From Acetobacteraceae bacterium AT-5844 (GTDB lineage Bacteria; Pseudomonadota; Alphaproteobacteria; Acetobacterales; Acetobacteraceae), in the NCBI GenBank assembly GCA_000245075.1, contig JH599935.1:1-64000 (forward strand): a stretch of 64,000 bases of DNA, given 5' to 3'. The notes beneath the pieces were generated by a model. That model saw nothing but the letters and a program-made list of their open reading frames with translations, was not told the origin of the DNA and did no database searches. Numbering within the stretch: the stretch's first letter is position 1; each line of letters starts with the position of its first letter. Below, piece after piece: positions 1 to 64,000 of this stretch. The translations under genes were made by a program, and so were the position numbers.

Positions 1-141
1 GGCCCGGGCCTCGCGAGCAGCCCGCTCCGCCTCCTGCAGGTTCCGCTGGGTCGGTTGCTGCGCCTCAATCGCGACCGGAGCGAAGGCCAGCAGCGCCGCG
101 ACGAACAGCGGCGCCGCGTGATGTCCTCCGCTTCGGGCCAT
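1..141 (-). CDS. Murein hydrolase activator (EnvC-like), N-terminus only
   Basis: Only the first 47 codons are inside the window; the gene continues past base 1. The ATG at 141 directly abuts the TGA of gpmI, so the two are probably co-transcribed and translationally coupled. The visible protein has a short basic start, a hydrophobic stretch (about residues 11-26) that looks like a signal peptide, and then a charged Glu/Arg/Ala-rich, Gln-containing stretch typical of the coiled coil that opens EnvC-type M23 proteins. The EnvC assignment rests mainly on the known gpmI-envC-ctpA gene order of alphaproteobacteria, with weak support from the signal peptide plus coiled-coil start. The catalytic domain cannot be seen. 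Confidence 0.55.
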   Translation of the reverse strand, partial: MARSGGHHAAPLFVAALLAFAPVAIEAQQPTQRNLQEAERAAREARA

Positions 142-1683
142 TCAGTCCTGAGCCTTGCCGGCGGGCCCGATCAGGCTCCTGCCCGTCATCGCCTCGGGCT
201 GTGGCAGGCCCATCAGCGCCAGCAGGGTGGGCGCGATATCGGCCAGCCGCCCGTCATGCAGCGTGGCGCCCGCCGCGCCGCCGACCAGCACCACTGGCAC
301 CGGGTTGGTAGTGTGCGCGGTGTGCGGGCCGCCTGTCATGGGGTCCTTCATCAGCTCGGCATTGCCGTGGTCGGCCGTGAAGAGCAATGCGCCACCCTGC
401 GCGCGAATGGCCTCCACGATGCGGGCGAGCCCGGCATCCACCGCCTCGCAGGCCTTGATGGCGGCGGCCAGGCTGCCGGTGTGGCCCACCATGTCGGCAT
501 TGGCGAAGTTCAGGATGATCAGGTCGTATTTGCCGGAGTTGATGGCCTGCACGGCCTTCTCGGCAAGTTCCGGTGCCGACATTTCCGGCTGCAGGTCGTA
601 GGTGGCGACCTTGGGGGAGGGGACCATGACGCGGTCCTCGCCCGGGAAGGGCGTCTCCTCCCCGCCGTTGAAGAAGTAGGTGACGTGCGGGTACTTCTCC
701 GTCTCCGCCATGCGGAGCTGCGTCTTGCCCGCGCGGGAGACAACCTCGCCCAGGATGTCCTTCATGGACTGAGGCGGGAACAGCGTGGCGAGGAAGGCAT
801 CCAGCGCCGTGGAGTACTGCGTCATGCCGGCCGCGGCCACGAGCTTCGGCCGCCGCGCGCGCTCGAAGCCCTTGAAGGCCGGGTCCAGCAGGGCCGCGAG
901 GATCTGCCGCACGCGGTCCGCGCGGAAGTTGAAGCAGAGCAGCGCGTCGCCATCCCGCATGCCCGCATAATCGCCAATGACGGCGGCGGGGATGAATTCA
1001 TCCGTCTTGCCGGCGGCATGCGCGGCCTCGATGGCGGCGGCGGCGCTGGCCGCCTTCGTGCCCTCGGCCAGGACGATGGCATCCCAGGCCTGCTTCACAC
1101 GCTCCCACCGGTTGTCGCGGTCCATGGCGAAGTAGCGGCCGCAGACCGTGGCGATGTGGGCGGTGGCGGGCAGCTTCGGCTCGAACTCGCGCAGGAAGCC
1201 GGGGCTGGTGGTGGGACCGGTGTCGCGGCCATCCGTCCAGGCGTGGATGGCGACCTTGATGCCCGCCTCGCCGAAGATCCTGGCGAGGGCCAGCCCATGA
1301 TTCTGGTGGCTGTGCACGCCGCCGGTGGAGAGCAGGCCCATCAGGTGCAGCGTGCCGCCGCTGGCCTTCAGCTTGCCGATGAGGTCCTGCACCGCCGGGT
1401 TGGCGGCGAGCGAGCCATCAGCCACCGCCGTGTCGATGCGCGGCAGGTCCTGCATCACCACGCGGCCGGCGCCGAGGTTCAGGTGGCCGACCTCCGAATT
1501 GCCCATCTGCCCATCCGGCAGGCCGACATCATGGCCGCTGGTGTGCAGGAAGGCACGCGGCCCGGCGGCCCAGAGGCGGTCGAAGCACGGGGTATTGGCC
1601 TGGCGCACGGCATTGTCCGCTTCTTCCTCCCGCCAGCCCCAGCCATCGAGGACAACGAACATGACGGGCTTCGGAACGGGCAT
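142..1683 (-). CDS. gpmI: 2,3-bisphosphoglycerate-independent phosphoglycerate mutase
   Basis: Interconverts 3- and 2-phosphoglycerate in cytosolic glycolysis/gluconeogenesis using two Mn ions and a phosphoserine intermediate. At 513 aa it has the normal length. Metal-binding DGWG is at residues 13-16, the nucleophile Ser63 lies in GNSEVGH (61-67), and the C-terminal TADHGNAE motif of the alkaline-phosphatase superfamily is present. A GGAGAG ribosome site lies about 7 nt before the ATG. The downstream EnvC-like gene begins immediately after the stop. The family assignment is secure. Confidence 0.97.
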   Translation of the reverse strand: MPVPKPVMFVVLDGWGWREEEADNAVRQANTPCFDRLWAAGPRAFLHTSGHDVGLPDGQMGNSEVGHLNLGAGRVVMQDLPRIDTAVADGSLAANPAVQDLIGKLKASGGTLHLMGLLSTGGVHSHQNHGLALARIFGEAGIKVAIHAWTDGRDTGPTTSPGFLREFEPKLPATAHIATVCGRYFAMDRDNRWERVKQAWDAIVLAEGTKAASAAAAIEAAHAAGKTDEFIPAAVIGDYAGMRDGDALLCFNFRADRVRQILAALLDPAFKGFERARRPKLVAAAGMTQYSTALDAFLATLFPPQSMKDILGEVVSRAGKTQLRMAETEKYPHVTYFFNGGEETPFPGEDRVMVPSPKVATYDLQPEMSAPELAEKAVQAINSGKYDLIILNFANADMVGHTGSLAAAIKACEAVDAGLARIVEAIRAQGGALLFTADHGNAELMKDPMTGGPHTAHTTNPVPVVLVGGAAGATLHDGRLADIAPTLLALMGLPQPEAMTGRSLIGPAGKAQD

Positions 1684-1858
1684 GACGGTCTCTCCGCGCT
1701 TTGGTTCGTGCGCCAGGGATTAGACCGTGCGGGGCGGGTTTGGCCAGGGGAGGGGAAGATGATCGAGGAGGATGCGGGCAACGCCGCCTTCGCCATCTGG
1801 TTCGACCTGCCGAAAGACCGGCGGTGATGGAAAGGGCGGCGGTTGCTCCCGCTGCCCC

Positions 1859-2239
1859 CTACTTCGTGGCCTTCGCCGCCGCCAGCTTCTGGTCCACGAG
1901 CCGCGATGCGGTCCAGCAGGCCCAGAGGCCGAGCAGCAGCATCAGGCTCAATATGACGCTGTAGAAGACAGGCCGCACCTTCGGAATGTCGTGGATGACG
2001 TAATCGAGGCTGACGATCAGCTTCACCAGCACCTGGCCGCTGAAGATGCCCCAGGCCCCGGCGAGGATCGCCGCGCTGTGGTTCCGCGCCCGCCAGGCAG
2101 CGAAAAACAGGGCCGCCGCCACGGCCAGGTCGCCAAAGGCCAGGGGGATGAAATGCGCGTCGCCTATGCGCCGCGCGATCTCGCCGCTGGCGATCAGGAA
2201 GCCCACCATCACGGCCAGGACTTGCAACAGGCCTTTCAT
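1859..2239 (-). CDS. Small four-helix membrane protein of unknown function
   Basis: A 126-aa protein with four likely transmembrane segments at about residues 3-20, 29-50, 56-78 and 92-113, ending in a short basic tail (KLAAAKATK). I do not recognise a named family and no catalytic motif is visible. It lies between ybaK and gpmI on the same strand, 37 nt after ybaK and 175 nt before gpmI, and could be the last gene of the ybaK unit. Regular codon use and the helix pattern support a real gene; function is unknown. Confidence 0.7.
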   Translation of the reverse strand: MKGLLQVLAVMVGFLIASGEIARRIGDAHFIPLAFGDLAVAAALFFAAWRARNHSAAILAGAWGIFSGQVLVKLIVSLDYVIHDIPKVRPVFYSVILSLMLLLGLWACWTASRLVDQKLAAAKATK

Positions 2240-2276
2240 GCAGGAGGGCTCCCGGACTGGTTGAGGCGATTCGCGC

Positions 2277-2750
2277 CTATGCTACCACCGGTCCGATGCG
2301 CGCGCGCAGTACCTCCCGCGCATCTTCCGGGCGGAGGGAGAGCAGAAGCCCACGCTGGCCGGCATTGATATAAACCCGCTCCTCCGCCATCGCGGCTTCC
2401 TCAAGGGCTGTCGGCACGGTGCGCTTCTGCCCGAAAGGGCTGATGCCGCCGACATGATAGCCCGTGGCCCGCTCGGCGGCCTCGGGCTTCATCATCTGCG
2501 CATGCTTGGCGCCGAACAGCGTGGCGAGCTTCTTCATGCTCACCTCCCTGTCCGCCGGCAGCACGACGCAGACGGGCTTGCCGTCGGCCTCCGCCATCAG
2601 TGTCTTCAGCATGCAGCGGGGCTCGATGCCCAGCGCGCTGGCGGCGGCCATGCCGATGCTCTCGGCGGCCGGGTCGTAGTCATAGGGGTGCAGGGTAAAG
2701 GCGATGCCCGCCTTTTGCAGCGCCTGGGTGGCGCGTGTGGTCTTCGACAT
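2277..2750 (-). CDS. ybaK: Cys-tRNA(Pro)/aminoacyl-tRNA deacylase, YbaK family
   Basis: Hydrolyses mischarged Cys-tRNA(Pro) (and related esters) in trans to protect translation fidelity. The 157-aa length is typical. Family signatures are visible: CMLKTL near residue 46, VLPADREVSMKKLA, the conserved GGISPFG loop near residue 102, and the C-terminal LSLRPEDAREVL helix. The ATG is preceded by GGAGCAACCC. It is 57 nt downstream of the dppC-like gene on the same strand, but a functional link with the peptide transporter is not evident. Confidence 0.92.
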   Translation of the reverse strand: MSKTTRATQALQKAGIAFTLHPYDYDPAAESIGMAAASALGIEPRCMLKTLMAEADGKPVCVVLPADREVSMKKLATLFGAKHAQMMKPEAAERATGYHVGGISPFGQKRTVPTALEEAAMAEERVYINAGQRGLLLSLRPEDAREVLRARIGPVVA

Positions 2751-2807
2751 GGGTTGCTCCGCGCGACACCTGATCTTGGCGCGGGGCCGGCGTCAATCCC
2801 GGCGCGG

Positions 2808-3638
2808 TCAATCGGTGCGGCGGCGGGCGATGCCATCGGCCACCAGCCCACAGCCGGCGACGGCGAGCAGGATGGCAAGGCCGGGCCACACCGCCGCCAT
2901 GGGCGCGGCGAACACCGCCTCCTGCGCATTGGCCAGCATGTTGCCCCAGGATGGCGCGGGGGGCTGGATGCCGAGGCCAAGGAAGCTCAGCACGCTTTCC
3001 GCCAGGATGGCCCCCGCCACGGCCAGGGAGGTGGCGACGGCCACCGGCGCCGCGATGCCCGGCAGCACGTGCCGCCGCAGCAGCCGCGCCTCCGTCACGC
3101 CCAGGGCCCGGGCGGCCCTTACGTAGTCGGTGGCGAGGACCGAGAGCGTCGCCGCGCGCGCCAGCCGCGCCACCCCCACCCAGCCGAAGACGACAAGGAT
3201 GACGATGATGCGGAGCATGTCCGTCCAGGCCTCGCCGCGCGGCAGCCCGAGCTTGGCCGGGTCCACGGCGGCGAGTAGCACCAGGAGCGGCAGGGCCGGC
3301 AGGGCCAGCAGCCCATCCGCCAGGCGCATGAGGACGGCATCCACCCAGCCGCCGCGCCAGGCGGCCCACATGCCCAGCGCCGTGCCCAGCGCACTGGCCG
3401 CCAGCGCCGCCGCCAGCCCGACGATCAGCGAGACCCTGGCGCCATAGAACAGCCGCAGCAGGATATCCCGCCCCAGCTCATCCGCGCCCAGCGGGTGGGT
3501 GGCGGAGGGGGGCTCATAGCGGGCGAAGAGATCGGGCTCGAAGGGATCGGCGGCGACCCAGTGCCGGAGCAGCGGCGCGGCGAGGGCGGCGAGGGCCAGT
3601 GCCGCCAGGATGACGAGGCCGAGGCGAAGACGGGTCAT
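2808..3638 (-). CDS. Peptide/nickel ABC transporter permease (DppC family)
   Basis: Inner-membrane subunit of a peptide-type importer, 276 aa. It opens with a short basic tail and a transmembrane helix, has the HPLGADELGRDILLRLFYG segment typical of DppC/OppC, further helices, and the cytoplasmic EAA loop (RAARALGVTEARLLRRHVLPG, 21 residues, cited by position only near 165-185). The start chosen is the ATG at 3638, which overlaps the TGA of the upstream permease in an ATGA. An upstream in-frame extension in a different style of residues is antisense-like and rejected. No OppD/OppF-type ATPase follows; the next gene is ybaK. Confidence 0.93.
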   Translation of the reverse strand: MTRLRLGLVILAALALAALAAPLLRHWVAADPFEPDLFARYEPPSATHPLGADELGRDILLRLFYGARVSLIVGLAAALAASALGTALGMWAAWRGGWVDAVLMRLADGLLALPALPLLVLLAAVDPAKLGLPRGEAWTDMLRIIVILVVFGWVGVARLARAATLSVLATDYVRAARALGVTEARLLRRHVLPGIAAPVAVATSLAVAGAILAESVLSFLGLGIQPPAPSWGNMLANAQEAVFAAPMAAVWPGLAILLAVAGCGLVADGIARRRTD

Positions 3639-4576
3639 CCGCGGGAGCCGTCTTCCAGCCGGGGGTCCAGCCAGTGCTGTGCCACATCGGCCGCCAGCGT
3701 GGCGAGCATCGTCACCAGTGCCACCAGCAGCAGGGCCAGCAAAGCGAGGTTGTAGTCGTTGCCCATGACGGCATCGAACAGCAGCTTGCCCATGCCGGGC
3801 CGGGCGAACACCGTCTCCGTCACCAGCGCGCCGGAGACGAGGCTGCCGGCATCCAGCGCCAGCAGCGTCAGCAGCGGGACACCGGCATTGGGCAGGGCGT
3901 GGCGCCACAGCACACGGCTCTCAGGCGCGCCGCGCGCGCGGGCGGAGCGTATCCAGGGCTGGCGCAGCGTGTCCGTCAGCGCCGCGGCCGCGTGGCGGGC
4001 ATAGGCTGCCATCTGGCCAAAAGCGATGGTGGCGACAGGCAGGATGAGGAACATCCAGGCGGGCTGATCCTCATTCGGCAGGCCGCCCGCCGGCAGCCAG
4101 CCGAGGGTGACGGCGAACAGGATGATGAGCAGGATACCCAGCCAGAAGGAGGGCGTGGCCTGGGCCAGCAGCGCCAGCGCATCCACCAGCCGCCCCGCCC
4201 GAGGCCGCAGCGCCGCCAGCGCGCCGAGCGCCACGCCGGCGACGGCGGCGATGACCACCGCCAGCCCGACCAGTACCAGGGTCGAGCGCAGAGCCGGCCA
4301 CAGCACCGCCAGGGCGGGCTGGGCGAAAAGGCGGGAATAGCCGAACTCACCCCGCAGCAGGCCGAGGGCCCAGGCGAGGTAGCGCTCCATCAGCGGCTGA
4401 TCGAGCCCATGGAGCGCGCGCAGGCGGGCGATGTCTTCCGCTGTCAGCTTGGGGTCCGACATCAGCGCCAGGGAGGCCGGGTCCCCGGGCATCAGCCCGA
4501 TCGCCAGCCAGGCGGCCAGGGAGAGCAGCACCAGGGTAATGGCGATCTGGGGCAGGCGGGCGAGGACCAGCCTCAT
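3635..4576 (-). CDS. Peptide/nickel ABC transporter permease (DppB family)
   Basis: A 313-aa inner-membrane permease. The N-terminal helix is followed by a periplasmic LMPGDPASLAL segment and LRALHGLDQP, hallmarks of DppB/OppB, then five more hydrophobic segments and an EAA loop containing ARGAPESRVLWRHALPN. The ATG at 4576 lies 25 nt after the solute-binding-protein stop and is preferred over an in-frame upstream start that would overlap that gene. Its stop overlaps the start of the DppC-type gene. It should heterodimerise with that gene product to form the channel. Confidence 0.93.
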   Translation of the reverse strand: MRLVLARLPQIAITLVLLSLAAWLAIGLMPGDPASLALMSDPKLTAEDIARLRALHGLDQPLMERYLAWALGLLRGEFGYSRLFAQPALAVLWPALRSTLVLVGLAVVIAAVAGVALGALAALRPRAGRLVDALALLAQATPSFWLGILLIILFAVTLGWLPAGGLPNEDQPAWMFLILPVATIAFGQMAAYARHAAAALTDTLRQPWIRSARARGAPESRVLWRHALPNAGVPLLTLLALDAGSLVSGALVTETVFARPGMGKLLFDAVMGNDYNLALLALLLVALVTMLATLAADVAQHWLDPRLEDGSRG

Positions 4577-4601
4577 CCGCGCGTCCTCGATGCTGGTATC
4601 T

Positions 4602-6260
4602 TCACGGGGCCACCCGCCACTCCGTGACCCATAGAGAAGAATAGTTCTGATGGCCGGTGGGGCGGACGCCTTGCAGCCAGCGCGGCCAGACATGCGCATC
4701 CGCCCGATGCCACAGCGGCAGGGCCGGCAGCTCCGTCGCGAGCAGGCGCTGGAGCTGGTGCCAGAGGGGGCGGCGCTTCTCCGGGTCCAGCTCCTGCGGC
4801 AGGGCTTCGATCAGGCGGTCGGCCTCCGGGTTGGAGAAGCCGGTATAGTTCTGGCCGGACCAGTTGCGGGCAGCGGTGGGGATTTCATCCGAGTGGAACA
4901 GGGTGCGGGGCACGTTCTCTGGGCTACTGACCCAGGCGAACATGGCCATGCCGGTGAATCTCCGCTGGCTGACCGTCTCCCCGAAGAAGACGCGCGCGGG
5001 CTCGTTGCGGATGCGCGCCTCGGCACCGATGGCGCGCCATTGGCCGGCGAGGACCTGCTGCACCTGTTCCCGCGCGCGGTTGCCGGCGGTGGTCATCAGG
5101 TCGAAGGAGAGCCGCTCGCCCGCTTCGTTGCGGCGGATGCCATCCGGGCCGGGGCGCCAGCCGGCCTCCTCCAGCAGGGCCTTGGCGCGGGCGGGGTCGT
5201 AGGGCCAGGCGGGGGAATCGGCATCGAACATCGGGTCGTCCGGGTGGACATTGCCGAGGGCCACCGGCTGCCTGCCGTCATAGAGGCGCGCCACGATCTG
5301 CGCCCGGTCCGCCCCCATCAGCAGGGCCTGGCGCACGCGGCGGTCGGCCAGCACGGGGTTGTCCAGCCGCAGGTCGATATGCTCGAAAGACAGGCCGGGG
5401 CGGTAGAGGAAGCGAAAGCGCTCGCCTGTGCGACGCTCCAGCGCCACGGCCTGTTCCAGCGGCAGGCCAAGCTCGCCCGCCACCATGTCCACCTGCCCGG
5501 CGAGGAGCTGCGCCTCCATCGCCGCGGTATTTTCCACCGTGCGGATGTTGATGCGGTTGAAGGCGGGGGCCGGGCCAGCCCAGTGCGCATTGCGCTCCAG
5601 CGTGATGCCCGCGCCCGGCTGCACGGCCGAGATGCGGTAAGGGCCGTTATAGAGCGCGGGGTTGGTGGTCTGCGTCTCATAGGCGCTGCGGGTGCGGTAG
5701 CCGGCGCGGTCCGCCTCCCAGATCGGGCGCTCGATACGGGCGGGCAGGGGCTGCATCTGGCCCAGGCCGGCATAGTCGAAGGTGACCTTGTCGAAGCGGA
5801 TGGTGAAGCGGCGCGCATCCTCGACGATGAATTCATAGGCCGAGCGATAGGCCTCCGCCGGGCCGAAGCCGGTTTCGAAGGCGCGGCCCGCCTCCCAGGC
5901 GAAGCGCATGTCCTCGGCAGTGACGGGCGTGCCGTCGCCCCAGGCGAGGCCTTCCTTCAGGGTCCAGGTGATGCGGATGCCGGGCTTGCCATCCGGCGTG
6001 TTCTCCAGCACCGCCTGGCCGTTCTCCAGGCTCGGCAGCTCCGTGCAGGCAATACAGGTGAGCTTCCACTGGTCGTCATAGGCCGTGATGGGCCGGAGCG
6101 CGAAACCGAGCGTATAGGCCTTGGCGGCCATGTTCTCGATATTCGGGTGGAAGTTGGACGGATACTGCGTGAGGCCGATGGTCAGGCTCTCCCGCTGGCT
6201 CTGCGCGGCGGCGGGCAGGATGGTGACGAGGCTCAGGGCGGCGGCAAGGAGATGTCGCAT
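4602..6260 (-). CDS. Peptide/oligopeptide ABC transporter substrate-binding protein (SBP family 5)
   Basis: A 552-aa periplasmic binding protein. Residues 1-20 form a signal peptide ending in AAAQS. The body shows family-5 features: the opening TIGLTQYPSNFHPN, the TLKEGLAWGDGTPVTAEDMRFAW lid region (described by position near 110-132), and late motifs RQALLMGADRAQIV and DPARAKALLEEAGW. The ATG at 6260 starts the signal peptide. First gene of a three-gene unit with DppB and DppC homologues. The ligand cannot be read from sequence; dipeptides or other oligopeptides are the family norm, and nickel or glutathione binders also exist. Confidence 0.92.
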   Translation of the reverse strand: MRHLLAAALSLVTILPAAAQSQRESLTIGLTQYPSNFHPNIENMAAKAYTLGFALRPITAYDDQWKLTCIACTELPSLENGQAVLENTPDGKPGIRITWTLKEGLAWGDGTPVTAEDMRFAWEAGRAFETGFGPAEAYRSAYEFIVEDARRFTIRFDKVTFDYAGLGQMQPLPARIERPIWEADRAGYRTRSAYETQTTNPALYNGPYRISAVQPGAGITLERNAHWAGPAPAFNRINIRTVENTAAMEAQLLAGQVDMVAGELGLPLEQAVALERRTGERFRFLYRPGLSFEHIDLRLDNPVLADRRVRQALLMGADRAQIVARLYDGRQPVALGNVHPDDPMFDADSPAWPYDPARAKALLEEAGWRPGPDGIRRNEAGERLSFDLMTTAGNRAREQVQQVLAGQWRAIGAEARIRNEPARVFFGETVSQRRFTGMAMFAWVSSPENVPRTLFHSDEIPTAARNWSGQNYTGFSNPEADRLIEALPQELDPEKRRPLWHQLQRLLATELPALPLWHRADAHVWPRWLQGVRPTGHQNYSSLWVTEWRVAP

Positions 6261-6574
6261 GGCGGTAATGATGCCGCCGGATGCGGCGGTGCGGTAGGGT
6301 GGATTGGTATCCGGAGGTTTGAGGGAGGAAGAAAGGCTGGGGGAAGAATTCCCAGCTTTTCTTCCAGCCTCTGCAATGTCGGTCCGACCGGGCACGGCAA
6401 GGCAGGAGACATCAGCGGCGCTGCGGGGAGGGGTGAGGGCAGGCTCGCCCTGCCGGTAGCGCGTTCCCAGGGCCCATGGCATGAAAACGACAGGCAACCT
6501 GCCCATTGGGTGCCCTTCCGAGATGCTCTCAGGGCCTTGGAGGAGGCGCCCCCAACAAAGCCGAGGAATATTCC
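6261..6574. other. Divergent intergenic region with a large hairpin
   Basis: 314 nt between the peptide-transporter operon (minus) and a Bug-type binding protein (plus). It should carry both promoters. The most prominent structure is a 15-bp inverted repeat at 6327-6365, listed separately. A GAGGAA ribosome site (6562-6568 area) precedes the plus-strand gene. No convincing additional gene was seen. Confidence 0.6.
6327..6365. repeat. Inverted repeat, 15-bp arms, 9-nt loop
   Basis: Arms 6327-6341 (GGAAGAAAGGCTGGG) and 6351-6365 (CCCAGCTTTTCTTCC) pair over 15 positions with one G-T pair. The loop contains an EcoRI-like GAATT. On the plus strand the second arm holds a TTTT tract but no T run follows the stem. 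It sits between divergent genes, where a terminator is not expected, so it may be a regulatory dyad, a leader hairpin of the peptide-transporter mRNA, or a relic. Confidence 0.6.
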
Positions 6575-7549
6575 ATGCTCTCCCGTCGTCTGCTGCTCGG
6601 TTCCGCCGGTGCCGCCGTTCTCTCCGGCACCGCCAGCGCCCAGGCCGCCTACCCCAACCGTCCCATTCGCCTGATCTGCCCCTATCCCGCCGGTGGCGCG
6701 ACCGATGTGCTGACACGCATTCTGGCCGATGGGCTGCGGGAGCAGCTGGGCCAATCCGTCGTCGTCGAGAACCGCTCCGGGGCGGGGGGCAATATCGGCG
6801 TGGACGCGGTGGCGAAATCGGCCCCCGATGGCTATGTGCTGGGCACAGCCCCCGTGGGCAATTTCGTCATCAATCCCTTCCTCTATCGCGACATGCCCTA
6901 TGACCCGCAGCGCGACCTCACGGCGGTCTCGCTCACCTGGGAGGTGCCGAATGTCGCGGTGGTATGCGGGAAGTTCGTGCCGGCCAAGACCATGAGCGAG
7001 TTCATGGCCTGGGCGAAGGCGAAGCCCGGCGGGGTGGTGTATGGCACCTCCGGCGTCGGCACCACCGCCCATCTCTGCTCGGAACTGCTGTTCAAGCGCG
7101 CGGGCATCTCTTGCACGCATGTGCCGTTCCGCAGCGCCGCCCAGGTGATTCCGGCCATGCTCTCGGGCGATGTGGATTTTGCCATCGACAACCTCGCCTC
7201 CTATGCCGGGGTTATCCAGCAGGGCGAGATGACGGCACTCGGCGTGACAACCGCCGAACGCTGGCCCACCATGTCCCAGATCCCCACCATGGCGGAGGCG
7301 GGCGTGCCGGACTTCGTGGTGACAGCGTGGTCGGCGCTGATCGGCCCGGCGGGACTTCCCGCGCCCATCCAGGAGCGGCTCTCCGTGGCGGTGAGGAATG
7401 TCGCCAGGGATGAAGCGGTCCGCCGGCGCTTCCTCACCGCCGGCGGGCAAGCGCTGGCCACCACGCCGGAAGAAACCCGCGCGCGCATGGACCGTGAGCG
7501 GCCGATGTGGAAGGAGATGGTGGAAATCTCCGGCGCCCGGATGGAATAG
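6575..7549 (+). CDS. Tripartite tricarboxylate transporter (Bug) solute-binding protein
   Basis: A 324-aa periplasmic binding protein of the Bug/TctC family. It starts with SRRLLLGSAGAAVLSGTASA, a signal peptide with a twin-arginine-like RR. Family motifs follow: YPNRPIRLICPYPAGG, VVENRSGAGGNIG, AKSAPDGY and a conserved TSGVGTTAH region. The start ATG at 6575 has GAGGAA 7 nt upstream. No TctA/TctB permease genes are nearby, which is common in bacteria with many Bug proteins. The ligand (carboxylate, amino acid or aromatic acid) is unknown. Confidence 0.93.
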   Translation: MLSRRLLLGSAGAAVLSGTASAQAAYPNRPIRLICPYPAGGATDVLTRILADGLREQLGQSVVVENRSGAGGNIGVDAVAKSAPDGYVLGTAPVGNFVINPFLYRDMPYDPQRDLTAVSLTWEVPNVAVVCGKFVPAKTMSEFMAWAKAKPGGVVYGTSGVGTTAHLCSELLFKRAGISCTHVPFRSAAQVIPAMLSGDVDFAIDNLASYAGVIQQGEMTALGVTTAERWPTMSQIPTMAEAGVPDFVVTAWSALIGPAGLPAPIQERLSVAVRNVARDEAVRRRFLTAGGQALATTPEETRARMDRERPMWKEMVEISGARME

Positions 7550-7577
7550 TCGGGGACGGCAACGGCCGGGGGGAGAA

Positions 7578-7603
7578 TTTGAGAGGGGCGTGCCCCTCTC
7601 AAA
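7578..7603. terminator. Bidirectional terminator-like hairpin
   Basis: Perfect 11-bp stem TTTGAGAGGGG / CCCCTCTCAAA with a CGTG loop between two convergent genes (stops at 7549 and 7639). A-rich on one side and T-rich on the other, as in bidirectional terminators. Confidence 0.75.
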
Positions 7604-7638
7604 GAAAGCGGCCAGCAGGGGAATTCCCAACCGGCCTC

Positions 7639-8469
7639 TTACTGGGCGACGCCCATCTGCTCCAGGAAGGCGGTGCCCTTCCGCAGGGTGGTGGCGTCTC
7701 GCACTTCCAGGATCAGGCGCGGGTTGGAGCCGAGGCGGGACAACGCCGCGAAAATCGGCTGCCAGCGGATGGTGCCTTCGCCCGGGTTCCAGTGGCGGTC
7801 GGCGAAGCCATCGGCATCCTGCAAATGCACATGCTCCAGCGCGTCGCCGGCGGCGTGGACGTAATAGTCCACCGGCGGCGCCGAGAGGCTGCCATGGGCG
7901 TAATGGGCATGGCCGGTGTCGATGGAGACCTTCACCGAGCCGCTGTTGAAGGAGGCAGCGAGGGCCACGCGCGCATGCGGGTCGCGGTCCTCGATGTTCT
8001 CGATGACCAGCGTCACGCCGCTCTGCTCGGCACGGGTGACGACATCGCGCAGCGTCTGGTGCGTGCGCTCCACAATGTCCGCGCGGCCGGTGCGGCTGTT
8101 ATCGAGGTTGTTGTAGTCCCAGGCCGTGTAGGGAGAGTGGATCACCATCTGCGAGGCGCCGAGCAGTTCACAGGCTTCCAGCCCCTGCAACAGCCGGCGG
8201 CGAACGACGGCGCGGATTTCCGGGTCGTGGGAGTCCAGCTTAAAGCCCCAGAACGGGCCGTGGATGCCCAGGCGGCCGGTATGGCCATCCAGCATGCGCC
8301 GGGTTTCCTCGGCCAGGGGGCGCCAGTCGCCATCGAGGTTGGCGGCACTGTGGAAATCCTGCAACTCGAGGTCGCGCTGCTTTTCCAGCAGCCAGTCCCG
8401 GTGCTGGCGGATGCCGTTGAGGGTGAGGGCAGCGCCGAGGACGGGCAGCGGCGATGTGGTCTGAGACAT
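7639..8469 (-). CDS. Sugar phosphate isomerase/epimerase-like TIM-barrel protein
   Basis: A 276-aa protein of the xylose-isomerase-like/AP-endonuclease-2 TIM-barrel superfamily. Metal-site style motifs are visible in order: LGIHGPFWG, MVIHSPYTAW, LVIENIEDRDP, VSIDTGHAHY, EHVHLQDADG and LILEVRD, giving the His/Glu/Asp pattern of this fold. The ATG at 8469 has GGAGGAA 5 nt upstream; an in-frame extension upstream is not needed. It is 121 nt downstream of mntH on the same strand. Substrate unknown; possible roles range from sugar epimerisation to inosose or hydroxypyruvate isomerisation. Confidence 0.85.
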   Translation of the reverse strand: MSQTTSPLPVLGAALTLNGIRQHRDWLLEKQRDLELQDFHSAANLDGDWRPLAEETRRMLDGHTGRLGIHGPFWGFKLDSHDPEIRAVVRRRLLQGLEACELLGASQMVIHSPYTAWDYNNLDNSRTGRADIVERTHQTLRDVVTRAEQSGVTLVIENIEDRDPHARVALAASFNSGSVKVSIDTGHAHYAHGSLSAPPVDYYVHAAGDALEHVHLQDADGFADRHWNPGEGTIRWQPIFAALSRLGSNPRLILEVRDATTLRKGTAFLEQMGVAQ

Positions 8470-8590
8470 ACGTATTCCTCCGGGCCGGGCAAGGAGCGCC
8501 CGCGCCGCGCGGCGGAGGGAGTAGGGGAGGAATTTTGCGATTCTGTTGCGCGACGGAGAACAGGGCGTGACGGTACGCAGGCGGGCCGGT

Positions 8591-9937
8591 TCAGAAGAAT
8601 TCCCGCAACAGCAGCACATTCAGCACCAGGATGAGCACCGCCGAGGCCCAGCCCAGCACCACCTGCCAGCGGGGCGTGGCGAGCGCCCCCAGTTGCTTCC
8701 TGTCACTGGCGAACATCATCAGCGGGATGACGGCGAAGGGGAGCTGGAGCGAGAGCACCACCTGCGACAGGACGAGAAGCTGCGCGGTGCCGCTCTCGCC
8801 ATAGAGCCAGGTGACGACGACGGCGGGCACGATGGCGATGGCTCGCGTCACCAGCCGCCGGAGGGCGGGTGGCAGACGGATGCGCAGGAAGCCTTCCATC
8901 ACCACCTGGCCGGCGATGGTGGCGGTGACGGTGGAATTAAGCCCGCAGGCCAGCAGCGCGACGGCGAAGAGGGTGGGCGCGGCCGCGCCGAGCAGCGGCG
9001 CCAGCAGGGCATGGGCTTGCCCGATCTCGGCCACTTCCGTCTGCCCGCGCACATGGAAGGCGGCGGCCGCGGTGATCAGGATGGCGGAGTTGATGAGCAG
9101 CGCGATGGCCAGGGCCACGGTGCTGTCCAGGCTGGCGAAGCGGATAGCCTCCTTCTTGGAGGCGACGTCGTGGCCTGTGTCGCGCGACTGCACGATGGCG
9201 GTGTGCAGATAGAGGTTATGGGGCATCACCGTCGCGCCCAGGATGCCCAGCGCGAGGTAGAGCTGCGTGTTGTCGGTGACGATGGAGGCGCTGGGCAGGT
9301 AGCCACGCAGCACCTCGCTCCACACCGGGTCCGCCAGCGCCACCTGCCCAATGAAGCAGGCGGCGATCAGGGCGATGAGGCCGATGACAAACGCCTCCAG
9401 CCAGCGCATGCCTTTGTGCTGCAGCCAGAGGATCAGCACCGTGTCCAGCACGGTCAGCAGCACGCCCTCCAGCAATGGCAGGCCGAAGAGTAGTTGCAGG
9501 GCGATGGCGGTGCCGATGACCTCGGCGAGATCGGTGGCGCAGATGGCGGTTTCCGCCATGAGCCAGAGCGGGATGGCGGCGCGCCGCGGGAAGCGCTCGC
9601 GGCAGAGCTGCGCCAGATCCTGCCCCGTGGCGATGCCGATGCGGGTGCAGATGGCCTGCAACAGCATGGCCATGAGCGAGGACAGCAGCGCGATACTGAG
9701 CAGCGTGTAGCCGAAGGCTGAGCCGCCGGCGATGGCGGTCGCCCAGTTGCCAGGGTCCATATAGCCCACGGCCACCATATAGCCTGGCCCGATGAAGGCC
9801 AGCAGCCGCCGCAGCCATCCCCCTGCGCCCGGGACGCGGACGCTGCGATGGATCTCGCTGAGGCTGGGCGGGTGAGGGGAGGCGGCGGTCACGGCCGGGG
9901 CGGGCGGCTCGCGAAGGCCGGGGTCAGTTCTGTACAT
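8591..9937 (-). CDS. mntH: Nramp-family Mn2+/Fe2+ transporter
   Basis: Proton-coupled uptake of Mn2+ (and Fe2+) across the inner membrane. The 448-aa protein has about 11 hydrophobic segments. Metal-binding residues occur in the TM1 motif DPGNWATAI (near residue 61) and the TM6 motif MPHNLYLH. The N-terminus has an unusually long hydrophilic Pro-rich leader of about 45 residues before [10 protein letters not shown], longer than in E. coli MntH, so a later start cannot be excluded. A candidate MntR operator lies 32-47 nt upstream of the ATG. Confidence 0.95.
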
Positions 9938-9959
9938 CCTGCACGCATCTCGTGCCCCG

Positions 9960-9989
9960 TATTGAGCCTGTAGCCGAGGCTACATTCAA
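9960..9989 (-). promoter_or_regulatory. mntH promoter with candidate MntR operator
   Basis: A 16-bp palindrome at 9969-9984 reads TGTAGCCTCGGCTACA on the minus strand. Its TAGC-N4-GCTA core matches the core of the E. coli MntR box (ATAGC-N4-GCTAT, from memory). It lies inside the spacer of a possible sigma70 promoter: TTGAAT (9989-9984), 18 nt, TCAATA (9965-9960). Binding there would block mntH transcription when Mn is plentiful. The palindrome is directly visible; the regulator identity is inferred. Confidence 0.6.
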
Positions 9990-10047
9990 GCGGGAGCAGG
10001 GAAAGATGACGAAAAGGACATGTTGAGGCTGTGGCCGCCGCCCGGCT

Positions 10048-10971
10048 TCAGGCTTCCAGCAGGCGGCGGGCGGCTGCGGCGTCCTCGGCGATCTGTGCCG
10101 TCAGCTCCGCGAGGCCGGAGAACTTCTTCTCCGGGCGTAGGAAGGAAACGAGGCCAATGCTGATGTCCTGCCCGTACAGGTCTTCCGCGAAGTCGAAGAG
10201 ATGGGCTTCCACCCGGCTCTCCGTGCCGCCCACGGTCGGCCGTGCGCCGATATTGGCGACGCCCTTCACCACCCGGCCATCCGCCAGGCGCACCCGCACG
10301 GCATAGACGCCGCGCGCCGGCTCCAGATGGCGGCCGAGCGGGACATTGGCGGTGGGGAAGCCGATGGTCCGGCCGCGCTTGTCTCCATGGGAGACCGGGC
10401 CCTGGATTTCCCAGTCGCGGCCGAGCTTGCGCGCCGCACGCTCGGGATAGCCATCCTGCAGCACCCGGCGGATGCGGGTGGAGGACAGAGGGCCCTCTTC
10501 ATCCGAGACCGGCGGTACCACGGTGATGCCCATGCCGAGCATCTCGGCATGGTGGGAGAGGAAAGCGACATCCCCTCCGCGCCGGTGGCCGAAGGCGAAA
10601 TCGGTGCCGCAGGAGAGATGCCTGGCACCCAGCGCGCCGTGCAGGACCTCATGGACGAAGGCTTCCGCCGGCATGGCGGCCAGGGTGGTATCGAATTGCA
10701 GCGCCAGCACGAAGGCGCAGCCCAGCGCGGAAAGCTGTTCCACCTTGGCGGGCAGCAGAGTCAGGCGGAAGGGCGGGTCGTCGGGGCGGAAATGCTCGCG
10801 CGGATGCGGCTCGAAGGTCAGGCAGCCGAGCTTCAACTCGGGGCGCGCCGCATGGGCAGCCGCCAGCACCGCGCGGTGGCCGCGATGCATGCCATCGAAA
10901 TTGCCCAGCGCCAGGGTGGCGCCACGCGCCTCCTCCGGCACCGCGTGCCAGTCGCGCAGCAGCAGGGTCAT
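10048..10971 (-). CDS. ribF: Bifunctional riboflavin kinase/FAD synthetase
   Basis: Converts riboflavin to FMN and then FAD in the cytosol. 307 aa. The N-terminal nucleotidyl-transferase domain shows ALGNFDGMHRGHRAV (HxGH) and SSTRIRR; the C-terminal flavokinase domain shows GRTIGFPTANV and the YAVRV/GVANIGARPTVGG strand pair. The ATG at 10971 overlaps the TGA of the LOG-family gene in ATGA and is chosen over an in-frame start 7 codons earlier. Length and motifs are typical. Confidence 0.95.
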   Translation of the reverse strand: MTLLLRDWHAVPEEARGATLALGNFDGMHRGHRAVLAAAHAARPELKLGCLTFEPHPREHFRPDDPPFRLTLLPAKVEQLSALGCAFVLALQFDTTLAAMPAEAFVHEVLHGALGARHLSCGTDFAFGHRRGGDVAFLSHHAEMLGMGITVVPPVSDEEGPLSSTRIRRVLQDGYPERAARKLGRDWEIQGPVSHGDKRGRTIGFPTANVPLGRHLEPARGVYAVRVRLADGRVVKGVANIGARPTVGGTESRVEAHLFDFAEDLYGQDISIGLVSFLRPEKKFSGLAELTAQIAEDAAAARRLLEA

Positions 10972-11588
10972 CGCTGGGAGGGAGCCACCCACTTATCGGC
11001 CTTGGGCGCGCTGAAGGCCGCCAGCGCGTCCAGCGCCTTCATCGGGTCCGCGGTGAAGCTGGCGATGGGGCGCTGCTCCGGCTTCACGAAGCCATTGCTC
11101 ACCATATGGTCGAACAGCTTGGCCATGCTCTGCCAGTAGCCGTCGGTATCCAGGAAAACGATGCCCTTGTTGTGGATACCGAGCTGGGTCCAGGTGAAGG
11201 CCTCCACCGCCTCCTCCAGCGTGCCGACGCCACCGGGCAGCACGACGAAGCCGTCCGACAGGTCGGCCATCATCTTCTTCCGCTCATGCATCGTGCCGAC
11301 GACATGCAGATGGGTAATGGCACCATGGCCGACCTCGCGGCGCATCAGCACTTCGGGAATGATGCCCGTTACCTCGGCGCCCGCCTTCATGGCGGCGTCA
11401 GCCACGATGCCCATCAGCCCGACCTTGCCGCCGCCATAGACCAGGCCCAGCCCGCGTGCCGCGATGGCTTCGCCCATGGCGCGGGCGGCGTCGGCATAGG
11501 CAGGGTTCACACCGGGATTGGCGCCGCAAAAGACGCAGATGCGCTTCAGGCCCGGGCGTTCTGGCTGGTCGGTCTCGAAATCGGTCAC
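10968..11588 (-). CDS. LOG-family (TIGR00730) nucleotide phosphoribohydrolase
   Basis: 206-aa Rossmann-fold protein of the family formerly called lysine decarboxylases. Signatures are GGGKVGLMG and the catalytic PGGVGTLEE. Characterised members release cytokinin bases from their riboside monophosphates or hydrolyse nucleoside 5'-monophosphates. The start is a GTG at 11588 preceded by GGAGAGACC; no ATG is available upstream in a sensible position. It overlaps ribF, so the two are probably co-translated. Confidence 0.9.
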   Translation of the reverse strand: MTDFETDQPERPGLKRICVFCGANPGVNPAYADAARAMGEAIAARGLGLVYGGGKVGLMGIVADAAMKAGAEVTGIIPEVLMRREVGHGAITHLHVVGTMHERKKMMADLSDGFVVLPGGVGTLEEAVEAFTWTQLGIHNKGIVFLDTDGYWQSMAKLFDHMVSNGFVKPEQRPIASFTADPMKALDALAAFSAPKADKWVAPSQR

Positions 11589-11755
11589 GGTCTCTCCGTT
11601 CAATGATAAGGCAGGCGGAGGCGAATCGTTGCTGGGCTTAGACCCGCCGGGGCGGCTGGACAAGGCCGGGCAGATGGACGCGGCAAGGCGCATGGACAAG
11701 GCACCCGAGCGGGGCCACAACCATTGACCGTTTTGCATCAGAGGACGTGTCGCCC

Positions 11756-12904
11756 ATGCCCGCCACAAGGATCGGCTCCAGCCAGCAACTGCTGAAGGAA
11801 TTGCAGGCGTGGGTGGAACATGAGACGCCCACCACCGATCCGGCGGCCATCGACGCGCTGATGGACAAGGCCGAGGCTGAGCTGCGCGCGGTGGGCGCCA
11901 TTGTGGAGCGTATTCCGGGCCGCGACGGCTTCGGCGGCCAGCTTGTGGCGCGTACCCCTGCTTCCACCGCGCTCAGCAATGGCGCGCCGGTACTGGTCTC
12001 CGGCCATTTGGATACGGTGTGGGATCACGGCACGCTGGAAAAGACCAATCCCTTCCGCGTGGAAGGCGACAAGGCTTACGGCCCCGGCATCTATGACATG
12101 AAGGCGGGCAGCTTCGCCGCCTTCTACTCGATGCGGGAGATCCTGAAGCAAGGGGTGAAGACCCGCCGGCCCATTACGCTGCTGCTGACCTCCGATGAGG
12201 AAGTGGGCAGCCCGACCAGCCGTGACCTGATTGAAACGGAGGCGAAGCGCGCCTGCGCCGTGCTGATTCCCGAACCCGCCGGCAACCCCGGCAAGGCCTG
12301 CGTCACGGCGCGCAAGGGCGTTGGCCGCTTCGTGGTGAAGGTGGCGGGGCAGAGCGCCCATGCCGGAGGCAATTGGGAAGAAGGCGCCAGCGCCATTGTG
12401 ACGCTGGCCCGGATCATCACCCAGATCCATGGGCTGGTGGACCTACCGGGCGGCACCACCACCAATTGCGCGCCGATCTGGGGCGGGACGCGGCCAAACG
12501 TCATTCCGAACGAAGCGGGATGCGAGGTGGATTTCCGCGTCGCGACCGTGGCGGATGGGGAGCGCGTGGTGGCGGCGGTGATGGCCATGGCCGGCCAGCA
12601 GCCGGAGGGTACCACGGTGACCATCACCGGTGGCGTGAACCGCCCGCCGATGGAGGAAAGCGCCGGCGCCCTGGCCATTTACGCCAAGGCCAAGGCTGCC
12701 GCGGCGGCGCAGGGCTACGACCTGCCGAAGCAGCACCGCGGCGGTGGTTCGGACGGTAATTTCACCGCGGCCCTCGGCATCCCCACGCTGGACGGGATGG
12801 GCTGCTCCGGCGCGGGCGCGCATGCGGAGTTCGAGCATATCCTGTGGGAAGAGCTGGCGGCGCGGACGGCCGTGCTGTGTGAATTGCTGGAGACACTGGA
12901 GTAG
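11756..12904 (+). CDS. M20 family metallopeptidase (carboxypeptidase G2-like)
   Basis: 382-aa zinc hydrolase cleaving a C-terminal amino acid (classically glutamate) from N-acyl substrates. Di-zinc motifs in order: SGHLDTV (His, Asp), GPGIYDMKAG (bridging Asp), TSDEEVGSP (catalytic and ligand Glu), LIPEPAG (Glu) and the late HAEFEHI His. A central dimerisation domain with GQSAHAGG is present. Start: the ATG at 11756 is preferred to a GTG at 11747, because the GAGG at 11741-11744 would be only 2 nt from the GTG. No signal peptide, so cytosolic. The substrate is not deducible. Confidence 0.9.
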   Translation: MPATRIGSSQQLLKELQAWVEHETPTTDPAAIDALMDKAEAELRAVGAIVERIPGRDGFGGQLVARTPASTALSNGAPVLVSGHLDTVWDHGTLEKTNPFRVEGDKAYGPGIYDMKAGSFAAFYSMREILKQGVKTRRPITLLLTSDEEVGSPTSRDLIETEAKRACAVLIPEPAGNPGKACVTARKGVGRFVVKVAGQSAHAGGNWEEGASAIVTLARIITQIHGLVDLPGGTTTNCAPIWGGTRPNVIPNEAGCEVDFRVATVADGERVVAAVMAMAGQQPEGTTVTITGGVNRPPMEESAGALAIYAKAKAAAAAQGYDLPKQHRGGGSDGNFTAALGIPTLDGMGCSGAGAHAEFEHILWEELAARTAVLCELLETLE

Positions 12905-13148
12905 GGCAGCCAAGCGAGCCGAGGCCACCACAGCCTGAAACGGCTGCGGTAGTCTTGGTGGAACACTGGAATGCTTCAGAATGCGGGAAAGCGGCGACAA
13001 CGCCGCCGCTTTCCAAAGGCGCTGGATTTTAAATGTGCATCGATAAAGCGGCTGCGCTCCAAGCCGACCGCTTCCGCCGAGCCTCGCATGACAACCGCGG
13101 CTGAGCAGAGTCGCCGGACACAGCACCAACCTTGGCGTCAGATCGCGG
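12905..13148. other. Structured intergenic region between convergent genes
   Basis: 244 nt holding several potential hairpins. CCACCA (from about 12926) can pair with TGGTGG near 12957-12962 enclosing a CAGCC/GGCTG stem. A strong 11-bp stem lies at 12986-13014 (listed separately), and AAGCGG/CCGCTT with an inner CGGCT/AAGCCG pair lies at about 13047-13075. No gene recognised. Confidence 0.5.
12986..13014. terminator. Terminator-like hairpin between convergent M20 genes
   Basis: GGAAAGCGGCG (12986-12996) pairs with CGCCGCTTTCC (13004-13014) around a 7-nt loop: an 11-bp, GC-rich stem in the gap between two convergent genes. There is no clean T run on the plus side. Confidence 0.6.
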
Positions 13149-14267
13149 TCAGGCTGCCGCGCTGCTCAGGATCTGGCGGAACACCGGCACGGCTGCCGCC
13201 AGCAGCGCCACCCGCGCCCGTTCATGCGGGCTGTGGGCGGTATCCATGACCTCCGGCCCGAGAATGGCGCAGGGGGCGACGCTCTGCAGCTCGCTGGCAT
13301 CGGTGCCGAAGGGGCGGGTTTCGGCGGTGCGCCCGGTTGCGGCTTCCACGGCGCGAATGAAGGGATGGTCCGCCGGCGTTTCCGGCGGCGGCCCCTGGCG
13401 GATGACGGTGAGCTGGATGCCGGCGCGCTGCGCGGCCTCCTCCACGGCCGAGACGATCGGCGTGGGGTCGATGCTACGGCTGTAGCGGAACTTGATCCGC
13501 GCCGTGGCCACCGGCACCGTGACGTTCACGGCGGCACCGTGATTGTCCAGGATCAGGTTGAAATCGGAGAAATGCGGCGTGTAGGTGGCATCGTGCAGGC
13601 TGGTGTCGTCCCGCAGGCGCTGCTGAAGCTCGCGCATTTCCACCAGGAAGGGGATCAGCGCCCAGTTGGCGTTGCGGCCGATGCCGAGGGAGGAATGGGC
13701 CTGCACCCCCTCCGCCACGGCCAGGAAGTCGATATTGCTGCGGTGGCCGCGCACCGGGATCATATTCGTGGGCTCGGCGACGATGATGCCGCGCGGCGCG
13801 GCCTTGCGCGCCAGGGCCGAGTGCTCGGCGATGAGCTTCGCGCCCTGCTTGGTGGTTTCCTCATCCGTCGTGATCAGCAGCGTGGCCGGCACATGCTTCG
13901 GCAGGCCCTTGGCGGCGATGATGCAGGCGGCCAGCGGGCCCTTCATATCGGCGGCGCCCAGCCCGTGCAGCACGCCATCGGCGTCGATGCGGCCGCTGAA
14001 GGGGTCATCGGCCCAGCCGGTATCGGGCACCGTGTCCATGTGGCCGGAGAGCGCGACACCTCCCGCAGGGCCCCGATGGGCCACGAGCACGCATTTGGCC
14101 ACGCCGCGCGGATCGGTGAAGGAAAGCCGCTCTACCTCGAACCCCGTGAGTTCGGCCGCGATGCGGTCCGCCAGGGGGTTGTTGCTCAGGAAGCTGCGGC
14201 TGTCGATGCGGACGAGGTCGGCCGCGAGGCGGGCAACGGAATCGACCAGGGGATCGGTGTGGCTCAT
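13149..14267 (-). CDS. M20 family deacetylase (acetylornithine deacetylase/ArgE-like)
   Basis: 372 aa. Zinc-site motifs: LSGHMDTVPDTGW (His, Asp), GLGAADMKGP (bridging Asp), TTDEETTKQG (Glu-Glu), IVAEPTN (Glu) and a late MDTAHSPHE (His). These fit the ArgE/DapE/aminoacylase branch of M20, and the strongest similarity I recognise is ArgE, which deacetylates N-acetylornithine; other N-acyl amino acids are possible. No signal peptide. It is divergent from the PLP enzyme with a 54-nt gap. No other arg gene is nearby, so I leave the symbol blank. Confidence 0.88.
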   Translation of the reverse strand: MSHTDPLVDSVARLAADLVRIDSRSFLSNNPLADRIAAELTGFEVERLSFTDPRGVAKCVLVAHRGPAGGVALSGHMDTVPDTGWADDPFSGRIDADGVLHGLGAADMKGPLAACIIAAKGLPKHVPATLLITTDEETTKQGAKLIAEHSALARKAAPRGIIVAEPTNMIPVRGHRSNIDFLAVAEGVQAHSSLGIGRNANWALIPFLVEMRELQQRLRDDTSLHDATYTPHFSDFNLILDNHGAAVNVTVPVATARIKFRYSRSIDPTPIVSAVEEAAQRAGIQLTVIRQGPPPETPADHPFIRAVEAATGRTAETRPFGTDASELQSVAPCAILGPEVMDTAHSPHERARVALLAAAVPVFRQILSSAAA

Positions 14268-14321
14268 GGCATGCGACTACACCTTGCGGGGCGCGCCACG
14301 GCAAGCCAGGGTTACGGCCCC

Positions 14322-15446
14322 ATGACGAATCCCGCCTATCTTGACCCGCGCACAGGCCAGACATGGCCCCTGGAAACCCCCCGCTGGTGCGGCCCCGAGG
14401 GGCAGCCCCTGCTGCTGACCGACCTGCCTGGCATCGGGCGCGATGAGATCGAGACCGGGGAGCGCTCCATCTGGCGTTACCGCGCCGCACTGCCCTTCGT
14501 GCCGGATGCGCCGATCAGCCTGGGCGAGGGCTGCACGCCACTGCTGGCGCGCGAATACGCAGGTGCCGTGGCGCATTTCAAATGCGAATGGTTCATGCCG
14601 AGCGGCAGCTTCAAGGACCGGGGCGCCTCCGTCATGCTCTCGCTGCTGCGGGCGCAGGGTATCACGCATGTGCTGGAGGATTCCTCGGGCAATGGCGGCG
14701 CCGCCATCTCCACCTATGCCGCGGCGGGCGGCATGCAGGCCAAGATCCTGGTGCCGGACTCCACCAGCCCGGCCAAGACGGTGCAGTCCCGTGCCGCGGG
14801 CGCGCAGATCGAGCTGATCCCCGGCAGCCGGCAGGATTGCGCGGATGCCGCGCTGGCGCAGGCGCAGAAGATTTTCTACGCCAGCCACAACTGGCACCCC
14901 TTCTTCCTGCACGGCACCAAGACCCTGGCCTATGAGCTGTGGGAGGATCTTGGCTTCCGCGCGCCGGACAACGTCATCGTGCCCTGTGGCGCCGGGTCCA
15001 ACGTGCTGGGCTGCGGCATCGGCTTCGGGGAGTTGCTGCGGGCGGGGCAGATCGCGCGCATGCCGCGTATTTTCGCGGCCCAGCCGGCGCATTGCGGGCC
15101 TATCGCCCGCGCCTTCCTGAAGCTGCCACAGGAAGCCGTGCGCCCCACCATGGCGGAGGGGACGGCCATTTCGCAGCCCATCCGCACGCCGGAAGCGCTC
15201 CTGGTGTTGCATGAAAGCCGGGGCGGCGCCGTGTTGCTGGAGGAGGCGGAGATCGCCGATGCCACCCGCGCCCTGGCGCGCCATGGCCTTTACGCCGAGC
15301 CGACCTCGGCCCAGGCGGCGGCGGCCTTCGCAAAATTACTGACGGCTGGGGCCATCAAGCCGGGGGAGACGACGGTGGTAGTGCTGACCGGTACGGGGCT
15401 GAAGGCCACGCAACGCCATGCCGCGCTGATCGGCATGAAACTGTGA
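14322..15446 (+). CDS. Threonine-synthase-like PLP-dependent enzyme
   Basis: 374-aa fold-type II PLP enzyme. SGSFKDRGAS carries the Schiff-base Lys, DSSGNGGAAIS the cofactor-phosphate loop, and GAGSNVLGCG the Gly-rich loop; the GTGLKATQ C-terminus is typical of threonine synthase. The first 30 residues (DPRTGQTWPL..WCGPEGQPL) resemble the N-terminal strand region of bacterial threonine synthases. It may make threonine from phosphohomoserine, but its coupling to an M81 peptidase gene suggests a catabolic lyase as an alternative. Its TGA overlaps the GTG of the next gene. Confidence 0.87.
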   Translation: MTNPAYLDPRTGQTWPLETPRWCGPEGQPLLLTDLPGIGRDEIETGERSIWRYRAALPFVPDAPISLGEGCTPLLAREYAGAVAHFKCEWFMPSGSFKDRGASVMLSLLRAQGITHVLEDSSGNGGAAISTYAAAGGMQAKILVPDSTSPAKTVQSRAAGAQIELIPGSRQDCADAALAQAQKIFYASHNWHPFFLHGTKTLAYELWEDLGFRAPDNVIVPCGAGSNVLGCGIGFGELLRAGQIARMPRIFAAQPAHCGPIARAFLKLPQEAVRPTMAEGTAISQPIRTPEALLVLHESRGGAVLLEEAEIADATRALARHGLYAEPTSAQAAAAFAKLLTAGAIKPGETTVVVLTGTGLKATQRHAALIGMKL

Positions 15447-16954
15447 CGGGCGGACCCCGTATCGCCCTGCTGGGCTTCTCCATCGAATGCAATCGCTTCG
15501 CGCCGCCAGCCGGTGCGGAGGATTTCCGCGTGCGGCTGGAAGGTGAGGCCATCCTGGCCGATGCCCGTGCCCGCGCGCCCAAGGCGCTGGCCGAGATGCC
15601 GGGCTTCGTCCAGGCGATGGACAAGGCCGCACCCTGGCAGCCTCGCCCCATCCTGCTCGCCATGGCCGAGCCGAACGGGCCGGTGGAGCAGGATGTCTTC
15701 GATGCGATGATGGCAAGCTGGCGCGCGGGGCTGGAAGCGCTGCGCGGCGCGGTGGAGGGCGTCTACTGCGTGCTGCATGGCGCGGCGCTGACCACGGGGC
15801 TGGACGACCCCGAGGGCGCCTTGCAGGGGCTGATCCGCGAGGTGCTGGGGCCGGATGTGCCGCTGGTATGCAGCTACGACCTGCACGCCAATGTCTCCGA
15901 CGCCATGGTGCGGGATTGCGACGCCTTCGTCGGCTACCGCACCAATCCGCATCTGGATATGCGGGAGCGTGGCATGGAAGCCGCCGCGCTGCTGCGGCGG
16001 CTGATGGCGGGTGAGCGGTTCCACCGCGCCTTTCGCCGCCTGCCGATCGTGGCACCCTCCGTCAGCCTGCTGACCTCGGAAGGGCCTTATGCCGAGATCA
16101 TCAATCTCGGCCAGGCGCGCGCCACCGTGCTGAGCCAGCGCAAGGTGGCGAATGTCTCCGTCATGGCTGGCTTCGCCTATGGCGACACGCCTTTCAACGG
16201 CTTCGCCATCATCGTGACGGGGCCGGACAAGGATGCATGCGAGGCGCTGGCGGATGAGTTGGCGAAAGCCGCCTGGGACCGGCGCGAGCGCTTCATCGCG
16301 AAGCTGACCTCCCTTCGGGAAGCCGTGGAGCGTGCGCAGACCAGCGAGGTACCGCTGTGCTTTGCCGATGTGGCGGATAATCCCGGCGGCGGCGGGCGCG
16401 GCAATACCATGTACATCCTGGAAGCCTTCCACAAAGCCGGGGTGCAGGATGCCGTCTTCGGCATCATCCATGACCCGGAACTGGCGGCGGAAGCGCATGC
16501 GCTGGGGAAGGGGGCGGCTTTCACTGCCCGCTTCAACCGGGGTGGAGCGCAGGGCTTCAGCAAGCCATTTACCGCACCCGCCGTGGTGCAGGCGCTCTCG
16601 GACGGAAAAATCACAGGCAGGCGCGGCATTTTTGCCAATACGGCCATCGACCTTGGCCCCACGGCCGCATTGCGGCTGGGCGGCATCGTGGTTGTTGTTG
16701 TGAGCCGGCGGACGCAATGCGCTGATCCGGTCTTTCTGGAGCATCTCGGCATCGACATCAGCGCGGCCCGTGCAGTGGTGGTGAAGTCGCGCGGGCATTT
16801 CCGGGGCGGCTTCGATGAGTTCTTCTCCGCGCCCCGCATCATCGAAGTGGATGTGCCGGGCCTGACTTCGCCGGTGCTGGACCGTTTCGAATGGAAGAGG
16901 CTGCCGAGGCCGGTGGTGCCGCTGGATGCCGGGGCGGTGTGGCAGGCCGGATGA
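15443..16954 (+). CDS. M81 family metallopeptidase (MlrC/microcystinase C-like)
   Basis: 503-aa member of the family named after MlrC, which degrades the linear tetrapeptide of microcystin. Conserved features: LGFSIECNRF near the start, YCVLHGAALTTG, CSYDLHANVSD (likely metal ligands Asp and His), YRTNPHLDM and ADVADNPGGGGRGN in the second half. The GTG start at 15443 overlaps the preceding TGA (GTGA), indicating translational coupling to the PLP enzyme. Most homologues outside Sphingomonadaceae act on unknown substrates, so microcystin degradation should not be assumed. Confidence 0.9.
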   Translation: MTGGPRIALLGFSIECNRFAPPAGAEDFRVRLEGEAILADARARAPKALAEMPGFVQAMDKAAPWQPRPILLAMAEPNGPVEQDVFDAMMASWRAGLEALRGAVEGVYCVLHGAALTTGLDDPEGALQGLIREVLGPDVPLVCSYDLHANVSDAMVRDCDAFVGYRTNPHLDMRERGMEAAALLRRLMAGERFHRAFRRLPIVAPSVSLLTSEGPYAEIINLGQARATVLSQRKVANVSVMAGFAYGDTPFNGFAIIVTGPDKDACEALADELAKAAWDRRERFIAKLTSLREAVERAQTSEVPLCFADVADNPGGGGRGNTMYILEAFHKAGVQDAVFGIIHDPELAAEAHALGKGAAFTARFNRGGAQGFSKPFTAPAVVQALSDGKITGRRGIFANTAIDLGPTAALRLGGIVVVVVSRRTQCADPVFLEHLGIDISAARAVVVKSRGHFRGGFDEFFSAPRIIEVDVPGLTSPVLDRFEWKRLPRPVVPLDAGAVWQAG

Positions 16955-16962
16955 TTCGCGCT

Positions 16963-16991
16963 GGGCAGGCGTTCATGAGAAACGCCTGCCC
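16963..16991. terminator. Terminator-like hairpin
   Basis: GGGCAGGCGTT (16963-16973) and AACGCCTGCCC (16981-16991) form a perfect 11-bp stem with a 7-nt loop between convergent genes ending at 16954 and 17007. No strong T run. Confidence 0.7.
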
Positions 16992-17006
16992 AACGGGATG
17001 AAATGG

Positions 17007-18824
17007 CTAAAGCTGGCTCAGGGTCGGCGCTTCTCCGCCGAACCAGCTCTGTTCCATGAGGTGGCGGGCCTCGGTCATGCCGGCGGTGTCGCCGAGCGCC
17101 TCTGCCGCGCGATAAAGTCCGGAGGCCGCCCAGCCATTATTCGGGGAACGCTTCAGGGCTTCCCGGAAGGCGGCGGCGGCGTCCGCTGCGCGGCCCTGCG
17201 CCAGAAGCGCCGCGCCCAGGGATTGCTGCACCGGATAGTACCAGAATGGCGGCTCCATATAGGGCAGGGTGTCCTGCATGGCTGCCGCTTCCTTGAAGAA
17301 TGCGATGGCCCTGTCAGGTTCTCCCTGAGCCTGTGCGACGCGCGCGGTGATGACGCGGGAAGCGATGTTCAGCATGACTGGCGCGGGAACGCCGGCGTCG
17401 GGAAGGGCTGTGATGGCGGGCAGGTTGGCCATGGCCTCGATCATCGCGGCCTCCGCCAGCGCTTCGGTCGGCTTGCCAAGGCGGACCAGCGCCTCACCCC
17501 GCGCGTAATGCCAATGCGCGCGAACCAGCGGAAACGCCTCGGATGGCGGAGGCAGGCGCAGAATGGTTTCGGGGTCCGAGAACCGCGCATGTGCGATATA
17601 GGGCGCGGCGGCGATGGGCAGGGTCCAGGGCACTTCCTGCTTGGCACGGTCCGTGACGATGCCGGCGAGCTTGCCCGCCGCCTCGATGGCCGTGCCGCCA
17701 TCGCCGCCCATCAGGGCAGAGACCAGCACGAAGTGGACGTTATGCGCGTAGTAGGCCTGGCTGTAGAGCAGGCTGGCGCCGCCATTCGCGACATAGGCTT
17801 CATCCACGGCGGCGGCCTGGCGGTTCGCATCCAGGCTGTCCCGCCATTTGCCGAGGCGATACCAGATGTGGCTTGGCATATGCACAATGTGGCCTGTGCC
17901 CGGCATCAGGGCTGCCAGGCGCGCCGCGTGCGGCGAGGCCCGCTCCGGCTGGTCCGACGCTTCGACCATGTGGATGTAGAGATGAATGGCGCCCGGATGG
18001 TCGGGGTTGGCCTCGATGGGCATGTCCGACCGCACGCCCAGCACGCCTTCAATCAAGGCCAGGGTGCGCGGCGTGGTGCCTTTCGGTGTGCGCCCGGCAT
18101 CGGCCCAGTAGTCCCAGGGGGTGAGGTTCATGAGGGCATCGGCGTTCAGAAGGGCGATGTTGGCATCCTTCGGGAAGCGGGCCTGAACCTGCTCCATCGC
18201 ATCGGCATAGGCTTGATCAAGGGCTTTCCGGTCCATGCGCGGATCCGTGGAATAGCGCCTTGAAAGCGCGTCGATCAGCGCGGCCTGTTCCGGGGCACCT
18301 TGCGCAGCGGCGCGCCGGCCCTGGTCCAGCACCGCGAGGGCGCGGGGCACTGCGTTGGCGTCCATCGGGTAGTTGATGTGAGGACCGAGCGCCCATGCCT
18401 CGCCCCAGAAGCACATGGCGCAGTTCGGGTCGATCTCCTGGGCCGCGCGGAAGGCCCGCACGGCCTCGGCATGGTTGAAGCCCCAGGCCAGGCGGTAGCC
18501 CTGGTCGAAATAGGCCTGTGCTTCAGGGTTCGCCGTGCCGGCGGGCCAACTCAGCGTGCCGAGATTGGTGTAGATCGGTGGCCGCTCATCGCTCGTCGGC
18601 GCTGCGGCGCCATGCGGCAGGTCGCGGGCATAGGGGCCGACCTCGGTTCGCCCTGGAGTGCGCTGCTGCTGCGCCCCCGGATGGACATGGACAGGCCCCG
18701 GCGCTCCCGTGCTGGGCGCCTGGGCCAGATATGGGTTCCGGGTGGTGGCGTCCCGAGCTTCAGCGGCAGGAGAGACAACCGCTATGGTCGCCAGCACGAC
18801 ACCCAGACACGTCTTGGTGGTCAT
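17007..18824 (-). CDS. Periplasmic tetratricopeptide-repeat protein
   Basis: 605 aa with a signal peptide (residues 1-23, ending AAEA). TPR-type helical pairs run through much of the protein; the clearest are at about 105-140 (AYFDQGYRLAWGFNHAEAVR and EIDPNCAMCFWG) and near the C-terminus (AAFREALKRSPNNGWAASG). A conserved CAMC pair and a HMPSHIWYRLGKW motif recur in a family of uncharacterised proteobacterial TPR proteins that I recognise only by pattern. A GAGGGAG ribosome site lies upstream of the ATG. No enzymatic motif is seen; TPR proteins usually bind other proteins. Confidence 0.8.
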   Translation of the reverse strand: MTTKTCLGVVLATIAVVSPAAEARDATTRNPYLAQAPSTGAPGPVHVHPGAQQQRTPGRTEVGPYARDLPHGAAAPTSDERPPIYTNLGTLSWPAGTANPEAQAYFDQGYRLAWGFNHAEAVRAFRAAQEIDPNCAMCFWGEAWALGPHINYPMDANAVPRALAVLDQGRRAAAQGAPEQAALIDALSRRYSTDPRMDRKALDQAYADAMEQVQARFPKDANIALLNADALMNLTPWDYWADAGRTPKGTTPRTLALIEGVLGVRSDMPIEANPDHPGAIHLYIHMVEASDQPERASPHAARLAALMPGTGHIVHMPSHIWYRLGKWRDSLDANRQAAAVDEAYVANGGASLLYSQAYYAHNVHFVLVSALMGGDGGTAIEAAGKLAGIVTDRAKQEVPWTLPIAAAPYIAHARFSDPETILRLPPPSEAFPLVRAHWHYARGEALVRLGKPTEALAEAAMIEAMANLPAITALPDAGVPAPVMLNIASRVITARVAQAQGEPDRAIAFFKEAAAMQDTLPYMEPPFWYYPVQQSLGAALLAQGRAADAAAAFREALKRSPNNGWAASGLYRAAEALGDTAGMTEARHLMEQSWFGGEAPTLSQL

Positions 18825-19198
18825 GATCGAGCGCTCCCTCTCACGTGCCTGAGCACCGCATGCTCAGTGCCAGGCCCGGAGGATGGCCAGGGCTTCACGG
18901 CACTTTGGTCGGCTCGATGTCATTCTACCGGCTGGCCAGAAAGCCGCGCTTGCCCTGCAGGACCATTTCGCCGATCGCTGGCATGATATCGGGATGGCGG
19001 TCGGCCTGGGGTCGCCTTGGGCCTGGCAGTTCCTGCGTATGTCTCAAGCTCAGGAATGCTACTCGGAGGCCTCCGCCGGCAGCAGCACCAAACAAAGGCG
19101 TGAGCTGATAACCCGCCCACAAATATTTGTGTAATCGTAACATAATTTGGGAAGGTTCGCCGCCTGGGCCCTGCTCAAATCAACCAGGCGAAAGGGCA
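18825..19198. other. Intergenic region with a 14-bp palindrome
   Basis: 374 nt between two minus-strand genes. It should hold the promoter of the TPR gene. The centre carries no convincing gene on either strand. A perfect palindrome CACAAATATTTGTG lies at 19118-19131 within an AT-rich patch (about 19110-19155) that stands out from the GC-rich surroundings. Confidence 0.55.
19118..19131. promoter_or_regulatory. Perfect 14-bp palindrome, candidate operator
   Basis: CACAAATATTTGTG, in an AT-rich patch between the UPF0126 gene and the TPR gene. Its size and symmetry suit a dimeric regulator, but I cannot name one, and it lies about 295 nt upstream of the nearest downstream start. Confidence 0.35.
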
Positions 19199-19822
19199 TT
19201 ACCCCACCCGTGCTGTGTAGGCCGGGAGGGACCACCCCCAGCGCAACGCCGCCGCGCGGATGGTGAAAGCCAGCGCCATGCCCGCGCAGATGGCGACGGT
19301 GTAAGGAAGCCCGATGGCAGTGAGTGCCACGAAGGCCCCCGCGCCTGCCGCCGCGGCAGTCGCGTAGATTTCCTTGCGCAGCAGCAGCGGCAACTCGGCG
19401 CAGATCATGTCACGCAGCAGACCGCCGAAGGTGGCGGTGATGGTGCCCATCAGGATGGCGATCAGGCCATCCTCGGTGTGGCGATATGCGGCCTCGGCCC
19501 CCACCACGGTAAAGAGCGCCATGCCGACGGCATCGGCCCAGAGCAGCATGGCGAAACGCCGCTCCACCCAGTGGGCGGTGAAAAACACCGCCATGGCCAC
19601 CGTGGCCGCCAGCACGACAAGCCCCGGCTCGCTCAGCCAGAAGACGGTGCGGTCCAACAACAGGTCGCGCAGCGTGCCGCCGCCAAAGGCGGTGACGCAG
19701 GCAATCAGCACGAAACCAACCGGGTCAAGTTGCTTGCGGGAGGCGGTGAGCGCCCCCGCCATGGCGAAGACGGCGGTGCCGGCCCAGCCCAGCGCCTCCA
19801 GTAGCGCGGAGAGGGTCAGCAA
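19199..19822 (-). CDS. UPF0126/trimeric intracellular cation (TRIC-like) channel family protein
   Basis: 207 aa with seven hydrophobic segments arranged as two related halves, each carrying a Gly-rich signature: AFGGGTLRDLLLDR (near 45) and TFGGLLRDMICAE (near 130). Prokaryotic members (YicG/YadS, formerly UPF0126) form TRIC-like trimeric cation channels; physiological role is unclear. The ATG is 3 nt after the MFS transporter stop, so both are probably one transcription unit. Confidence 0.9.
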   Translation of the reverse strand: MLTLSALLEALGWAGTAVFAMAGALTASRKQLDPVGFVLIACVTAFGGGTLRDLLLDRTVFWLSEPGLVVLAATVAMAVFFTAHWVERRFAMLLWADAVGMALFTVVGAEAAYRHTEDGLIAILMGTITATFGGLLRDMICAELPLLLRKEIYATAAAAGAGAFVALTAIGLPYTVAICAGMALAFTIRAAALRWGWSLPAYTARVG

Positions 19823-19825
19823 GGC

Positions 19826-21049
19826 TTACTCCGCAGGCATGGAGACGGGGCGCCGCGCCTCGCCACGTGCCGTGCCCATGCAGAACAGGGACAGGACCAG
19901 AAGGGCCGCGACCATGGGCAGGACGAGGTGCGCCAACCCGGCATCCAGCAGCAGGCCGACGGCAGGGGTCATCGCACCGCCCAGCGGCAGGCCGGAAGAG
20001 ATGAAGCCGAAGACCTTGCCGATCTGTCCTGGAGGTGCTGCGTCCTTCACCATGACATCGCGCGGCGTGCGGCTGGCGCCGAGGGCCAGGCCCGCCAGAA
20101 GGGCGACGGCAATGGCGACGAGGCTGGGCATCGGAATGATGCCGAGGGCCAGGATGAACACCACCGCGACCAGCGTGAGGCCGACGACGAAGACGCCATG
20201 CTTCTTCGAGCGGTCGGCGAACCAGCCGCCCACCAGCACGCCCAGGATATTGCCGATGAAATAGCCGGTAAGCAGGGTGGAACCGATGGCCACCGGCATG
20301 CCCCAGAGGGTTTCCATCACCGGGATGGCGAAGGCCTGGAAGCCGGAACCGGCCATGGAAGACAGCCAGAAGAAGACGAAGAACATCAGCATCGGCCGGC
20401 TCAGCAACAGGCTGGCGCCGCTATTGCCCGAGGCGGCGGCCTCGGCGCGGGGCTTGGTTTGATCCTTGAGGATGCGGCTCATCCACAGGATGCCGCAGAC
20501 CACCGGAATGCCCAGCAGCCCCACCAGCAGCAGCGCCTCCCGCCAGCCGATGGCGAAGGCGAGCGCGGCGATGACAGGCGGGGCGGCCGCGAAGCCGAGA
20601 TTGCCGGTCAGGGTGTGCATGGAGAAGGCACGGCCCATCCGGTCCTTGTTGATGCTGCCGGCCAGGATGGCGTAGTCCGCCGGATGGATGACGCTGTTGC
20701 CGATGCCGGACAGCAGCGACAGCAACAGAATGGCCCAGTAGCCCGGCGCGAAGGCCATGGCGGAGATGGACAGGGCCATCAACAGCGTGCCGCCCACCAG
20801 GAAGGGGCGCGCGCCGTGCTTGTCCACCAGAAAGCCGACAGGGGTTTGCAGCACCGCCGTCACGGTGCTCATCAGCGCCACGGAAAAGCCGAGGGCCGTG
20901 TAGGAAACGCCGAATTCCTCTTTCCACATAGGAAAGAGCGGGGCGAGGCACAGCATGTAGAAATGGGACAGGAAGTGACCGGTGCCGATCAGCCCGATGA
21001 TGGGCCAGTCGCGATCCGGTTCCGTCTGTGCGATGCCCTGGGGTGGCAT
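19826..21049 (-). CDS. MFS transporter
   Basis: 407-aa major facilitator with 12 predicted helices. Motifs include GFLVDKHGARPFLVGG after helix 2 (the MFS motif-A region) and GSINKDRMGRAFSMH. The start ATG at 21049 has AAGGAAA 6-7 nt upstream; an in-frame extension to 21115 lacks this. It resembles fosmidomycin-resistance/NarK-like exporters in overall pattern, but the substrate is unknown. It lies 170 nt downstream of the LysR gene and may be controlled by it. Confidence 0.9.
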   Translation of the reverse strand: MPPQGIAQTEPDRDWPIIGLIGTGHFLSHFYMLCLAPLFPMWKEEFGVSYTALGFSVALMSTVTAVLQTPVGFLVDKHGARPFLVGGTLLMALSISAMAFAPGYWAILLLSLLSGIGNSVIHPADYAILAGSINKDRMGRAFSMHTLTGNLGFAAAPPVIAALAFAIGWREALLLVGLLGIPVVCGILWMSRILKDQTKPRAEAAASGNSGASLLLSRPMLMFFVFFWLSSMAGSGFQAFAIPVMETLWGMPVAIGSTLLTGYFIGNILGVLVGGWFADRSKKHGVFVVGLTLVAVVFILALGIIPMPSLVAIAVALLAGLALGASRTPRDVMVKDAAPPGQIGKVFGFISSGLPLGGAMTPAVGLLLDAGLAHLVLPMVAALLVLSLFCMGTARGEARRPVSMPAE

Positions 21050-21219
21050 GGGCGTTTCCTTGGCGAGCGTCTTGTGCAGCCCAGGCTGCGCCGGGCGCCA
21101 GACCCTGTCAAACAAGGCCGTTCGGGAGCCTGGCTCGTCAGACCTTACGGAAATGCGTGGCGAGGGTGGCCGTGCCGGCCATCATGCTTCTGCGTCTTGC
21201 CCTGCCGGGAGTCGCTTTC

Positions 21220-22071
21220 TCAGTTTTGGTCGAGGCTATCGCGGATGAGCAGGACGAGCGGCGCAACAAGCTGTGTGCGTCCGGCGGCATCACCGAAGAC
21301 GGCCATCTCTGCAACGCCGAGCGGGGGCAGGCCAGGGTGCTCCCGCAGCCCTGGCGGCAGGCCGGAGCGGCCCAGTACCGTGACGGCCAGCCCGGCCTGC
21401 GCGGCCGCCGCGACGCCGAGCAGGCTGGCGGAGGTGTAGACCACCTCGAACCCCATGCCCGCCCGCGCCAGGGCCGCCAGCGCACGGTCCCGGAACATGC
21501 AGCCCTGGGGCAGCATGGCGACGGGCAGGGGCCGGCCCTCCGGCGGGGTCCAGCCGGGGGCGGCTACCCAGATCATGGGCTCGGTCCAGAGGGGAGTGCC
21601 GGCGGTCTCGCCATCCCGGCGCTTGCCGAGAACGAGGTCCAGCTCCCCCCGTTCCTGGGCCGCGCGCAATTCATGGCTGCGGCCGACCTCGACCTCCAGC
21701 CGGACATCCGGGAAATCCGCGGCGAAGCGGGCCAGGATCGGGGCCAGGTTGCGGGGCACGAAATGGTCCGCCACGCCGAGGCGGAGCCGCCCGGCGATGG
21801 GCGGCGCCACCAGCCGCCGCACGGCCTCGTCATTCAGGGCCAGCATGCGGCGGGCATAGGCCAGAAGGGTCTCGCCATCCCGCGTCAGGGCCACGGAGCG
21901 GCTGGTACGCTCGAACACCCGCTTGCCGACGAGTTCCTCCAGCCGCTTCACCTTCAGGCTGACGGCCGATTGCGTCAGCCCCAGCGCGGTGGCCCCGGGC
22001 GTGAACCCGCCCCGTTCCGCCACTTGAACGAAGCAGCGGAGAAGGTCGAGGTCCAGGTCCGGGGCGCGCAT
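21220..22071 (-). CDS. LysR-family transcriptional regulator
   Basis: 283 aa. Winged HTH in residues 6-65 (FVQVAERGGFTPGATALGLT then QSAVSLKVKRLEE), followed by a periplasmic-binding-like effector domain. The ATG at 22071 follows the TAG of the racemase gene by 4 nt, so it is embedded in a tauE-racemase-lysR unit rather than divergent from its target, unlike most LysR genes. Likely targets are this unit and the MFS gene downstream. Confidence 0.92.
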   Translation of the reverse strand: MRAPDLDLDLLRCFVQVAERGGFTPGATALGLTQSAVSLKVKRLEELVGKRVFERTSRSVALTRDGETLLAYARRMLALNDEAVRRLVAPPIAGRLRLGVADHFVPRNLAPILARFAADFPDVRLEVEVGRSHELRAAQERGELDLVLGKRRDGETAGTPLWTEPMIWVAAPGWTPPEGRPLPVAMLPQGCMFRDRALAALARAGMGFEVVYTSASLLGVAAAAQAGLAVTVLGRSGLPPGLREHPGLPPLGVAEMAVFGDAAGRTQLVAPLVLLIRDSLDQN

Positions 22072-22075
22072 GCGC

Positions 22076-22780
22076 CTAGCTCCGCGCCCAGCGGATGGAG
22101 GCGAGGGCCAGCGCGTCGATCGTATCGACCAGCGGCACGCCGATCTCGGCATAGGGCCCGGCCAGGATGCCGAGGGGAATTTCGGTGCAGCCCAGCACCA
22201 CGGCGGCGGCGCCACGGTCCCGCAGCCGGCCGGCGGCCTCGGCCAGCGGGGCATAGGCCTCGGTGACCTTGTTGGCCTTCACCAGCGCGATGCCGGGGGA
22301 GACGAGGCTTTGCATCTCCGCCTCATCCGGCACGATCACCTCGTAGCCCAGGGCCTCCAGCCGGGGCTGGTAGAGGCGCATGGCCAGCGTGCCCGCCGTG
22401 CCCATCACGCCGACCCGGCCGGAGCGGATGCCCTGGCGCGCGAGGTCCTCCGCCGCCGCATCGACGATGTGCAGGATGGGCAGGTCGGTCGCCGCCACCA
22501 TCTGGTCGTACCAGCCATGGGCGGTGTTGCAGGGGATGGCGATGGCGCCGGCGCCCGCCGCCTTCAGCTCGGCGATGGCCCGGGTGAACCAGGGTAGCGG
22601 GTCCTCCCCACCCTGCAGCCGGGCCGCGGTGCGGTCCGGCACGCGGGGGTCCGACCATAGGACGGCGGGGATATGGTCCTGGTCGCGCTCGGCGGGGGTC
22701 AGCAGCGTCAGGCGCAGCATGAATTGCGCACTCGCCAGGGGGCCCATGCCGCCCAGCACGCCCAGAATCTTGTCGCTCAC
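22076..22780 (-). CDS. Aspartate/glutamate racemase family protein
   Basis: 234-aa cofactor-independent racemase. The two catalytic cysteines lie in IAIPCNTAHGWYD (about residue 80) and VVLGCTEIPLG (about 190), and the opener KILGVLGGMGPLAS is typical of aspartate racemases. It would interconvert L- and D-aspartate or a related amino acid. The GTG start at 22780 overlaps the TGA of the TauE/SafE gene (GTGA). Substrate choice between Asp, Glu and hydantoin-type ligands is not resolved. Confidence 0.9.
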   Translation of the reverse strand: MSDKILGVLGGMGPLASAQFMLRLTLLTPAERDQDHIPAVLWSDPRVPDRTAARLQGGEDPLPWFTRAIAELKAAGAGAIAIPCNTAHGWYDQMVAATDLPILHIVDAAAEDLARQGIRSGRVGVMGTAGTLAMRLYQPRLEALGYEVIVPDEAEMQSLVSPGIALVKANKVTEAYAPLAEAAGRLRDRGAAAVVLGCTEIPLGILAGPYAEIGVPLVDTIDALALASIRWARS

Positions 22781-23535
22781 AACCCTAGCCCTTCCATCAC
22801 CAGTTTGACGCCCGTGGCGCCCAGAAGCACGTAGATCACGCGGTAGAAAACCTTGTCGCTGACGCGCCCATGCAGCCAGACGCCCATCCGCACGCCGATC
22901 GGCGCCAGCGGCAGCAGCACCAGGCTGGTGAGCAGGTTCGTGGCGGACAATTGCCCCAGCGCCGCGTAGGGCACCAGTTTCACGTAGTTCACCACGCCGA
23001 AGAACACCACCGTGGTGCCGGAAAGCTCTGCGCGCGGCAGCCTCAGAGGGTAGAGATACATGGCGAGCGGCGGACCGCCCGCATGGGCCAGCGTGCTGGT
23101 GAAGCCCGAGACCGCGCCCCAGAACCCGCCCTTGGCGGGGTTGTGCGTGGAGGGTGCCGGCGGGCCACGCCGCGCCACCCAGATGCCGCGCGCGATGAAG
23201 ATGAGGCTGATCGCCCCCACCATCAGCTTGACGGCGTTGTTGCTCATCAGCCCGAAGGCGAAGGCCCCTGCGAGGATGCCGAGCAGCCCGCCCGGCAGGA
23301 TGACGCGCATCTCCCGCGCGTTCCACCGTCCCCACCAGGCGCGAAGCCCCGCCAGGTCCATGGCGCAGAGCACGGGCAGGGTGATGGCGGCCGCCTGGGC
23401 GGGCGGGATGAGGAGGGCCATGGCGGGCACCGCCAGATTGCCGCCGCCCGAGGCGAAGCCGCCCTTGCTGATGCCGGTGATGAGCAGCGCCGGAATGGCC
23501 AGCGCATAGAACCAGGGATCGGTTATCAGGGACAC
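22777..23535 (-). CDS. TauE/SafE family anion permease
   Basis: 252-aa inner-membrane protein with 7-8 hydrophobic segments. It carries the duplicated family signature: GISKGGFASGGGNLAVPAMAL in the first half (near 20-40) and GFTSTLAHAGGPPLAMYL in the second. Members export sulfite, sulfoacetate or other organosulfur anions. The start is uncertain: GTG at 23535 is chosen because the hydrophobic core begins just after it, but its ribosome site is weak and a TTG at 23598 is in frame. Translationally coupled to the racemase gene. Confidence 0.87.
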   Translation of the reverse strand: MSLITDPWFYALAIPALLITGISKGGFASGGGNLAVPAMALLIPPAQAAAITLPVLCAMDLAGLRAWWGRWNAREMRVILPGGLLGILAGAFAFGLMSNNAVKLMVGAISLIFIARGIWVARRGPPAPSTHNPAKGGFWGAVSGFTSTLAHAGGPPLAMYLYPLRLPRAELSGTTVVFFGVVNYVKLVPYAALGQLSATNLLTSLVLLPLAPIGVRMGVWLHGRVSDKVFYRVIYVLLGATGVKLVMEGLGL

Positions 23536-23612
23536 GGGCTTGCGGAACCGGAGGCTGGGTGTAGGAGTGATGCTGCACGTCCAGATCGATCCCGCCAAGA
23601 GTAACGCCCTAC

Positions 23613-24443
23613 ATGCAACATATGTCCGACCCCCTCTGGCTCGCCGCCCTTGCCGCGGCGATGGCCCTGACCGGTATTGTCTCCGGCACGCTTGCCGGCC
23701 TGCTGGGGGTTGGCGGCGGCATCGTCATCGTGCCGGTGCTGTTCAACGTGCTGCCCCTGTTCGGCATTCCCGAAGCGGTGCAGATGAAACTGGCGGTGGG
23801 CACCAGCCTGGCTACCATCATCCCCACCTCCATCGTCTCGGCCCGCAAGCACTATGCGAAGGGCGCGATCGACACGGGGCTGCTGAGGGCGATCTGGCCT
23901 TCCATGATCATCGGAGTCGCGGTCGGCACGGTGCTCGCCATCTGGCTGCATGGCAGCGCGCTGTCTGCCGTGTTTGCCACCATCGCTCTGCTCGTCGCGC
24001 TGAACATGGGTTTTACCGGGGTGGATTACCGCCTCCGCGAAACCAAGCCACGCGGGCCAGGGCTGTGGGGCATCGGCGGCTTCATCGGCAGTGTCTCGGC
24101 CATGATGGGCATCGGTGGCGGCACGGTGGGCGTGCCTATCCTTTGCATGTTCGGCACGCCGATCCGTTCGGCGGTGGCCACGGCCTCGGTGTTCGGGCTG
24201 ATCATCTCCATCCCTGCCACCATCGGCTTTATCTATGGCGGCTGGGGCGTGGCGGGGGTGCCGCCGCTCTCGCTCGGCTATGTGAACCTGATCGGCTTCG
24301 CGCTGATCGTGCCCAGCTCGATCATCGCCACGCCGTGGGGCGTGCATCTGGCCCACACCATTCCGCCGCTGATGCTGAAGCGCGCTTTCGCGCTGTTCCT
24401 GGCCATCACGGCGGTGCGGATGTTCTACGCGCTGCTGACGTGA
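23613..24443 (+). CDS. TauE/SafE family anion permease (second copy)
   Basis: 276 aa, 8 hydrophobic segments. Signatures LAGLLGVGGGIVIVPVLF (near 28) and MMGIGGGTVGVPILCMFG (second half) define the family; this one is a different subtype from its divergent neighbour, with which it shares little beyond the fold motifs. The start may be the ATG at 23613 or the one three codons later. The 77-nt gap between the two tauE-like genes must hold both promoters. Confidence 0.9.
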   Translation: MQHMSDPLWLAALAAAMALTGIVSGTLAGLLGVGGGIVIVPVLFNVLPLFGIPEAVQMKLAVGTSLATIIPTSIVSARKHYAKGAIDTGLLRAIWPSMIIGVAVGTVLAIWLHGSALSAVFATIALLVALNMGFTGVDYRLRETKPRGPGLWGIGGFIGSVSAMMGIGGGTVGVPILCMFGTPIRSAVATASVFGLIISIPATIGFIYGGWGVAGVPPLSLGYVNLIGFALIVPSSIIATPWGVHLAHTIPPLMLKRAFALFLAITAVRMFYALLT

Positions 24444-24577
24444 CGGGAGAATGGAGAGAGCCTGCGGCCTGGCCTCGCTTCGGCCTTGAAATTGGCCTAA
24501 GACAAGAGGATCAGCGCGCCTCCGCAAGGCAGATTTGATTCCTGGCGGGCTAAATTGACGGGGCAGATGGAAGCCAT

Positions 24578-27133
24578 ATGACGTTTGTGTCCTACGCGCA
24601 AAACCTGGAGGATGTGATCCTCTGGCGGGCTCTGAAAGACGTCACGGAAGGCTTCTATATCGATGTGGGCGCGTGGGATCCCAGGGAGGATTCGGTCACC
24701 CTCGCTTTCTACGAGCGGGGCTGGCGCGGCATCAACGTAGAGCCGGATCCCGCCAAGCACGCAGCGCTGGAGCGGGAGCGGCCGGGGGATATCAATCTCC
24801 GCGTTGCGCTCGCGGAGGCTGCGGGCACCCGGCCCTTTTATGTCTTTCCCGGCACCGGCTGGTCCACGCTCGACCCCGCCATCGCACGTCGGCATAAGGA
24901 CGCCGGCCACTCCTACGAGGAGCAGTTTGTTCAGCTCTCCCGCCTGGCGGACATATGCGAGCTTCATGCTCCAGCTGACATCCACTTCCTGAAGATCGAC
25001 GTGGAGGGCGCGGAAGCTGCGGTGTTGGCTGGAGCGGACCTGAAGCGTCACCGGCCCTGGATCATTATGATCGAGGCCACGCTCCCGAATTCGCCGAGTG
25101 AAAGCCACGCTGAATGGGAGGGCATGGTGCTCGGCGCGGGGTACCAGTTCGCTTATTTTGATGGGCTGAACCGCTACTATGTGGCCCAGGAGCGGGCTGA
25201 GCAGTTGCTGCCAAGCTTCAGCCGGCCCCCAAATGTGTTCGACGACTTTATTAGCATTTCGATCCTGCAGCGGGCGCTGCACTACCATGACGTGCAGCCC
25301 GGCATCAACGAGTTGGAGGACCGCTTCCGTAGCCTTCGCGGTGAGCTGGAGCAGCATTTCTCCCGACAAAGGAACGAGGACGACAGCCGGCACCAGGAGA
25401 TGCTGCGGGCTGCCGAAGCCAGGGCGAGAGAAGCGGAACAGCGGGCGATCGACGCGGAGCTGCGCGCCCGCCTCGCTGAAGCGGATGTCGGGCGCGCGCC
25501 GTTGCCGCAGGCAGTGGAATCCCGCGCCACGCGGGTGGAAGCCTTGCCCATGGCGTCGTCTGGCGGGCCGGTCCGTGAAGTGTTCTACGATGCCGGGCTG
25601 ATCCTATGGTTCGGCCTGCGGCCGCCGGTGGGTATTGTGCGGGTAGAGCAGTACGTTGCCGAGTTGCTCGCGAGAGAGCCGGGAATCAGCCTTCGCTTCA
25701 TCGCCTATGACCAGGAACGGCGCGCCTATCGATACCTCTCGGATGAAGAGCAGACGCAGATAAACAGTATTCTGTTCGAGCGCTACCGGGCCGTGGAGGT
25801 GAAGGCCGAGGAGCCGCAGGCGGGGACGGAGCCAGCGGCGGCGATGCCTGAGACGGCTATTCCGCCAAGTTTCACCAGGCGGGTGCTGAATGTCTCCCGT
25901 ATGTCGCCAGAACAATTTGACGAATTTCTGGCCCGTTCCCTGGGCCGCCGGTTGCCGATCAGCAGTCAGCAGTCGCGCTGGGGGCGGCTCGGTAAACGGG
26001 TGGTTCGCCGCAGTGCCGCCGCGGGCAGCCGAATTGCCTATGGTGTCCTGCGAACCACGATTGGACCGCTGCGGGCGGGCCGGCAGGCCCTGGCTCATCT
26101 GGCTCGGGCCGATGTGCATACTCAGGCGTTGCCTTCAGCAAATGACCTAGACGCCAAGACACAGACGGTCCTGACCGATACTGTTGCCTTTAAGCCTGGC
26201 GACACATTGATAACAATCGCCAATACCTGGGACTATATGGATTACGGTTACCTGACCGATGTCGTCCGAAAGGATGGCGTGCGACTGGTTTCCGTCATCT
26301 ATGACGTGATTGCCATGGAGATGCCTTTCACGACCCCGGCCTCGCTTCACATTTATCATCGCCACTGGGTCGAACTTGGGCATCTCTCATCTCATCTCGT
26401 GGCAATTTCGCGCCATAGCTTGGATACTTACCATCGCTTTATCGGTGAGCCGAATGATCTCGACCCGCCGATGAGCTATGCCTATCTGCCTAACTTCCTT
26501 CATGAGCGGCGGGAGGAAATCGGCGAGAAGCCGGTGCCTGAACTGATGGGCCGCCGCTTCGTTGTTTTCTGCTCAACCATTGAGACCCGTAAGAATCACC
26601 AGCTGCTACTGCATGCGTGGGAGCGTTTGCGCCAGCAGGTGAGCCCAGAAGAGCTTCCCATCCTGGTCTTCGTCGGGGGTTGGGGATGGGGTACCGAAAC
26701 CGTGCGCCTGTTGAGCGAACGGAACTGGCGCCTGCGTGACCATCTTCGGATTCTGAACAAGATTTCCGATGCTGAGCTAATCTGGTTGTACCGAAACGCC
26801 GACTTCACGACATTCCCTGCCTTGTCGGAAGGATTTGGGCTGGCTGCAGCCGAGAGCCTTTCTTTCGGAACGCCGGTTATCGTGGCGGATTGCCCCGCTC
26901 TGATCGAAGCCAGCGAGGGGCTTATGCCGGCCATCGATCCGTTGGATGTGCCTGGCTGGGTTGCCGAGTTGCGACGTGTCATCACCGATCCTGCCTATAT
27001 GGCCGAGTTGCGTTCTCGTGCTGCGCAGTACCGCGGTGTTGGCTATAACGAATTCGCCTACGCCATCCGTGACGCTGTGCTGAAGGAGAGCGAAGCCACA
27101 ACCAGCCCGGCCGGGAAGCAGCCTCATGCCTAA
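24578..27133 (+). CDS. FkbM methyltransferase - coiled coil - glycosyltransferase fusion
   Basis: 851 aa in three parts. Residues 1-220 are an FkbM-type SAM methyltransferase (FYIDVGAWDP, GINVEPDP, FLKIDVEGAE). Residues about 240-305 are a Glu/Arg/Ala-rich coiled coil. Residues about 333-850 are a family 1/4 glycosyltransferase: an N-terminal PPVGIVRVEQYV segment, FCSTIETRKNHQLL near 662, and the EGFGLAAAE retaining-GT motif near 750. It probably adds and methylates sugars in an exopolysaccharide, O-antigen or glycoprotein glycan. GC content, especially in the second half, looks lower than in neighbours, suggesting transfer. Overlaps the next gene by 8 nt. Confidence 0.9.
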   Translation: MTFVSYAQNLEDVILWRALKDVTEGFYIDVGAWDPREDSVTLAFYERGWRGINVEPDPAKHAALERERPGDINLRVALAEAAGTRPFYVFPGTGWSTLDPAIARRHKDAGHSYEEQFVQLSRLADICELHAPADIHFLKIDVEGAEAAVLAGADLKRHRPWIIMIEATLPNSPSESHAEWEGMVLGAGYQFAYFDGLNRYYVAQERAEQLLPSFSRPPNVFDDFISISILQRALHYHDVQPGINELEDRFRSLRGELEQHFSRQRNEDDSRHQEMLRAAEARAREAEQRAIDAELRARLAEADVGRAPLPQAVESRATRVEALPMASSGGPVREVFYDAGLILWFGLRPPVGIVRVEQYVAELLAREPGISLRFIAYDQERRAYRYLSDEEQTQINSILFERYRAVEVKAEEPQAGTEPAAAMPETAIPPSFTRRVLNVSRMSPEQFDEFLARSLGRRLPISSQQSRWGRLGKRVVRRSAAAGSRIAYGVLRTTIGPLRAGRQALAHLARADVHTQALPSANDLDAKTQTVLTDTVAFKPGDTLITIANTWDYMDYGYLTDVVRKDGVRLVSVIYDVIAMEMPFTTPASLHIYHRHWVELGHLSSHLVAISRHSLDTYHRFIGEPNDLDPPMSYAYLPNFLHERREEIGEKPVPELMGRRFVVFCSTIETRKNHQLLLHAWERLRQQVSPEELPILVFVGGWGWGTETVRLLSERNWRLRDHLRILNKISDAELIWLYRNADFTTFPALSEGFGLAAAESLSFGTPVIVADCPALIEASEGLMPAIDPLDVPGWVAELRRVITDPAYMAELRSRAAQYRGVGYNEFAYAIRDAVLKESEATTSPAGKQPHA

Positions 27134-28346
27134 ATGTCTTGTTCTGGCTCCCTTTCCGCTGTCACTGCCGCGGCATGGCGGCCAGGTCCGTGTCGCAAGC
27201 ATGCTACGCGCAGGCGAGATGGCGGGCTGGCAAATGTTCCCCGTCGGCGTCTTTCATGCCGCTTTCTTTCCGAAGGAAGAATGGGGCGCGGATGACATTG
27301 TCGTTGAGGACTCCGCGCTTCAGAAGCTGGCGCTGGACGACATGGCATTCGCCGATCTGCACATCGCTCGGTGGACAGCGGCGGATGAAGGGACCAAGGA
27401 AAAGCTGCGGGTTCTCCTTCGCCGCATTGCGCCGGATATCATTCAGGTCGAACATCCCTGGACCTGGCTTTTGCTTCGTGAAGTGCTGCCGGCGGATAAT
27501 AAGATCCGCATCGTCTACTCCAGCCACAACCTGGAATGGGCTGCCCGCAAGCCGCTGCTGAAGCTCAGCCTGCAGAACGCCTCCAGCGAAGCCATGCTGG
27601 AAGCAACTCGCCTGCTCGAAGAGCGCTTCGCACGCACCGCCGACCTGGTCATTTCTATCTCCGACGTCGAGGGTGAGGAGATTGCCCGAAGCTCCGGTAG
27701 GCGCGTCGTTCATATGCCGGCCGTGTCGGACATGTCTCAGGATGCGCCGGTTTCCCCTCGCTTTGCCAAGGAGGCGCGCAGCCTTTCATGCCGTTACGCA
27801 GCGCTAATGGGCAGTGCGTATTGGCCTAACGTGGAAGGCTTCTTCTCGCTGTTCCCGGAAGGGCTGGGCTTTTTGCCTCGCGGCGAGCAGTTGTGGATCG
27901 GCGGTACACTGTCAAAAGCCTTGCGCGAGGACGATCGCTTCAAGATCTTTGAAAGCATCAATGAGAGCCGCAGCCGCATTCTCGGCTATATCGACGACAG
28001 CGAGAAATCGGGTTTCCTGGGCTCCGCTGAATGCGTCATCGTTCCCGTCCAAATCGGCGCTGGCTCCAAGCTGAAGACGGTGGATGCCATCGTCAGTGGC
28101 CGGCCTGTTGTCGCCACCTCGCATGCCATCGAGGGTTACGGTGCCGCTGTACGGCCTGCAATCGGTAATGGTCTGTACATTGCGGATACCCCGAAGGAAT
28201 TCCGCTCCTACATCCGGCAGGCCATGCGCGGCGGTCTGGCCGGCTGTAGCGATGCTGTGCGGAATTCGCTCCGCTTGGGAGCCTTGAGCCACGTCTGGAA
28301 TGGCGAGATGCGCCAGCTTCTGAGTTCTGGAGCGTCCTCCACCTAA
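27126..28346 (+). CDS. Glycosyltransferase (GT4-like, GT-B fold)
   Basis: 406 aa. The N-terminal Rossmann half begins CLVLAPFPLSLPRHGGQVR, a donor-sugar enzyme opener; IQVEHPWTWLL and YSSHNLEW follow. The C-terminal half has the nucleotide-sugar motif PVQIGAGSKLKTVDAIVSG near residue 305 and RPVVATSHAIEGY. The ATG lies inside the last codons of the fusion gene (8-nt overlap), so both probably act in the same glycan pathway. Acceptor and sugar are unknown. Confidence 0.87.
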   Translation: MPKCLVLAPFPLSLPRHGGQVRVASMLRAGEMAGWQMFPVGVFHAAFFPKEEWGADDIVVEDSALQKLALDDMAFADLHIARWTAADEGTKEKLRVLLRRIAPDIIQVEHPWTWLLLREVLPADNKIRIVYSSHNLEWAARKPLLKLSLQNASSEAMLEATRLLEERFARTADLVISISDVEGEEIARSSGRRVVHMPAVSDMSQDAPVSPRFAKEARSLSCRYAALMGSAYWPNVEGFFSLFPEGLGFLPRGEQLWIGGTLSKALREDDRFKIFESINESRSRILGYIDDSEKSGFLGSAECVIVPVQIGAGSKLKTVDAIVSGRPVVATSHAIEGYGAAVRPAIGNGLYIADTPKEFRSYIRQAMRGGLAGCSDAVRNSLRLGALSHVWNGEMRQLLSSGASST

Positions 28347-28375
28347 CTACTCGGCGCTAGGCCGGGTGAAGGCTT

Positions 28376-29710
28376 CTAAGCCCGCATCCGGTCCAGCCGG
28401 TCGCGGAAGCGGTACCACCCGCCGACGATGGGCAGGAACCAGGGCGTGCCGTCATAGAGCGGCATGGTGGGGAAATGCAGGCTGTCCAGCGCGAAATCCT
28501 TGTTGGCGGCGCCTGCCAGTTTCAGCGCGGCATTGTGGCCCATCCAGCTCGCCATCGCGACGCCGGAGCCCTGGCAGCCGGCCGAGTAGTGGATGCCGTC
28601 CTGCACGCCGATATGGGGCAGGAAGTCGAAGGTGAAGGCGACATTGCCGTTCCAGGCATGGGTGATGCGGGTGTCCTTCAATTCCGGAAACACCGCCACC
28701 ATCGTCTTGTGCAGGGCAGGAGCCGCTTCCTCCGCCGTGGCGTCGCGGAAGCTGGCACGCCCACCCCAGACAACGCGCGTGCCGTCTGGGCTTGCGCGGA
28801 AATAGTTCAGCACGCGGCGGCTGTCGCTGATGACGCGGCGATGCGGGAACAGCCGGTCGATCATCCCTTCCGGCAGCGGCTCCGTCGCGATGATATAGGA
28901 GGCGATGGGCATCAGCCGCTTTGCCAGCCACGGCATGGCGCCCCCGGCGCTGCCGCCGTTCGGGCCACGGGAATATCCATTGGTGGCCACCAGCACGGCA
29001 TCGGCGGTTATCTCGCCCTTGCTCGTGGTCAGGTGGAAGCCGCCGCCCTGCTTGCGGATGCCGGAGACACGCACGCCATCTATGAGCAGCGCCCCCGCCC
29101 GCTCAGCGGCTTCGGCCAGGCCGCGGGCGTACTTGCCGGGGTGCAGGCTGCCGGCGCCCTCGGCGATCATGCCGCCGAAATAGTGGTCGCTGCCCAATGC
29201 TTCCCGCTGCCGCTCGCGCGGGACCATGTGCACGGGGTGCCCCGTCAGCTCTGCCAGGCGGCCGGCGCGGGCGGCCATGCCGTCGTAATGCGCCGGCGTC
29301 CAGGCTGGGGAGAAACGGCCGCAGCGCACATAGTCGCAGTCGATCTGTTCTCGGCTGATCAGCTCCTCGATGAAGGGAAAGCTGGCGGCTGCTGTCTCCA
29401 GAATGGCGTTGGCGCGGGCCTCGCCATGGCGCTTCGCGAGATCCCCTTTGGCCAGCTTCAACCCGCCAGAGACAGCGCCCCCGTTGCGAGAGGAGGCACC
29501 CCAGCCGATTCGCTCGGCATCCAGAACCGTCACCTCATGCCCCAGCCGTCGCAGCGTGAGCGCGGCGGAGAGCCCGGCATAGCCGCCGCCCACGATGGCC
29601 ACCGCGCTGCGTGCGGGCAGGGTGTTCTCCCGCTGCGGGGGTTCGGCGGCGTCCCACCAATAGGGGCGGAGAACGAAGCCGGGGGCTTTGAGCGAAGCGG
29701 GGAGGGTCAT
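28376..29710 (-). CDS. FAD-dependent oxidoreductase, DAO family (PuuB-like)
   Basis: 444 aa. The dinucleotide fold VAIVGGGYAGLSAALTLRRLG starts at about residue 38 (given by position; key Gly residues GGGYAG), followed by WGASSRNGG, typical of the glycine/D-amino-acid oxidase family and of gamma-glutamylputrescine oxidase. Late motifs HAWNGNVAFTFDFLPHIG and GCQGSGVAMASWMG match that subgroup. It likely oxidises a secondary or primary amine. Polyamine oxidation is plausible because a PotA-like ATPase gene is 2 kb away, but that link is inference. Confidence 0.88.
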   Translation of the reverse strand: MTLPASLKAPGFVLRPYWWDAAEPPQRENTLPARSAVAIVGGGYAGLSAALTLRRLGHEVTVLDAERIGWGASSRNGGAVSGGLKLAKGDLAKRHGEARANAILETAAASFPFIEELISREQIDCDYVRCGRFSPAWTPAHYDGMAARAGRLAELTGHPVHMVPRERQREALGSDHYFGGMIAEGAGSLHPGKYARGLAEAAERAGALLIDGVRVSGIRKQGGGFHLTTSKGEITADAVLVATNGYSRGPNGGSAGGAMPWLAKRLMPIASYIIATEPLPEGMIDRLFPHRRVISDSRRVLNYFRASPDGTRVVWGGRASFRDATAEEAAPALHKTMVAVFPELKDTRITHAWNGNVAFTFDFLPHIGVQDGIHYSAGCQGSGVAMASWMGHNAALKLAGAANKDFALDSLHFPTMPLYDGTPWFLPIVGGWYRFRDRLDRMRA

Positions 29711-29952
29711 CGGCGGCCTGCCATAGCGGTCGGTAGCCCAGGGTTGCGCCGGCCCAATGATCTGGCAAGAGGGTGGAGCGGTGCCGCCAGGCTAGGCAGA
29801 ATGATCATTTGCCGGTCTTTCCTTGCGCTTTGCCCGGCCGAAACCGGCTTATCGTCATCGCCGCGGCCCTTTACCCGGCCGGGCGGCCTGGGCAGTCTGC
29901 CTACTCCGCGCCGGGCTCCGGCGCTGCGACAGATGGAAAGTGGCTGGCTGAC

Positions 29953-30891
29953 GTGTTGCTCCTGGTGAAATCCGGCGGGGAGAAGGCTCTCCCTGAATGG
30001 CAGGCCCATTTCCGAGAGGCCGACCCGCGCCTCGATGTCCGTTACTGGACCGACCCCAGCGTACGGCCGGAAGACGTGCGCTACGTCCTGGTCTGGGAGC
30101 CCGAGGAAGGGCGGCTGTCCAGCATGACAGGCCTGAAGGCGGTGTTCTCCTCCGGTGCCGGCGTAGACCACATCACGCGCGTGGCGGACTGGCCCCGCCA
30201 TCTGCCGCTGATCCGCATGGGGGGTAAGGAGACGGTGCAGCGCATGGGCGAGTACATCGTCTGGGCCTGCCTCACCCTGCTGCGGGATATGCGGGCCATC
30301 GCCCGGGCGCAGGCCGAAAGCCGGTGGCTGCATCACGAGACGCTTTTCTCCGCGCCACAGCGGCGCGTGGGCATCATGGGCCTCGGCAATCTCGGTGCCG
30401 CCGCCGCGCGGATGCTGCAGGGCCTCAACTTCCCGGTGCAGGGCTGGTCCCGCAGCCCCAAGGATATTCCCGGCGTGCGTAGCTTCGTGGGGCCGGAAGG
30501 GCTGCCGGACTTCCTGGCCACGACAGACATCCTGGTCTGCCTGCTGCCCTCCACGCCGGAGACGGATGGGCTGATCGATGGAAAGCTGCTCGCCCAGCTT
30601 CCCGCCGGTGCGGCGCTGGTCAATGCCGGGCGCGGCCCGCATGTGGTGGAGGCCGATCTGATCGCGGCGCTCGATACCGGCCATATCTCGGGGGCGGTGC
30701 TGGATGTCTTCGTGCAGGAGCCGCTGCCGAAGGAAAATCCGCTCTGGTCCCATCCGCGCGTGACCGTCACGCCGCATGTGGCCTCCATGGCCAACCGGCG
30801 GGACCGCGCGGCCTATGTGGCCGGTGCCATCGCCGCGCAGGAAGCTGGCCTGCCGTTGCCCAATGTTTACGATCCGGAGAAGGGCTACTGA
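29953..30891 (+). CDS. Glyoxylate/hydroxypyruvate reductase A-like 2-hydroxyacid dehydrogenase
   Basis: 312-aa NAD(P)H-dependent D-2-hydroxyacid dehydrogenase of the GhrA type. Cofactor motif MGLGNLGAAAA near residue 140; catalytic residues in NAGRG (Arg), FVQEPLP (Glu) and TPHVAS (His). The GTG at 29953 is chosen because the protein then has the usual family length and begins with the conserved VLLLVKSGGEKALPEW strand; an in-frame extension of 60 codons does not look protein-like. First gene of an overlapping three-gene unit. Confidence 0.9.
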   Translation: MLLLVKSGGEKALPEWQAHFREADPRLDVRYWTDPSVRPEDVRYVLVWEPEEGRLSSMTGLKAVFSSGAGVDHITRVADWPRHLPLIRMGGKETVQRMGEYIVWACLTLLRDMRAIARAQAESRWLHHETLFSAPQRRVGIMGLGNLGAAAARMLQGLNFPVQGWSRSPKDIPGVRSFVGPEGLPDFLATTDILVCLLPSTPETDGLIDGKLLAQLPAGAALVNAGRGPHVVEADLIAALDTGHISGAVLDVFVQEPLPKENPLWSHPRVTVTPHVASMANRRDRAAYVAGAIAAQEAGLPLPNVYDPEKGY

Positions 30892-31667
30892 TGCTGACCC
30901 CGCCCATCGCACCGCCTGTCCGCCCCGATCCAGCCCGCGTGCCCACCGAGCGTGAGCTGCGCGAGGATCTCGCCTGCGCCTACCGGCTCTTTGCCCATTT
31001 CGGCATGACCGATCTCGTCTACACGCACCTGTCCGTGCGCGTGCCGGGTGAGGGGCACCGCTTCCTGGTGAACCCTTATGGGCTGATGTTCGAGGAGATC
31101 ACTGCCTCCTCCCTCGTGCTGGTGGATGCCGAGGGGCAGCCGGCGCAGGAGACCACCTGGCCGGTGAATCCGGCGGGTTTCGTCATTCACTCCGCGCTGC
31201 ATATGGGCAGCGAGCGCGCCCAGTGCGTGATGCACACGCACACCCTGGCGGGCATGACGGTGGCGGCGACGGAATGCGGCATCCTGCCGCTGAACCAGAT
31301 GAACATGGAGCTCACTGGCCGCGTCGCCATCCATGAGTATGAGGGCATCGCCGCCGACGACAATCTGGATGAGCGCGAGCGCCTGCGCCGGGATATGGGC
31401 GACAAGCCCTGCCTCATCCTGCGCAACCATGGCCTGTTGACCGTTGGGCGCACCGTCGCCGAGGCCTTCTACTGGATGTACTATCTGGAAATGGCCTGCC
31501 GCATCCAGGTGGCGGCGCAATCCACCGGCGCGAAGCTGGCGATGCCGCCGGCCGAGATGGTCGCCCGCGTCGGCATGCAGTCCAAGGACAGCCCCACCAA
31601 GGGCTGGCTGCCCTGGCAGGCGCTGAAGCGGAAGATGGACCGCGAGCAGCCGGATTATCGCGCATGA
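30891..31667 (+). CDS. Class II aldolase/adducin family protein (copy 1)
   Basis: 258 aa. Zinc-ligand motif HTHTLAG near residue 116 and RNHGLLTVG near 180 place it in the fuculose-phosphate aldolase/adducin family. Bacterial members cleave or decarboxylate hydroxy-acid or sugar phosphates; this branch, lacking an obvious phosphate loop, has unclear substrates. Start ATG shares one base with the stop of the GhrA-like gene (TGATG), and its stop overlaps the ATPase start. The three genes are clearly one operon. Confidence 0.9.
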   Translation: MLTPPIAPPVRPDPARVPTERELREDLACAYRLFAHFGMTDLVYTHLSVRVPGEGHRFLVNPYGLMFEEITASSLVLVDAEGQPAQETTWPVNPAGFVIHSALHMGSERAQCVMHTHTLAGMTVAATECGILPLNQMNMELTGRVAIHEYEGIAADDNLDERERLRRDMGDKPCLILRNHGLLTVGRTVAEAFYWMYYLEMACRIQVAAQSTGAKLAMPPAEMVARVGMQSKDSPTKGWLPWQALKRKMDREQPDYRA

Positions 31668-32767
31668 GCAGCGCCAGCGGCCATGCTCTCGAGCTGAAGG
31701 GCGTCACCAAGCGCTATGGCAGCTTCACGGCTGTGGAAGGCGTCGATATCGCGGTGGGGCGGGGCGAATTCCTGACCCTGCTCGGCCCTTCCGGCTCCGG
31801 CAAGACGACCCTGCTGATGACCATCGCGGGCTTCGTGCAGCCCACGGAAGGGCAGGTGCTGCTGGATGGCGCTGATATCACTGCCCTGCCGCCGGAGAAG
31901 CGCAATTTCGGCATGGTGTTCCAGGGTTATGCCCTGTTCCCTCATCTGACGGTGGCGGAAAACGTGGCCTTCCCGCTGCGTGTGCGCCACATGCCGAAGG
32001 CCGAGCAGGCCGCGAAGGTGAAGGCCGCGCTGGATCTGGTGCAGCTCTCCCGCTTCGCCGACCGCAAGCCGAGCCAGCTTTCGGGCGGCCAGCAGCAGCG
32101 CGTGGCGCTGGCCCGCGCCCTGGTGTTCGACCCGGCGCTGCTTCTGCTGGACGAGCCGCTTTCCGCGCTCGACAAGAAGCTGCGTGCCGAGTTGCAGGAA
32201 GAGCTGAAGGCGCTGCACCGCCGTGTCGGCCGCACCTTCGTGAATGTCACGCATGATCAGGAGGAGGCGCTCAGCCTCTCCGACCGCATCGCCATCCTGA
32301 ATCACGGCAGGCTGGTGCAGCAGGGTAGCCCGGCGCAGCTCTATGAGGCTCCGCGCTCCCGTTTCGTGGCGGATTTCCTCGGCAAATCCAACTTCCTGCA
32401 AGGCAAGGTGGGCGAGGCGGGGCCGGAAGGCTTCAGCATCCAGGCCGGCAGCACTGCCCTGGCGGTCGCGGCGGCGGCGCGGCCTCCGGCGGGGAGCACG
32501 GTGCTGCTCTCCTTGCGGCCCGAGAAGGTCGCGCTATTGATGCCGGGGCAGGTGGCCGACAACGTCGTCAATGGCACGGTGGAAAGCTGGTCCTATCTGG
32601 GCTCGGGCTTTGCCCTGACCGTCGCGACGCGGGACCTCGGGGCGCTGCGGGTGAACCTGCCGTCCTGGAACGCGCCCTTCGCCCCGGCGGAAGGGTTGCC
32701 GGTGCGGCTTGGCTGGTCCGCCGCGGCGGCGGTGCCGGTGGAAGAGGATATGCCCGCGGCAGCCTGA
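31664..32767 (+). CDS. ABC transporter ATP-binding protein, PotA/polyamine type
   Basis: 367 aa. Walker [10 protein letters not shown] near 42, Q-loop [11 protein letters not shown], signature [15 protein letters not shown], Walker [13 protein letters not shown] and H-loop [13 protein letters not shown]. The TOBE_2 C-terminal domain (about 240-355) is typical of spermidine/putrescine and Fe3+/sugar import ATPases. Begins in the last codons of the aldolase gene (ATGA). No matching permease or solute-binding gene lies in the following 9 kb, so partners are elsewhere or have been lost. Confidence 0.92.
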
Positions 32768-32881
32768 AAGTGCGCCGCCCGGCCGCTTTCTTCCTTCGGC
32801 GCCAGCCCATGCCGTGCCCGCCCTGCCGGCGGAAGGCGGAGTCTTAACTTTTTAGCGTAGAGCGCAATTCTTTTTCATTCT

Positions 32882-32912
32882 GATTATCGGTGCTGCTGCT
32901 GCGCCGATAATC
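32882..32912. repeat. Inverted repeat, 9-bp arms
   Basis: GATTATCGG (32882-32890) and CCGATAATC (32904-32912) flank a 13-nt TGC-rich spacer, in an AT-rich patch 54 nt before the methyltransferase start. It may be an operator or a weak transcription terminator for the preceding operon; no T run follows. Confidence 0.45.
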
Positions 32913-32965
32913 TGGTCTTAGCCATTGACGCTTTGCGTTCCCGGGACAATCGTTCCACAAAGGAC

Positions 32966-33907
32966 ATGATTGACCGCCCGGGAGACTGCGTCTTGCCGAA
33001 CTTCGCCTGCCCGGTCTGCCGGGGGTCTCTGACGCAGGGAGCGCAGACATGGGAATGCGCAGGCTGCGGTGCCACCTTCCCCGTGGTGCGGGGCGTGCCG
33101 GTTCTCCTGAACGAACAGAACAGTGTGTTCCGCATCGCCGATTATACTGGCGGCGGGGCGTATGAAGGCGCCAGCGGCTATGCCGGTTCCGCCGACAACA
33201 GCGGCGGGTGGCGGCGGGCCTATCGCCGCTTCGCGCGCGCCTTGTCGGAGGCGCCGGTGCCAGGGGTGGGGTTCGATCCGCTGGAGATCATCCTGGCGGA
33301 GAAGCCGGATGCCGAGATTCTCGTGGTGGGCTCGGGCGAGCGGGAGCGGAAGGGCAATGTCACCTATACCGACGTTGCCTTCGCCAAGCACATCGCCTGC
33401 ATCTGCGACGGGCATGACCTGCCATTCGCGGATGCCTCCTTCGACGCGGTGTTCGCCGAAGCCGTGCTGGAACATGTCTGCGACCCACAGCGGGTGGTGT
33501 CGGAAATCACCCGCGTGCTGAAGCCGGACGGCCTCGTCTACGCCGTCACTCCCTTCCTGCAGCCCGTCCATATGGGCGCTTATGATTTCACCCGCTTCAC
33601 CTATCTCGGACATCGCCGGCTGTTCCGGCAATTCGACGATCTGCGCAGCGGGATGATGGGTGGGCCCGGCTACTCCGCCATCCATCTTGGCCGCAACCTG
33701 CTGACGGAACTTTCCGACCACCACCGTGTCCGCTCCATGCTGCGCATGCTGGGGCTGCTGATGACCTATCCGCTGCGCTATCTCGACCCGCTGCTGTCCC
33801 GCACCCAGGGTTCCTATAACAGCGCCTGCGCCTGCTACTTCCTGGGGCGGAAGCGGGAGACACCGATCCCGGACCGGGAACTGATCGCGCTGTTCCGCGG
33901 CCGTTGA
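32966..33907 (+). CDS. Zinc-ribbon plus SAM-dependent methyltransferase
   Basis: 313 aa. An N-terminal Trm112/UPF0434-like zinc ribbon (CPVCRGSL .. CAGCGATFPVVRGVPVLL, residues about 15-45) is joined to a class I methyltransferase: motif I ILVVGSGERE near 113, then DGHDLPFADASFD and EAVLEHVCDP typical of Methyltransf_11. The start is ambiguous: ATG at 32966 has AAAGGA only 1-2 nt away, while a TTG at 32993 has GGGAG at a better distance and begins just before the ribbon. Its substrate is unknown; proteins of this shape often modify glycans, lipids or natural products. Confidence 0.82.
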   Translation: MIDRPGDCVLPNFACPVCRGSLTQGAQTWECAGCGATFPVVRGVPVLLNEQNSVFRIADYTGGGAYEGASGYAGSADNSGGWRRAYRRFARALSEAPVPGVGFDPLEIILAEKPDAEILVVGSGERERKGNVTYTDVAFAKHIACICDGHDLPFADASFDAVFAEAVLEHVCDPQRVVSEITRVLKPDGLVYAVTPFLQPVHMGAYDFTRFTYLGHRRLFRQFDDLRSGMMGGPGYSAIHLGRNLLTELSDHHRVRSMLRMLGLLMTYPLRYLDPLLSRTQGSYNSACACYFLGRKRETPIPDRELIALFRGR

Positions 33908-33998
33908 AGAATTCCGGCTTCCCGGGAGGCATTTCGCGATTGACGCAGAGCGGCGTGCGGGTCTGTCATTCCGGCCTTCAGACAAGGACCCTGCTTCC

Positions 33999-34787
33999 AT
34001 GAACATCGCCGCCCCGCCTGCCCGGATCAACTGCTCGGAGGAGGAGTGGCGCGTCCGTTGCGACCTGGCGGCGCTCTACCGCCTGGTCGCGCATCACCGG
34101 ATGACGGATTTCATCTACACCCATATCAGCGCGCGGGTGCCGGGGCCGGAACACCACTTCCTCATCAACAAATATGGCGTGCTGTTCCATGAGATGCGCG
34201 CCAGCGATCTGGTGAAGATCGACCTCAACGGCAATGTGGTCGAGGACGAGCCGGAATCGAAGCCGGTCAACGCCGCAGGCTTCACCATTCACTCCGCGCT
34301 CCATATGGCGAAGGAAGATGCCTTCTGCGTGGTGCACACCCACACCTCCGCGGGCATCGCCGTCTCGGCGCAGAAGCATGGCCTGCTGCCGATCAGCCAG
34401 CACGCGCTGAAGTTCTACGGCCATCTCGCCTATCACGGCTATGAAGGCATCGCGCTGGATCTGGATGAGCGGGATCGGCTGGTGGCCGATCTCGGCGAGC
34501 ATCAGGCGATGATCCTGCGCAATCACGGCCTGCTGGTGACGGGGCGCACCATCCCCGAGGCCTTCAACATGATCTATTACCTGGAGCGCGCCTGCCAGGC
34601 ACAGGTGGCCGCCCTGGCCGGGGGCGCCGAGCTGGTGCTGCCGCCCGAGGAAGTGCGCCTGAAGACCGCCGCGCAGTTCAACGGCAAGTCCAAGGAAGAA
34701 TCCACCAAGAAGCTGGCCCATTTCGAGTGGGCCTGGCAGAGCGCTCTGCGCCTGATCGAGGGTGACAAGATCGACTGGCGGAGCTGA
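33999..34787 (+). CDS. Class II aldolase/adducin family protein (copy 2)
   Basis: 262 aa, clearly paralogous to the aldolase 3 kb upstream: same order of FVIH/FTIHSALHM, HTHTSAG zinc-ligand motif (near 112) and RNHGLLVTGRT. It differs most at both ends, including a longer Lys-rich C-terminus (FNGKSKEESTKKLAHFEWAW). It is a single gene with its own upstream region and a strong hairpin downstream. The divergence suggests a different but related substrate. No associated kinase or dehydrogenase is adjacent on its strand. Confidence 0.9.
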   Translation: MNIAAPPARINCSEEEWRVRCDLAALYRLVAHHRMTDFIYTHISARVPGPEHHFLINKYGVLFHEMRASDLVKIDLNGNVVEDEPESKPVNAAGFTIHSALHMAKEDAFCVVHTHTSAGIAVSAQKHGLLPISQHALKFYGHLAYHGYEGIALDLDERDRLVADLGEHQAMILRNHGLLVTGRTIPEAFNMIYYLERACQAQVAALAGGAELVLPPEEVRLKTAAQFNGKSKEESTKKLAHFEWAWQSALRLIEGDKIDWRS

Positions 34788-34794
34788 TAGCGGC

Positions 34795-34824
34795 GCCCGG
34801 AGGGAGGGAAGCCTCCCTCCGGGC
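34795..34824 (+). terminator. Terminator-like hairpin after aldolase copy 2
   Basis: GCCCGGAGGGAGG (34795-34807) and CCTCCCTCCGGGC (34812-34824) form a perfect 13-bp stem with a GAAG tetraloop, between convergent genes. Followed by ATTCT rather than a T run, so termination is likely but not textbook. Confidence 0.7.
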
Positions 34825-34854
34825 ATTCTGACAGGATGCTGAAGCGCTCTCCGG

Positions 34855-35865
34855 TCAGCCATCCACCTTGGCGCCGGAGCGCCGCACCACCTCGGCCCAT
34901 TTCTTCACCTCCGCCTCCACGAAGGCTTCGAAGGCGGCGGGGGAGGTGCCCCCATCAGGCGTGAGGTCCGGCTTCATGCCGCCGAGATCCGCCAGCCGGG
35001 CCCAGGTCTCCGGCTCATGGACGATGGCGTTGATCTCCGCCCCCAGCTTCTCAACGATCGGTCGCGGTGTACGGGCCGGGGCCTGCACGCCGAACCAGCC
35101 CGTGGCTTCCACGCCCGGCAGGCCTTCCTCTGCCGTGGTGGGCACGCCCGGCAGGGCGGCGCTGCGGGTGGCGGTCGTCACCGCGAGCGCGCGCAGCCGG
35201 CCATCGCGGATATGGCCGATGGCGGAAGGCAGGTTGTCCACCCCGACCTCCACGCGCCCGGCGATGACCTCGGCGAGCATCGGGCCGGCGCCGCGGAAGG
35301 GCACATGGGTCATCTGGATGCCGGCCTCCAGCTTCAGCAACTCGCCGGTCATATGGAGGGAGGTGCCAGCCCCGGAGGAGCCGATATTGAGCTGGCCGGG
35401 CTTCGACTTGGCCAGGTCCACCAGCTCCCGCAGGCTCTTCACCGGCAGGTTGTTGGTGACGAAAATGACGTTGGGCACCTTGATCAGCAGCCCGACATTG
35501 GTGAGGTCGGATGGCTTGTAGCCGATCTGCCCGGCATAGAGGGCATAGTTGATGGCGCCGGAGGACACCGTCTGCATGAGAATGGTGTATCCATCCGGAT
35601 CCGCCTTCGCGACCATCTCGGAACCGATATTGCCGCCTGCGCCGGCACGGTTCTCAATGGGAAAGGCCTGGCCAAGCCGGTGCTGCAGCCGCTCCGCCAG
35701 AATGCGGGCGGCGATATCGGTCGTGCCCGCCGGGGTGAAGGGCACGATGAATTTCACCGGCCGGGTGGGCCAGTTGGCCTGGGCCTGGGCCAAGCGGGGA
35801 AGTCCGGCGGCGAAAGGCAGCAGACCGGCGGCGCCCAGCAAGGCTCGGCGATGCAGTGACGGCAT
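34855..35865 (-). CDS. Tripartite tricarboxylate transporter (Bug) solute-binding protein, second copy
   Basis: 336 aa with signal peptide SLHRRALLGAAGLLPFAAG..AQAQA, containing an RR pair. Family motifs WPTRPVKFIVPFTPAGT, IENRAGAGGNIG, AKADPDGY and IGSSGAGTSLHM. Start choice: two ATGs are 6 nt apart; AAGGAG directly abuts the first (35871) but sits 6 nt before the second (35865), so the second is chosen. Convergent with aldolase copy 2, perhaps serving the same hydroxy-acid metabolism, but no TctA/TctB permease is near. Confidence 0.93.
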   Translation of the reverse strand: MPSLHRRALLGAAGLLPFAAGLPRLAQAQANWPTRPVKFIVPFTPAGTTDIAARILAERLQHRLGQAFPIENRAGAGGNIGSEMVAKADPDGYTILMQTVSSGAINYALYAGQIGYKPSDLTNVGLLIKVPNVIFVTNNLPVKSLRELVDLAKSKPGQLNIGSSGAGTSLHMTGELLKLEAGIQMTHVPFRGAGPMLAEVIAGRVEVGVDNLPSAIGHIRDGRLRALAVTTATRSAALPGVPTTAEEGLPGVEATGWFGVQAPARTPRPIVEKLGAEINAIVHEPETWARLADLGGMKPDLTPDGGTSPAAFEAFVEAEVKKWAEVVRRSGAKVDG

Positions 35866-36011
35866 GGACATCTCCTTCAGGTGCCGGAATCCCGAAGGTC
35901 GTTTCGCCTCCGTGTTGTGATCCGGCTGCCCTGTTCCTGCCGCAAGCCTGTGCTCTCTTGCAAGAAACTTGATGAGGCCCCGTTGCCTCATCGTCTTGCC
36001 CAGGGGATCGC

Positions 36012-37757
36012 ATGCGGTTCGTGAGAATTTATGCACGGGTGCTCGGGCTGCTGTCCCAGGACCGGGGCACGGCGTGGGGGCTGGCCTTCACGGCGCTCAT
36101 GGTGGCCGGGCTCCATTTCATGGAGCCGGTGCTGTTCGGGCGGGTGGTGGATGTGCTCTCCGCCGGCCAGGGCAGCGGGACGTTCCAGCTGCTGCTGGTA
36201 TGGGGTGTGGTGGGGCTGGCCGGCATTGGCTGCAACGCCGCCATCGCCCTGTTCGCGGACCGGATGGCCCACCGTAACCGGCTGGCGGTGATGCACCGCT
36301 ATTACCAGCATGTGCTGACCATGCCGCCCGCCTTCCATGGCGATACGCAGTCCGGCCGGCTGATGAAGGTGATGCTGGTGGGGGCGGACAACCTCTTTCA
36401 CCTCTGGCTGTCCTTCTTCCGCGAGCATCTGGTGACGGCCCTGGCCGCCTTCCTGCTGCTGCCGCTCACGCTCATCATGAACTGGCGCCTTGGCCTGCTG
36501 CTGGTGGCGCTGGTGGTGCTGTTCTGCGCCGTGGCGGCGCTCGTCGTCTCCCGCACCCATAAGGCGCAGGCGGAGGTGGAAGGGCTGCACACCCGCCTGG
36601 CCGGCAATGCGCAGGATACGCTCTCCAACATCCTGGTGGTCCAGTCCTTCACGCGGCTGGAGGCGGAGTCGAAGCTGTTCGGTGGCATCGTGCGGCAGGT
36701 GCTGGAGCGGCAATTCCCCGTACTGAACTGGTGGGCGGTGCTATCGGTGCTGACGCGCTCGGCCAGCACGCTATGTGTCATCGCCATCTTTGTCATGGGC
36801 GCCTGGCTGAACGGGCAGGGGCTGGCAACGGTGGGCGACGTCGTCTCCTTCATGGGCTTTGCCCTGCTGCTCATCTCGCGGCTGGAAGGGCTGGTCGGCT
36901 TCGTCGCCCGCCTGGTCTTCCAGCGCCCGGCACTGGAGGAACTGTTCAGCGTGATGGACACCAAGACCACCGTGCCGGACCGTACCAATGCCGTGGATCT
37001 TGGCCGCGCGGTGGGTGAGGTGGCGTTCGAGGCGGTGGGCTTTGCTTATCCCGGCACCGCCGCCACCCTGTCCGGCGTGAGCTTCAAGGCCGAGGCGGGG
37101 CGCAGCATCGCCCTGGTGGGCCAGACCGGCGCGGGCAAGACCACCGCCATGGCGCTGTTGCAGCGGCTTTGGGACCCGGCGGCGGGGCGGATCACCATCG
37201 ATGGCATCGATCTGCGCGACATGACGCTGGACAGCCTGCGCCGGAATGTCGGCGTGGTGTTCCAGGACAGCCTGCTGTTCAACCGCACCATCCGCGAGAA
37301 CCTGCTGGTCGGCCGCCCCGGTGCCACCCAGGAGGAGATCGAGGAAGCCTGCCGCATGGCCGAGGCGCATGATTTCATCCTGCGCCAGCCCCAGGGCTAC
37401 GACACCGTGGTGGGCGAGCGCGGCGGCGCGCTGTCCGGCGGGCAGAAGCAGCGCCTGGCCATTGCCCGCGCGCTGCTGAAGAATCCGCCGGTCCTGATTC
37501 TGGACGAGGCGACCAGCGCCCTGGACGCTGCGACCGAGGCGCGGGTGCAGAAGGCCCTGAAGGCGCTGATGGCCGGCCGCACCACCTTCATCATCGCCCA
37601 CCGCCTCTCCACCATCCGCGAGGCGGACGAGATCCTGGTCTTCGAGGCCGGGCAGGTGGTGGAGCGGGGCAATTTCGATGATCTGGTCCGCAAGGGCGAG
37701 GTCTTCGCAGAGCTGGTGCGTAGCCAGATGCCGGCGCCGCTGGCCCTGGTGGCCTGA
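36012..37757 (+). CDS. Glucan-type ABC exporter, fused permease-ATPase (NdvA/ChvA-like)
   Basis: 581-aa half-transporter. Residues 1-310 hold six transmembrane helices beginning [17 protein letters not shown], a pattern seen in NdvA/ChvA cyclic beta-1,2-glucan exporters. The C-terminal ATPase has Walker [10 protein letters not shown] near 375, [15 protein letters not shown] and [10 protein letters not shown]. It should homodimerise and export glucan or a related compound to the periplasm. The usual partner, the large glucan synthase NdvB, is not in the window, so the substrate is tentative. Confidence 0.85.
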
Positions 37758-37795
37758 GGGGCGGCCCACAGCCGAGGAAGATGAGCGGAAGGAAG

Positions 37796-37816
37796 CCGGG
37801 GAATTTACCTCCCCGG
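37796..37816 (+). terminator. Small hairpin after the ABC exporter
   Basis: CCGGGGA (37796-37802) and TCCCCGG (37810-37816) pair around ATTTACC. It lies in the 206-nt gap before thrS and could end the exporter transcript or belong to a thrS leader. Only 7 bp and no T run, so weak. Confidence 0.4.
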
Positions 37817-37963
37817 TTCCTATCCGGAGGGGTCCCGCGGACAGGCAGCATTTACGCCGCGTCAGTATCGCAAGACTCCCATAACCCTTTATCCGTTGAC
37901 GGCGCGGCCTTGGCCCCGCATGGTCCGCGCCCCCGAGACCCCGTTTCACGGAAATATCGACCG

Positions 37964-39916
37964 ATGCCTGCGATCACGCTGCCCGACCAGTCCGTCCGCC
38001 AGTTCGACGGGGCTGTGACGGGCACGACCGTGGCCGCCGCCATCGGCCCGGGCCTCGCCAAGGCGGCGCTGGCCATGCAGGTGGATGGCAAGCTGCGGGA
38101 CCTCTCCCACACCATCCATGACGACGCGGCCGTGCGGTTCATCACCCGCAAGGACCCCGAGGCGCTGGAAATGATCCGGCACGACGCCGCCCATGTGCTG
38201 GCGGAGGCGGTGCAGGAGCTGTTCCCGGGCACTCAGGTGACCATCGGCCCCTCCATCGAGAACGGCTTCTATTACGACTTCGCGCGCAATGAGGCCTTCA
38301 CCCCGGAGGACTTCCCCGCGATCGAGGCCAAGATGCGGGAGATCATCGCCCGCAACGCCGCCTTCCAGCGGGAGGAGTGGCCGCGCGCCGAGGCTATCGC
38401 CTATTTCGAGAAGAAGGGTGAGCGCTACAAGGCCGAGCTGATCCGCGACCTGCCGGAGAGCGAGGTGATCTCGGTCTACCGCCAGGGCGAATGGCTGGAC
38501 CTGTGCCGTGGCCCGCATATGCGCTCCACCGGCGATGTCGGCTCCGCCTTCAAGCTGATGAAGGTGGCGGGCGCCTATTGGCGCGGTGACCACCGCAACG
38601 CCATGCTCTCCCGCATCTACGCCACCGCGTGGCGGGACCAGAAGGAGCTGGACGCCTACCTCCTGCAGCTTGAGGAAGCCGAGAAGCGCGACCACCGCAA
38701 GATCGGCAAGGAGATGGACCTGTTCCACCTCCAGGAGGAAGCGACAGGCAGCATCTTCTGGCACCCCAAGGGCTGGCGCCTCTACACCACGGTGCAGGAC
38801 TACATGCGCCGCCGCCTGGATGCGGAGAACTACCAGGAGGTGCGGACCCCCCAGCTGGTGGACCGCAAGCTGTGGGAGGCCTCCGGCCACTGGGAGAAGT
38901 ACCGGGAGCACATGTTCCTGGCGACGGTCGACGACGAGTCCGAGAAGGATCGCGTCCTCGCCCTGAAGCCGATGAACTGCCCCTGCCACGTGCAGATCTT
39001 CAACCATGGCCTGCGCTCCTATCGCGAGCTGCCGATGCGCATGGCCGAGTTCGGCGCCTGCCACCGCTACGAGCCCTCGGGCGCGTTGCACGGCATCATG
39101 CGCGTGCGGTCCTTCAACCAGGATGACGCGCATATCTTCTGCACCGAGGCGCAGATCGCGCAGGAGACGGTCGATTTCGTCGCGCTGCTCTCCCGCGTGT
39201 ACAAGGATTTCGGCTTCGAGAACTTCCGGGTGAAGTTCTCCGACCGGCCGGAGAAGCGCGCGGGTTCGGACGAGGTGTGGGACCACGCCGAGGGTGCGCT
39301 GCACGAGGCCTGCCGCATCGCCGGCGTCGAGTACGAGATGAACCCGGGCGAGGGCGCCTTCTACGGCCCCAAGCTGGAGTTCGTGCTGCGCGACGCCATC
39401 GGCCGTGACTGGCAGTGCGGCACGCTGCAGGTGGATTTCGTGCTGCCGGAGCGCCTGGACGCGGTCTATGTCGGTGAGGATGGCAACCGCCACCGGCCTG
39501 TGATGCTGCACCGGGCCATTCTGGGCAGCTTCGAGCGTTTCCTCGGCATCCTGATCGAGGAGCATGCAGGGCGCTTCCCGCTGTGGCTGGCGCCGACCCA
39601 GGTTGCGGTGGCCACCATCGTGGACGAGGCCTCTCCCTTCGCGAAGGAAGTGGCAGCGGCCTTCCGCAAGGCTGGCCTGTCGGTCGAGCTGGACCTGCGC
39701 AATGAGAAGATCAACCGCAAGGTGGTCGATCACATCGAGCAGCGTACCCCCGTGCTGGCCGTGATTGGCCGGCGGGAGGCGGAGGAGGGCAAGGTCGTGC
39801 TGCGCCGCCTGCCCGGGCGGGAGCAGGTGACGATGACGCTTGCCGAGGCGGTGCAGGCCCTTGCGGCGGAGGCTGCGGCGCCCGATCTACGCCCCGAGGA
39901 TGTTGCAGTCGTTTGA
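37964..39916 (+). CDS. thrS: Threonyl-tRNA synthetase
   Basis: 650 aa, class II synthetase charging tRNA(Thr). TGS domain at 1-60, then the editing domain with the [11 protein letters not shown] motif near 73 and LCRGPHM near 183. The catalytic core has zinc ligands in [10 protein letters not shown] (Cys) and the His residues of the following RHYEP-like segment (CHRYEPSG), plus motif 3 [14 protein letters not shown]. The C-terminal anticodon-binding domain ends the protein. ATG at 37964 is chosen; a longer frame upstream is not protein-like. Followed 56 nt later by infC, the classical order. Confidence 0.97.
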
Positions 39917-39972
39917 CGGCTGCACCATAACTAGCCGCCGAATTTTTGTTCCAACAGTGACAGGAGCCGACT

Positions 39973-40512
39973 CTGGCCCGAGGCCCTCTTCCGAACCAGC
40001 TTCCCCCCCGCGACGGACCGCGGGTGAATGAGGAAATCCGAGTCCCTCAGGTGCGCCTGATCGACGAGGATGGTGAAATGATTGGCGTGATGAGCGCCCG
40101 CGAGGCCCTGCTGCGTGCTTATGACGCTGGCATGGACCTGCTCGAGATCAGCCCGAACGCCGTCCCGCCGGTCTGCAAGATCACCGACTACGGCAAGTAT
40201 AAGTACGAGCAGCAGAAGAAGGCCAACGAGGCCCGCAAGAAGCAGAAGATCGTCGAGATCAAGGAAATCAAGGTTCGCCCGAACATTGATGACCACGATT
40301 ATGATGTGAAGATGCGCGCGGCGAAGGGCTTCCTGGAAGAGGGGGACAAGGTGAAGGTCACCCTGCGCTTCCGCGGCCGTGAGATGGCGCACCAGGATCT
40401 TGGCGTGAAGGTGCTGGAGCGTATTCGCACGGAGCTGGGCGAGCTGGCCAAGGTCGAGCAGATGCCCCGCCTGGAGAACCGCCAGATGATCATGGTGCTG
40501 GCGCCGAAGTAA
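39973..40512 (+). CDS. infC: Translation initiation factor IF-3 with a CTG start
   Basis: Binds the 30S subunit and checks the start codon. 179 aa if translation begins at CTG 39973: the extra residues [17 protein letters not shown] before [14 protein letters not shown] give the normal alphaproteobacterial N-terminus and length. An AGGAG at 39962-39966 lies 6 nt before this CTG. An in-frame TGA is at 39958-39960, and no ATG, GTG or TTG occurs between it and GTG 40024, which has no good ribosome site. A rare start codon is the known basis of infC autoregulation in E. coli (AUU). Core motifs [16 protein letters not shown] and [12 protein letters not shown] are intact. Confidence 0.93.
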
Positions 40513-40537
40513 CGGCTGCCGCGCCCCGATCGGGTTT

Positions 40538-40585
40538 CGTCGCCCGGCCCGCCCCCGAATGGGCCGGCCGGGCGATGGCGTTTTT
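40538..40585 (+). terminator. Rho-independent terminator of infC
   Basis: TCGCCCGGCC (40540-40549) pairs with GGCCGGGCGA (40566-40575), extendable by two pairs, with an inner GGCCC/GGGCC alternative, followed shortly by TTTTT at 40581-40585. It separates infC from the next gene; note that rpmI and rplT do not follow infC here. Confidence 0.8.
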
Positions 40586-40655
40586 ACGCCCCCGAGATGC
40601 CGTAAATCCGCGCCAATCAGCGCGTTGTATAGGCGTCGCAATGGAGGATTGTCCC

Positions 40656-41378
40656 ATGTCGCGCCGCCGTTTCGGACCATCAGGTCTTGTTCTGGCCCTG
40701 GCCGCCATGCTGTTGCCAGCAGCGGCCGAGGCCGCGCCTGCTTTCACTACGGAGCGGCTGAGCCTGCGGGCGGGGCCATCCACCGAGTATCCCGCTGTGG
40801 CATTGCTGGAGCCAGGCGTGCAGGTGGAGGTGCTGGGCTGCCTGGATGGGTATGGCTGGTGCGATGCGGTGATCGGCCAGGATCGCGGCTGGCTGCCGGG
40901 CGCCTTCCTGCAAGCTCCCTATTACCAGCAGAGAGAGCCTCTCATTGGTATCGCTCCCGCCTTGGGCTTGCCGATTATTGGCTTCACCATCGGCAATTAC
41001 TGGGACCGTTATTACCGTGGCCGTCCCTGGTACCGGGAGCGGGACCGCTGGGTGCGCCATGCTCCGCCTCCACCTCCGCCGCGTTGGCATCCGGGCGGCC
41101 CGCCGCCGCCCGCCTGGCGAGGGCCGGATCGTCACGGGCATGGTGGGCCGGGGCCGCGATATGATGGCCCGCGTCATGGTGACGGGCGACCGCCTGGATA
41201 CGGCGGAGGGCGGGGGCCGGATATGCCCCGCCATGCGGGTGGCCCACCTCGGGAGCATCGCGGCGGTCCTCCGCCGGGCCATGATCGCGGCCCTCACCAG
41301 GACCGCGGCCCACAGCGTGGCCACGATCGCGGGCACGGTCATGATCGTGGAGGCCCGGGGGATCGTGGGCCTCGCTGA
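40656..41378 (+). CDS. Secreted SH3-domain protein with Pro/Gly/His/Arg-rich tail
   Basis: 240 aa. Signal peptide 1-26 (ending AEAAP). A bacterial SH3 domain at about 28-85 (LSLRAGPSTEYPAVALLEPG .. VEVLGC .. GWLPGAF), then a hydrophobic Gly-containing segment and a low-complexity tail of about 120 residues of HGPR/DRG repeats. GGAGGA lies 7 nt before the ATG. SH3b domains usually bind cell-wall peptides; the tail may bind metals or polyanions. Specific function unknown. Confidence 0.82.
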   Translation: MSRRRFGPSGLVLALAAMLLPAAAEAAPAFTTERLSLRAGPSTEYPAVALLEPGVQVEVLGCLDGYGWCDAVIGQDRGWLPGAFLQAPYYQQREPLIGIAPALGLPIIGFTIGNYWDRYYRGRPWYRERDRWVRHAPPPPPPRWHPGGPPPPAWRGPDRHGHGGPGPRYDGPRHGDGRPPGYGGGRGPDMPRHAGGPPREHRGGPPPGHDRGPHQDRGPQRGHDRGHGHDRGGPGDRGPR

Positions 41379-42000
41379 GGCGCCCTGGCCGGGGTTGCTC
41401 CGAGGCACGCGGCCTTAACCTGCTCTGACGCCTGCCTCGGGGGCAGGTTGCCATGTCCTAACTGACGCCTATCTCAGGTTCGGCGTCAGGCCTTGCCTCG
41501 CCCTGAGGGGCGCGCTGGCCTGCCCGCGACTCGTCGCGATTCCAAGCTTCTTGGCCACGAGGTGGCGCTGAGGCCGATAGAAATCCGCAGCGCGTGGGAC
41601 AGAGAAATTCCCGCTCCGGTCCAATGTTTAAAGTCCAAATTGGCTATTCGGATTCGCCTCGCTCAAAACCCTGTGTGGACAGAAACCATACAAAGCGAGA
41701 GAATTATCGGCATGCAGAGATTTATTCTCGATGCTTCGCAGTCATGATTCCCTTTGATCAAGAAATTCTTCCTCAATCTGGGGGCGGGAGGGAATTTCAT
41801 CACATTGGACTGGACATTGATCGAATGATGCTCTAGAAGGGCACCAACGTAGCTGGCTTCGGCATAAGATTGCGTCAAAAATATGGCAGATTCGGCGCAG
41901 CCGCCGAGCCTGTCTTGGCTCCTCCCTGCCGAAGCCATGAGAGCGAAACAGATGGAGGTGTGTGCCACCGCCCGGCGGTTGGCAGACCATTTTGCAAAGC
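41379..42000. other. Long AT-richer intergenic region upstream of the betaine operon
   Basis: 622 nt without a gene I can support. The first part holds two small hairpins: CCTGCC/GGCAGG at 41431-41447 and CTGACGCC/GGCGTCAG at 41462-41489, likely ends of the SH3 transcript. From about 41590 to 41900 the base composition drops clearly in GC compared with the surroundings. Short open frames on both strands here lack ribosome sites and family features. The promoter of the osmoprotectant operon should lie in this region. Confidence 0.55.
41462..41489. repeat. Inverted repeat, 8-bp arms
   Basis: CTGACGCC (41462-41469) and GGCGTCAG (41482-41489) around a 12-nt loop, 84 nt after the SH3 gene. Possibly part of its transcription end. 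Confidence 0.4.
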
Positions 42001-43239
42001 ATGGAAGCTCAAACGACGACGACAGGCGTTGGCGCCGTCGAACCCGAGGTGAAGATTGCGCTCCGCAATGTCTTCAAGGTGTTCGGCAGCAACCCCGAGG
42101 CCGCCGTGAAGATGGTCCATGAGGGTCGCAGTAAGGATGAAATTCACGCTCAGACCGGCTGCACGGTGGGTGTGAACAACGCGACCTTCGATATTCATGC
42201 CGGCGAGATCTTCGTGATCATGGGCCTTTCGGGCTCCGGCAAATCCACCCTGCTGCGGCTGATCAACCGGCTCATCGAGCCGACCGCCGGGGAAATCCTG
42301 GTCAATGGCCAGGACGTGACCAAGATGTCCAAGGCTGAGCTCACCGAGCTGCGCCGCCGCGACATGAGCATGGTCTTTCAGTCTTTCGCCCTGTTGCCCA
42401 ACCGCACGGTGCTGGAAAACGCCGCCTTTGGCCTTGAAGTGGCCGGTGTGGCGGAAGCCGAGCGGCGGGAGAAGGCCATGGCCGCCCTTCAGGGTGTCGG
42501 CCTCGCGGCCTATGCGGACAGCCGGCCCGACCAGCTTTCCGGTGGCATGAAGCAGCGTGTCGGCCTCGCCCGTGCCTTGGCGAGCGAGCCCAGCGTGCTG
42601 TTGATGGACGAGGCCTTCTCGGCGCTCGACCCATTGATCCGCACCGAGATGCAGGACGAGCTTCTGCGCCTGCAATCCGAGCAGAGCCGCACCATCGTCT
42701 TCGTCAGCCATGACCTGGACGAGGCCATGCGCATCGGCGACCGCATCGCCATCATGCAGCATGGCGTGGTGGTGCAGGTGGGCACGCCGGACGAGATCGT
42801 GATGAACCCGGCCAATGACTATGTCCGGTCCTTCTTCCGCAATGTCGATGTGTCCCAGGTCTTCCGGGCCGGCGACATCGCGCGGGAGACGCAGGTGACG
42901 CTGATCGAGCGCAAGGGCCAGGCCGTGGCTTCCGCGCTGGAGCGCATGCGCCGCCACGACCGCGACGTCGCCATCGTTGTTGGCCGCGACAAGAAATACC
43001 ACGGCATGGTCAGCAGCGATTCGCTGGCCTCCGCCGCCCGTAGCGGCGATGCCGACCCGTACCATCGTGCCTTCCTGAAGGATGTCAGGCCCATTGCGGC
43101 GTGGGAGACTTTGTCCGACGTCATGGGGCGCGTGGCGCAGAGCCCGTTCCCGGTTCCCGTGGTGGATGACACCAACCGCTATCTCGGTTCGATCAGCAAA
43201 TCGACGCTGCTGATGTCGCTGGACCGCTCCGGTAACTGA
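42001..43239 (+). CDS. proV: Glycine betaine/proline ABC transporter ATP-binding protein
   Basis: 412 aa. ATPase with Walker A GLSGSGKST near 75, VFQSFALLPNRTVLEN, signature LSGGMKQRVGLARAL and Walker B LLMDEAFSALDPLIR (the DEAFSALDPLIR form is characteristic of ProV/OpuAA). A C-terminal CBS-type region (about 290-405) follows, used in ionic-strength sensing in homologues. First gene of a complete ProV-ProW-ProX operon for osmoprotectant import. The ATG at 42001 has a weak ribosome site. Confidence 0.94.
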   Translation: MEAQTTTTGVGAVEPEVKIALRNVFKVFGSNPEAAVKMVHEGRSKDEIHAQTGCTVGVNNATFDIHAGEIFVIMGLSGSGKSTLLRLINRLIEPTAGEILVNGQDVTKMSKAELTELRRRDMSMVFQSFALLPNRTVLENAAFGLEVAGVAEAERREKAMAALQGVGLAAYADSRPDQLSGGMKQRVGLARALASEPSVLLMDEAFSALDPLIRTEMQDELLRLQSEQSRTIVFVSHDLDEAMRIGDRIAIMQHGVVVQVGTPDEIVMNPANDYVRSFFRNVDVSQVFRAGDIARETQVTLIERKGQAVASALERMRRHDRDVAIVVGRDKKYHGMVSSDSLASAARSGDADPYHRAFLKDVRPIAAWETLSDVMGRVAQSPFPVPVVDDTNRYLGSISKSTLLMSLDRSGN

Positions 43240-43252
43240 CGGGAGACCAAAG

Positions 43253-44179
43253 ATGCAGGATTTCAATCTGGGTATCGGCCAGGCGGCCGACGCCGTGGTC
43301 AACTACGTCCTTGACCATTTCATGCCGGCTCTGGACATCGTCTCCGCCGTCATTGGTTTTGTCACGGGGGGCATTCAGTCCGCGCTGACGGCGCTGCCGG
43401 CTGTGGTGGTCATTGCGCTCATCGCGCTGCTGGCGCTGTGGCGCGTGAGCTGGAAGTTCGCGCTGTTCGCCGTGGCCTCGCTGTTCCTCATCATGGGCAT
43501 GGGGCTTTGGGACCGCATGATGGAGACCCTCTCCCTCGTGCTCGCCGCCACCGTGGTGGCCATCGTCATCGGCGTGCCGCTGGGCATTGCCATGGCGCGC
43601 AGCAACGCGGTGCAGCTGGTCGTGCGCCCGGTGCTGGACCTGATGCAGACCATGCCGGCCTTCGTGTATCTCATCCCGGCCGCCATGTTCTTTGGCCTGG
43701 GCGCGGTGCCGGGCACCATCGCCACGGTCATTTTCTCCATGCCGCCGGTGGTGCGCCTGACCAATCTCGGCATCCGCCAGGTGCATTCGGAATTCATCGA
43801 GGCAGGCCAGGCCTTTGGCTGCACGCCCGCGCAGCTGCTGGTGAAGGTGCAGATCCCGAACGCGCTGCCCTCCATCATGGCGGGCATCAACCAGACGATC
43901 ATGCTGTCGCTCTCCATGGTGGTCATCGCCTCCATGATCGGCGCGGGCGGCCTGGGTAACACCGTCCTGACGGGCATTCAGCGCCTGGATGTCGGCACTG
44001 GCTTCGAGGGCGGCCTCGCCGTGGTGATCCTCGCCGTGCTGCTGGACCGTCTGACGCAGAGCTTCGGCCAGAAGCAGGCCGCGGGCTTCAGCCTGCGCCA
44101 GCTCTTCGGCCGCCCGGCGGCTGCGCCTGCGGCGGAGACAAAGGCCGGACCGAACGTCCAGCCCGCGACGCACGGCTGA
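43253..44179 (+). CDS. proW: Glycine betaine/proline ABC transporter permease
   Basis: 308-aa inner-membrane permease, about seven helices. The segment VRPVLDLMQTMPAFVYLIPA and the EAA loop EAGQAFGCTPAQLLVKVQIPNALPS (near residue 185, cited by position) are hallmarks of the ProW/OpuAB family. Begins 13 nt after proV. The C-terminal tail is hydrophilic and Ala/Pro-rich. It should form the channel dimer with ProV. Confidence 0.94.
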   Translation: MQDFNLGIGQAADAVVNYVLDHFMPALDIVSAVIGFVTGGIQSALTALPAVVVIALIALLALWRVSWKFALFAVASLFLIMGMGLWDRMMETLSLVLAATVVAIVIGVPLGIAMARSNAVQLVVRPVLDLMQTMPAFVYLIPAAMFFGLGAVPGTIATVIFSMPPVVRLTNLGIRQVHSEFIEAGQAFGCTPAQLLVKVQIPNALPSIMAGINQTIMLSLSMVVIASMIGAGGLGNTVLTGIQRLDVGTGFEGGLAVVILAVLLDRLTQSFGQKQAAGFSLRQLFGRPAAAPAAETKAGPNVQPATHG

Positions 44180-44229
44180 ACTTCGCCTCGATACTGCTCA
44201 CGCAAAGACAATACAAAGAAGGAGTCGTA

Positions 44230-45126
44230 ATGCTTCTGAATAAGCGCGCTTTTCTCGGTCTGTCTGCCGGTCTTCTCGGTGCTTCCAGCCTGGGCCTTTC
44301 CATGCCTGCGCTGGCACAGTCCGGTAAGACCCTGAAGATCGGCTTCGCTCCCTGGGCGGATGCCGAATTCGTCACCAAGCTGGCGGCGAAGCTGCTGGAA
44401 ACCCGCCTGAACACCAAGGTGGAGCTGGTGCAGACCGATGTGGCGCCGCTGTACCAGGGCGTCACGCGCGGCGATGTCGATGCCATGCTGATGGTGTGGC
44501 TGCCGCAGACCCATGCCGACTACTGGAAGCGTGTGGAAGGCAAGGTTGAGGAACTCGGGGTGCTCTACAACGGCGCCAAGCTGGGCTGGGTCGTTCCCGC
44601 CTATGTGCCGGAGAGCGAGGTGGCCTCCATCGCCGATCTGGCGAAGGATGACGTGCGGAGCAAGCTCGGCGGCCGCATCCAGGGCATCGAGCCCGGTGCC
44701 GGCCTGACGCGCCTCTCCCGCGAGGCGGTCGAGAAGTACAAGCTGAACTACACGCTGCAGGAATCCAGCGAGGCGGCGATGCTCACCACCGTGGATCGTG
44801 CGATCCGCGGCAAGCGCTGGATCGTCGCCACGGCGTGGAGCCCGCACTGGATGTTCGGCAAGTATGAGCTGCGCTACCTGCGGGACCCGGAGGGTGCGCT
44901 GGGCGAGGCCGAGGAAGTGAAGGGCATCGCGCGCCCGGGCTTCGGCGCCGAGCATGCCGAGGCCGCGGCGTTCCTGAAGCGCCTGCATCTGCCGCTGAAC
45001 GAACTGGAAAGCGCGATGCTGGACGCGCAGAACACCGACTATGCCAAGGCGGTGGACAAGTACATCGCGGAGCACACCGCCCGGGTGAATTACTGGGTCA
45101 CCGGCGAGGGTCAGGCTCCGGCCTGA
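44230..45126 (+). CDS. proX: Glycine betaine-type ABC transporter substrate-binding protein
   Basis: 298-aa OpuAC-family binding protein with a signal peptide (LNKRAFLGLSAGLLGASSLG..PALAQ). GFAPWADAEF, DAMLMVWLPQTHADYW and ATAWSPHWMFGKYELRYL contain Trp residues in positions typical of the aromatic cage that holds the quaternary ammonium ligand. A GAAGGAG lies upstream of the ATG. Betaine, choline, proline betaine or dimethylated compounds are all possible ligands. Confidence 0.92.
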   Translation: MLLNKRAFLGLSAGLLGASSLGLSMPALAQSGKTLKIGFAPWADAEFVTKLAAKLLETRLNTKVELVQTDVAPLYQGVTRGDVDAMLMVWLPQTHADYWKRVEGKVEELGVLYNGAKLGWVVPAYVPESEVASIADLAKDDVRSKLGGRIQGIEPGAGLTRLSREAVEKYKLNYTLQESSEAAMLTTVDRAIRGKRWIVATAWSPHWMFGKYELRYLRDPEGALGEAEEVKGIARPGFGAEHAEAAAFLKRLHLPLNELESAMLDAQNTDYAKAVDKYIAEHTARVNYWVTGEGQAPA

Positions 45127-45146
45127 GACTCCTCGCGGAGATGAAG

Positions 45147-45177
45147 GCGGCGCCGGGATATCCGGCGCCGCTTTTTT
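45147..45177 (+). terminator. Rho-independent terminator of the betaine operon
   Basis: GCGGCGCCGG (45147-45156) pairs perfectly with CCGGCGCCGC (45162-45171) around GATAT, followed by six T (45172-45177). The strongest textbook terminator in the window; it ends exactly where the convergent oxidoreductase gene stops. Confidence 0.95.
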
Positions 45178-45725
45178 CATGCGTGCATGGCTTCGGCCTG
45201 CCATGCAGCGAGATGGGAAAGGTAGCGCTCGCCCGCTGCCGCCAGCGCCGCATCGTCCAGACGGTCGGCGGAGAAGAGGCTGAAGGGCGCCGACCAGCGC
45301 AAGCCGCAGCGATGCGCCGTGGCCTGCAACGGGCGGAACAATTCTTCCAGGGTGAAGCGGTTCTCACCCCCCGGACCATAGGCGGCCGCATGGTTGCCGG
45401 CGGTGGTCGCCAGCATCAACGGCATGCCCCGCAGCGCTGCCCCTTCCTGCGGCCGCAGGTAGAACATGCGGGTCAACACGGCATCCTGCCACGCCTTCAG
45501 CAGAGGCGGGGTGGAATACCATTGCAGCGGGAATTGCAGGACGAGCCGATCGGCCCGATGCAGCCGCTCGACCTCGGCATCCGTGTCGATAGCAGCGTCC
45601 GGATAGGTGGCCTGCATGTCCACGATATCCGCGCCCGCCAGCCGGGCAGCCGCCCGGCCCAGTGCCGCATTGGCGTGAGAGCGGGCAGGGGCGGGATGAA
45701 ACAGCAGGATCAGGGTGCCGGGCAT
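45177..45725 (-). CDS. Flavodoxin-fold NAD(P)H oxidoreductase (KefF/MdaB-like)
   Basis: 182 aa of the flavodoxin_2 quinone-reductase family. The opener LILLFHPAPARSHANAAL binds FMN/FAD phosphate; QFPLQWYSTPPLLKAWQDAVL and TTAGNHAAAYG are conserved cofactor and substrate loops. Such enzymes reduce quinones or electrophiles with NAD(P)H. Divergent from a LysR gene across a 91-nt gap containing a LysR box, so it is probably the target of that regulator. Confidence 0.88.
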   Translation of the reverse strand: MPGTLILLFHPAPARSHANAALGRAAARLAGADIVDMQATYPDAAIDTDAEVERLHRADRLVLQFPLQWYSTPPLLKAWQDAVLTRMFYLRPQEGAALRGMPLMLATTAGNHAAAYGPGGENRFTLEELFRPLQATAHRCGLRWSAPFSLFSADRLDDAALAAAGERYLSHLAAWQAEAMHA

Positions 45726-45788
45726 GGGGCGAACTCCTTCGTCGTGACGAAGGGAAGATCGGTGCGAAGGGTATTATCCTTCCAACTG

Positions 45789-45809
45789 ATAATACATATA
45801 TTCTATTAT
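45789..45809. promoter_or_regulatory. LysR-type binding box (T-N11-A)
   Basis: ATAAT (45789-45793), 11 nt, ATTAT (45805-45809): a perfect inverted repeat with the T-N11-A geometry of LysR regulator boxes, 7 nt before the lysR-like ATG and in the gap shared with the oxidoreductase gene. AT-rich in an otherwise GC-rich region. Confidence 0.7.
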
Positions 45810-45816
45810 TCATTTC

Positions 45817-46713
45817 ATGAATTTACGAGGCATCGATCTCAACCTTCTCGTGGTGCTCGACGCGCTGCTTGAGGAGGCCCATGTGTCGCGCGCGGCGGAG
45901 AGGCTGGGGCTGTCCCAGCCCGCTGCTTCCAGCGCGCTGGACCGGTGCCGCGCGCTGTTCCGCGACCCGTTGCTGGAGCGAGGGCGCGGCCTCATGCGCC
46001 TTACCCTGAAGGCCGAGGCACTGAGGGCGCCCTTGAGGGCGTGGCTGTCCGATGCAGAAGCAATCCTGGACCCGCCCACGCCCGAGCTCGCGAGGCTGGA
46101 GCAGACGGTGCGGCTCGTAATGGCCGACATGCCCGCAGCCTTCGTCGCGGGACCGCTGCATATGGCGCTGCGATCCTCGGCGCCCCGTCTCAACCTCGTG
46201 GTGCAGCCCTGGCATGGCGCGGCGGCGGCATTGGAGGACCTGGCCCGGGGCGGCAGCGATCTGGCCGTCTCTGTCTTCCCTGACGTGGACGCGGCGTTCC
46301 GGCGCGAGGAACTCTCCCGAGAGCGCTATGCCGTGGTGATGCGGCGCGGGCACCCAGCCGCGGAAGGCTTCGGGCTGGAATCATGGCTGGCCTGGCCGCA
46401 TTTGCTTGTCTCTGGCCGTGGCGAGACCAACAGCCCGCTGGACCGTCAATTGGCGCGGATGGGCAGGGCCCGCCGCGTGGGGCTGGTGGTGCCGAGCTTC
46501 CTGATGGTGTTGCCGCTGGTGCGCGGTTCGGAACTCATCGCCATGTTGCCGGAACGCTGCCTTCCGGAAGAGGAGCGGGACGCCTTCCAGATCTTCCCAC
46601 CGCCAATCCCGGTCGAAGGTTTTCCGCTGCATCTGGCCTGGCATATGCGGCGGGACAGGGACCCCGCTGTGCGCCATGTGGCCGGGCTATTGCGCCAGCA
46701 TCTTGCGGCGTGA
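45817..46713 (+). CDS. LysR-family transcriptional regulator (NodD/LinR-like)
   Basis: 298 aa. HTH in residues 6-65: LNLLVVLDALLEEAHVSRAAERLGLSQPAAS (given by position; key feature is the ALLEE-HVSRAA-LGLSQPA pattern of the NodD-LinR-like subgroup) followed by the effector domain. Divergent from the flavodoxin-fold oxidoreductase and preceded by a LysR box that overlaps its own promoter, fitting autoregulation plus control of that gene. Quinones or aromatic compounds are plausible inducers by analogy. Confidence 0.92.
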   Translation: MNLRGIDLNLLVVLDALLEEAHVSRAAERLGLSQPAASSALDRCRALFRDPLLERGRGLMRLTLKAEALRAPLRAWLSDAEAILDPPTPELARLEQTVRLVMADMPAAFVAGPLHMALRSSAPRLNLVVQPWHGAAAALEDLARGGSDLAVSVFPDVDAAFRREELSRERYAVVMRRGHPAAEGFGLESWLAWPHLLVSGRGETNSPLDRQLARMGRARRVGLVVPSFLMVLPLVRGSELIAMLPERCLPEEERDAFQIFPPPIPVEGFPLHLAWHMRRDRDPAVRHVAGLLRQHLAA

Positions 46714-46716
46714 GGC

Positions 46717-47169
46717 TCAGTCCCCGGTGACGCTGCCGCCGATCTCGCGTGACTGGCCCTGGAACAGCGCCACCACCTCTCCTTCCGGATCGGTGACCCG
46801 CACTTCATAGACGCCGCTGCGGCCCGATTGCGCGGAAAGGCGCGCATGAGCGGTAAGGGTGGTGCCGGCCTTGCCCGGCCGCAGATAGGTGATGCCGCAG
46901 GCCTGCGCCACGGTACGGCGATTGAAGCTGTTGCAGGCAAAGGCGAAGGTGCTGTCGGCCAGGGCGAAGAGGAAGCCGCCATGGCAGGAGCCGTGGCCGT
47001 TCAGCATGCGCGGCTCAATCTCCATGGCGATGACCGCCTCGCCCGGTGCTACGCGGAGCAGCCGCATTCCGAGCCCCTGCGAGGCCGCGTCGTTCCGCCA
47101 CATGGCCTCGGCGGCGGCTTCGGCCAGCGCCTGGGCGTCTGGCATGGTCTGGTCGGTATTCTGGCTCAT
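46717..47169 (-). CDS. paaI: Phenylacetic-acid degradation thioesterase PaaI
   Basis: 150-aa hotdog thioesterase that recovers CoA from dead-end ring-hydroxylated phenylacetyl-CoA. The hotdog helix motif GHGSCHGGFLFALADS contains the catalytic Asp; NSFNRRTVAQACGITYLRP follows. Start ATG at 47169 has GGAGGAA about 8 nt upstream; an upstream in-frame extension is rejected. Divergent from paaX, with a candidate PaaR-type box in between. Confidence 0.92.
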   Translation of the reverse strand: MSQNTDQTMPDAQALAEAAAEAMWRNDAASQGLGMRLLRVAPGEAVIAMEIEPRMLNGHGSCHGGFLFALADSTFAFACNSFNRRTVAQACGITYLRPGKAGTTLTAHARLSAQSGRSGVYEVRVTDPEGEVVALFQGQSREIGGSVTGD

Positions 47170-47200
47170 TCGTCGGGTTCCTCCGACGCGCAGGGTGTCA

Positions 47201-47220
47201 TTCACCGAATGGCCGGTCAA
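47201..47220. promoter_or_regulatory. Imperfect TetR/PaaR-type operator between paaI and paaX
   Basis: TTCACCGAATGGCCGGTCAA. It keeps ACCG and CGGT at the same spacing as the perfect palindrome at 55831-55850 and differs mainly in the left half and centre. It lies in the 119-nt gap shared by the divergent paaI and paaX promoters. Confidence 0.5.
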
Positions 47221-47288
47221 TGAAGGGCTGCCGCTCCTCCGGGCGCTGGCCCCTTCTCAAGCCAAGGGGCTGGGCTAGAAGGACGGTC

Positions 47289-48152
47289 ATGACCGCCACG
47301 CCGCTGCAAGACATCCTGCGCCATGTGAACAATGCCCCGTCCCGCACCTGGTCGGTGGTCATCACGGTGTTCGGGGATGCGGTGGTGCCACGGGGCGGTG
47401 CCATCAGCCTGGCGACGCTGACGGAAATCTTCCAGGGCATGGGCGTGGCGGAAGGCGCGGTGCGAACCGCCATGTCCCGCCTCTCGGCGGATGGCTGGCT
47501 GGAGCGGAGCCGCCAGGGGCGCAACAGCTTCTACCGGTTGGCGGCGAAGGGGGAGGCCACCTTTGCCGAGGCCGCTGCCCGGATCTACGCCCCGCACGCG
47601 GTGGGCGCGGAGGTGCCGCGCTTCCGGCTGGTGCTGGCGGAACGAAGCGAGACGCGCGCGGCGTTGCAGCAGGCCGGTTTCGGGCAGGCGCAGCCGGGGC
47701 TGTGGGTGGCGCCGGCAGATGTGCCCCTGCCGGATGCCGCCGCCGAGGCGATTACCCTGCTGGCTGATGCCGGGCTGGAGGATGCACGGCGCCTGGCCGC
47801 GCAGAGCTGGCCGCTGGAGACGCTGGCCGAGGCCTACCGGCACTTCATTGCCGCCTTCACGCCGCTGGATGCCTGGGTTGCCGAAGGGCATGTGCTGAAG
47901 GGGCTGGACGCGCTGGTGGCGCGGGTGTTGCTGATCCACGAATACCGCCGTGCCGTGCTGCGCCACCCGGCCCTGGCGCCTGAGCTGATGCCGGCGGATT
48001 GGGCGGGCGATGCGGCGCGGAGCCTGTGCGCGCGGCTTTATCGGGCTTTGCTCCCGGCCTCCGAAGCGTGGCTCGATGCCCATGCCACCCGGGCGGAAGG
48101 CCCGCTGCCGCTGGCGGGGAAGGGGCTGGCGGCGCGCTTCAGCGGGGTCTGA
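47289..48152 (+). CDS. paaX: Phenylacetic-acid degradation repressor PaaX
   Basis: 287 aa. Winged-helix start (about 20-85: SVVITVFGDAVVPRGGAIS .. VRTAMSRLSADGWLERSRQG) followed by the PaaX C-terminal domain, including the LLIHEYRRAVLRHPALAPELMP segment near 235. In E. coli PaaX represses the paa genes and is released by phenylacetyl-CoA. ATG at 47289 is chosen; the in-frame extension upstream overlaps paaI. It lies 81 nt upstream of paaA. Confidence 0.93.
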   Translation: MTATPLQDILRHVNNAPSRTWSVVITVFGDAVVPRGGAISLATLTEIFQGMGVAEGAVRTAMSRLSADGWLERSRQGRNSFYRLAAKGEATFAEAAARIYAPHAVGAEVPRFRLVLAERSETRAALQQAGFGQAQPGLWVAPADVPLPDAAAEAITLLADAGLEDARRLAAQSWPLETLAEAYRHFIAAFTPLDAWVAEGHVLKGLDALVARVLLIHEYRRAVLRHPALAPELMPADWAGDAARSLCARLYRALLPASEAWLDAHATRAEGPLPLAGKGLAARFSGV

Positions 48153-48169
48153 AGCGTTACCGATTTTCC

Positions 48170-48197
48170 TTGAGCGGCGAAAAAAATGTTTTATATT
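48170..48197 (+). promoter_or_regulatory. Promoter of the paaABCDE operon
   Basis: TTGAGC (48170-48175), 16-nt spacer with an A tract, TATATT (48192-48197): a good sigma70 promoter about 37 nt before the paaA ATG. GAGGAGG (48221-48227) is the ribosome site. No PaaR-type palindrome is visible right here. Confidence 0.65.
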
Positions 48198-48233
48198 TCC
48201 TCCTAAGGACCAGACGGTTCGAGGAGGACGGCC

Positions 48234-49241
48234 ATGTACACCCAGGCGCTCAACGCCCGTGATGAATCCACCGCCATTCGCCCGGCCGATGAACTGGCGC
48301 ATGAGGAGCACTTCCAGGCTCGTGTCGATGCCGAGGAGCGCATCGAGCCGAACGACTGGATGCCGGCCGCCTATCGCAAAACGCTGATCCGCCAGATTTC
48401 CCAGCACGCGCATTCCGAGATTGTCGGCATGCTGCCGGAAGGCAACTGGATCACCCGCGCGCCCTCCCTCCGCCGCAAGGCCGCGCTGCTGGCCAAGGTG
48501 CAGGATGAATGCGGCCACGGTCTCTATCTTTATGCCGCCGCCGAGACGCTGGGCGTCACCCGTGAGGAGCTGACGGACCAGTTGCTGAGCGGCAAGGCCA
48601 AGTATTCCTCCATCTTCAACTATCCCACCCTGACCTGGGCGGATATCGGCGCCATCGGCTGGCTGGTGGATGGCGCGGCCATCATGAACCAGATCCCGCT
48701 CTGCCGTTGCTCCTATGGCCCGTATGCCCGCGCCATGATTCGCGTGTGCAAGGAGGAGAGCTTCCATCAGCGCCAAGGCTACGAGATCATGCTGACGCTG
48801 TGCCGGGGCTCGGAAGAGCAGAAGGCCATGGCGCAGGATGCGCTGAACCGCTGGTGGTGGCCGTGCCTGATGATGTTTGGCCCGCCGGATGCCGCCAGCC
48901 AGCATTCGGACCAGTCCACCCGCTGGAAGATCAAGCGCTTTTCCAATGACGAGCTGCGGCAGAAATTCGTCGATGCGACGGTGCCGCAGGCGCATTACCT
49001 GGGCCTGACGCTGCCGGACCCGGAGCTGCGCTTCGAGGCTGATGCGGAAGGCGACGGCACCACCGGCCACTGGCGCTACGGCGCCATCGACTGGGACGAA
49101 TTCAAGCAGATCCTGGCCGGCAACGGCCCCTGCAACCGGGACCGCCTGGCGGCCCGCAACAAGGCTCATGATGACGGCGCCTGGGTGCGCGAGGCCGCTC
49201 TGGCATTTGCCGAGAAGCGCCGCGCCCGGCAGGCCGCCTGA
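48234..49241 (+). CDS. paaA: 1,2-phenylacetyl-CoA epoxidase catalytic subunit A
   Basis: 335-aa di-iron oxygenase subunit that inserts oxygen into phenylacetyl-CoA with PaaB, C and E. Ferritin-like di-iron ligands: [15 protein letters not shown] near residue 85-95 and [12 protein letters not shown] (ExxH) near 180, as in E. coli Paa[12 protein letters not shown] is the usual start. Full length, first gene of paaABCDE. Confidence 0.96.
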
Positions 49242-49254
49242 GGAACACCCGCCG

Positions 49255-49542
49255 ATGACCAAGGCCATTACCCCGCTGTGGGAAGTCTTCATTCGCAGCC
49301 GCAATGGGCTGGCCCACAAGCATGTGGGCTCCCTTCATGCCGCCGATGCCACGCTGGCGCTGCAGGCGGCGCGTGATGTCTATACGCGGCGGGGGGAGGG
49401 GCTCTCCATCTGGGTCGTGCCCTCCAACACCATCACGGCCTCCGACCCCGGCGAGAAGGGCATGATGTTCGAGCCCGCCGAGAGCAAGATCTACCGTCAC
49501 CCGACCTTCTACGAGGTGCCCGACGAAGTCGGGCACATGTAA
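49255..49542 (+). CDS. paaB: 1,2-phenylacetyl-CoA epoxidase subunit B
   Basis: 95-aa non-catalytic subunit that bridges PaaAC heterodimers. WEVFIRSRNGLAHKHVGSLHA near the start (residue 8 onward) and the ITASDPGEKGMMFEPAESKIYRHPTFY tail (by position 60-86) are diagnostic. The ATG at 49255 lies 13 nt after the paaA stop. Confidence 0.96.
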   Translation: MTKAITPLWEVFIRSRNGLAHKHVGSLHAADATLALQAARDVYTRRGEGLSIWVVPSNTITASDPGEKGMMFEPAESKIYRHPTFYEVPDEVGHM

Positions 49543-49558
49543 GGCGGAGGCTGGACGA

Positions 49559-50335
49559 ATGGCCACCACCTCGATCCGCGTCTCCGAGACCCCGCTGGTT
49601 CTCTACGCTCTTCGCCGTGCCGATGATGCGCTGGTGATGGGCCACCGCCTCTCCGAATGGTGCGGCCATGCGCCGGCGCTGGAGGAGGACATGGCGCTGG
49701 CCAATATCGGGCTGGACCTGCTGGGGCAGGCGCGCTCCCTTTACGGCTATGCGGCGGAAGTTGAAGCCGCAGGCAATGACGAAGACGATTACGCTTATCT
49801 TCGCGATGCGCCGCAGTACCGCAACCTGCTGCTGGCCGAGCTGCCGAACGGGGATTTCGCCCGTACCATCCTGCGGCAGTTCTTCTATGCCGCTTTCACC
49901 GACCTTTACTGGCGGGCGGTGATGAAGTCATCCGACGCGACGCTCGCGGCCATCGCCGCGAAGTCGGAGAAGGAATCCGCCTACCACCTGCGCCATAGCG
50001 CGGAATGGGTGATTCGCCTGGGCGACGGCACGGAGGAAAGCCATCGCCGCGCCGCCGACGCGGTGGCCTATCTCTGGCCCTATACCGGCGAGATGTTCGA
50101 AGCCGATGCCGCCGAGCAGGAGCTGATCGCCACGGGCGCTGTGGTGGACCCCGCCGCCTTGCGTGAAAGCTGGGACAAGACGGTGAGCGACATCCTGGCG
50201 GAAGCGACGCTGGAAAAGCCCGCCTATGGCTGGATGCAGAAAGGCGGCCGCACGGGCCGCCACAGCGAGCATCTGGGGCATCTGCTGGCGGTGATGCAGT
50301 CCGTCCAGCGAGCCTATCCCGGCGCGACCTGGTGA
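49559..50335 (+). CDS. paaC: 1,2-phenylacetyl-CoA epoxidase subunit C
   Basis: 258-aa ferritin-fold structural partner of PaaA. RRADDALVMGHRLSEWCGHAP, DMALANIGLDLLGQAR and ESAYHLRHSAEWVIRLGDGTEESHRR (positions about 20-60 and 140-165) are conserved. It lacks a full di-iron site in known complexes. Starts 16 nt after paaB; its TGA overlaps the GTG of paaD. Confidence 0.96.
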   Translation: MATTSIRVSETPLVLYALRRADDALVMGHRLSEWCGHAPALEEDMALANIGLDLLGQARSLYGYAAEVEAAGNDEDDYAYLRDAPQYRNLLLAELPNGDFARTILRQFFYAAFTDLYWRAVMKSSDATLAAIAAKSEKESAYHLRHSAEWVIRLGDGTEESHRRAADAVAYLWPYTGEMFEADAAEQELIATGAVVDPAALRESWDKTVSDILAEATLEKPAYGWMQKGGRTGRHSEHLGHLLAVMQSVQRAYPGATW

Positions 50336-50880
50336 ATGCCATGGCCCAGGGCGTGACAGCACGGGTTGTGACAGCACTGGGAAGCCCGCCCGCCGGCGAC
50401 GAGGCGCTGCGGCAAAAGGCGATCGACGCCGCGAGCACGGTGGTGGACCCGGAGATCCCGGTGCTCACCATTGCCGATCTCGGTGTGCTGCGGGATGTGA
50501 CGGTTGAGGGCGGGCATGTCCGCGTGGACATCACCCCCACCTATTCCGGCTGCCCGGCGATGAACATGATCGCGGTGGAAATCGACATCGCCCTCTCCAA
50601 GGCCGGCATCGAGGACAAGGAAATCCGCACCGTCCTGGCCCCGGCCTGGACGACCGATTGGATGAGCGAGGATGGCCGGCGCAAGCTGCGCGAATACGGC
50701 ATCGCGCCGCCGCAACCCGGGAGCGGCCGCCGCGCGCTGTTCGGTAAGGATGTCGTCACCTGCCCGCGCTGCGGGTCGAAGGAGACGCACTTGCTCGCGG
50801 AATTCGGCTCGACCTCCTGCAAGGCGTTGTGGCGCTGCGAGAGCTGCCGCGAGCCCTTCGACTACTTCAAATGCCATTAG
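50332..50880 (+). CDS. paaD: Phenylacetyl-CoA epoxidase assembly protein PaaD
   Basis: 182 aa. DUF59/MIP18 domain (VVDPEIPVLTIADLGVLRDV, near 37) followed by a C-terminal four-Cys zinc-ribbon-like segment (CPRCGS .. CRCESCREPFDYFKCH region, near 145-180). Thought to help insert iron or Fe-S clusters into the epoxidase. GTG at 50332 overlaps the paaC stop (GTGA); an ATG three codons later is an alternative start. Confidence 0.95.
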   Translation: MNAMAQGVTARVVTALGSPPAGDEALRQKAIDAASTVVDPEIPVLTIADLGVLRDVTVEGGHVRVDITPTYSGCPAMNMIAVEIDIALSKAGIEDKEIRTVLAPAWTTDWMSEDGRRKLREYGIAPPQPGSGRRALFGKDVVTCPRCGSKETHLLAEFGSTSCKALWRCESCREPFDYFKCH

Positions 50881-50923
50881 GCGCCCGTAAGAGCCCCTTG
50901 TAAGAACCAGGACGGAAACGCGC

Positions 50924-52018
50924 ATGTCCGCGACAACCACCACGCCGCGCTTCCACCGGTTGCGCATCGCCGACCTGAAGCGGGAGACGCGCGACGCCGT
51001 TTCCATCGCCTTCGATGTGCCGGAGGATATGCGGTCGATCTACGCCTTCGCCCCCGGCCAGTACCTCACGCTGCGCACGACGCTGGAGAATGAGGAAGTC
51101 CGCCGTTCCTACTCCATCTGCTCCGGCCCCGATGACGGAGAGCTGCGCATCGCGGTGAAACAGGTGGATGGCGGCGCGTTCTCCACCTGGGCCAACACCG
51201 CCCTGCACGCCGGCGACGAGCTGGATGTGATGACGCCGACGGGCCGCTTCGGCGTGGCGGCCATGCCGGGCGAGGCGCGCATCCATGTCGGCTTCGCGGC
51301 GGGTTCTGGCATCACGCCCATCCTGTCCATCGTGCGCGGCGTGCTGGCGCGGGAGCCACAGAGCCGGTTCTTCCTGTTCTATGGCAACCGCTCCGGTGCC
51401 GACATGCTGTTCCGCGAGCAGCTGGAGGAGCTGAAGGACCGGTTCCTCGGCCGCCTTTCCATCTTCCATGTGTTATCCAAGGAAGAACAGGACATTCCCA
51501 TCCTGAACGGGAGGCTGGATGGCGAGAAGGTGCGGGTACTGTTGCGCCATATCGTACCCGCCGAGCAGGTGGACCACATCTTCGTCTGCGGCCCCACGGG
51601 GATGAGCGAGGATGTCGAGGCCACTTTGCGGGAGATGGGGGTGCCGGAGGAGCGCGTGCATGTCGAGCGCTTCGTCTCCGCCCAGGGCGGGCGCCCGCAG
51701 CGGAAGCCCGTGCCCACCGCCGCCGAGGTGGAGACCGCCCACCGTACGGCGTCCCTGATCGTCGATGGCAACCGCCGCGAGGTGAAGGTGGCGGAGGGGG
51801 AGGCCATCCTGGATGCCGCCCTCCGCGCCGGGCTGGACCTGCCCTATGCCTGCAAGGGCGGCATGTGCAGCACCTGCCGCGCCAAGGTTGTGGAGGGCTC
51901 GGTGGAGATGGAGGTGAACTACTCGCTGGAGCCCTGGGAGACCAAGGCTGGCTTTGTCCTCACCTGCCAGGCCCACCCGACCAGCGAGCATGTCGTGATC
52001 GATTACGACCAGATGTGA
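50924..52018 (+). CDS. paaE: 1,2-phenylacetyl-CoA epoxidase reductase subunit E
   Basis: 364-aa electron-transfer flavoprotein. FAD-binding RRSYSICSGP near 62, NADPH fold GFAAGSGITPILSI near 125, and a C-terminal plant-type [2Fe-2S] ferredoxin domain with CKGGMCSTC near 310 and LTCQAHP near 345. It passes electrons from NADPH to the PaaA di-iron site. Preceded by a 43-nt gap after paaD. Confidence 0.96.
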   Translation: MSATTTTPRFHRLRIADLKRETRDAVSIAFDVPEDMRSIYAFAPGQYLTLRTTLENEEVRRSYSICSGPDDGELRIAVKQVDGGAFSTWANTALHAGDELDVMTPTGRFGVAAMPGEARIHVGFAAGSGITPILSIVRGVLAREPQSRFFLFYGNRSGADMLFREQLEELKDRFLGRLSIFHVLSKEEQDIPILNGRLDGEKVRVLLRHIVPAEQVDHIFVCGPTGMSEDVEATLREMGVPEERVHVERFVSAQGGRPQRKPVPTAAEVETAHRTASLIVDGNRREVKVAEGEAILDAALRAGLDLPYACKGGMCSTCRAKVVEGSVEMEVNYSLEPWETKAGFVLTCQAHPTSEHVVIDYDQM

Positions 52019-52088
52019 GGCCCCCCTCCGCCGGACGTGAAGCGGGGCGGTAGCTGCGGGGCCGCCCGCCCGCCGCTATGCTCGCCCC

Positions 52089-53579
52089 ATGCGGCGCATG
52101 GGGGCATGGATCTGGCGGTGGCGGCGCTGGCTGCGTGGAGCGGCGCTGCTGGGCGTGCTGCTCGCGGCCGGGGGCTATGCTGCCCATTGGCTGGACAGCC
52201 GGGAATCCCTGCTGGCCAGCGACCCGGAGCGCCGTGCGAGCCAGTTGACCCTGCCGCCGCGGGAAAGCGCCGCGATGCTGCGCCTCAACCTGCCCATCGA
52301 CCTGCTGCGGCAGGCTGCCGAGCGCGCGCTGCCCGCCGAGTTCAAGCAAGTGAGCGCCGAGGGCGCGGACACCCGCTACGACCTGACTATCCGCCGCACC
52401 GGCGGCTTCAGCCTGACGGAAGCCGGCGGCAAGCTGCGCGTGCGTGCCCCGCTGGTAGTGGACGGCACGGTGGGGCTAGCCGGCGGGGTGGCGGATTTCC
52501 TGGGGCTCGGCGCCAAGAATATCGACGCGGCGGCCGATGTGCAGGCAGACCTGCAGGTGACGATGGATGATGGCTGGTGCCCTGTCGTCACCATGAATGT
52601 CAGCTATGGCTGGACGCGCAGCCCAAGGCTGGAGGTCATCGGCGGCATCTGGGTCGGTATCGAGGCACAGGTGCGGGAACAGGTGGAGGCCGCGCTTCGG
52701 CAATTGCCGGAGCAATTGCGCAAACTGCTCCCTTGCGCGACGGTGCGCGAGCAGGCGCTGGAGTTGTGGCAGCCGCGCGTTATTCCGGTGCAGCTGCCGG
52801 CCGCGCCGCCGCTCTATATCGGCTTTCACCCGCAGAGCATCGGCCTGTCGGAGTTGGTGGTGGAGCCCCGGGCGCTGCGGCTGATGCTGGGCCTGCGGGC
52901 GCGCACCACTATGTCTTCCACCGCGCCGCCAGACCCGCAGCCGACATTCCTGCCGCCGCTGCACAGCCTGCCGGAGCGCTGGGCGGAGCGTGATGGCCGC
53001 CTGCGCCTCTCCCTGCCCATCCGTGCCGGTTACGACATGGTGCGGGACTGGCTGATGCGGGAATTCGGCGAGCGTGACATCCCCTTCGAGACGCCGCTGG
53101 GCACGGTGCAGTTGCGGGTGAAGCAGATTTTCCTTTATCCGAGCGCACCTTCTATCGCCATGGCGGTGACATTCAGCGCCGATCTGCCTGGGTCCTGGCC
53201 GGACACGACGGGCGAGGTCGTGTTCTCCGGCCGGCCCGTGCTGAGCCAGGGCGGCACGCGGGTGGGGCTGACCGATATCCGCTTCTCCCGCAACCTGGAC
53301 AGCGCCGTCTGGTCCCTTGTCACCATCCTGTTCGAGCAGAAGATCCGCGACATGCTGCGGGATGTCGCTGTCTACGACCTGAAGGAAGTGATGGATGGCG
53401 CGGTGGCCGAGTTGCGCCGCCGCCTGGCGGATCCCAATTTCACCAGCGGCCTGCGCGTGGCGCTGACGGAGCCGAGCATCCGCCTGGAGCAGGTGGTGCC
53501 GGAGAATGACGCGCTAACCGTGCTAGGCACGGCGGAGGCCGGGCTGGAGGCGGAGATCACCGCCCTGCCCATTCCCTGA
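52089..53579 (+). CDS. DUF4403 family protein (membrane-anchored, periplasmic)
   Basis: 496 aa with one N-terminal membrane helix (about 17-33) after an Arg/Trp-rich cytoplasmic tip (RRMGAWIWRWRRWLR), so anchored in the inner membrane with the bulk outside. The rest matches DUF4403, with repeated beta-rich segments (SYGWTRSPRLEVIGGI, FSADLPGSWPDTTGEVVFSG). Function unknown; similar proteins have been proposed to bind lipids. It follows paaE by 70 nt on the same strand, but this may be chance. Confidence 0.85.
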   Translation: MRRMGAWIWRWRRWLRGAALLGVLLAAGGYAAHWLDSRESLLASDPERRASQLTLPPRESAAMLRLNLPIDLLRQAAERALPAEFKQVSAEGADTRYDLTIRRTGGFSLTEAGGKLRVRAPLVVDGTVGLAGGVADFLGLGAKNIDAAADVQADLQVTMDDGWCPVVTMNVSYGWTRSPRLEVIGGIWVGIEAQVREQVEAALRQLPEQLRKLLPCATVREQALELWQPRVIPVQLPAAPPLYIGFHPQSIGLSELVVEPRALRLMLGLRARTTMSSTAPPDPQPTFLPPLHSLPERWAERDGRLRLSLPIRAGYDMVRDWLMREFGERDIPFETPLGTVQLRVKQIFLYPSAPSIAMAVTFSADLPGSWPDTTGEVVFSGRPVLSQGGTRVGLTDIRFSRNLDSAVWSLVTILFEQKIRDMLRDVAVYDLKEVMDGAVAELRRRLADPNFTSGLRVALTEPSIRLEQVVPENDALTVLGTAEAGLEAEITALPIP

Positions 53580-53585
53580 GCGGGG

Positions 53586-53616
53586 GGAGGGGGGGAGGAA
53601 AACCCCCTCCGCCTTT
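53586..53616. terminator. Terminator-like hairpin between convergent genes
   Basis: GGAGGGGG (53586-53593) and CCCCCTCC (53603-53610) with a 9-nt loop and TTT at 53614-53616, between the DUF4403 gene and paaK. Confidence 0.65.
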
Positions 53617-53619
53617 CGT

Positions 53620-54936
53620 TCAGTCGCGAGTACGCCGGTCGATCACGCGGCGCATCTTGCCCATGGAGCGCTCGACTCCGCCCGGCTGCTCGATGACAAC
53701 CTTGGTGCTGATGCCGATGGTGTTCTTGATCTGCTCCACCAGCGCCTGGGCTTCCCGTGGCAGGCCCTCGCCATCCCAGAGGCCAGGCTGGCACTCGGCA
53801 TGGATCGCCATGCAATCCATCCGGCCTTCCGTGGTCAGGCGAATCTGGAAGTGGCCGCTGCACCAGCTCTGGGCCAGCAGCGCCTCCTCGATCTGCGAGG
53901 GGAAGACGTTGACGCCGCGCAGGATGATCATGTCGTCCGAGCGGCCAGTGACCTTTTCCATCCGCCGCATGCCGGCGCGCGCGGTGCCCGGCAGCAGCCG
54001 CGTCAGGTCCCGCGTGCGGTAGCGGATGACGGGCTGACCTTCCTTGGTGAGCGTGGTGAAGACCAGCTCGCCCAGCTCGCCATCCGGCAGGACGGCGCCG
54101 GTCTCGGGATTGATCACCTCCGGGTAGAAATGGTCTTCCCAGATATGCAGACCATCTTTGGTCTCCACGCATTCCTGCGCCACGCCGGGGCCCATCACTT
54201 CGGAGAGGCCGTAGATATCCACGGCCTGCATGTCGAAGGCCTGCTCGATTTCGCGGCGCATGGCATTCGTCCAAGGCTCGGCGCCGAAGATGCCGATCTT
54301 CAGCGAGGATTGGCGCGGGTCCAGCCCCTGGCGGCGGAACTCATCCAGCAGCGCTAGCATATAGCTGGGCGTCACCATGATGATCTCCGGCCGGAAGTCG
54401 TTGATGAGCTGCACCTGCCGCTCTGTCATGCCGCCAGACATGGGAATGACGGTGCAGCCTAGCCGCTCCGCGCCGTAATGGGCGCCAAGTCCGCCGGTGA
54501 ACAGCCCGTAGCCATAGGCAACATGCACCTTCATGCCCGGCCGGCCCCCGGCGGCATGGATGCTGCGGGCCATCAGATCGGCCCAGTTGTCGATATCGCC
54601 CTTGGTGTAGCCCACGACGATGGGCTTGCCGGTGGTGCCGGAGGAACCATGAATGCGCGCGATCTTCTCCTGCGGCACGGCGAGGAGGCCGAAGGGGTAA
54701 TTGTCCCGCAGGTCCGTCTTCACCGTGAAGGGAAACTTCGCGATGTCCTCAAGCGCCTTGAAGTCATCGGGGTGCACGCCCGCCGCGTCGAAGCTGCGCC
54801 TGTAATGGGCCACGTTGTCGTAGGCATGGCGCAGGATGCGCGCCATGCGGTCCCGCTGCAGGGCGCGGATCTCCTCGCGCGATGCGCGCTCCGCCGCCGA
54901 GAACACGGGCGGCTGTTCCAGGAGCGATGCACTCAT
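53620..54936 (-). CDS. paaK: Phenylacetate-CoA ligase
   Basis: 438 aa; activates phenylacetate to its CoA thioester with ATP, committing it to the pathway. ANL-superfamily signature HGSSGTTGKPIVVGYTKGD near 95, DIYGLSEVMGPG (near 230) and the hinge/C-terminal RSDDMIILRGVNVFPSQIEE. Starts 26 nt after paaG on the minus strand, so paaG-paaK form one unit. Length and motifs are typical. Confidence 0.96.
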   Translation of the reverse strand: MSASLLEQPPVFSAAERASREEIRALQRDRMARILRHAYDNVAHYRRSFDAAGVHPDDFKALEDIAKFPFTVKTDLRDNYPFGLLAVPQEKIARIHGSSGTTGKPIVVGYTKGDIDNWADLMARSIHAAGGRPGMKVHVAYGYGLFTGGLGAHYGAERLGCTVIPMSGGMTERQVQLINDFRPEIIMVTPSYMLALLDEFRRQGLDPRQSSLKIGIFGAEPWTNAMRREIEQAFDMQAVDIYGLSEVMGPGVAQECVETKDGLHIWEDHFYPEVINPETGAVLPDGELGELVFTTLTKEGQPVIRYRTRDLTRLLPGTARAGMRRMEKVTGRSDDMIILRGVNVFPSQIEEALLAQSWCSGHFQIRLTTEGRMDCMAIHAECQPGLWDGEGLPREAQALVEQIKNTIGISTKVVIEQPGGVERSMGKMRRVIDRRTRD

Positions 54937-54962
54937 TTCTTGGTTTCCTCCTTACCTTCCCG

Positions 54963-55748
54963 TCAGGCGGGTTGTTTGCCGAAACGGGGCGGGCGTTTCT
55001 CCAGGAAAGCGCGGACGCCTTCGGCATAGTCGGCGGACTTTCCGGCCTGGCGTTGCAGGTCGCGCTCCAGGTCCAGCTGCGCATCCAGCGAATTGCCGGG
55101 CGAGACCTCCAGCGCGTGCTTGATGCGCGCGAGGCCTTCGGTGGACTGGTGCGCGAGGCGCTCCGTCAGGTTCTCGGCTTCCAGGGTCAGGCGCTCATCC
55201 TCCACGGCCTTCCAGATCAGTCCCCATTCGGCCGCGGTCGCGGCGGGCAGGGGATCGGCCGTGAACATCAGCGCCTTGGCGCGCGCCTCACCGATCAGGC
55301 GGGGCAGGAAGAAGGTGCCGCCGGAATCCGGCACCAGCGCGATCTTGGAGAAGGATTGGATGAACTTCGCCGATTGCGCCGCCAGGACGATGTCGCAGGC
55401 GAGAGCGAGGTTGGCGCCCGCACCGGCCGCGACGCCGTTGACGGCGCACACCACCGGCTTCGGCAGCGCGCGGATGCGGCGGATCAGCGGGTTGTAGAAA
55501 CGCTCCAGCGTATTTCCGAGGTCGGGGGCCTCGCCCGGCTTGCGGTCGCCGAGGTCCTGGCCGGCACAGAAGCCGCGGCCTTCGCCGGTCAGCAGGATGG
55601 CGCGGCAATCCTGTGCCTCGGCGGCCTCGCCGAGGGCCGCGTAGAGGGCCGCGTGCAGGGCCTCGTTGAAGGCGTTCAGTTTCTCGGGCCGGTTCAGCGT
55701 CAGCTTCCACCAGCCGTCGCGCTTCTCGACCTTCAGGACCTGTTCCAT
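54963..55748 (-). CDS. paaG: 2-(1,2-epoxyphenyl)acetyl-CoA isomerase PaaG
   Basis: 261-aa crotonase-fold enzyme that rearranges the ring epoxide to an oxepin-CoA. Oxyanion-hole segments GRGFCAGQDLGDR (near 60) and NGVAAGAGANLALACDIVLA (near 105), plus FIQSFSKIALVPDSGGTFFLPRLIG. The Asp of AGQDLG and the PDSGGTFFL form are characteristic of PaaG rather than generic hydratases. ATG at 55748 with GGAGGAA 7 nt upstream; first gene of the unit, divergent from the hydratase-dehydrogenase fusion. Confidence 0.94.
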   Translation of the reverse strand: MEQVLKVEKRDGWWKLTLNRPEKLNAFNEALHAALYAALGEAAEAQDCRAILLTGEGRGFCAGQDLGDRKPGEAPDLGNTLERFYNPLIRRIRALPKPVVCAVNGVAAGAGANLALACDIVLAAQSAKFIQSFSKIALVPDSGGTFFLPRLIGEARAKALMFTADPLPAATAAEWGLIWKAVEDERLTLEAENLTERLAHQSTEGLARIKHALEVSPGNSLDAQLDLERDLQRQAGKSADYAEGVRAFLEKRPPRFGKQPA

Positions 55749-55830
55749 CCCATTTCCTCCATCGTCGTGCGAACGGACCATGGCTGGCTTCTCGGCACGG
55801 CCGCAAGCAGGCGACGGATTATTCCTTGCA

Positions 55831-55850
55831 TTGACCGTCCGGACGGTCAA
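55831..55850. promoter_or_regulatory. Perfect palindrome, candidate PaaR-type (TetR) operator
   Basis: TTGACCGTCCGGACGGTCAA, perfectly symmetric, in the 207-nt gap between divergent paaG and the hydratase/dehydrogenase fusion gene. The core ACCG-NN-CG-NN-CGGT fits the motif I recall for TetR-type PaaR regulators of phenylacetate genes in other bacteria. TTGACC at either end could also be a -35 element, so binding would block transcription. No paaR gene is in the window. Confidence 0.7.
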
Positions 55851-55955
55851 ATAATTTCCTTCATGCCGGTGCAAAGCGCATGTGCAGCCGCGGTGGCTTG
55901 CCAAGTGGAAGGTGGGACCTAACCTGCCGCCAGCCTGTTGGAGGAAGCAGACAGT

Positions 55956-58052
55956 ATGGACAATCCCGGCAACGCAGCCGTCTCGATCACCCGCGCTGGC
56001 GCCGTGGCGGTCGTTCAGGTCTCCTATGCCCCCGTAAATGCGCTGTCCCGCCCCGTGCGGGAAGGCTTGCAGGCAGCGGCGAGGGCACTGGCGGCGGACC
56101 CCTCCATCCAGGCCGTGGTGCTGCATGGCGGCCCCGGCCGCTTCATAGCCGGCGCCGATATCAAGGAAATGGACCTGCCGCTGGATGAGCCGGTGCTGCC
56201 GGATGTCATCGCGGCCATCGAAGCCATCCCGCAGCCGGTGGTCGCGGCGATCGACGGCTTTGCCCTGGGCGGCGGACTGGAAATCGCCCTGGCCTGCGAT
56301 CTGCGGCTGGCGACGCCCAAGGCCAGCGTGGGCCTGGTGGAGACGCGGCTCGGCATCATCCCGGGCTCCGGCGGCACCCAGCGCCTGCCGCGCCTGGTGG
56401 GCACTGCCAAGGCCATCGAGCTGATCGGTGAGGCGAAGATCCTGAAGGCCGCGCAGGCGGTAGAGCTGGGCATCCTCGACCGCGTCGTGGAAGGCGATTT
56501 GTTGGCCGAGGCCATCCGCGTCGCGCCGCAGGCGGCCAAGCGCCGCGTGTCCGTGCTGCCGATTCCCTCACGTGACGAAACGGCGGAGGAAGCAGCGACG
56601 CAGGCGGCGGTGAAGAAGGGCAAGGGCGTTCCCGCCATCGCCGCCGCCGCCGCCCTGTTGCGGGAGACGGCCGGGCTGGCATTTCCGGAAGGGTTGAAGC
56701 GGGAGCGCGAGACATTCCTGCCCCTGCGTGACAGCGCCGAGGCCGCCGCTTTGCGCCACCTCTTCCTGGCCGAGCGGGAAGCCGGGCGCGTGCCAGGGCT
56801 GGAGGGCGTGTCGCCGCGCGAGGTGAAGCGCGTGGCGGTCATCGGCGGCGGCACCATGGGCAGCGGCATTGCCATTGCCGTGGCTGACGCGGGCCTGCCG
56901 GTGCAGGTACTGGAGCGCGATGCCGAGGCCGCTGAGGCCTGTGCCGCCCGCCTGCGCGACACCTATGGCAAGCAGGTGAAGAGCGGCCGGCTGACCGAAG
57001 CGGCAGCCGCCGAGCGGCTGGCGCTCATCACGCCGGTGCATGACTGGAGCCTGCTCGCGGAGGTCGACCTGATCATCGAGGCGGCGTTCGAGGAGATGGG
57101 CGTCAAGGCCGATATTTTCTCGCGGCTCGACAAGGTGGCGAAGCCGGGTGCGGTGCTGGCGACCAACACCTCATACCTCGACCCCGATGCCATCGCCGGC
57201 TTCACCAGCCGGCCGCAGGATGTGCTGGGGCTGCATTTCTTCGCCCCTGCCAATGTCATGAAGCTGTTGGAAGTGGTCCGCTGCGCGAAGACGGCGCCGG
57301 ACGTGCTGGCCACGGGCCTCGCCTTCGGCAAGAAGCTGGGCAAGCTGCCGATCGTCTCCGGCGTGTGCGAGGGCTTCATCGGCAACCGCATCTATGCCGT
57401 CTATCGCCGCCACGCCGAGTATCTGGTGGCCGATGGTGCCTCGCCGCGCGAGGTGGATGCGGCGCTGGAGGCCTTCGGCTTCGCCATGGGCATCTTCGCC
57501 GTCAGCGATATGTCCGGCCTCGATATCGCCTGGGCCATGCGCAAGCGCCGCGCCGCCACGCGGGACCCGGCCGAGCGCTACGTGACCATCGCCGACAAGC
57601 TCTGCGAGGCCGGCCGCCTGGGGCGGAAGACAGGCGCGGGCTGGTATGACTACGCCAGCGGCAAGGCCCAGCCGGACCCGGTGGTCGATGCTGTCATCGC
57701 GGAGGAGCGGGCGGCCGCCGGCATCACGCCGCGCACCTTCTCGCAGCAGGACATTCAGAACCGCCTCCTTGCCGTGATGGCCAATGAGGCGGCGAAGATC
57801 GTGGCGGAGGGCATCGCTCTCCGGCCGTCTGACATCGATCTCGTTTTCACCAATGGCTACGGCTTCCCGCGTCTCCGGGGCGGGCCGCTCTTCGCCGCCG
57901 ACCAGATGGGCCTCGGCCCGGTGCTGGCGGAGGTCGAAGCGGCGGCCGCGGCAGGCGGAAAGGGCTCCGAGCCCGCACCTCTGCTGCGCGAGCTGGCCGA
58001 GAACAACAGCACCTTCAAGGAATGGCAGCGCAGGCAGAAATCGCCCGGCTGA
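55956..58052 (+). CDS. Bifunctional enoyl-CoA hydratase / 3-hydroxyacyl-CoA dehydrogenase (PaaF-PaaH-type fusion)
   Basis: 698 aa. Residues 1-200: crotonase domain (FIAGADIKEM oxyanion site near 60; DGFALGGGLEIALACDLRLA near 100, with Glu in ETRLGIIPGSGGTQRLPRL). Residues 289-460: NAD-binding domain (VAVIGGGTMGSGIA). Residues 475-690: two HCDH C-terminal domains (GFIGNRIYAVY, GYGFPRLRGGPL). It resembles FadB/FadJ and short-chain PaaH combinations and, within this locus, could perform both the PaaF hydration and PaaH oxidation. ATG at 55956 has GGAGGAA 9 nt upstream. Confidence 0.9.
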   Translation: MDNPGNAAVSITRAGAVAVVQVSYAPVNALSRPVREGLQAAARALAADPSIQAVVLHGGPGRFIAGADIKEMDLPLDEPVLPDVIAAIEAIPQPVVAAIDGFALGGGLEIALACDLRLATPKASVGLVETRLGIIPGSGGTQRLPRLVGTAKAIELIGEAKILKAAQAVELGILDRVVEGDLLAEAIRVAPQAAKRRVSVLPIPSRDETAEEAATQAAVKKGKGVPAIAAAAALLRETAGLAFPEGLKRERETFLPLRDSAEAAALRHLFLAEREAGRVPGLEGVSPREVKRVAVIGGGTMGSGIAIAVADAGLPVQVLERDAEAAEACAARLRDTYGKQVKSGRLTEAAAAERLALITPVHDWSLLAEVDLIIEAAFEEMGVKADIFSRLDKVAKPGAVLATNTSYLDPDAIAGFTSRPQDVLGLHFFAPANVMKLLEVVRCAKTAPDVLATGLAFGKKLGKLPIVSGVCEGFIGNRIYAVYRRHAEYLVADGASPREVDAALEAFGFAMGIFAVSDMSGLDIAWAMRKRRAATRDPAERYVTIADKLCEAGRLGRKTGAGWYDYASGKAQPDPVVDAVIAEERAAAGITPRTFSQQDIQNRLLAVMANEAAKIVAEGIALRPSDIDLVFTNGYGFPRLRGGPLFAADQMGLGPVLAEVEAAAAAGGKGSEPAPLLRELAENNSTFKEWQRRQKSPG

Positions 58053-58077
58053 CCCAAGCAGACAGGATGGAAACACC

Positions 58078-60114
<2,037 letters not shown>

Positions 60115-60120
60115 AGCGGG

Positions 60121-60591
60121 CTAGAGGGGCAGGGCGGAGGTGTTCTTGATCTCCCGCAGCGCGAAATGCGACGAGATGTGCTGCACGGCGGGGTTCACGA
60201 ACACCACCTCCTGAAGAAAGCGCTCGTAATGCGCGGCATCCTTGACCACGGCGCGGATGATGTAGTCCGCGCTGCCGGTCATGGAAAAGCATTGCAGAAC
60301 TTCCGGCCGCTCCAGGATCGCCCGTTCAAAATCCTGCAGCGCGTCACGGTTGTGCTTGGCCAGGGTGACATTGGCATAGACCGTCTGCCCATAGCCGAGC
60401 TTGGCGGCATCCAGCCGCGCCACATATTCCAGAATGATCCCGGCATCCTGCAATGCCTTCAGCCGCCGCCACGTGGGAGAAGTGGAGAGGCCGATCGCGT
60501 CCGCGAGTTCCTGCACGCTTTGCCGGGCGTTCTTTTGCAGGGATGCCAGAATGGCCCGCTCGAACTGATCCAGATCGGCACTCTCCGGCAT
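60121..60591 (-). CDS. Lrp/AsnC-family transcriptional regulator (BkdR-like)
   Basis: 156 aa. AsnC-type HTH in 10-60 (LDQFERAILASLQKNARQSVQELADAIGLSTSPTWRRLKAL, cited by position) and a C-terminal RAM ligand domain (ECFSMTGSADYIIRAVV region). Divergent from the 2-oxoacid dehydrogenase genes, which matches bkdR-bkd of Pseudomonas, where BkdR activates with branched-chain amino acids. ATG at 60591 has GAGGGA 6 nt upstream. The regulator-target link is inference from position. Confidence 0.85.
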   Translation of the reverse strand: MPESADLDQFERAILASLQKNARQSVQELADAIGLSTSPTWRRLKALQDAGIILEYVARLDAAKLGYGQTVYANVTLAKHNRDALQDFERAILERPEVLQCFSMTGSADYIIRAVVKDAAHYERFLQEVVFVNPAVQHISSHFALREIKNTSALPL

Positions 60592-60782
60592 GGTTATCCC
60601 TCTATATTTTGGACCGGCATGCTTGTGCCGGTTTGGTGGCATTTATCGCTGGATTATGCCTCATCATCGACGGAACGAGAAAAACAAAGAACGGTTTTTC
60701 CCCTGATCCAGGCCTAGGCTGATGGCAACGCATCGCCCGCCGGGACCCTACCCGAAGCCGGGCTGGATACAGGGAACGGACC
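60592..60782. promoter_or_regulatory. Divergent Lrp-bkd control region with two dyads
   Basis: 191 nt holding both promoters. Two inverted repeats stand out: ACCGGCA (60613-60619) / TGCCGGT (60626-60632) with a 6-nt spacer, and GAAAAAC (60679-60685) / GTTTTTC (60694-60700) with an 8-nt spacer in an A-rich patch. The second is AT-rich like many Lrp sites. Both are candidates for regulator binding; neither is proven. Confidence 0.5.
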
Positions 60783-62879
60783 ATGGGATCGCTCGCTCGC
60801 TCCAAGCCATCCTTGCCCGCGCGCAGCCAGAGGGCCCTGCCGGCCCTGGACTGGCGCAGGGTTGCCTATCTGCTTCACGTCTCCCGCGCGCTGGACGCGC
60901 TGGAGGAAAAAACCCTCGTTCCTGAGAAGAAGGTTCTCTACCAGTTCTCCGCACGCGGGCATGACCTGGCCCAGATCATCCTGGGCCTTGGCCTGACGGA
61001 ACGGCATGACGCCGTCTGTGGCTATTACCGCTCCCGCCCCATGCTGCTGGCGCTGGGGGTGGAGATTGAGGAGGCGCTGGGCTCCTCCATGGCGCGCGCA
61101 GGCGGATATTCGGACGGGCGCGATATCGGCGTCGTCTTCAACTATCCCAACCCGCATGGCGCTTCTGCCTTGCCCATGTGCGGTGGCGTGGGCGCGCAAT
61201 ACACCCCGACCGTGGGCTGGGCGCAGGCCATCGAGTACCACCGCACGGTTTTGCAGGATGCTAGCTATGACCACGCCATCGGCGTGGTGCTGGGCGGCGA
61301 GGCATCCGTCGCGACGAATGGCTTCTGGTCCGCCTTGACCATTGCCACGACACAGAAGCTGCCGGTCCTGTTTTACATCGAGGACAATGGCTACGGCATC
61401 TCCGTGCCATCCACCTTCCAGACGCCCGGCGCGGATATCGCCGCCAATCTGGCGAGCTTCAAAAACCTGCACGTGATTTCGGGCGATGGTACGGACCCGG
61501 TGACCGCGGCCACGCTGATTGCCGAGGCCCAGGCGCATGTCCGCGACAGGCAAGGGCCATGCCTGCTGCGCCTGACGGTGCCGCGCCTGCAAGGCCACAG
61601 CTTCCAGGATACGCAGGCCTATAAATCCGCCGCGACTGTGGAAGCGGAATGGGCGCGGGACCCGCTACCCAAGCTACATGACCTCCTGGTTCCCGAATGG
61701 ATGGAACAGGCGGAATGGGATGCGCTGGCTCAGGAGGCAGCCGAGGTGGTTGAGGCCGCCCGCGTGGCCGCCGAGCAGCGCCCGGTCGCGCGGCCGGAGA
61801 CGGTGCTGCGCCATGTCTTCTCGGAAGCCGAGCCGCAGGTGATGGGCGGCCTTCGTTCGGCAGGTGTGGCCATGCCGGAAGGCAGCGAGCGTGCCGCGCC
61901 GGAGGGGGCACGCATCAACATGGTCACCGCCATCCGCCGCACGCTGGAGCACGAACTGGCCACCAATCCGCGCGTGCTGCTGTTTGGCGAGGATATCGGC
62001 CCCAAGGGCGGCGTCCATGCCGTGACACTGGGCTTGCAGGAGAAGTTCGGTGCGGGGCGGGTGTTCGATACGAGCCTGTCTGAGGAAGGCATTGTCGGCC
62101 GAGCGGTCGGCATGGCGCTCGCGGGCCTGATGCCCGTGCCAGAAATCCAGTTCCGCAAATATGCCGACCCGGCTGTCGAGCAGATCAATGATTGCGGCAC
62201 CATGCGCTGGCGGACCAACAACCGCTTCGCGGCGCCCATGGTGCTGCGCATGCCGGTGGGCTTCTTCAAATGCGGAGACCCCTGGCACAGCCAGACCAAT
62301 GAGGTGCAGTTCGTGCATTCTCCGGGCTGGAAGGTTGCCGTTCCCTCCAATGCCGAGGACGCTGTCGGGCTCCTGCGCACCGCGCTGCGCGGTGACGACC
62401 CGGTGATGTTCCTGGAGCATCGTGCCATGCTGGATGCGGCCTGGGCGCGGAGGCCTTACCCCGGCGACGACTACGTCATTCCCTTCGGCCGCGCCAAGAC
62501 CACCATATCTGGCAACCGGCTGACCATCGTCACCTGGGGCGCCATGGTGGAGCGCTGCGAGGAAGCCGCCAGGGCCAGCGGTCATTCGGTCGAGGTCATC
62601 GACCTGCGCACGCTGATGCCGTGGGATAGCCGCGCGGTGCTGGAATCCGTCTCCCGCACGCATCGCTGCCTGATCGTGCATGAGGATCTGCGTACGGCCG
62701 GCTTTGGCGCGGAGATCGCGGCGGTCGTGGCCGATGAGGCCTTCATGGAGTTGGACGCGCCCGTGGCCCGCCTGACCATGCCGGACATACCGAGCCCACA
62801 TAACCCCGTGCTGCTGAACCATGTGGTGCCGTCCGCTGAACGGATCCGCGAGAAGATCGACGCGCTGGTGGAGTTCTGA
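60783..62879 (+). CDS. 2-oxoacid dehydrogenase E1, fused alpha-beta subunits (branched-chain type)
   Basis: 698 aa combining E1 alpha (1-355) and E1 beta (375-698), which are usually separate. The alpha part shows YYRSRPMLLALG, and a thiamine-diphosphate region with GGEASVATNGFWSAL and EDNGYGISVPS in place of the usual GDG..NN. The beta part shows RRTLEHELATNPRVLLFGEDIG, SLSEEGIVGRAVGMAL and HEDLRTAGFGAEIAA. It decarboxylates a 2-oxoacid and passes the acyl group to E2. Branched-chain substrate is inferred from the family and the divergent Lrp gene; acetoin-type is an alternative. Confidence 0.88.
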   Translation: MGSLARSKPSLPARSQRALPALDWRRVAYLLHVSRALDALEEKTLVPEKKVLYQFSARGHDLAQIILGLGLTERHDAVCGYYRSRPMLLALGVEIEEALGSSMARAGGYSDGRDIGVVFNYPNPHGASALPMCGGVGAQYTPTVGWAQAIEYHRTVLQDASYDHAIGVVLGGEASVATNGFWSALTIATTQKLPVLFYIEDNGYGISVPSTFQTPGADIAANLASFKNLHVISGDGTDPVTAATLIAEAQAHVRDRQGPCLLRLTVPRLQGHSFQDTQAYKSAATVEAEWARDPLPKLHDLLVPEWMEQAEWDALAQEAAEVVEAARVAAEQRPVARPETVLRHVFSEAEPQVMGGLRSAGVAMPEGSERAAPEGARINMVTAIRRTLEHELATNPRVLLFGEDIGPKGGVHAVTLGLQEKFGAGRVFDTSLSEEGIVGRAVGMALAGLMPVPEIQFRKYADPAVEQINDCGTMRWRTNNRFAAPMVLRMPVGFFKCGDPWHSQTNEVQFVHSPGWKVAVPSNAEDAVGLLRTALRGDDPVMFLEHRAMLDAAWARRPYPGDDYVIPFGRAKTTISGNRLTIVTWGAMVERCEEAARASGHSVEVIDLRTLMPWDSRAVLESVSRTHRCLIVHEDLRTAGFGAEIAAVVADEAFMELDAPVARLTMPDIPSPHNPVLLNHVVPSAERIREKIDALVEF

Positions 62880-62881
62880 GC

Positions 62882-64000
62882 ATGCCGGACGCTCCCACCA
62901 TCCAGACGATCGAGATCCTCTCCCCCATCGCGCAGGAGGGCACGACGGCCGCCATCCGCAACTGGTTCAAACGCGTGGGCGATGCGGTGCGCGAGGGTGA
63001 GCCGCTGGTCGAACTGGAGACGGACAAGGTGGCCATGGAAGTCGCCGCGCCGGCATCCGGCCGTCTGGCCGCTATCCTGATCTCCTCCGGCGATGTGCAG
63101 CCGGGTGCGCTTCTCGGGCATATCGAGCCAGGGGAAGGGGCCGCGCCGGCGCCCTCCGCCGCTCCTCCGCCGCCCTCGGCGCGCTTCGAGCCGGAGCTGC
63201 GCCTTTCACCTGCGGTGCGCAAGCTGGTTGCCGAGACCGGTATCGATCCTGTCGGTCTTGCCGGTAGCGGCAAGGGTGGCCGGTTGACGCGGGACGATGT
63301 GGTCCGGGCCTTGCAGCAGCGCGACGAACCGAGGTCGGAACCCCTGCGCGAGCCGGAGCCTGTGTCGGTGGGCGCCGTGCGTTCCAAAATGGTGCCGCAT
63401 ACGCCGATGCGCCGCCGCATTGCGGAGCATATGGCGCATTCCGTCGCCACGGCGCCGCATGTCACCGCCGTGTTCGAGGCGGATCTGTCGGCCATCATGG
63501 CGCATCGCGCCGCCCATCAGGGCGCGTTCGCCGCGCAGGGCGTCAAGCTGACGCTGACGGCCTATTTCGTGCAGGCCTGCGTGGAAGCCATGAAGGTCTC
63601 GCCGACGATCAACAGCCGTTGGCATGAGGATGCGCTGGAGGTGTTCTCCTCCATGAATATCGGCATCGGCACGGCCCTGGGCGACCAGGGATTGATCGTG
63701 CCGGTTGTCCATGAGGCGCAATCCCTCTCGCTGCTCGGCGTCGCGCAAAGGCTGCAGGACGTGACGCAGCGCGCGCGAGCCGGCAAGCTGACGCAGGACG
63801 ACGTGCGCGGCGGCACCTTCACCATTTCCAACCATGGGGTCTCTGGCTCGCTGGTGGCCACGCCGATCATCATCAACCAGCCGCAATCCGCCATTCTCGG
63901 TATCGGGAAGGTGGAGAAGCGCGTGGTGGTGCGGGAGATCAATGGCAGCGACGCGATGCTGATCCGGCCGATGAGCTACGTATCGCTCACTATCGACCAC
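62882..64000 (+). CDS. 2-oxoacid dehydrogenase E2 (dihydrolipoyl acyltransferase), truncated by window end
   Basis: 373 codons visible, 2 nt after the E1 stop; runs off the window without a stop. Lipoyl domain at 8-85 with the lipoylated Lys49 in ETDKVAME; a Pro/Ala-rich linker; the peripheral-subunit-binding domain at about 105-138 (LSPAVRKLVAETGIDP, GSGKGGRLTRDDV); then the catalytic chloramphenicol-acetyltransferase-like domain (HTPMRRRIAEHM, TFTISNHGVSGS). The last visible residues, SLTIDH, lead into the expected catalytic HRxxDG motif, so the cut is due to the window and not a gene defect. Confidence 0.93.
   Translation, partial: MPDAPTIQTIEILSPIAQEGTTAAIRNWFKRVGDAVREGEPLVELETDKVAMEVAAPASGRLAAILISSGDVQPGALLGHIEPGEGAAPAPSAAPPPPSARFEPELRLSPAVRKLVAETGIDPVGLAGSGKGGRLTRDDVVRALQQRDEPRSEPLREPEPVSVGAVRSKMVPHTPMRRRIAEHMAHSVATAPHVTAVFEADLSAIMAHRAAHQGAFAAQGVKLTLTAYFVQACVEAMKVSPTINSRWHEDALEVFSSMNIGIGTALGDQGLIVPVVHEAQSLSLLGVAQRLQDVTQRARAGKLTQDDVRGGTFTISNHGVSGSLVATPIIINQPQSAILGIGKVEKRVVVREINGSDAMLIRPMSYVSLTIDH

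Follow-up and report, generated by a model that had tools for sequence, protein, structure and literature searches.

A predicted PaaR operator at paaG and a candidate PaaX box at paaA in the phenylacetate locus of Acetobacteraceae bacterium AT-5844

Described repressors and the AT-5844 locus

PaaR of Burkholderia cenocepacia (BCAL0210) is a TetR-type repressor of paaA, paaH and paaZ; its operator is ACCGACCGGTCGGT, and mutating that operator derepresses paaA (PMC2770484, PMC9493321). PaaR of Thermus thermophilus HB8 (TTHA0973) is phenylacetyl-CoA-responsive (PMC9493321, PMC6651687), and release from DNA by phenylacetyl-CoA is known for both proteins (PMC9493321). The box of the Escherichia coli repressor PaaX has been described as TGATTC(N27)GAATCA (PMC9493321). 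A PaaR collection that goes back to work in Corynebacterium is listed in RegPrecise (PMC3840689). That PaaR and PaaX occur together in a single paa context, Alphaproteobacteria included, was reported as a first in 2026 (PMC13186573); the main text of that report of predicted PaaR-X contexts uses none of the terms 'binding site', 'operator' and 'dual', and no partition of promoters was found in it.

The locus analysed here lies in a window of 64,000 nucleotides of Acetobacteraceae bacterium AT-5844 (contig JH599935.1, C26 below; Table 1). Like the B. cenocepacia system, it combines a TetR-family protein, predicted operators at paa promoters and a palindrome whose core (55834-55847) matches ACCGACCGGTCGGT at 12/14 positions, and a betaproteobacterial locus of the B. 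cenocepacia layout (paaABCDE-DUF1835-TetR) encodes the reciprocal best match of the TetR protein. Unlike AT-5844, B. cenocepacia is without PaaX, and paaA is among the direct targets of its PaaR; the AT-5844 locus has paaX and, at paaA, a candidate PaaX-type box, and PaaR apparently acts on an ABC transporter and on paaX as well. With T. thermophilus the locus would share a TetR-type paa repressor, release by phenylacetyl-CoA, autoregulation and a palindromic site of similar length, whereas the T. thermophilus operator, CNAACGNNCGTTNG, is of another sequence and no PaaX is involved in that system as described. The likeness to E. coli consists of a PaaX-family protein and, strong in relatives and as a candidate in the window, a long-spaced inverted repeat at the paaA promoter with 26-27 bp between the hexamers; the half-site differs, being TGTTAC in Alphaproteobacteria, and the local paa promoters of E. 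coli are under the sole control of PaaX.

The paaX product scores 264.3 bits against TIGR02277, 0.25 bits below the cut-off of 264.55. The genes paaA, paaC, paaD and paaE form an ordered unit in relatives. The fused hydratase/dehydrogenase falls below the cut-offs of the FadJ, FadB and PaaH models; this FadJ-like gene stands in for separate paaF and paaH genes, and its counts in relatives were left out because its crotonase domain also matches PaaG. Inside the cluster, between paaE and paaK, lies a gene for a DUF4403 protein (205 bits; 52089-53579) without a known role in the phenylacetate pathway. At the edge of the cluster, a LysR-family regulator gene (45817-46713) adjoins paaI. Directly downstream of paaZ (60121-62879), an Lrp/AsnC regulator gene stands divergent from a gene for a fused dehydrogenase E1 (alpha plus beta), in what looks like a branched-chain keto acid dehydrogenase operon.

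Table 1. Genes and predicted sites of the locus. Coordinates are window positions unless a contig (C26) or locus (L021) is named.
Feature	Coordinates	Strand	Basis or remark
paaI, hydroxyphenylacetyl-CoA thioesterase	46717..47169	-	TIGR02286 above cut-off
Second PaaR-type site, TTCACCGAATGGCCGGTCAA	47201..47220	no strand	between paaI and paaX; P. aerophila counterpart TTCACCGGTCGGACGGTCAA
paaX, PaaX (GntR-type) family repressor	47289..48152	+	PF07848, PF08223 above cut-off
Candidate PaaX box, CGTTAC-N27-GTTTTA	48155..48193	+	paaX-paaA gap; 8/12, right arm degenerate
paaABCDE, ring-epoxidising oxygenase operon	48234..52018	+	ORFs and translations
paaA	48234-49241	+	ORF and translation
paaB	49255-49542	+	ORF and translation
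paaC	49559-50335	+	ORF and translation
paaD	50332-50880	+	ORF and translation
paaE	50924-52018	+	ORF and translation
paaK, phenylacetate-CoA ligase	53620..54936	-	TIGR02155, 720 bits
paaG	54963..55748	-	TIGR02280, 386 bits
PaaR operator (predicted), perfect 20-bp palindrome TTGACCGTCCGGACGGTCAA	55831..55850	no strand	sister sites; P. aerophila and R. mucosa conservation; 12/14 to Burkholderia operator
Fused enoyl-CoA hydratase / 3-hydroxyacyl-CoA dehydrogenase (FadJ-like)	55956..58052	+	PF00378, PF02737, PF00725
paaZ, bifunctional oxepin-CoA hydrolase / aldehyde dehydrogenase	58078..60114	+	TIGR02278, 1055 bits
Four-gene branched-chain-amino-acid-type ABC transporter operon	L021:4125-8896 = C26:64124-68895		divergent from paaR; two PaaR-type sites between
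TetR-family gene, PaaR candidate	C26:69075-69683		past window edge, divergent from ABC transporter; PF00440, PF17932

A palindrome at paaG and its sister sites

The palindrome TTGACCGTCCGGACGGTCAA lies in the divergent promoter of paaG and the hydratase/dehydrogenase gene. It is upstream of both genes, at 82 bp from the start codon of paaG (ATG at 55746-55748, minus strand) and about 105 bp from the start of the hydratase/dehydrogenase. It is the longest of the perfect palindromes of the 74-kb contig and the sole match to itself at up to three mismatches in the 64-kb window, shuffles giving 0. At 67% G+C, chance alone would give about 0.18 perfect 20-bp palindromes per 64 kb, because of which palindromy on its own is only suggestive of an operator; within the paaG-hydratase/dehydrogenase gap, the expectation is about 5e-4. 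Location, sister sites and conservation together decide its operator status.

The chance level per window is also what could recommend reading the palindrome as an accident, or as a structural element such as a hairpin or a bidirectional terminator, without any regulatory protein. This reading is scarcely credible: the flanking genes are divergent, not convergent, a terminator scan of the intergenic region found no terminator-like site, the palindrome is identical or near-identical across genera despite diverged flanks, and it has three sister sites. A sigma-70 promoter scan recognised no promoter around the palindrome in the intergenic region, so that promoter occlusion by a bound repressor is something we infer. 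In relatives, a conserved ATAAT-like element precedes the operator and ATGCAAG follows it. A fixed -35/-10 frame was also tried around the window operator, and no promoter was assigned, its own hexamers being unclear.

Searching the assembly (5.19 Mb) at up to three mismatches to TTGACCGTCCGGACGGTCAA returned, besides the palindrome, only positions 68932-68951 of the same contig, between the TetR gene and the divergent transporter operon; a second site in this gap, TTCACCGACCGAACGGTCAC, occupies 68986-69005. These two sites stand 13 kb away from the palindrome, about 5 kb past the window edge. The site between paaI and paaX precedes the paaI ATG by 32 bp and the paaX ATG by 69 bp. A degenerate consensus was drawn from the sites of this genome, a choice that is circular; despite this, the absence of further exact sites in 5.2 Mb is informative, the only exact matches (n=3) being the paaI/paaX, paaG and transporter/TetR sites, with the second TetR-promoter site one mismatch away. 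A loose scan with the same consensus (up to three mismatches) gave 355 forward versus 159 reversed-pattern matches and was uninformative beyond the exact ones. The palindrome-like TTCTCCGACCGGCCGGAGAA at 39236 falls inside the thrS coding region and was taken as chance.

The first-pass annotation of the window had placed a fully symmetric palindrome in this divergent promoter and read it as a PaaR-like site, placed where a repressor would control both divergent units. Its position and symmetry are confirmed, and the sister sites, together with the co-occurrence with TetR described below, speak for a PaaR operator. The PaaR-like site at paaG stands, and the second PaaR-type site in the window had been missed. 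The annotation had further proposed a genome scan for a TetR gene beside a second copy of the palindrome, and a TetR gene with similar sites was indeed found. The supposition that paaR is unlinked arose because the window ends at 64000, and it does not hold: the gene and the palindrome share a contig and are 13 kb apart.

The TetR gene and its operator in relatives

The C26 TetR protein scores 52.1 bits for PF00440 and 58.5 bits for PF17932, both above cut-off, as befits a TetR_N domain followed by a C-terminal ligand domain. The same two domains occur in the TetR protein of locus L260, which has the B. cenocepacia order (operator, paaABCDE, DUF1835 gene, TetR) and was used as a layout twin in the orthology test in place of BCAL0210 itself. 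The C26 TetR is a reciprocal best hit with betaproteobacterial TetR proteins encoded in paa clusters. In an unrooted tree, 24 PaaR-type sequences formed a group, with a support of 0.988, that left out the 17 remaining TetR proteins encoded by AT-5844; this PaaR clade includes the Bordetella structure 3ccy. The protein is 92% identical to the TetR of Pseudoroseomonas aerophila and only 33-38% identical to the betaproteobacterial proteins. Since many TetR families share the N-terminal domain, context and operator evidence weigh more than this identity. The TetR gene lies inside or beside paa clusters in 10 of the 14 family members with a match, and most relatives have it within the cluster. In named alphaproteobacterial loci the common order runs paaG-paaI-paaK-tetR, mostly with paaX-paaABCDE next, in either orientation. 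Judged by reciprocal best hit, the supported clade and linkage to paa genes in relatives, the C26 TetR is an ortholog of betaproteobacterial PaaR.

In P. aerophila, all four sites are found at the same places in otherwise diverged intergenic DNA. At paaG the 20 bp and short flanks are identical, as are both sites at the TetR promoter over their full length. Between paaI and paaX the intergenic DNA aligns at only 46% identity overall, yet its site is retained, with the centre changed (GAATGGCC against GGTCGGAC) and the outer arms intact. Roseomonas mucosa carries an identical 20-mer upstream of paaG. The published B. cenocepacia operator ACCGACCGGTCGGT served as an independent test motif, scored as at least 11/14 in the 250 bp preceding paaG, on loci that had been collected through their similarity to TetR, PaaA or PaaG and without regard to the motif. 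Conservation upstream of paaG in relatives, which the first-pass annotation had named as a test, holds where TetR is present: the motif was found in 56 of 61 loci with the TetR gene versus none of 22 loci without it, about 1.2% of dinucleotide shuffles reaching the threshold. About half of the leading paaZ promoters of relatives, and 16/22 of their leading paaX promoters, contain no recognisable PaaR site.

Another TetR protein of this bacterium, for example a repressor of fatty-acid or amino-acid catabolism acting on these beta-oxidation-like genes, might own the palindrome: TetR-family proteins number 18 in this genome, and operators of such a form are also used by TetR proteins other than PaaR. 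We consider this very unlikely, as every exact consensus match in the genome is found either at paa genes or at the C26 TetR gene itself and the site upstream of paaG follows this TetR across relatives in the proportions given above.

The transporter operon encodes a substrate-binding protein, permease and ATPases, one gene fusing permease and ATPase. The transporter ortholog of R. mucosa (70-72% identical) and the TetR gene are on separate contigs, yet this transporter has TTGACCAACCAGCCGGTCAA upstream, and in the betaproteobacterial loci L259 and L261 the same transporter genes stand within the paa cluster. These contexts argue that the transporter belongs to the PaaR regulon in its own right, and not through gene order alone. 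Uptake of phenylacetate or of an aromatic acid is its likely role.

The PaaX box and the sharing of promoters

The paaX-paaA gap of relatives contains TGTTAC-N26/27-GTAACA, an element unlike the palindrome; in this strong form it is widespread at paaA among Alphaproteobacteria with paaX. Its spacing is that of the E. coli PaaX box, and among spacers of 15 to 39 only 26 and 27 stand out. At a threshold of at least 9/12, this box is present at paaA in 46 of 50 loci with both TetR and paaX versus none of six with TetR and without paaX; where paaX is directly upstream of paaA, the comparison is 37/39 versus 0/6 (Fisher p 3e-6). Upstream of paaG, paaZ, paaX and TetR, the box occurs at or below shuffle level. 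Two genomes without TetR (G055, G062) have the box and no local paaX, and a genome search found an unlinked paaX in both. Among six other TetR-lacking genomes without a local paaX, five gave no PaaX match and the sixth (G010) a single one below cut-off; G109, one of the five, has a weak 9/12 box match that looks like a single half-site.

These data bear on the idea that PaaX, the sole phenylacetate regulator inside the window, binds the palindrome and makes a second regulator unnecessary. The window has a paaX gene, as do 59 of 90 loci with TetR; the presence of PaaX, however, tracks the long-spaced repeat at paaA and not the palindrome, whose geometry differs from that of a PaaX box and does not qualify it as a PaaX site. 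The palindrome is moreover absent upstream of paaG in a genome that has paaX and lacks TetR (L109), and present in loci that have TetR and no paaX in the locus. Binding of the palindrome by PaaX is therefore extremely unlikely.

The candidate box of the window scores below the threshold applied to relatives, and because of this PaaX control, although likely, is less certain in this species. An 8/12 box, together with a PaaR-type site upstream of the paaX-paaABCDE operon, is what one would expect if PaaR alone controlled the whole cluster and paaX were a relic without an operator here. We hold this to be unlikely: the half-sites and the N27 spacing of the candidate box are kept in P. aerophila, PaaX is intact (287 aa, with its N- and C-terminal domains), and the strong box is kept in most relatives with both genes, as counted above.

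Our preferred reading, which we regard as highly probable, is that the palindrome is a PaaR operator with paaR 13 kb away and that paaABCDE is held mainly by PaaX via the long-spaced box; DNA binding, repression, the ligand and the action of PaaX on the degenerate box of the window we infer from the characterised PaaR and PaaX. A PaaR dimer, or a pair of dimers, would bind the palindrome and block the paaG-paaK and hydratase/dehydrogenase-paaZ promoters, and PaaR would also bind the two sites at its own/transporter promoter and the one at the paaI/paaX promoter. PaaK forms phenylacetyl-CoA, which would release PaaR and induce the regulon. PaaX would be the main repressor of paaABCDE through the box at the paaA promoter, and phenylacetyl-CoA made by basal PaaK would release both repressors. 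Dual control by PaaX and PaaR, which the first-pass annotation had raised for this locus, gains support in this way, the PaaX box at paaA of relatives being its separate sign.

PaaX boxes and PaaR operators are found on different promoters: paaA for the former versus paaG, paaZ, the transporter, paaR and sometimes paaX for the latter. We lean slightly towards a division between two unrelated repressors that would extend across Alphaproteobacteria, in which PaaX holds paaA and PaaR holds paaG-paaI-paaK, paaZ, the transporter and, in some lineages (this one included), paaX, both probably sensing the same molecule, and in which lineages that have lost paaX acquire a PaaR site at paaA instead. This last point is only suggestive, the loci being few: a PaaR site (at least 11/14) is present at paaA in 2/6 loci without paaX (Fisher p 0.08), or in 4/6 if two perfect palindromes scoring 10/14 are counted. 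One family member (locus L103, genome G096) has a second PaaX homolog that is unlinked, while its paaA carries a PaaR-type site and lacks a PaaX box; this may be an operator swap.

The site itself is a further predicted PaaR operator; what appears new is evidence, at the level of operators, that one pathway is split between two repressors. No operator-level description or partition of PaaR and PaaX for Alphaproteobacteria was found in the open-access literature. The partition would give a concrete reason why many Alphaproteobacteria keep both PaaX and PaaR, and it predicts the promoter of each. It also links an ABC transporter that had no assigned role with phenylacetate or another, related aromatic compound as its substrate. 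PaaX and PaaR both respond to phenylacetyl-CoA in other bacteria, and the arrangement lets one ask what is gained from reading the same inducer twice; one such gain might be that the epoxidase, whose product is toxic, is delayed until the downstream enzymes have been made.
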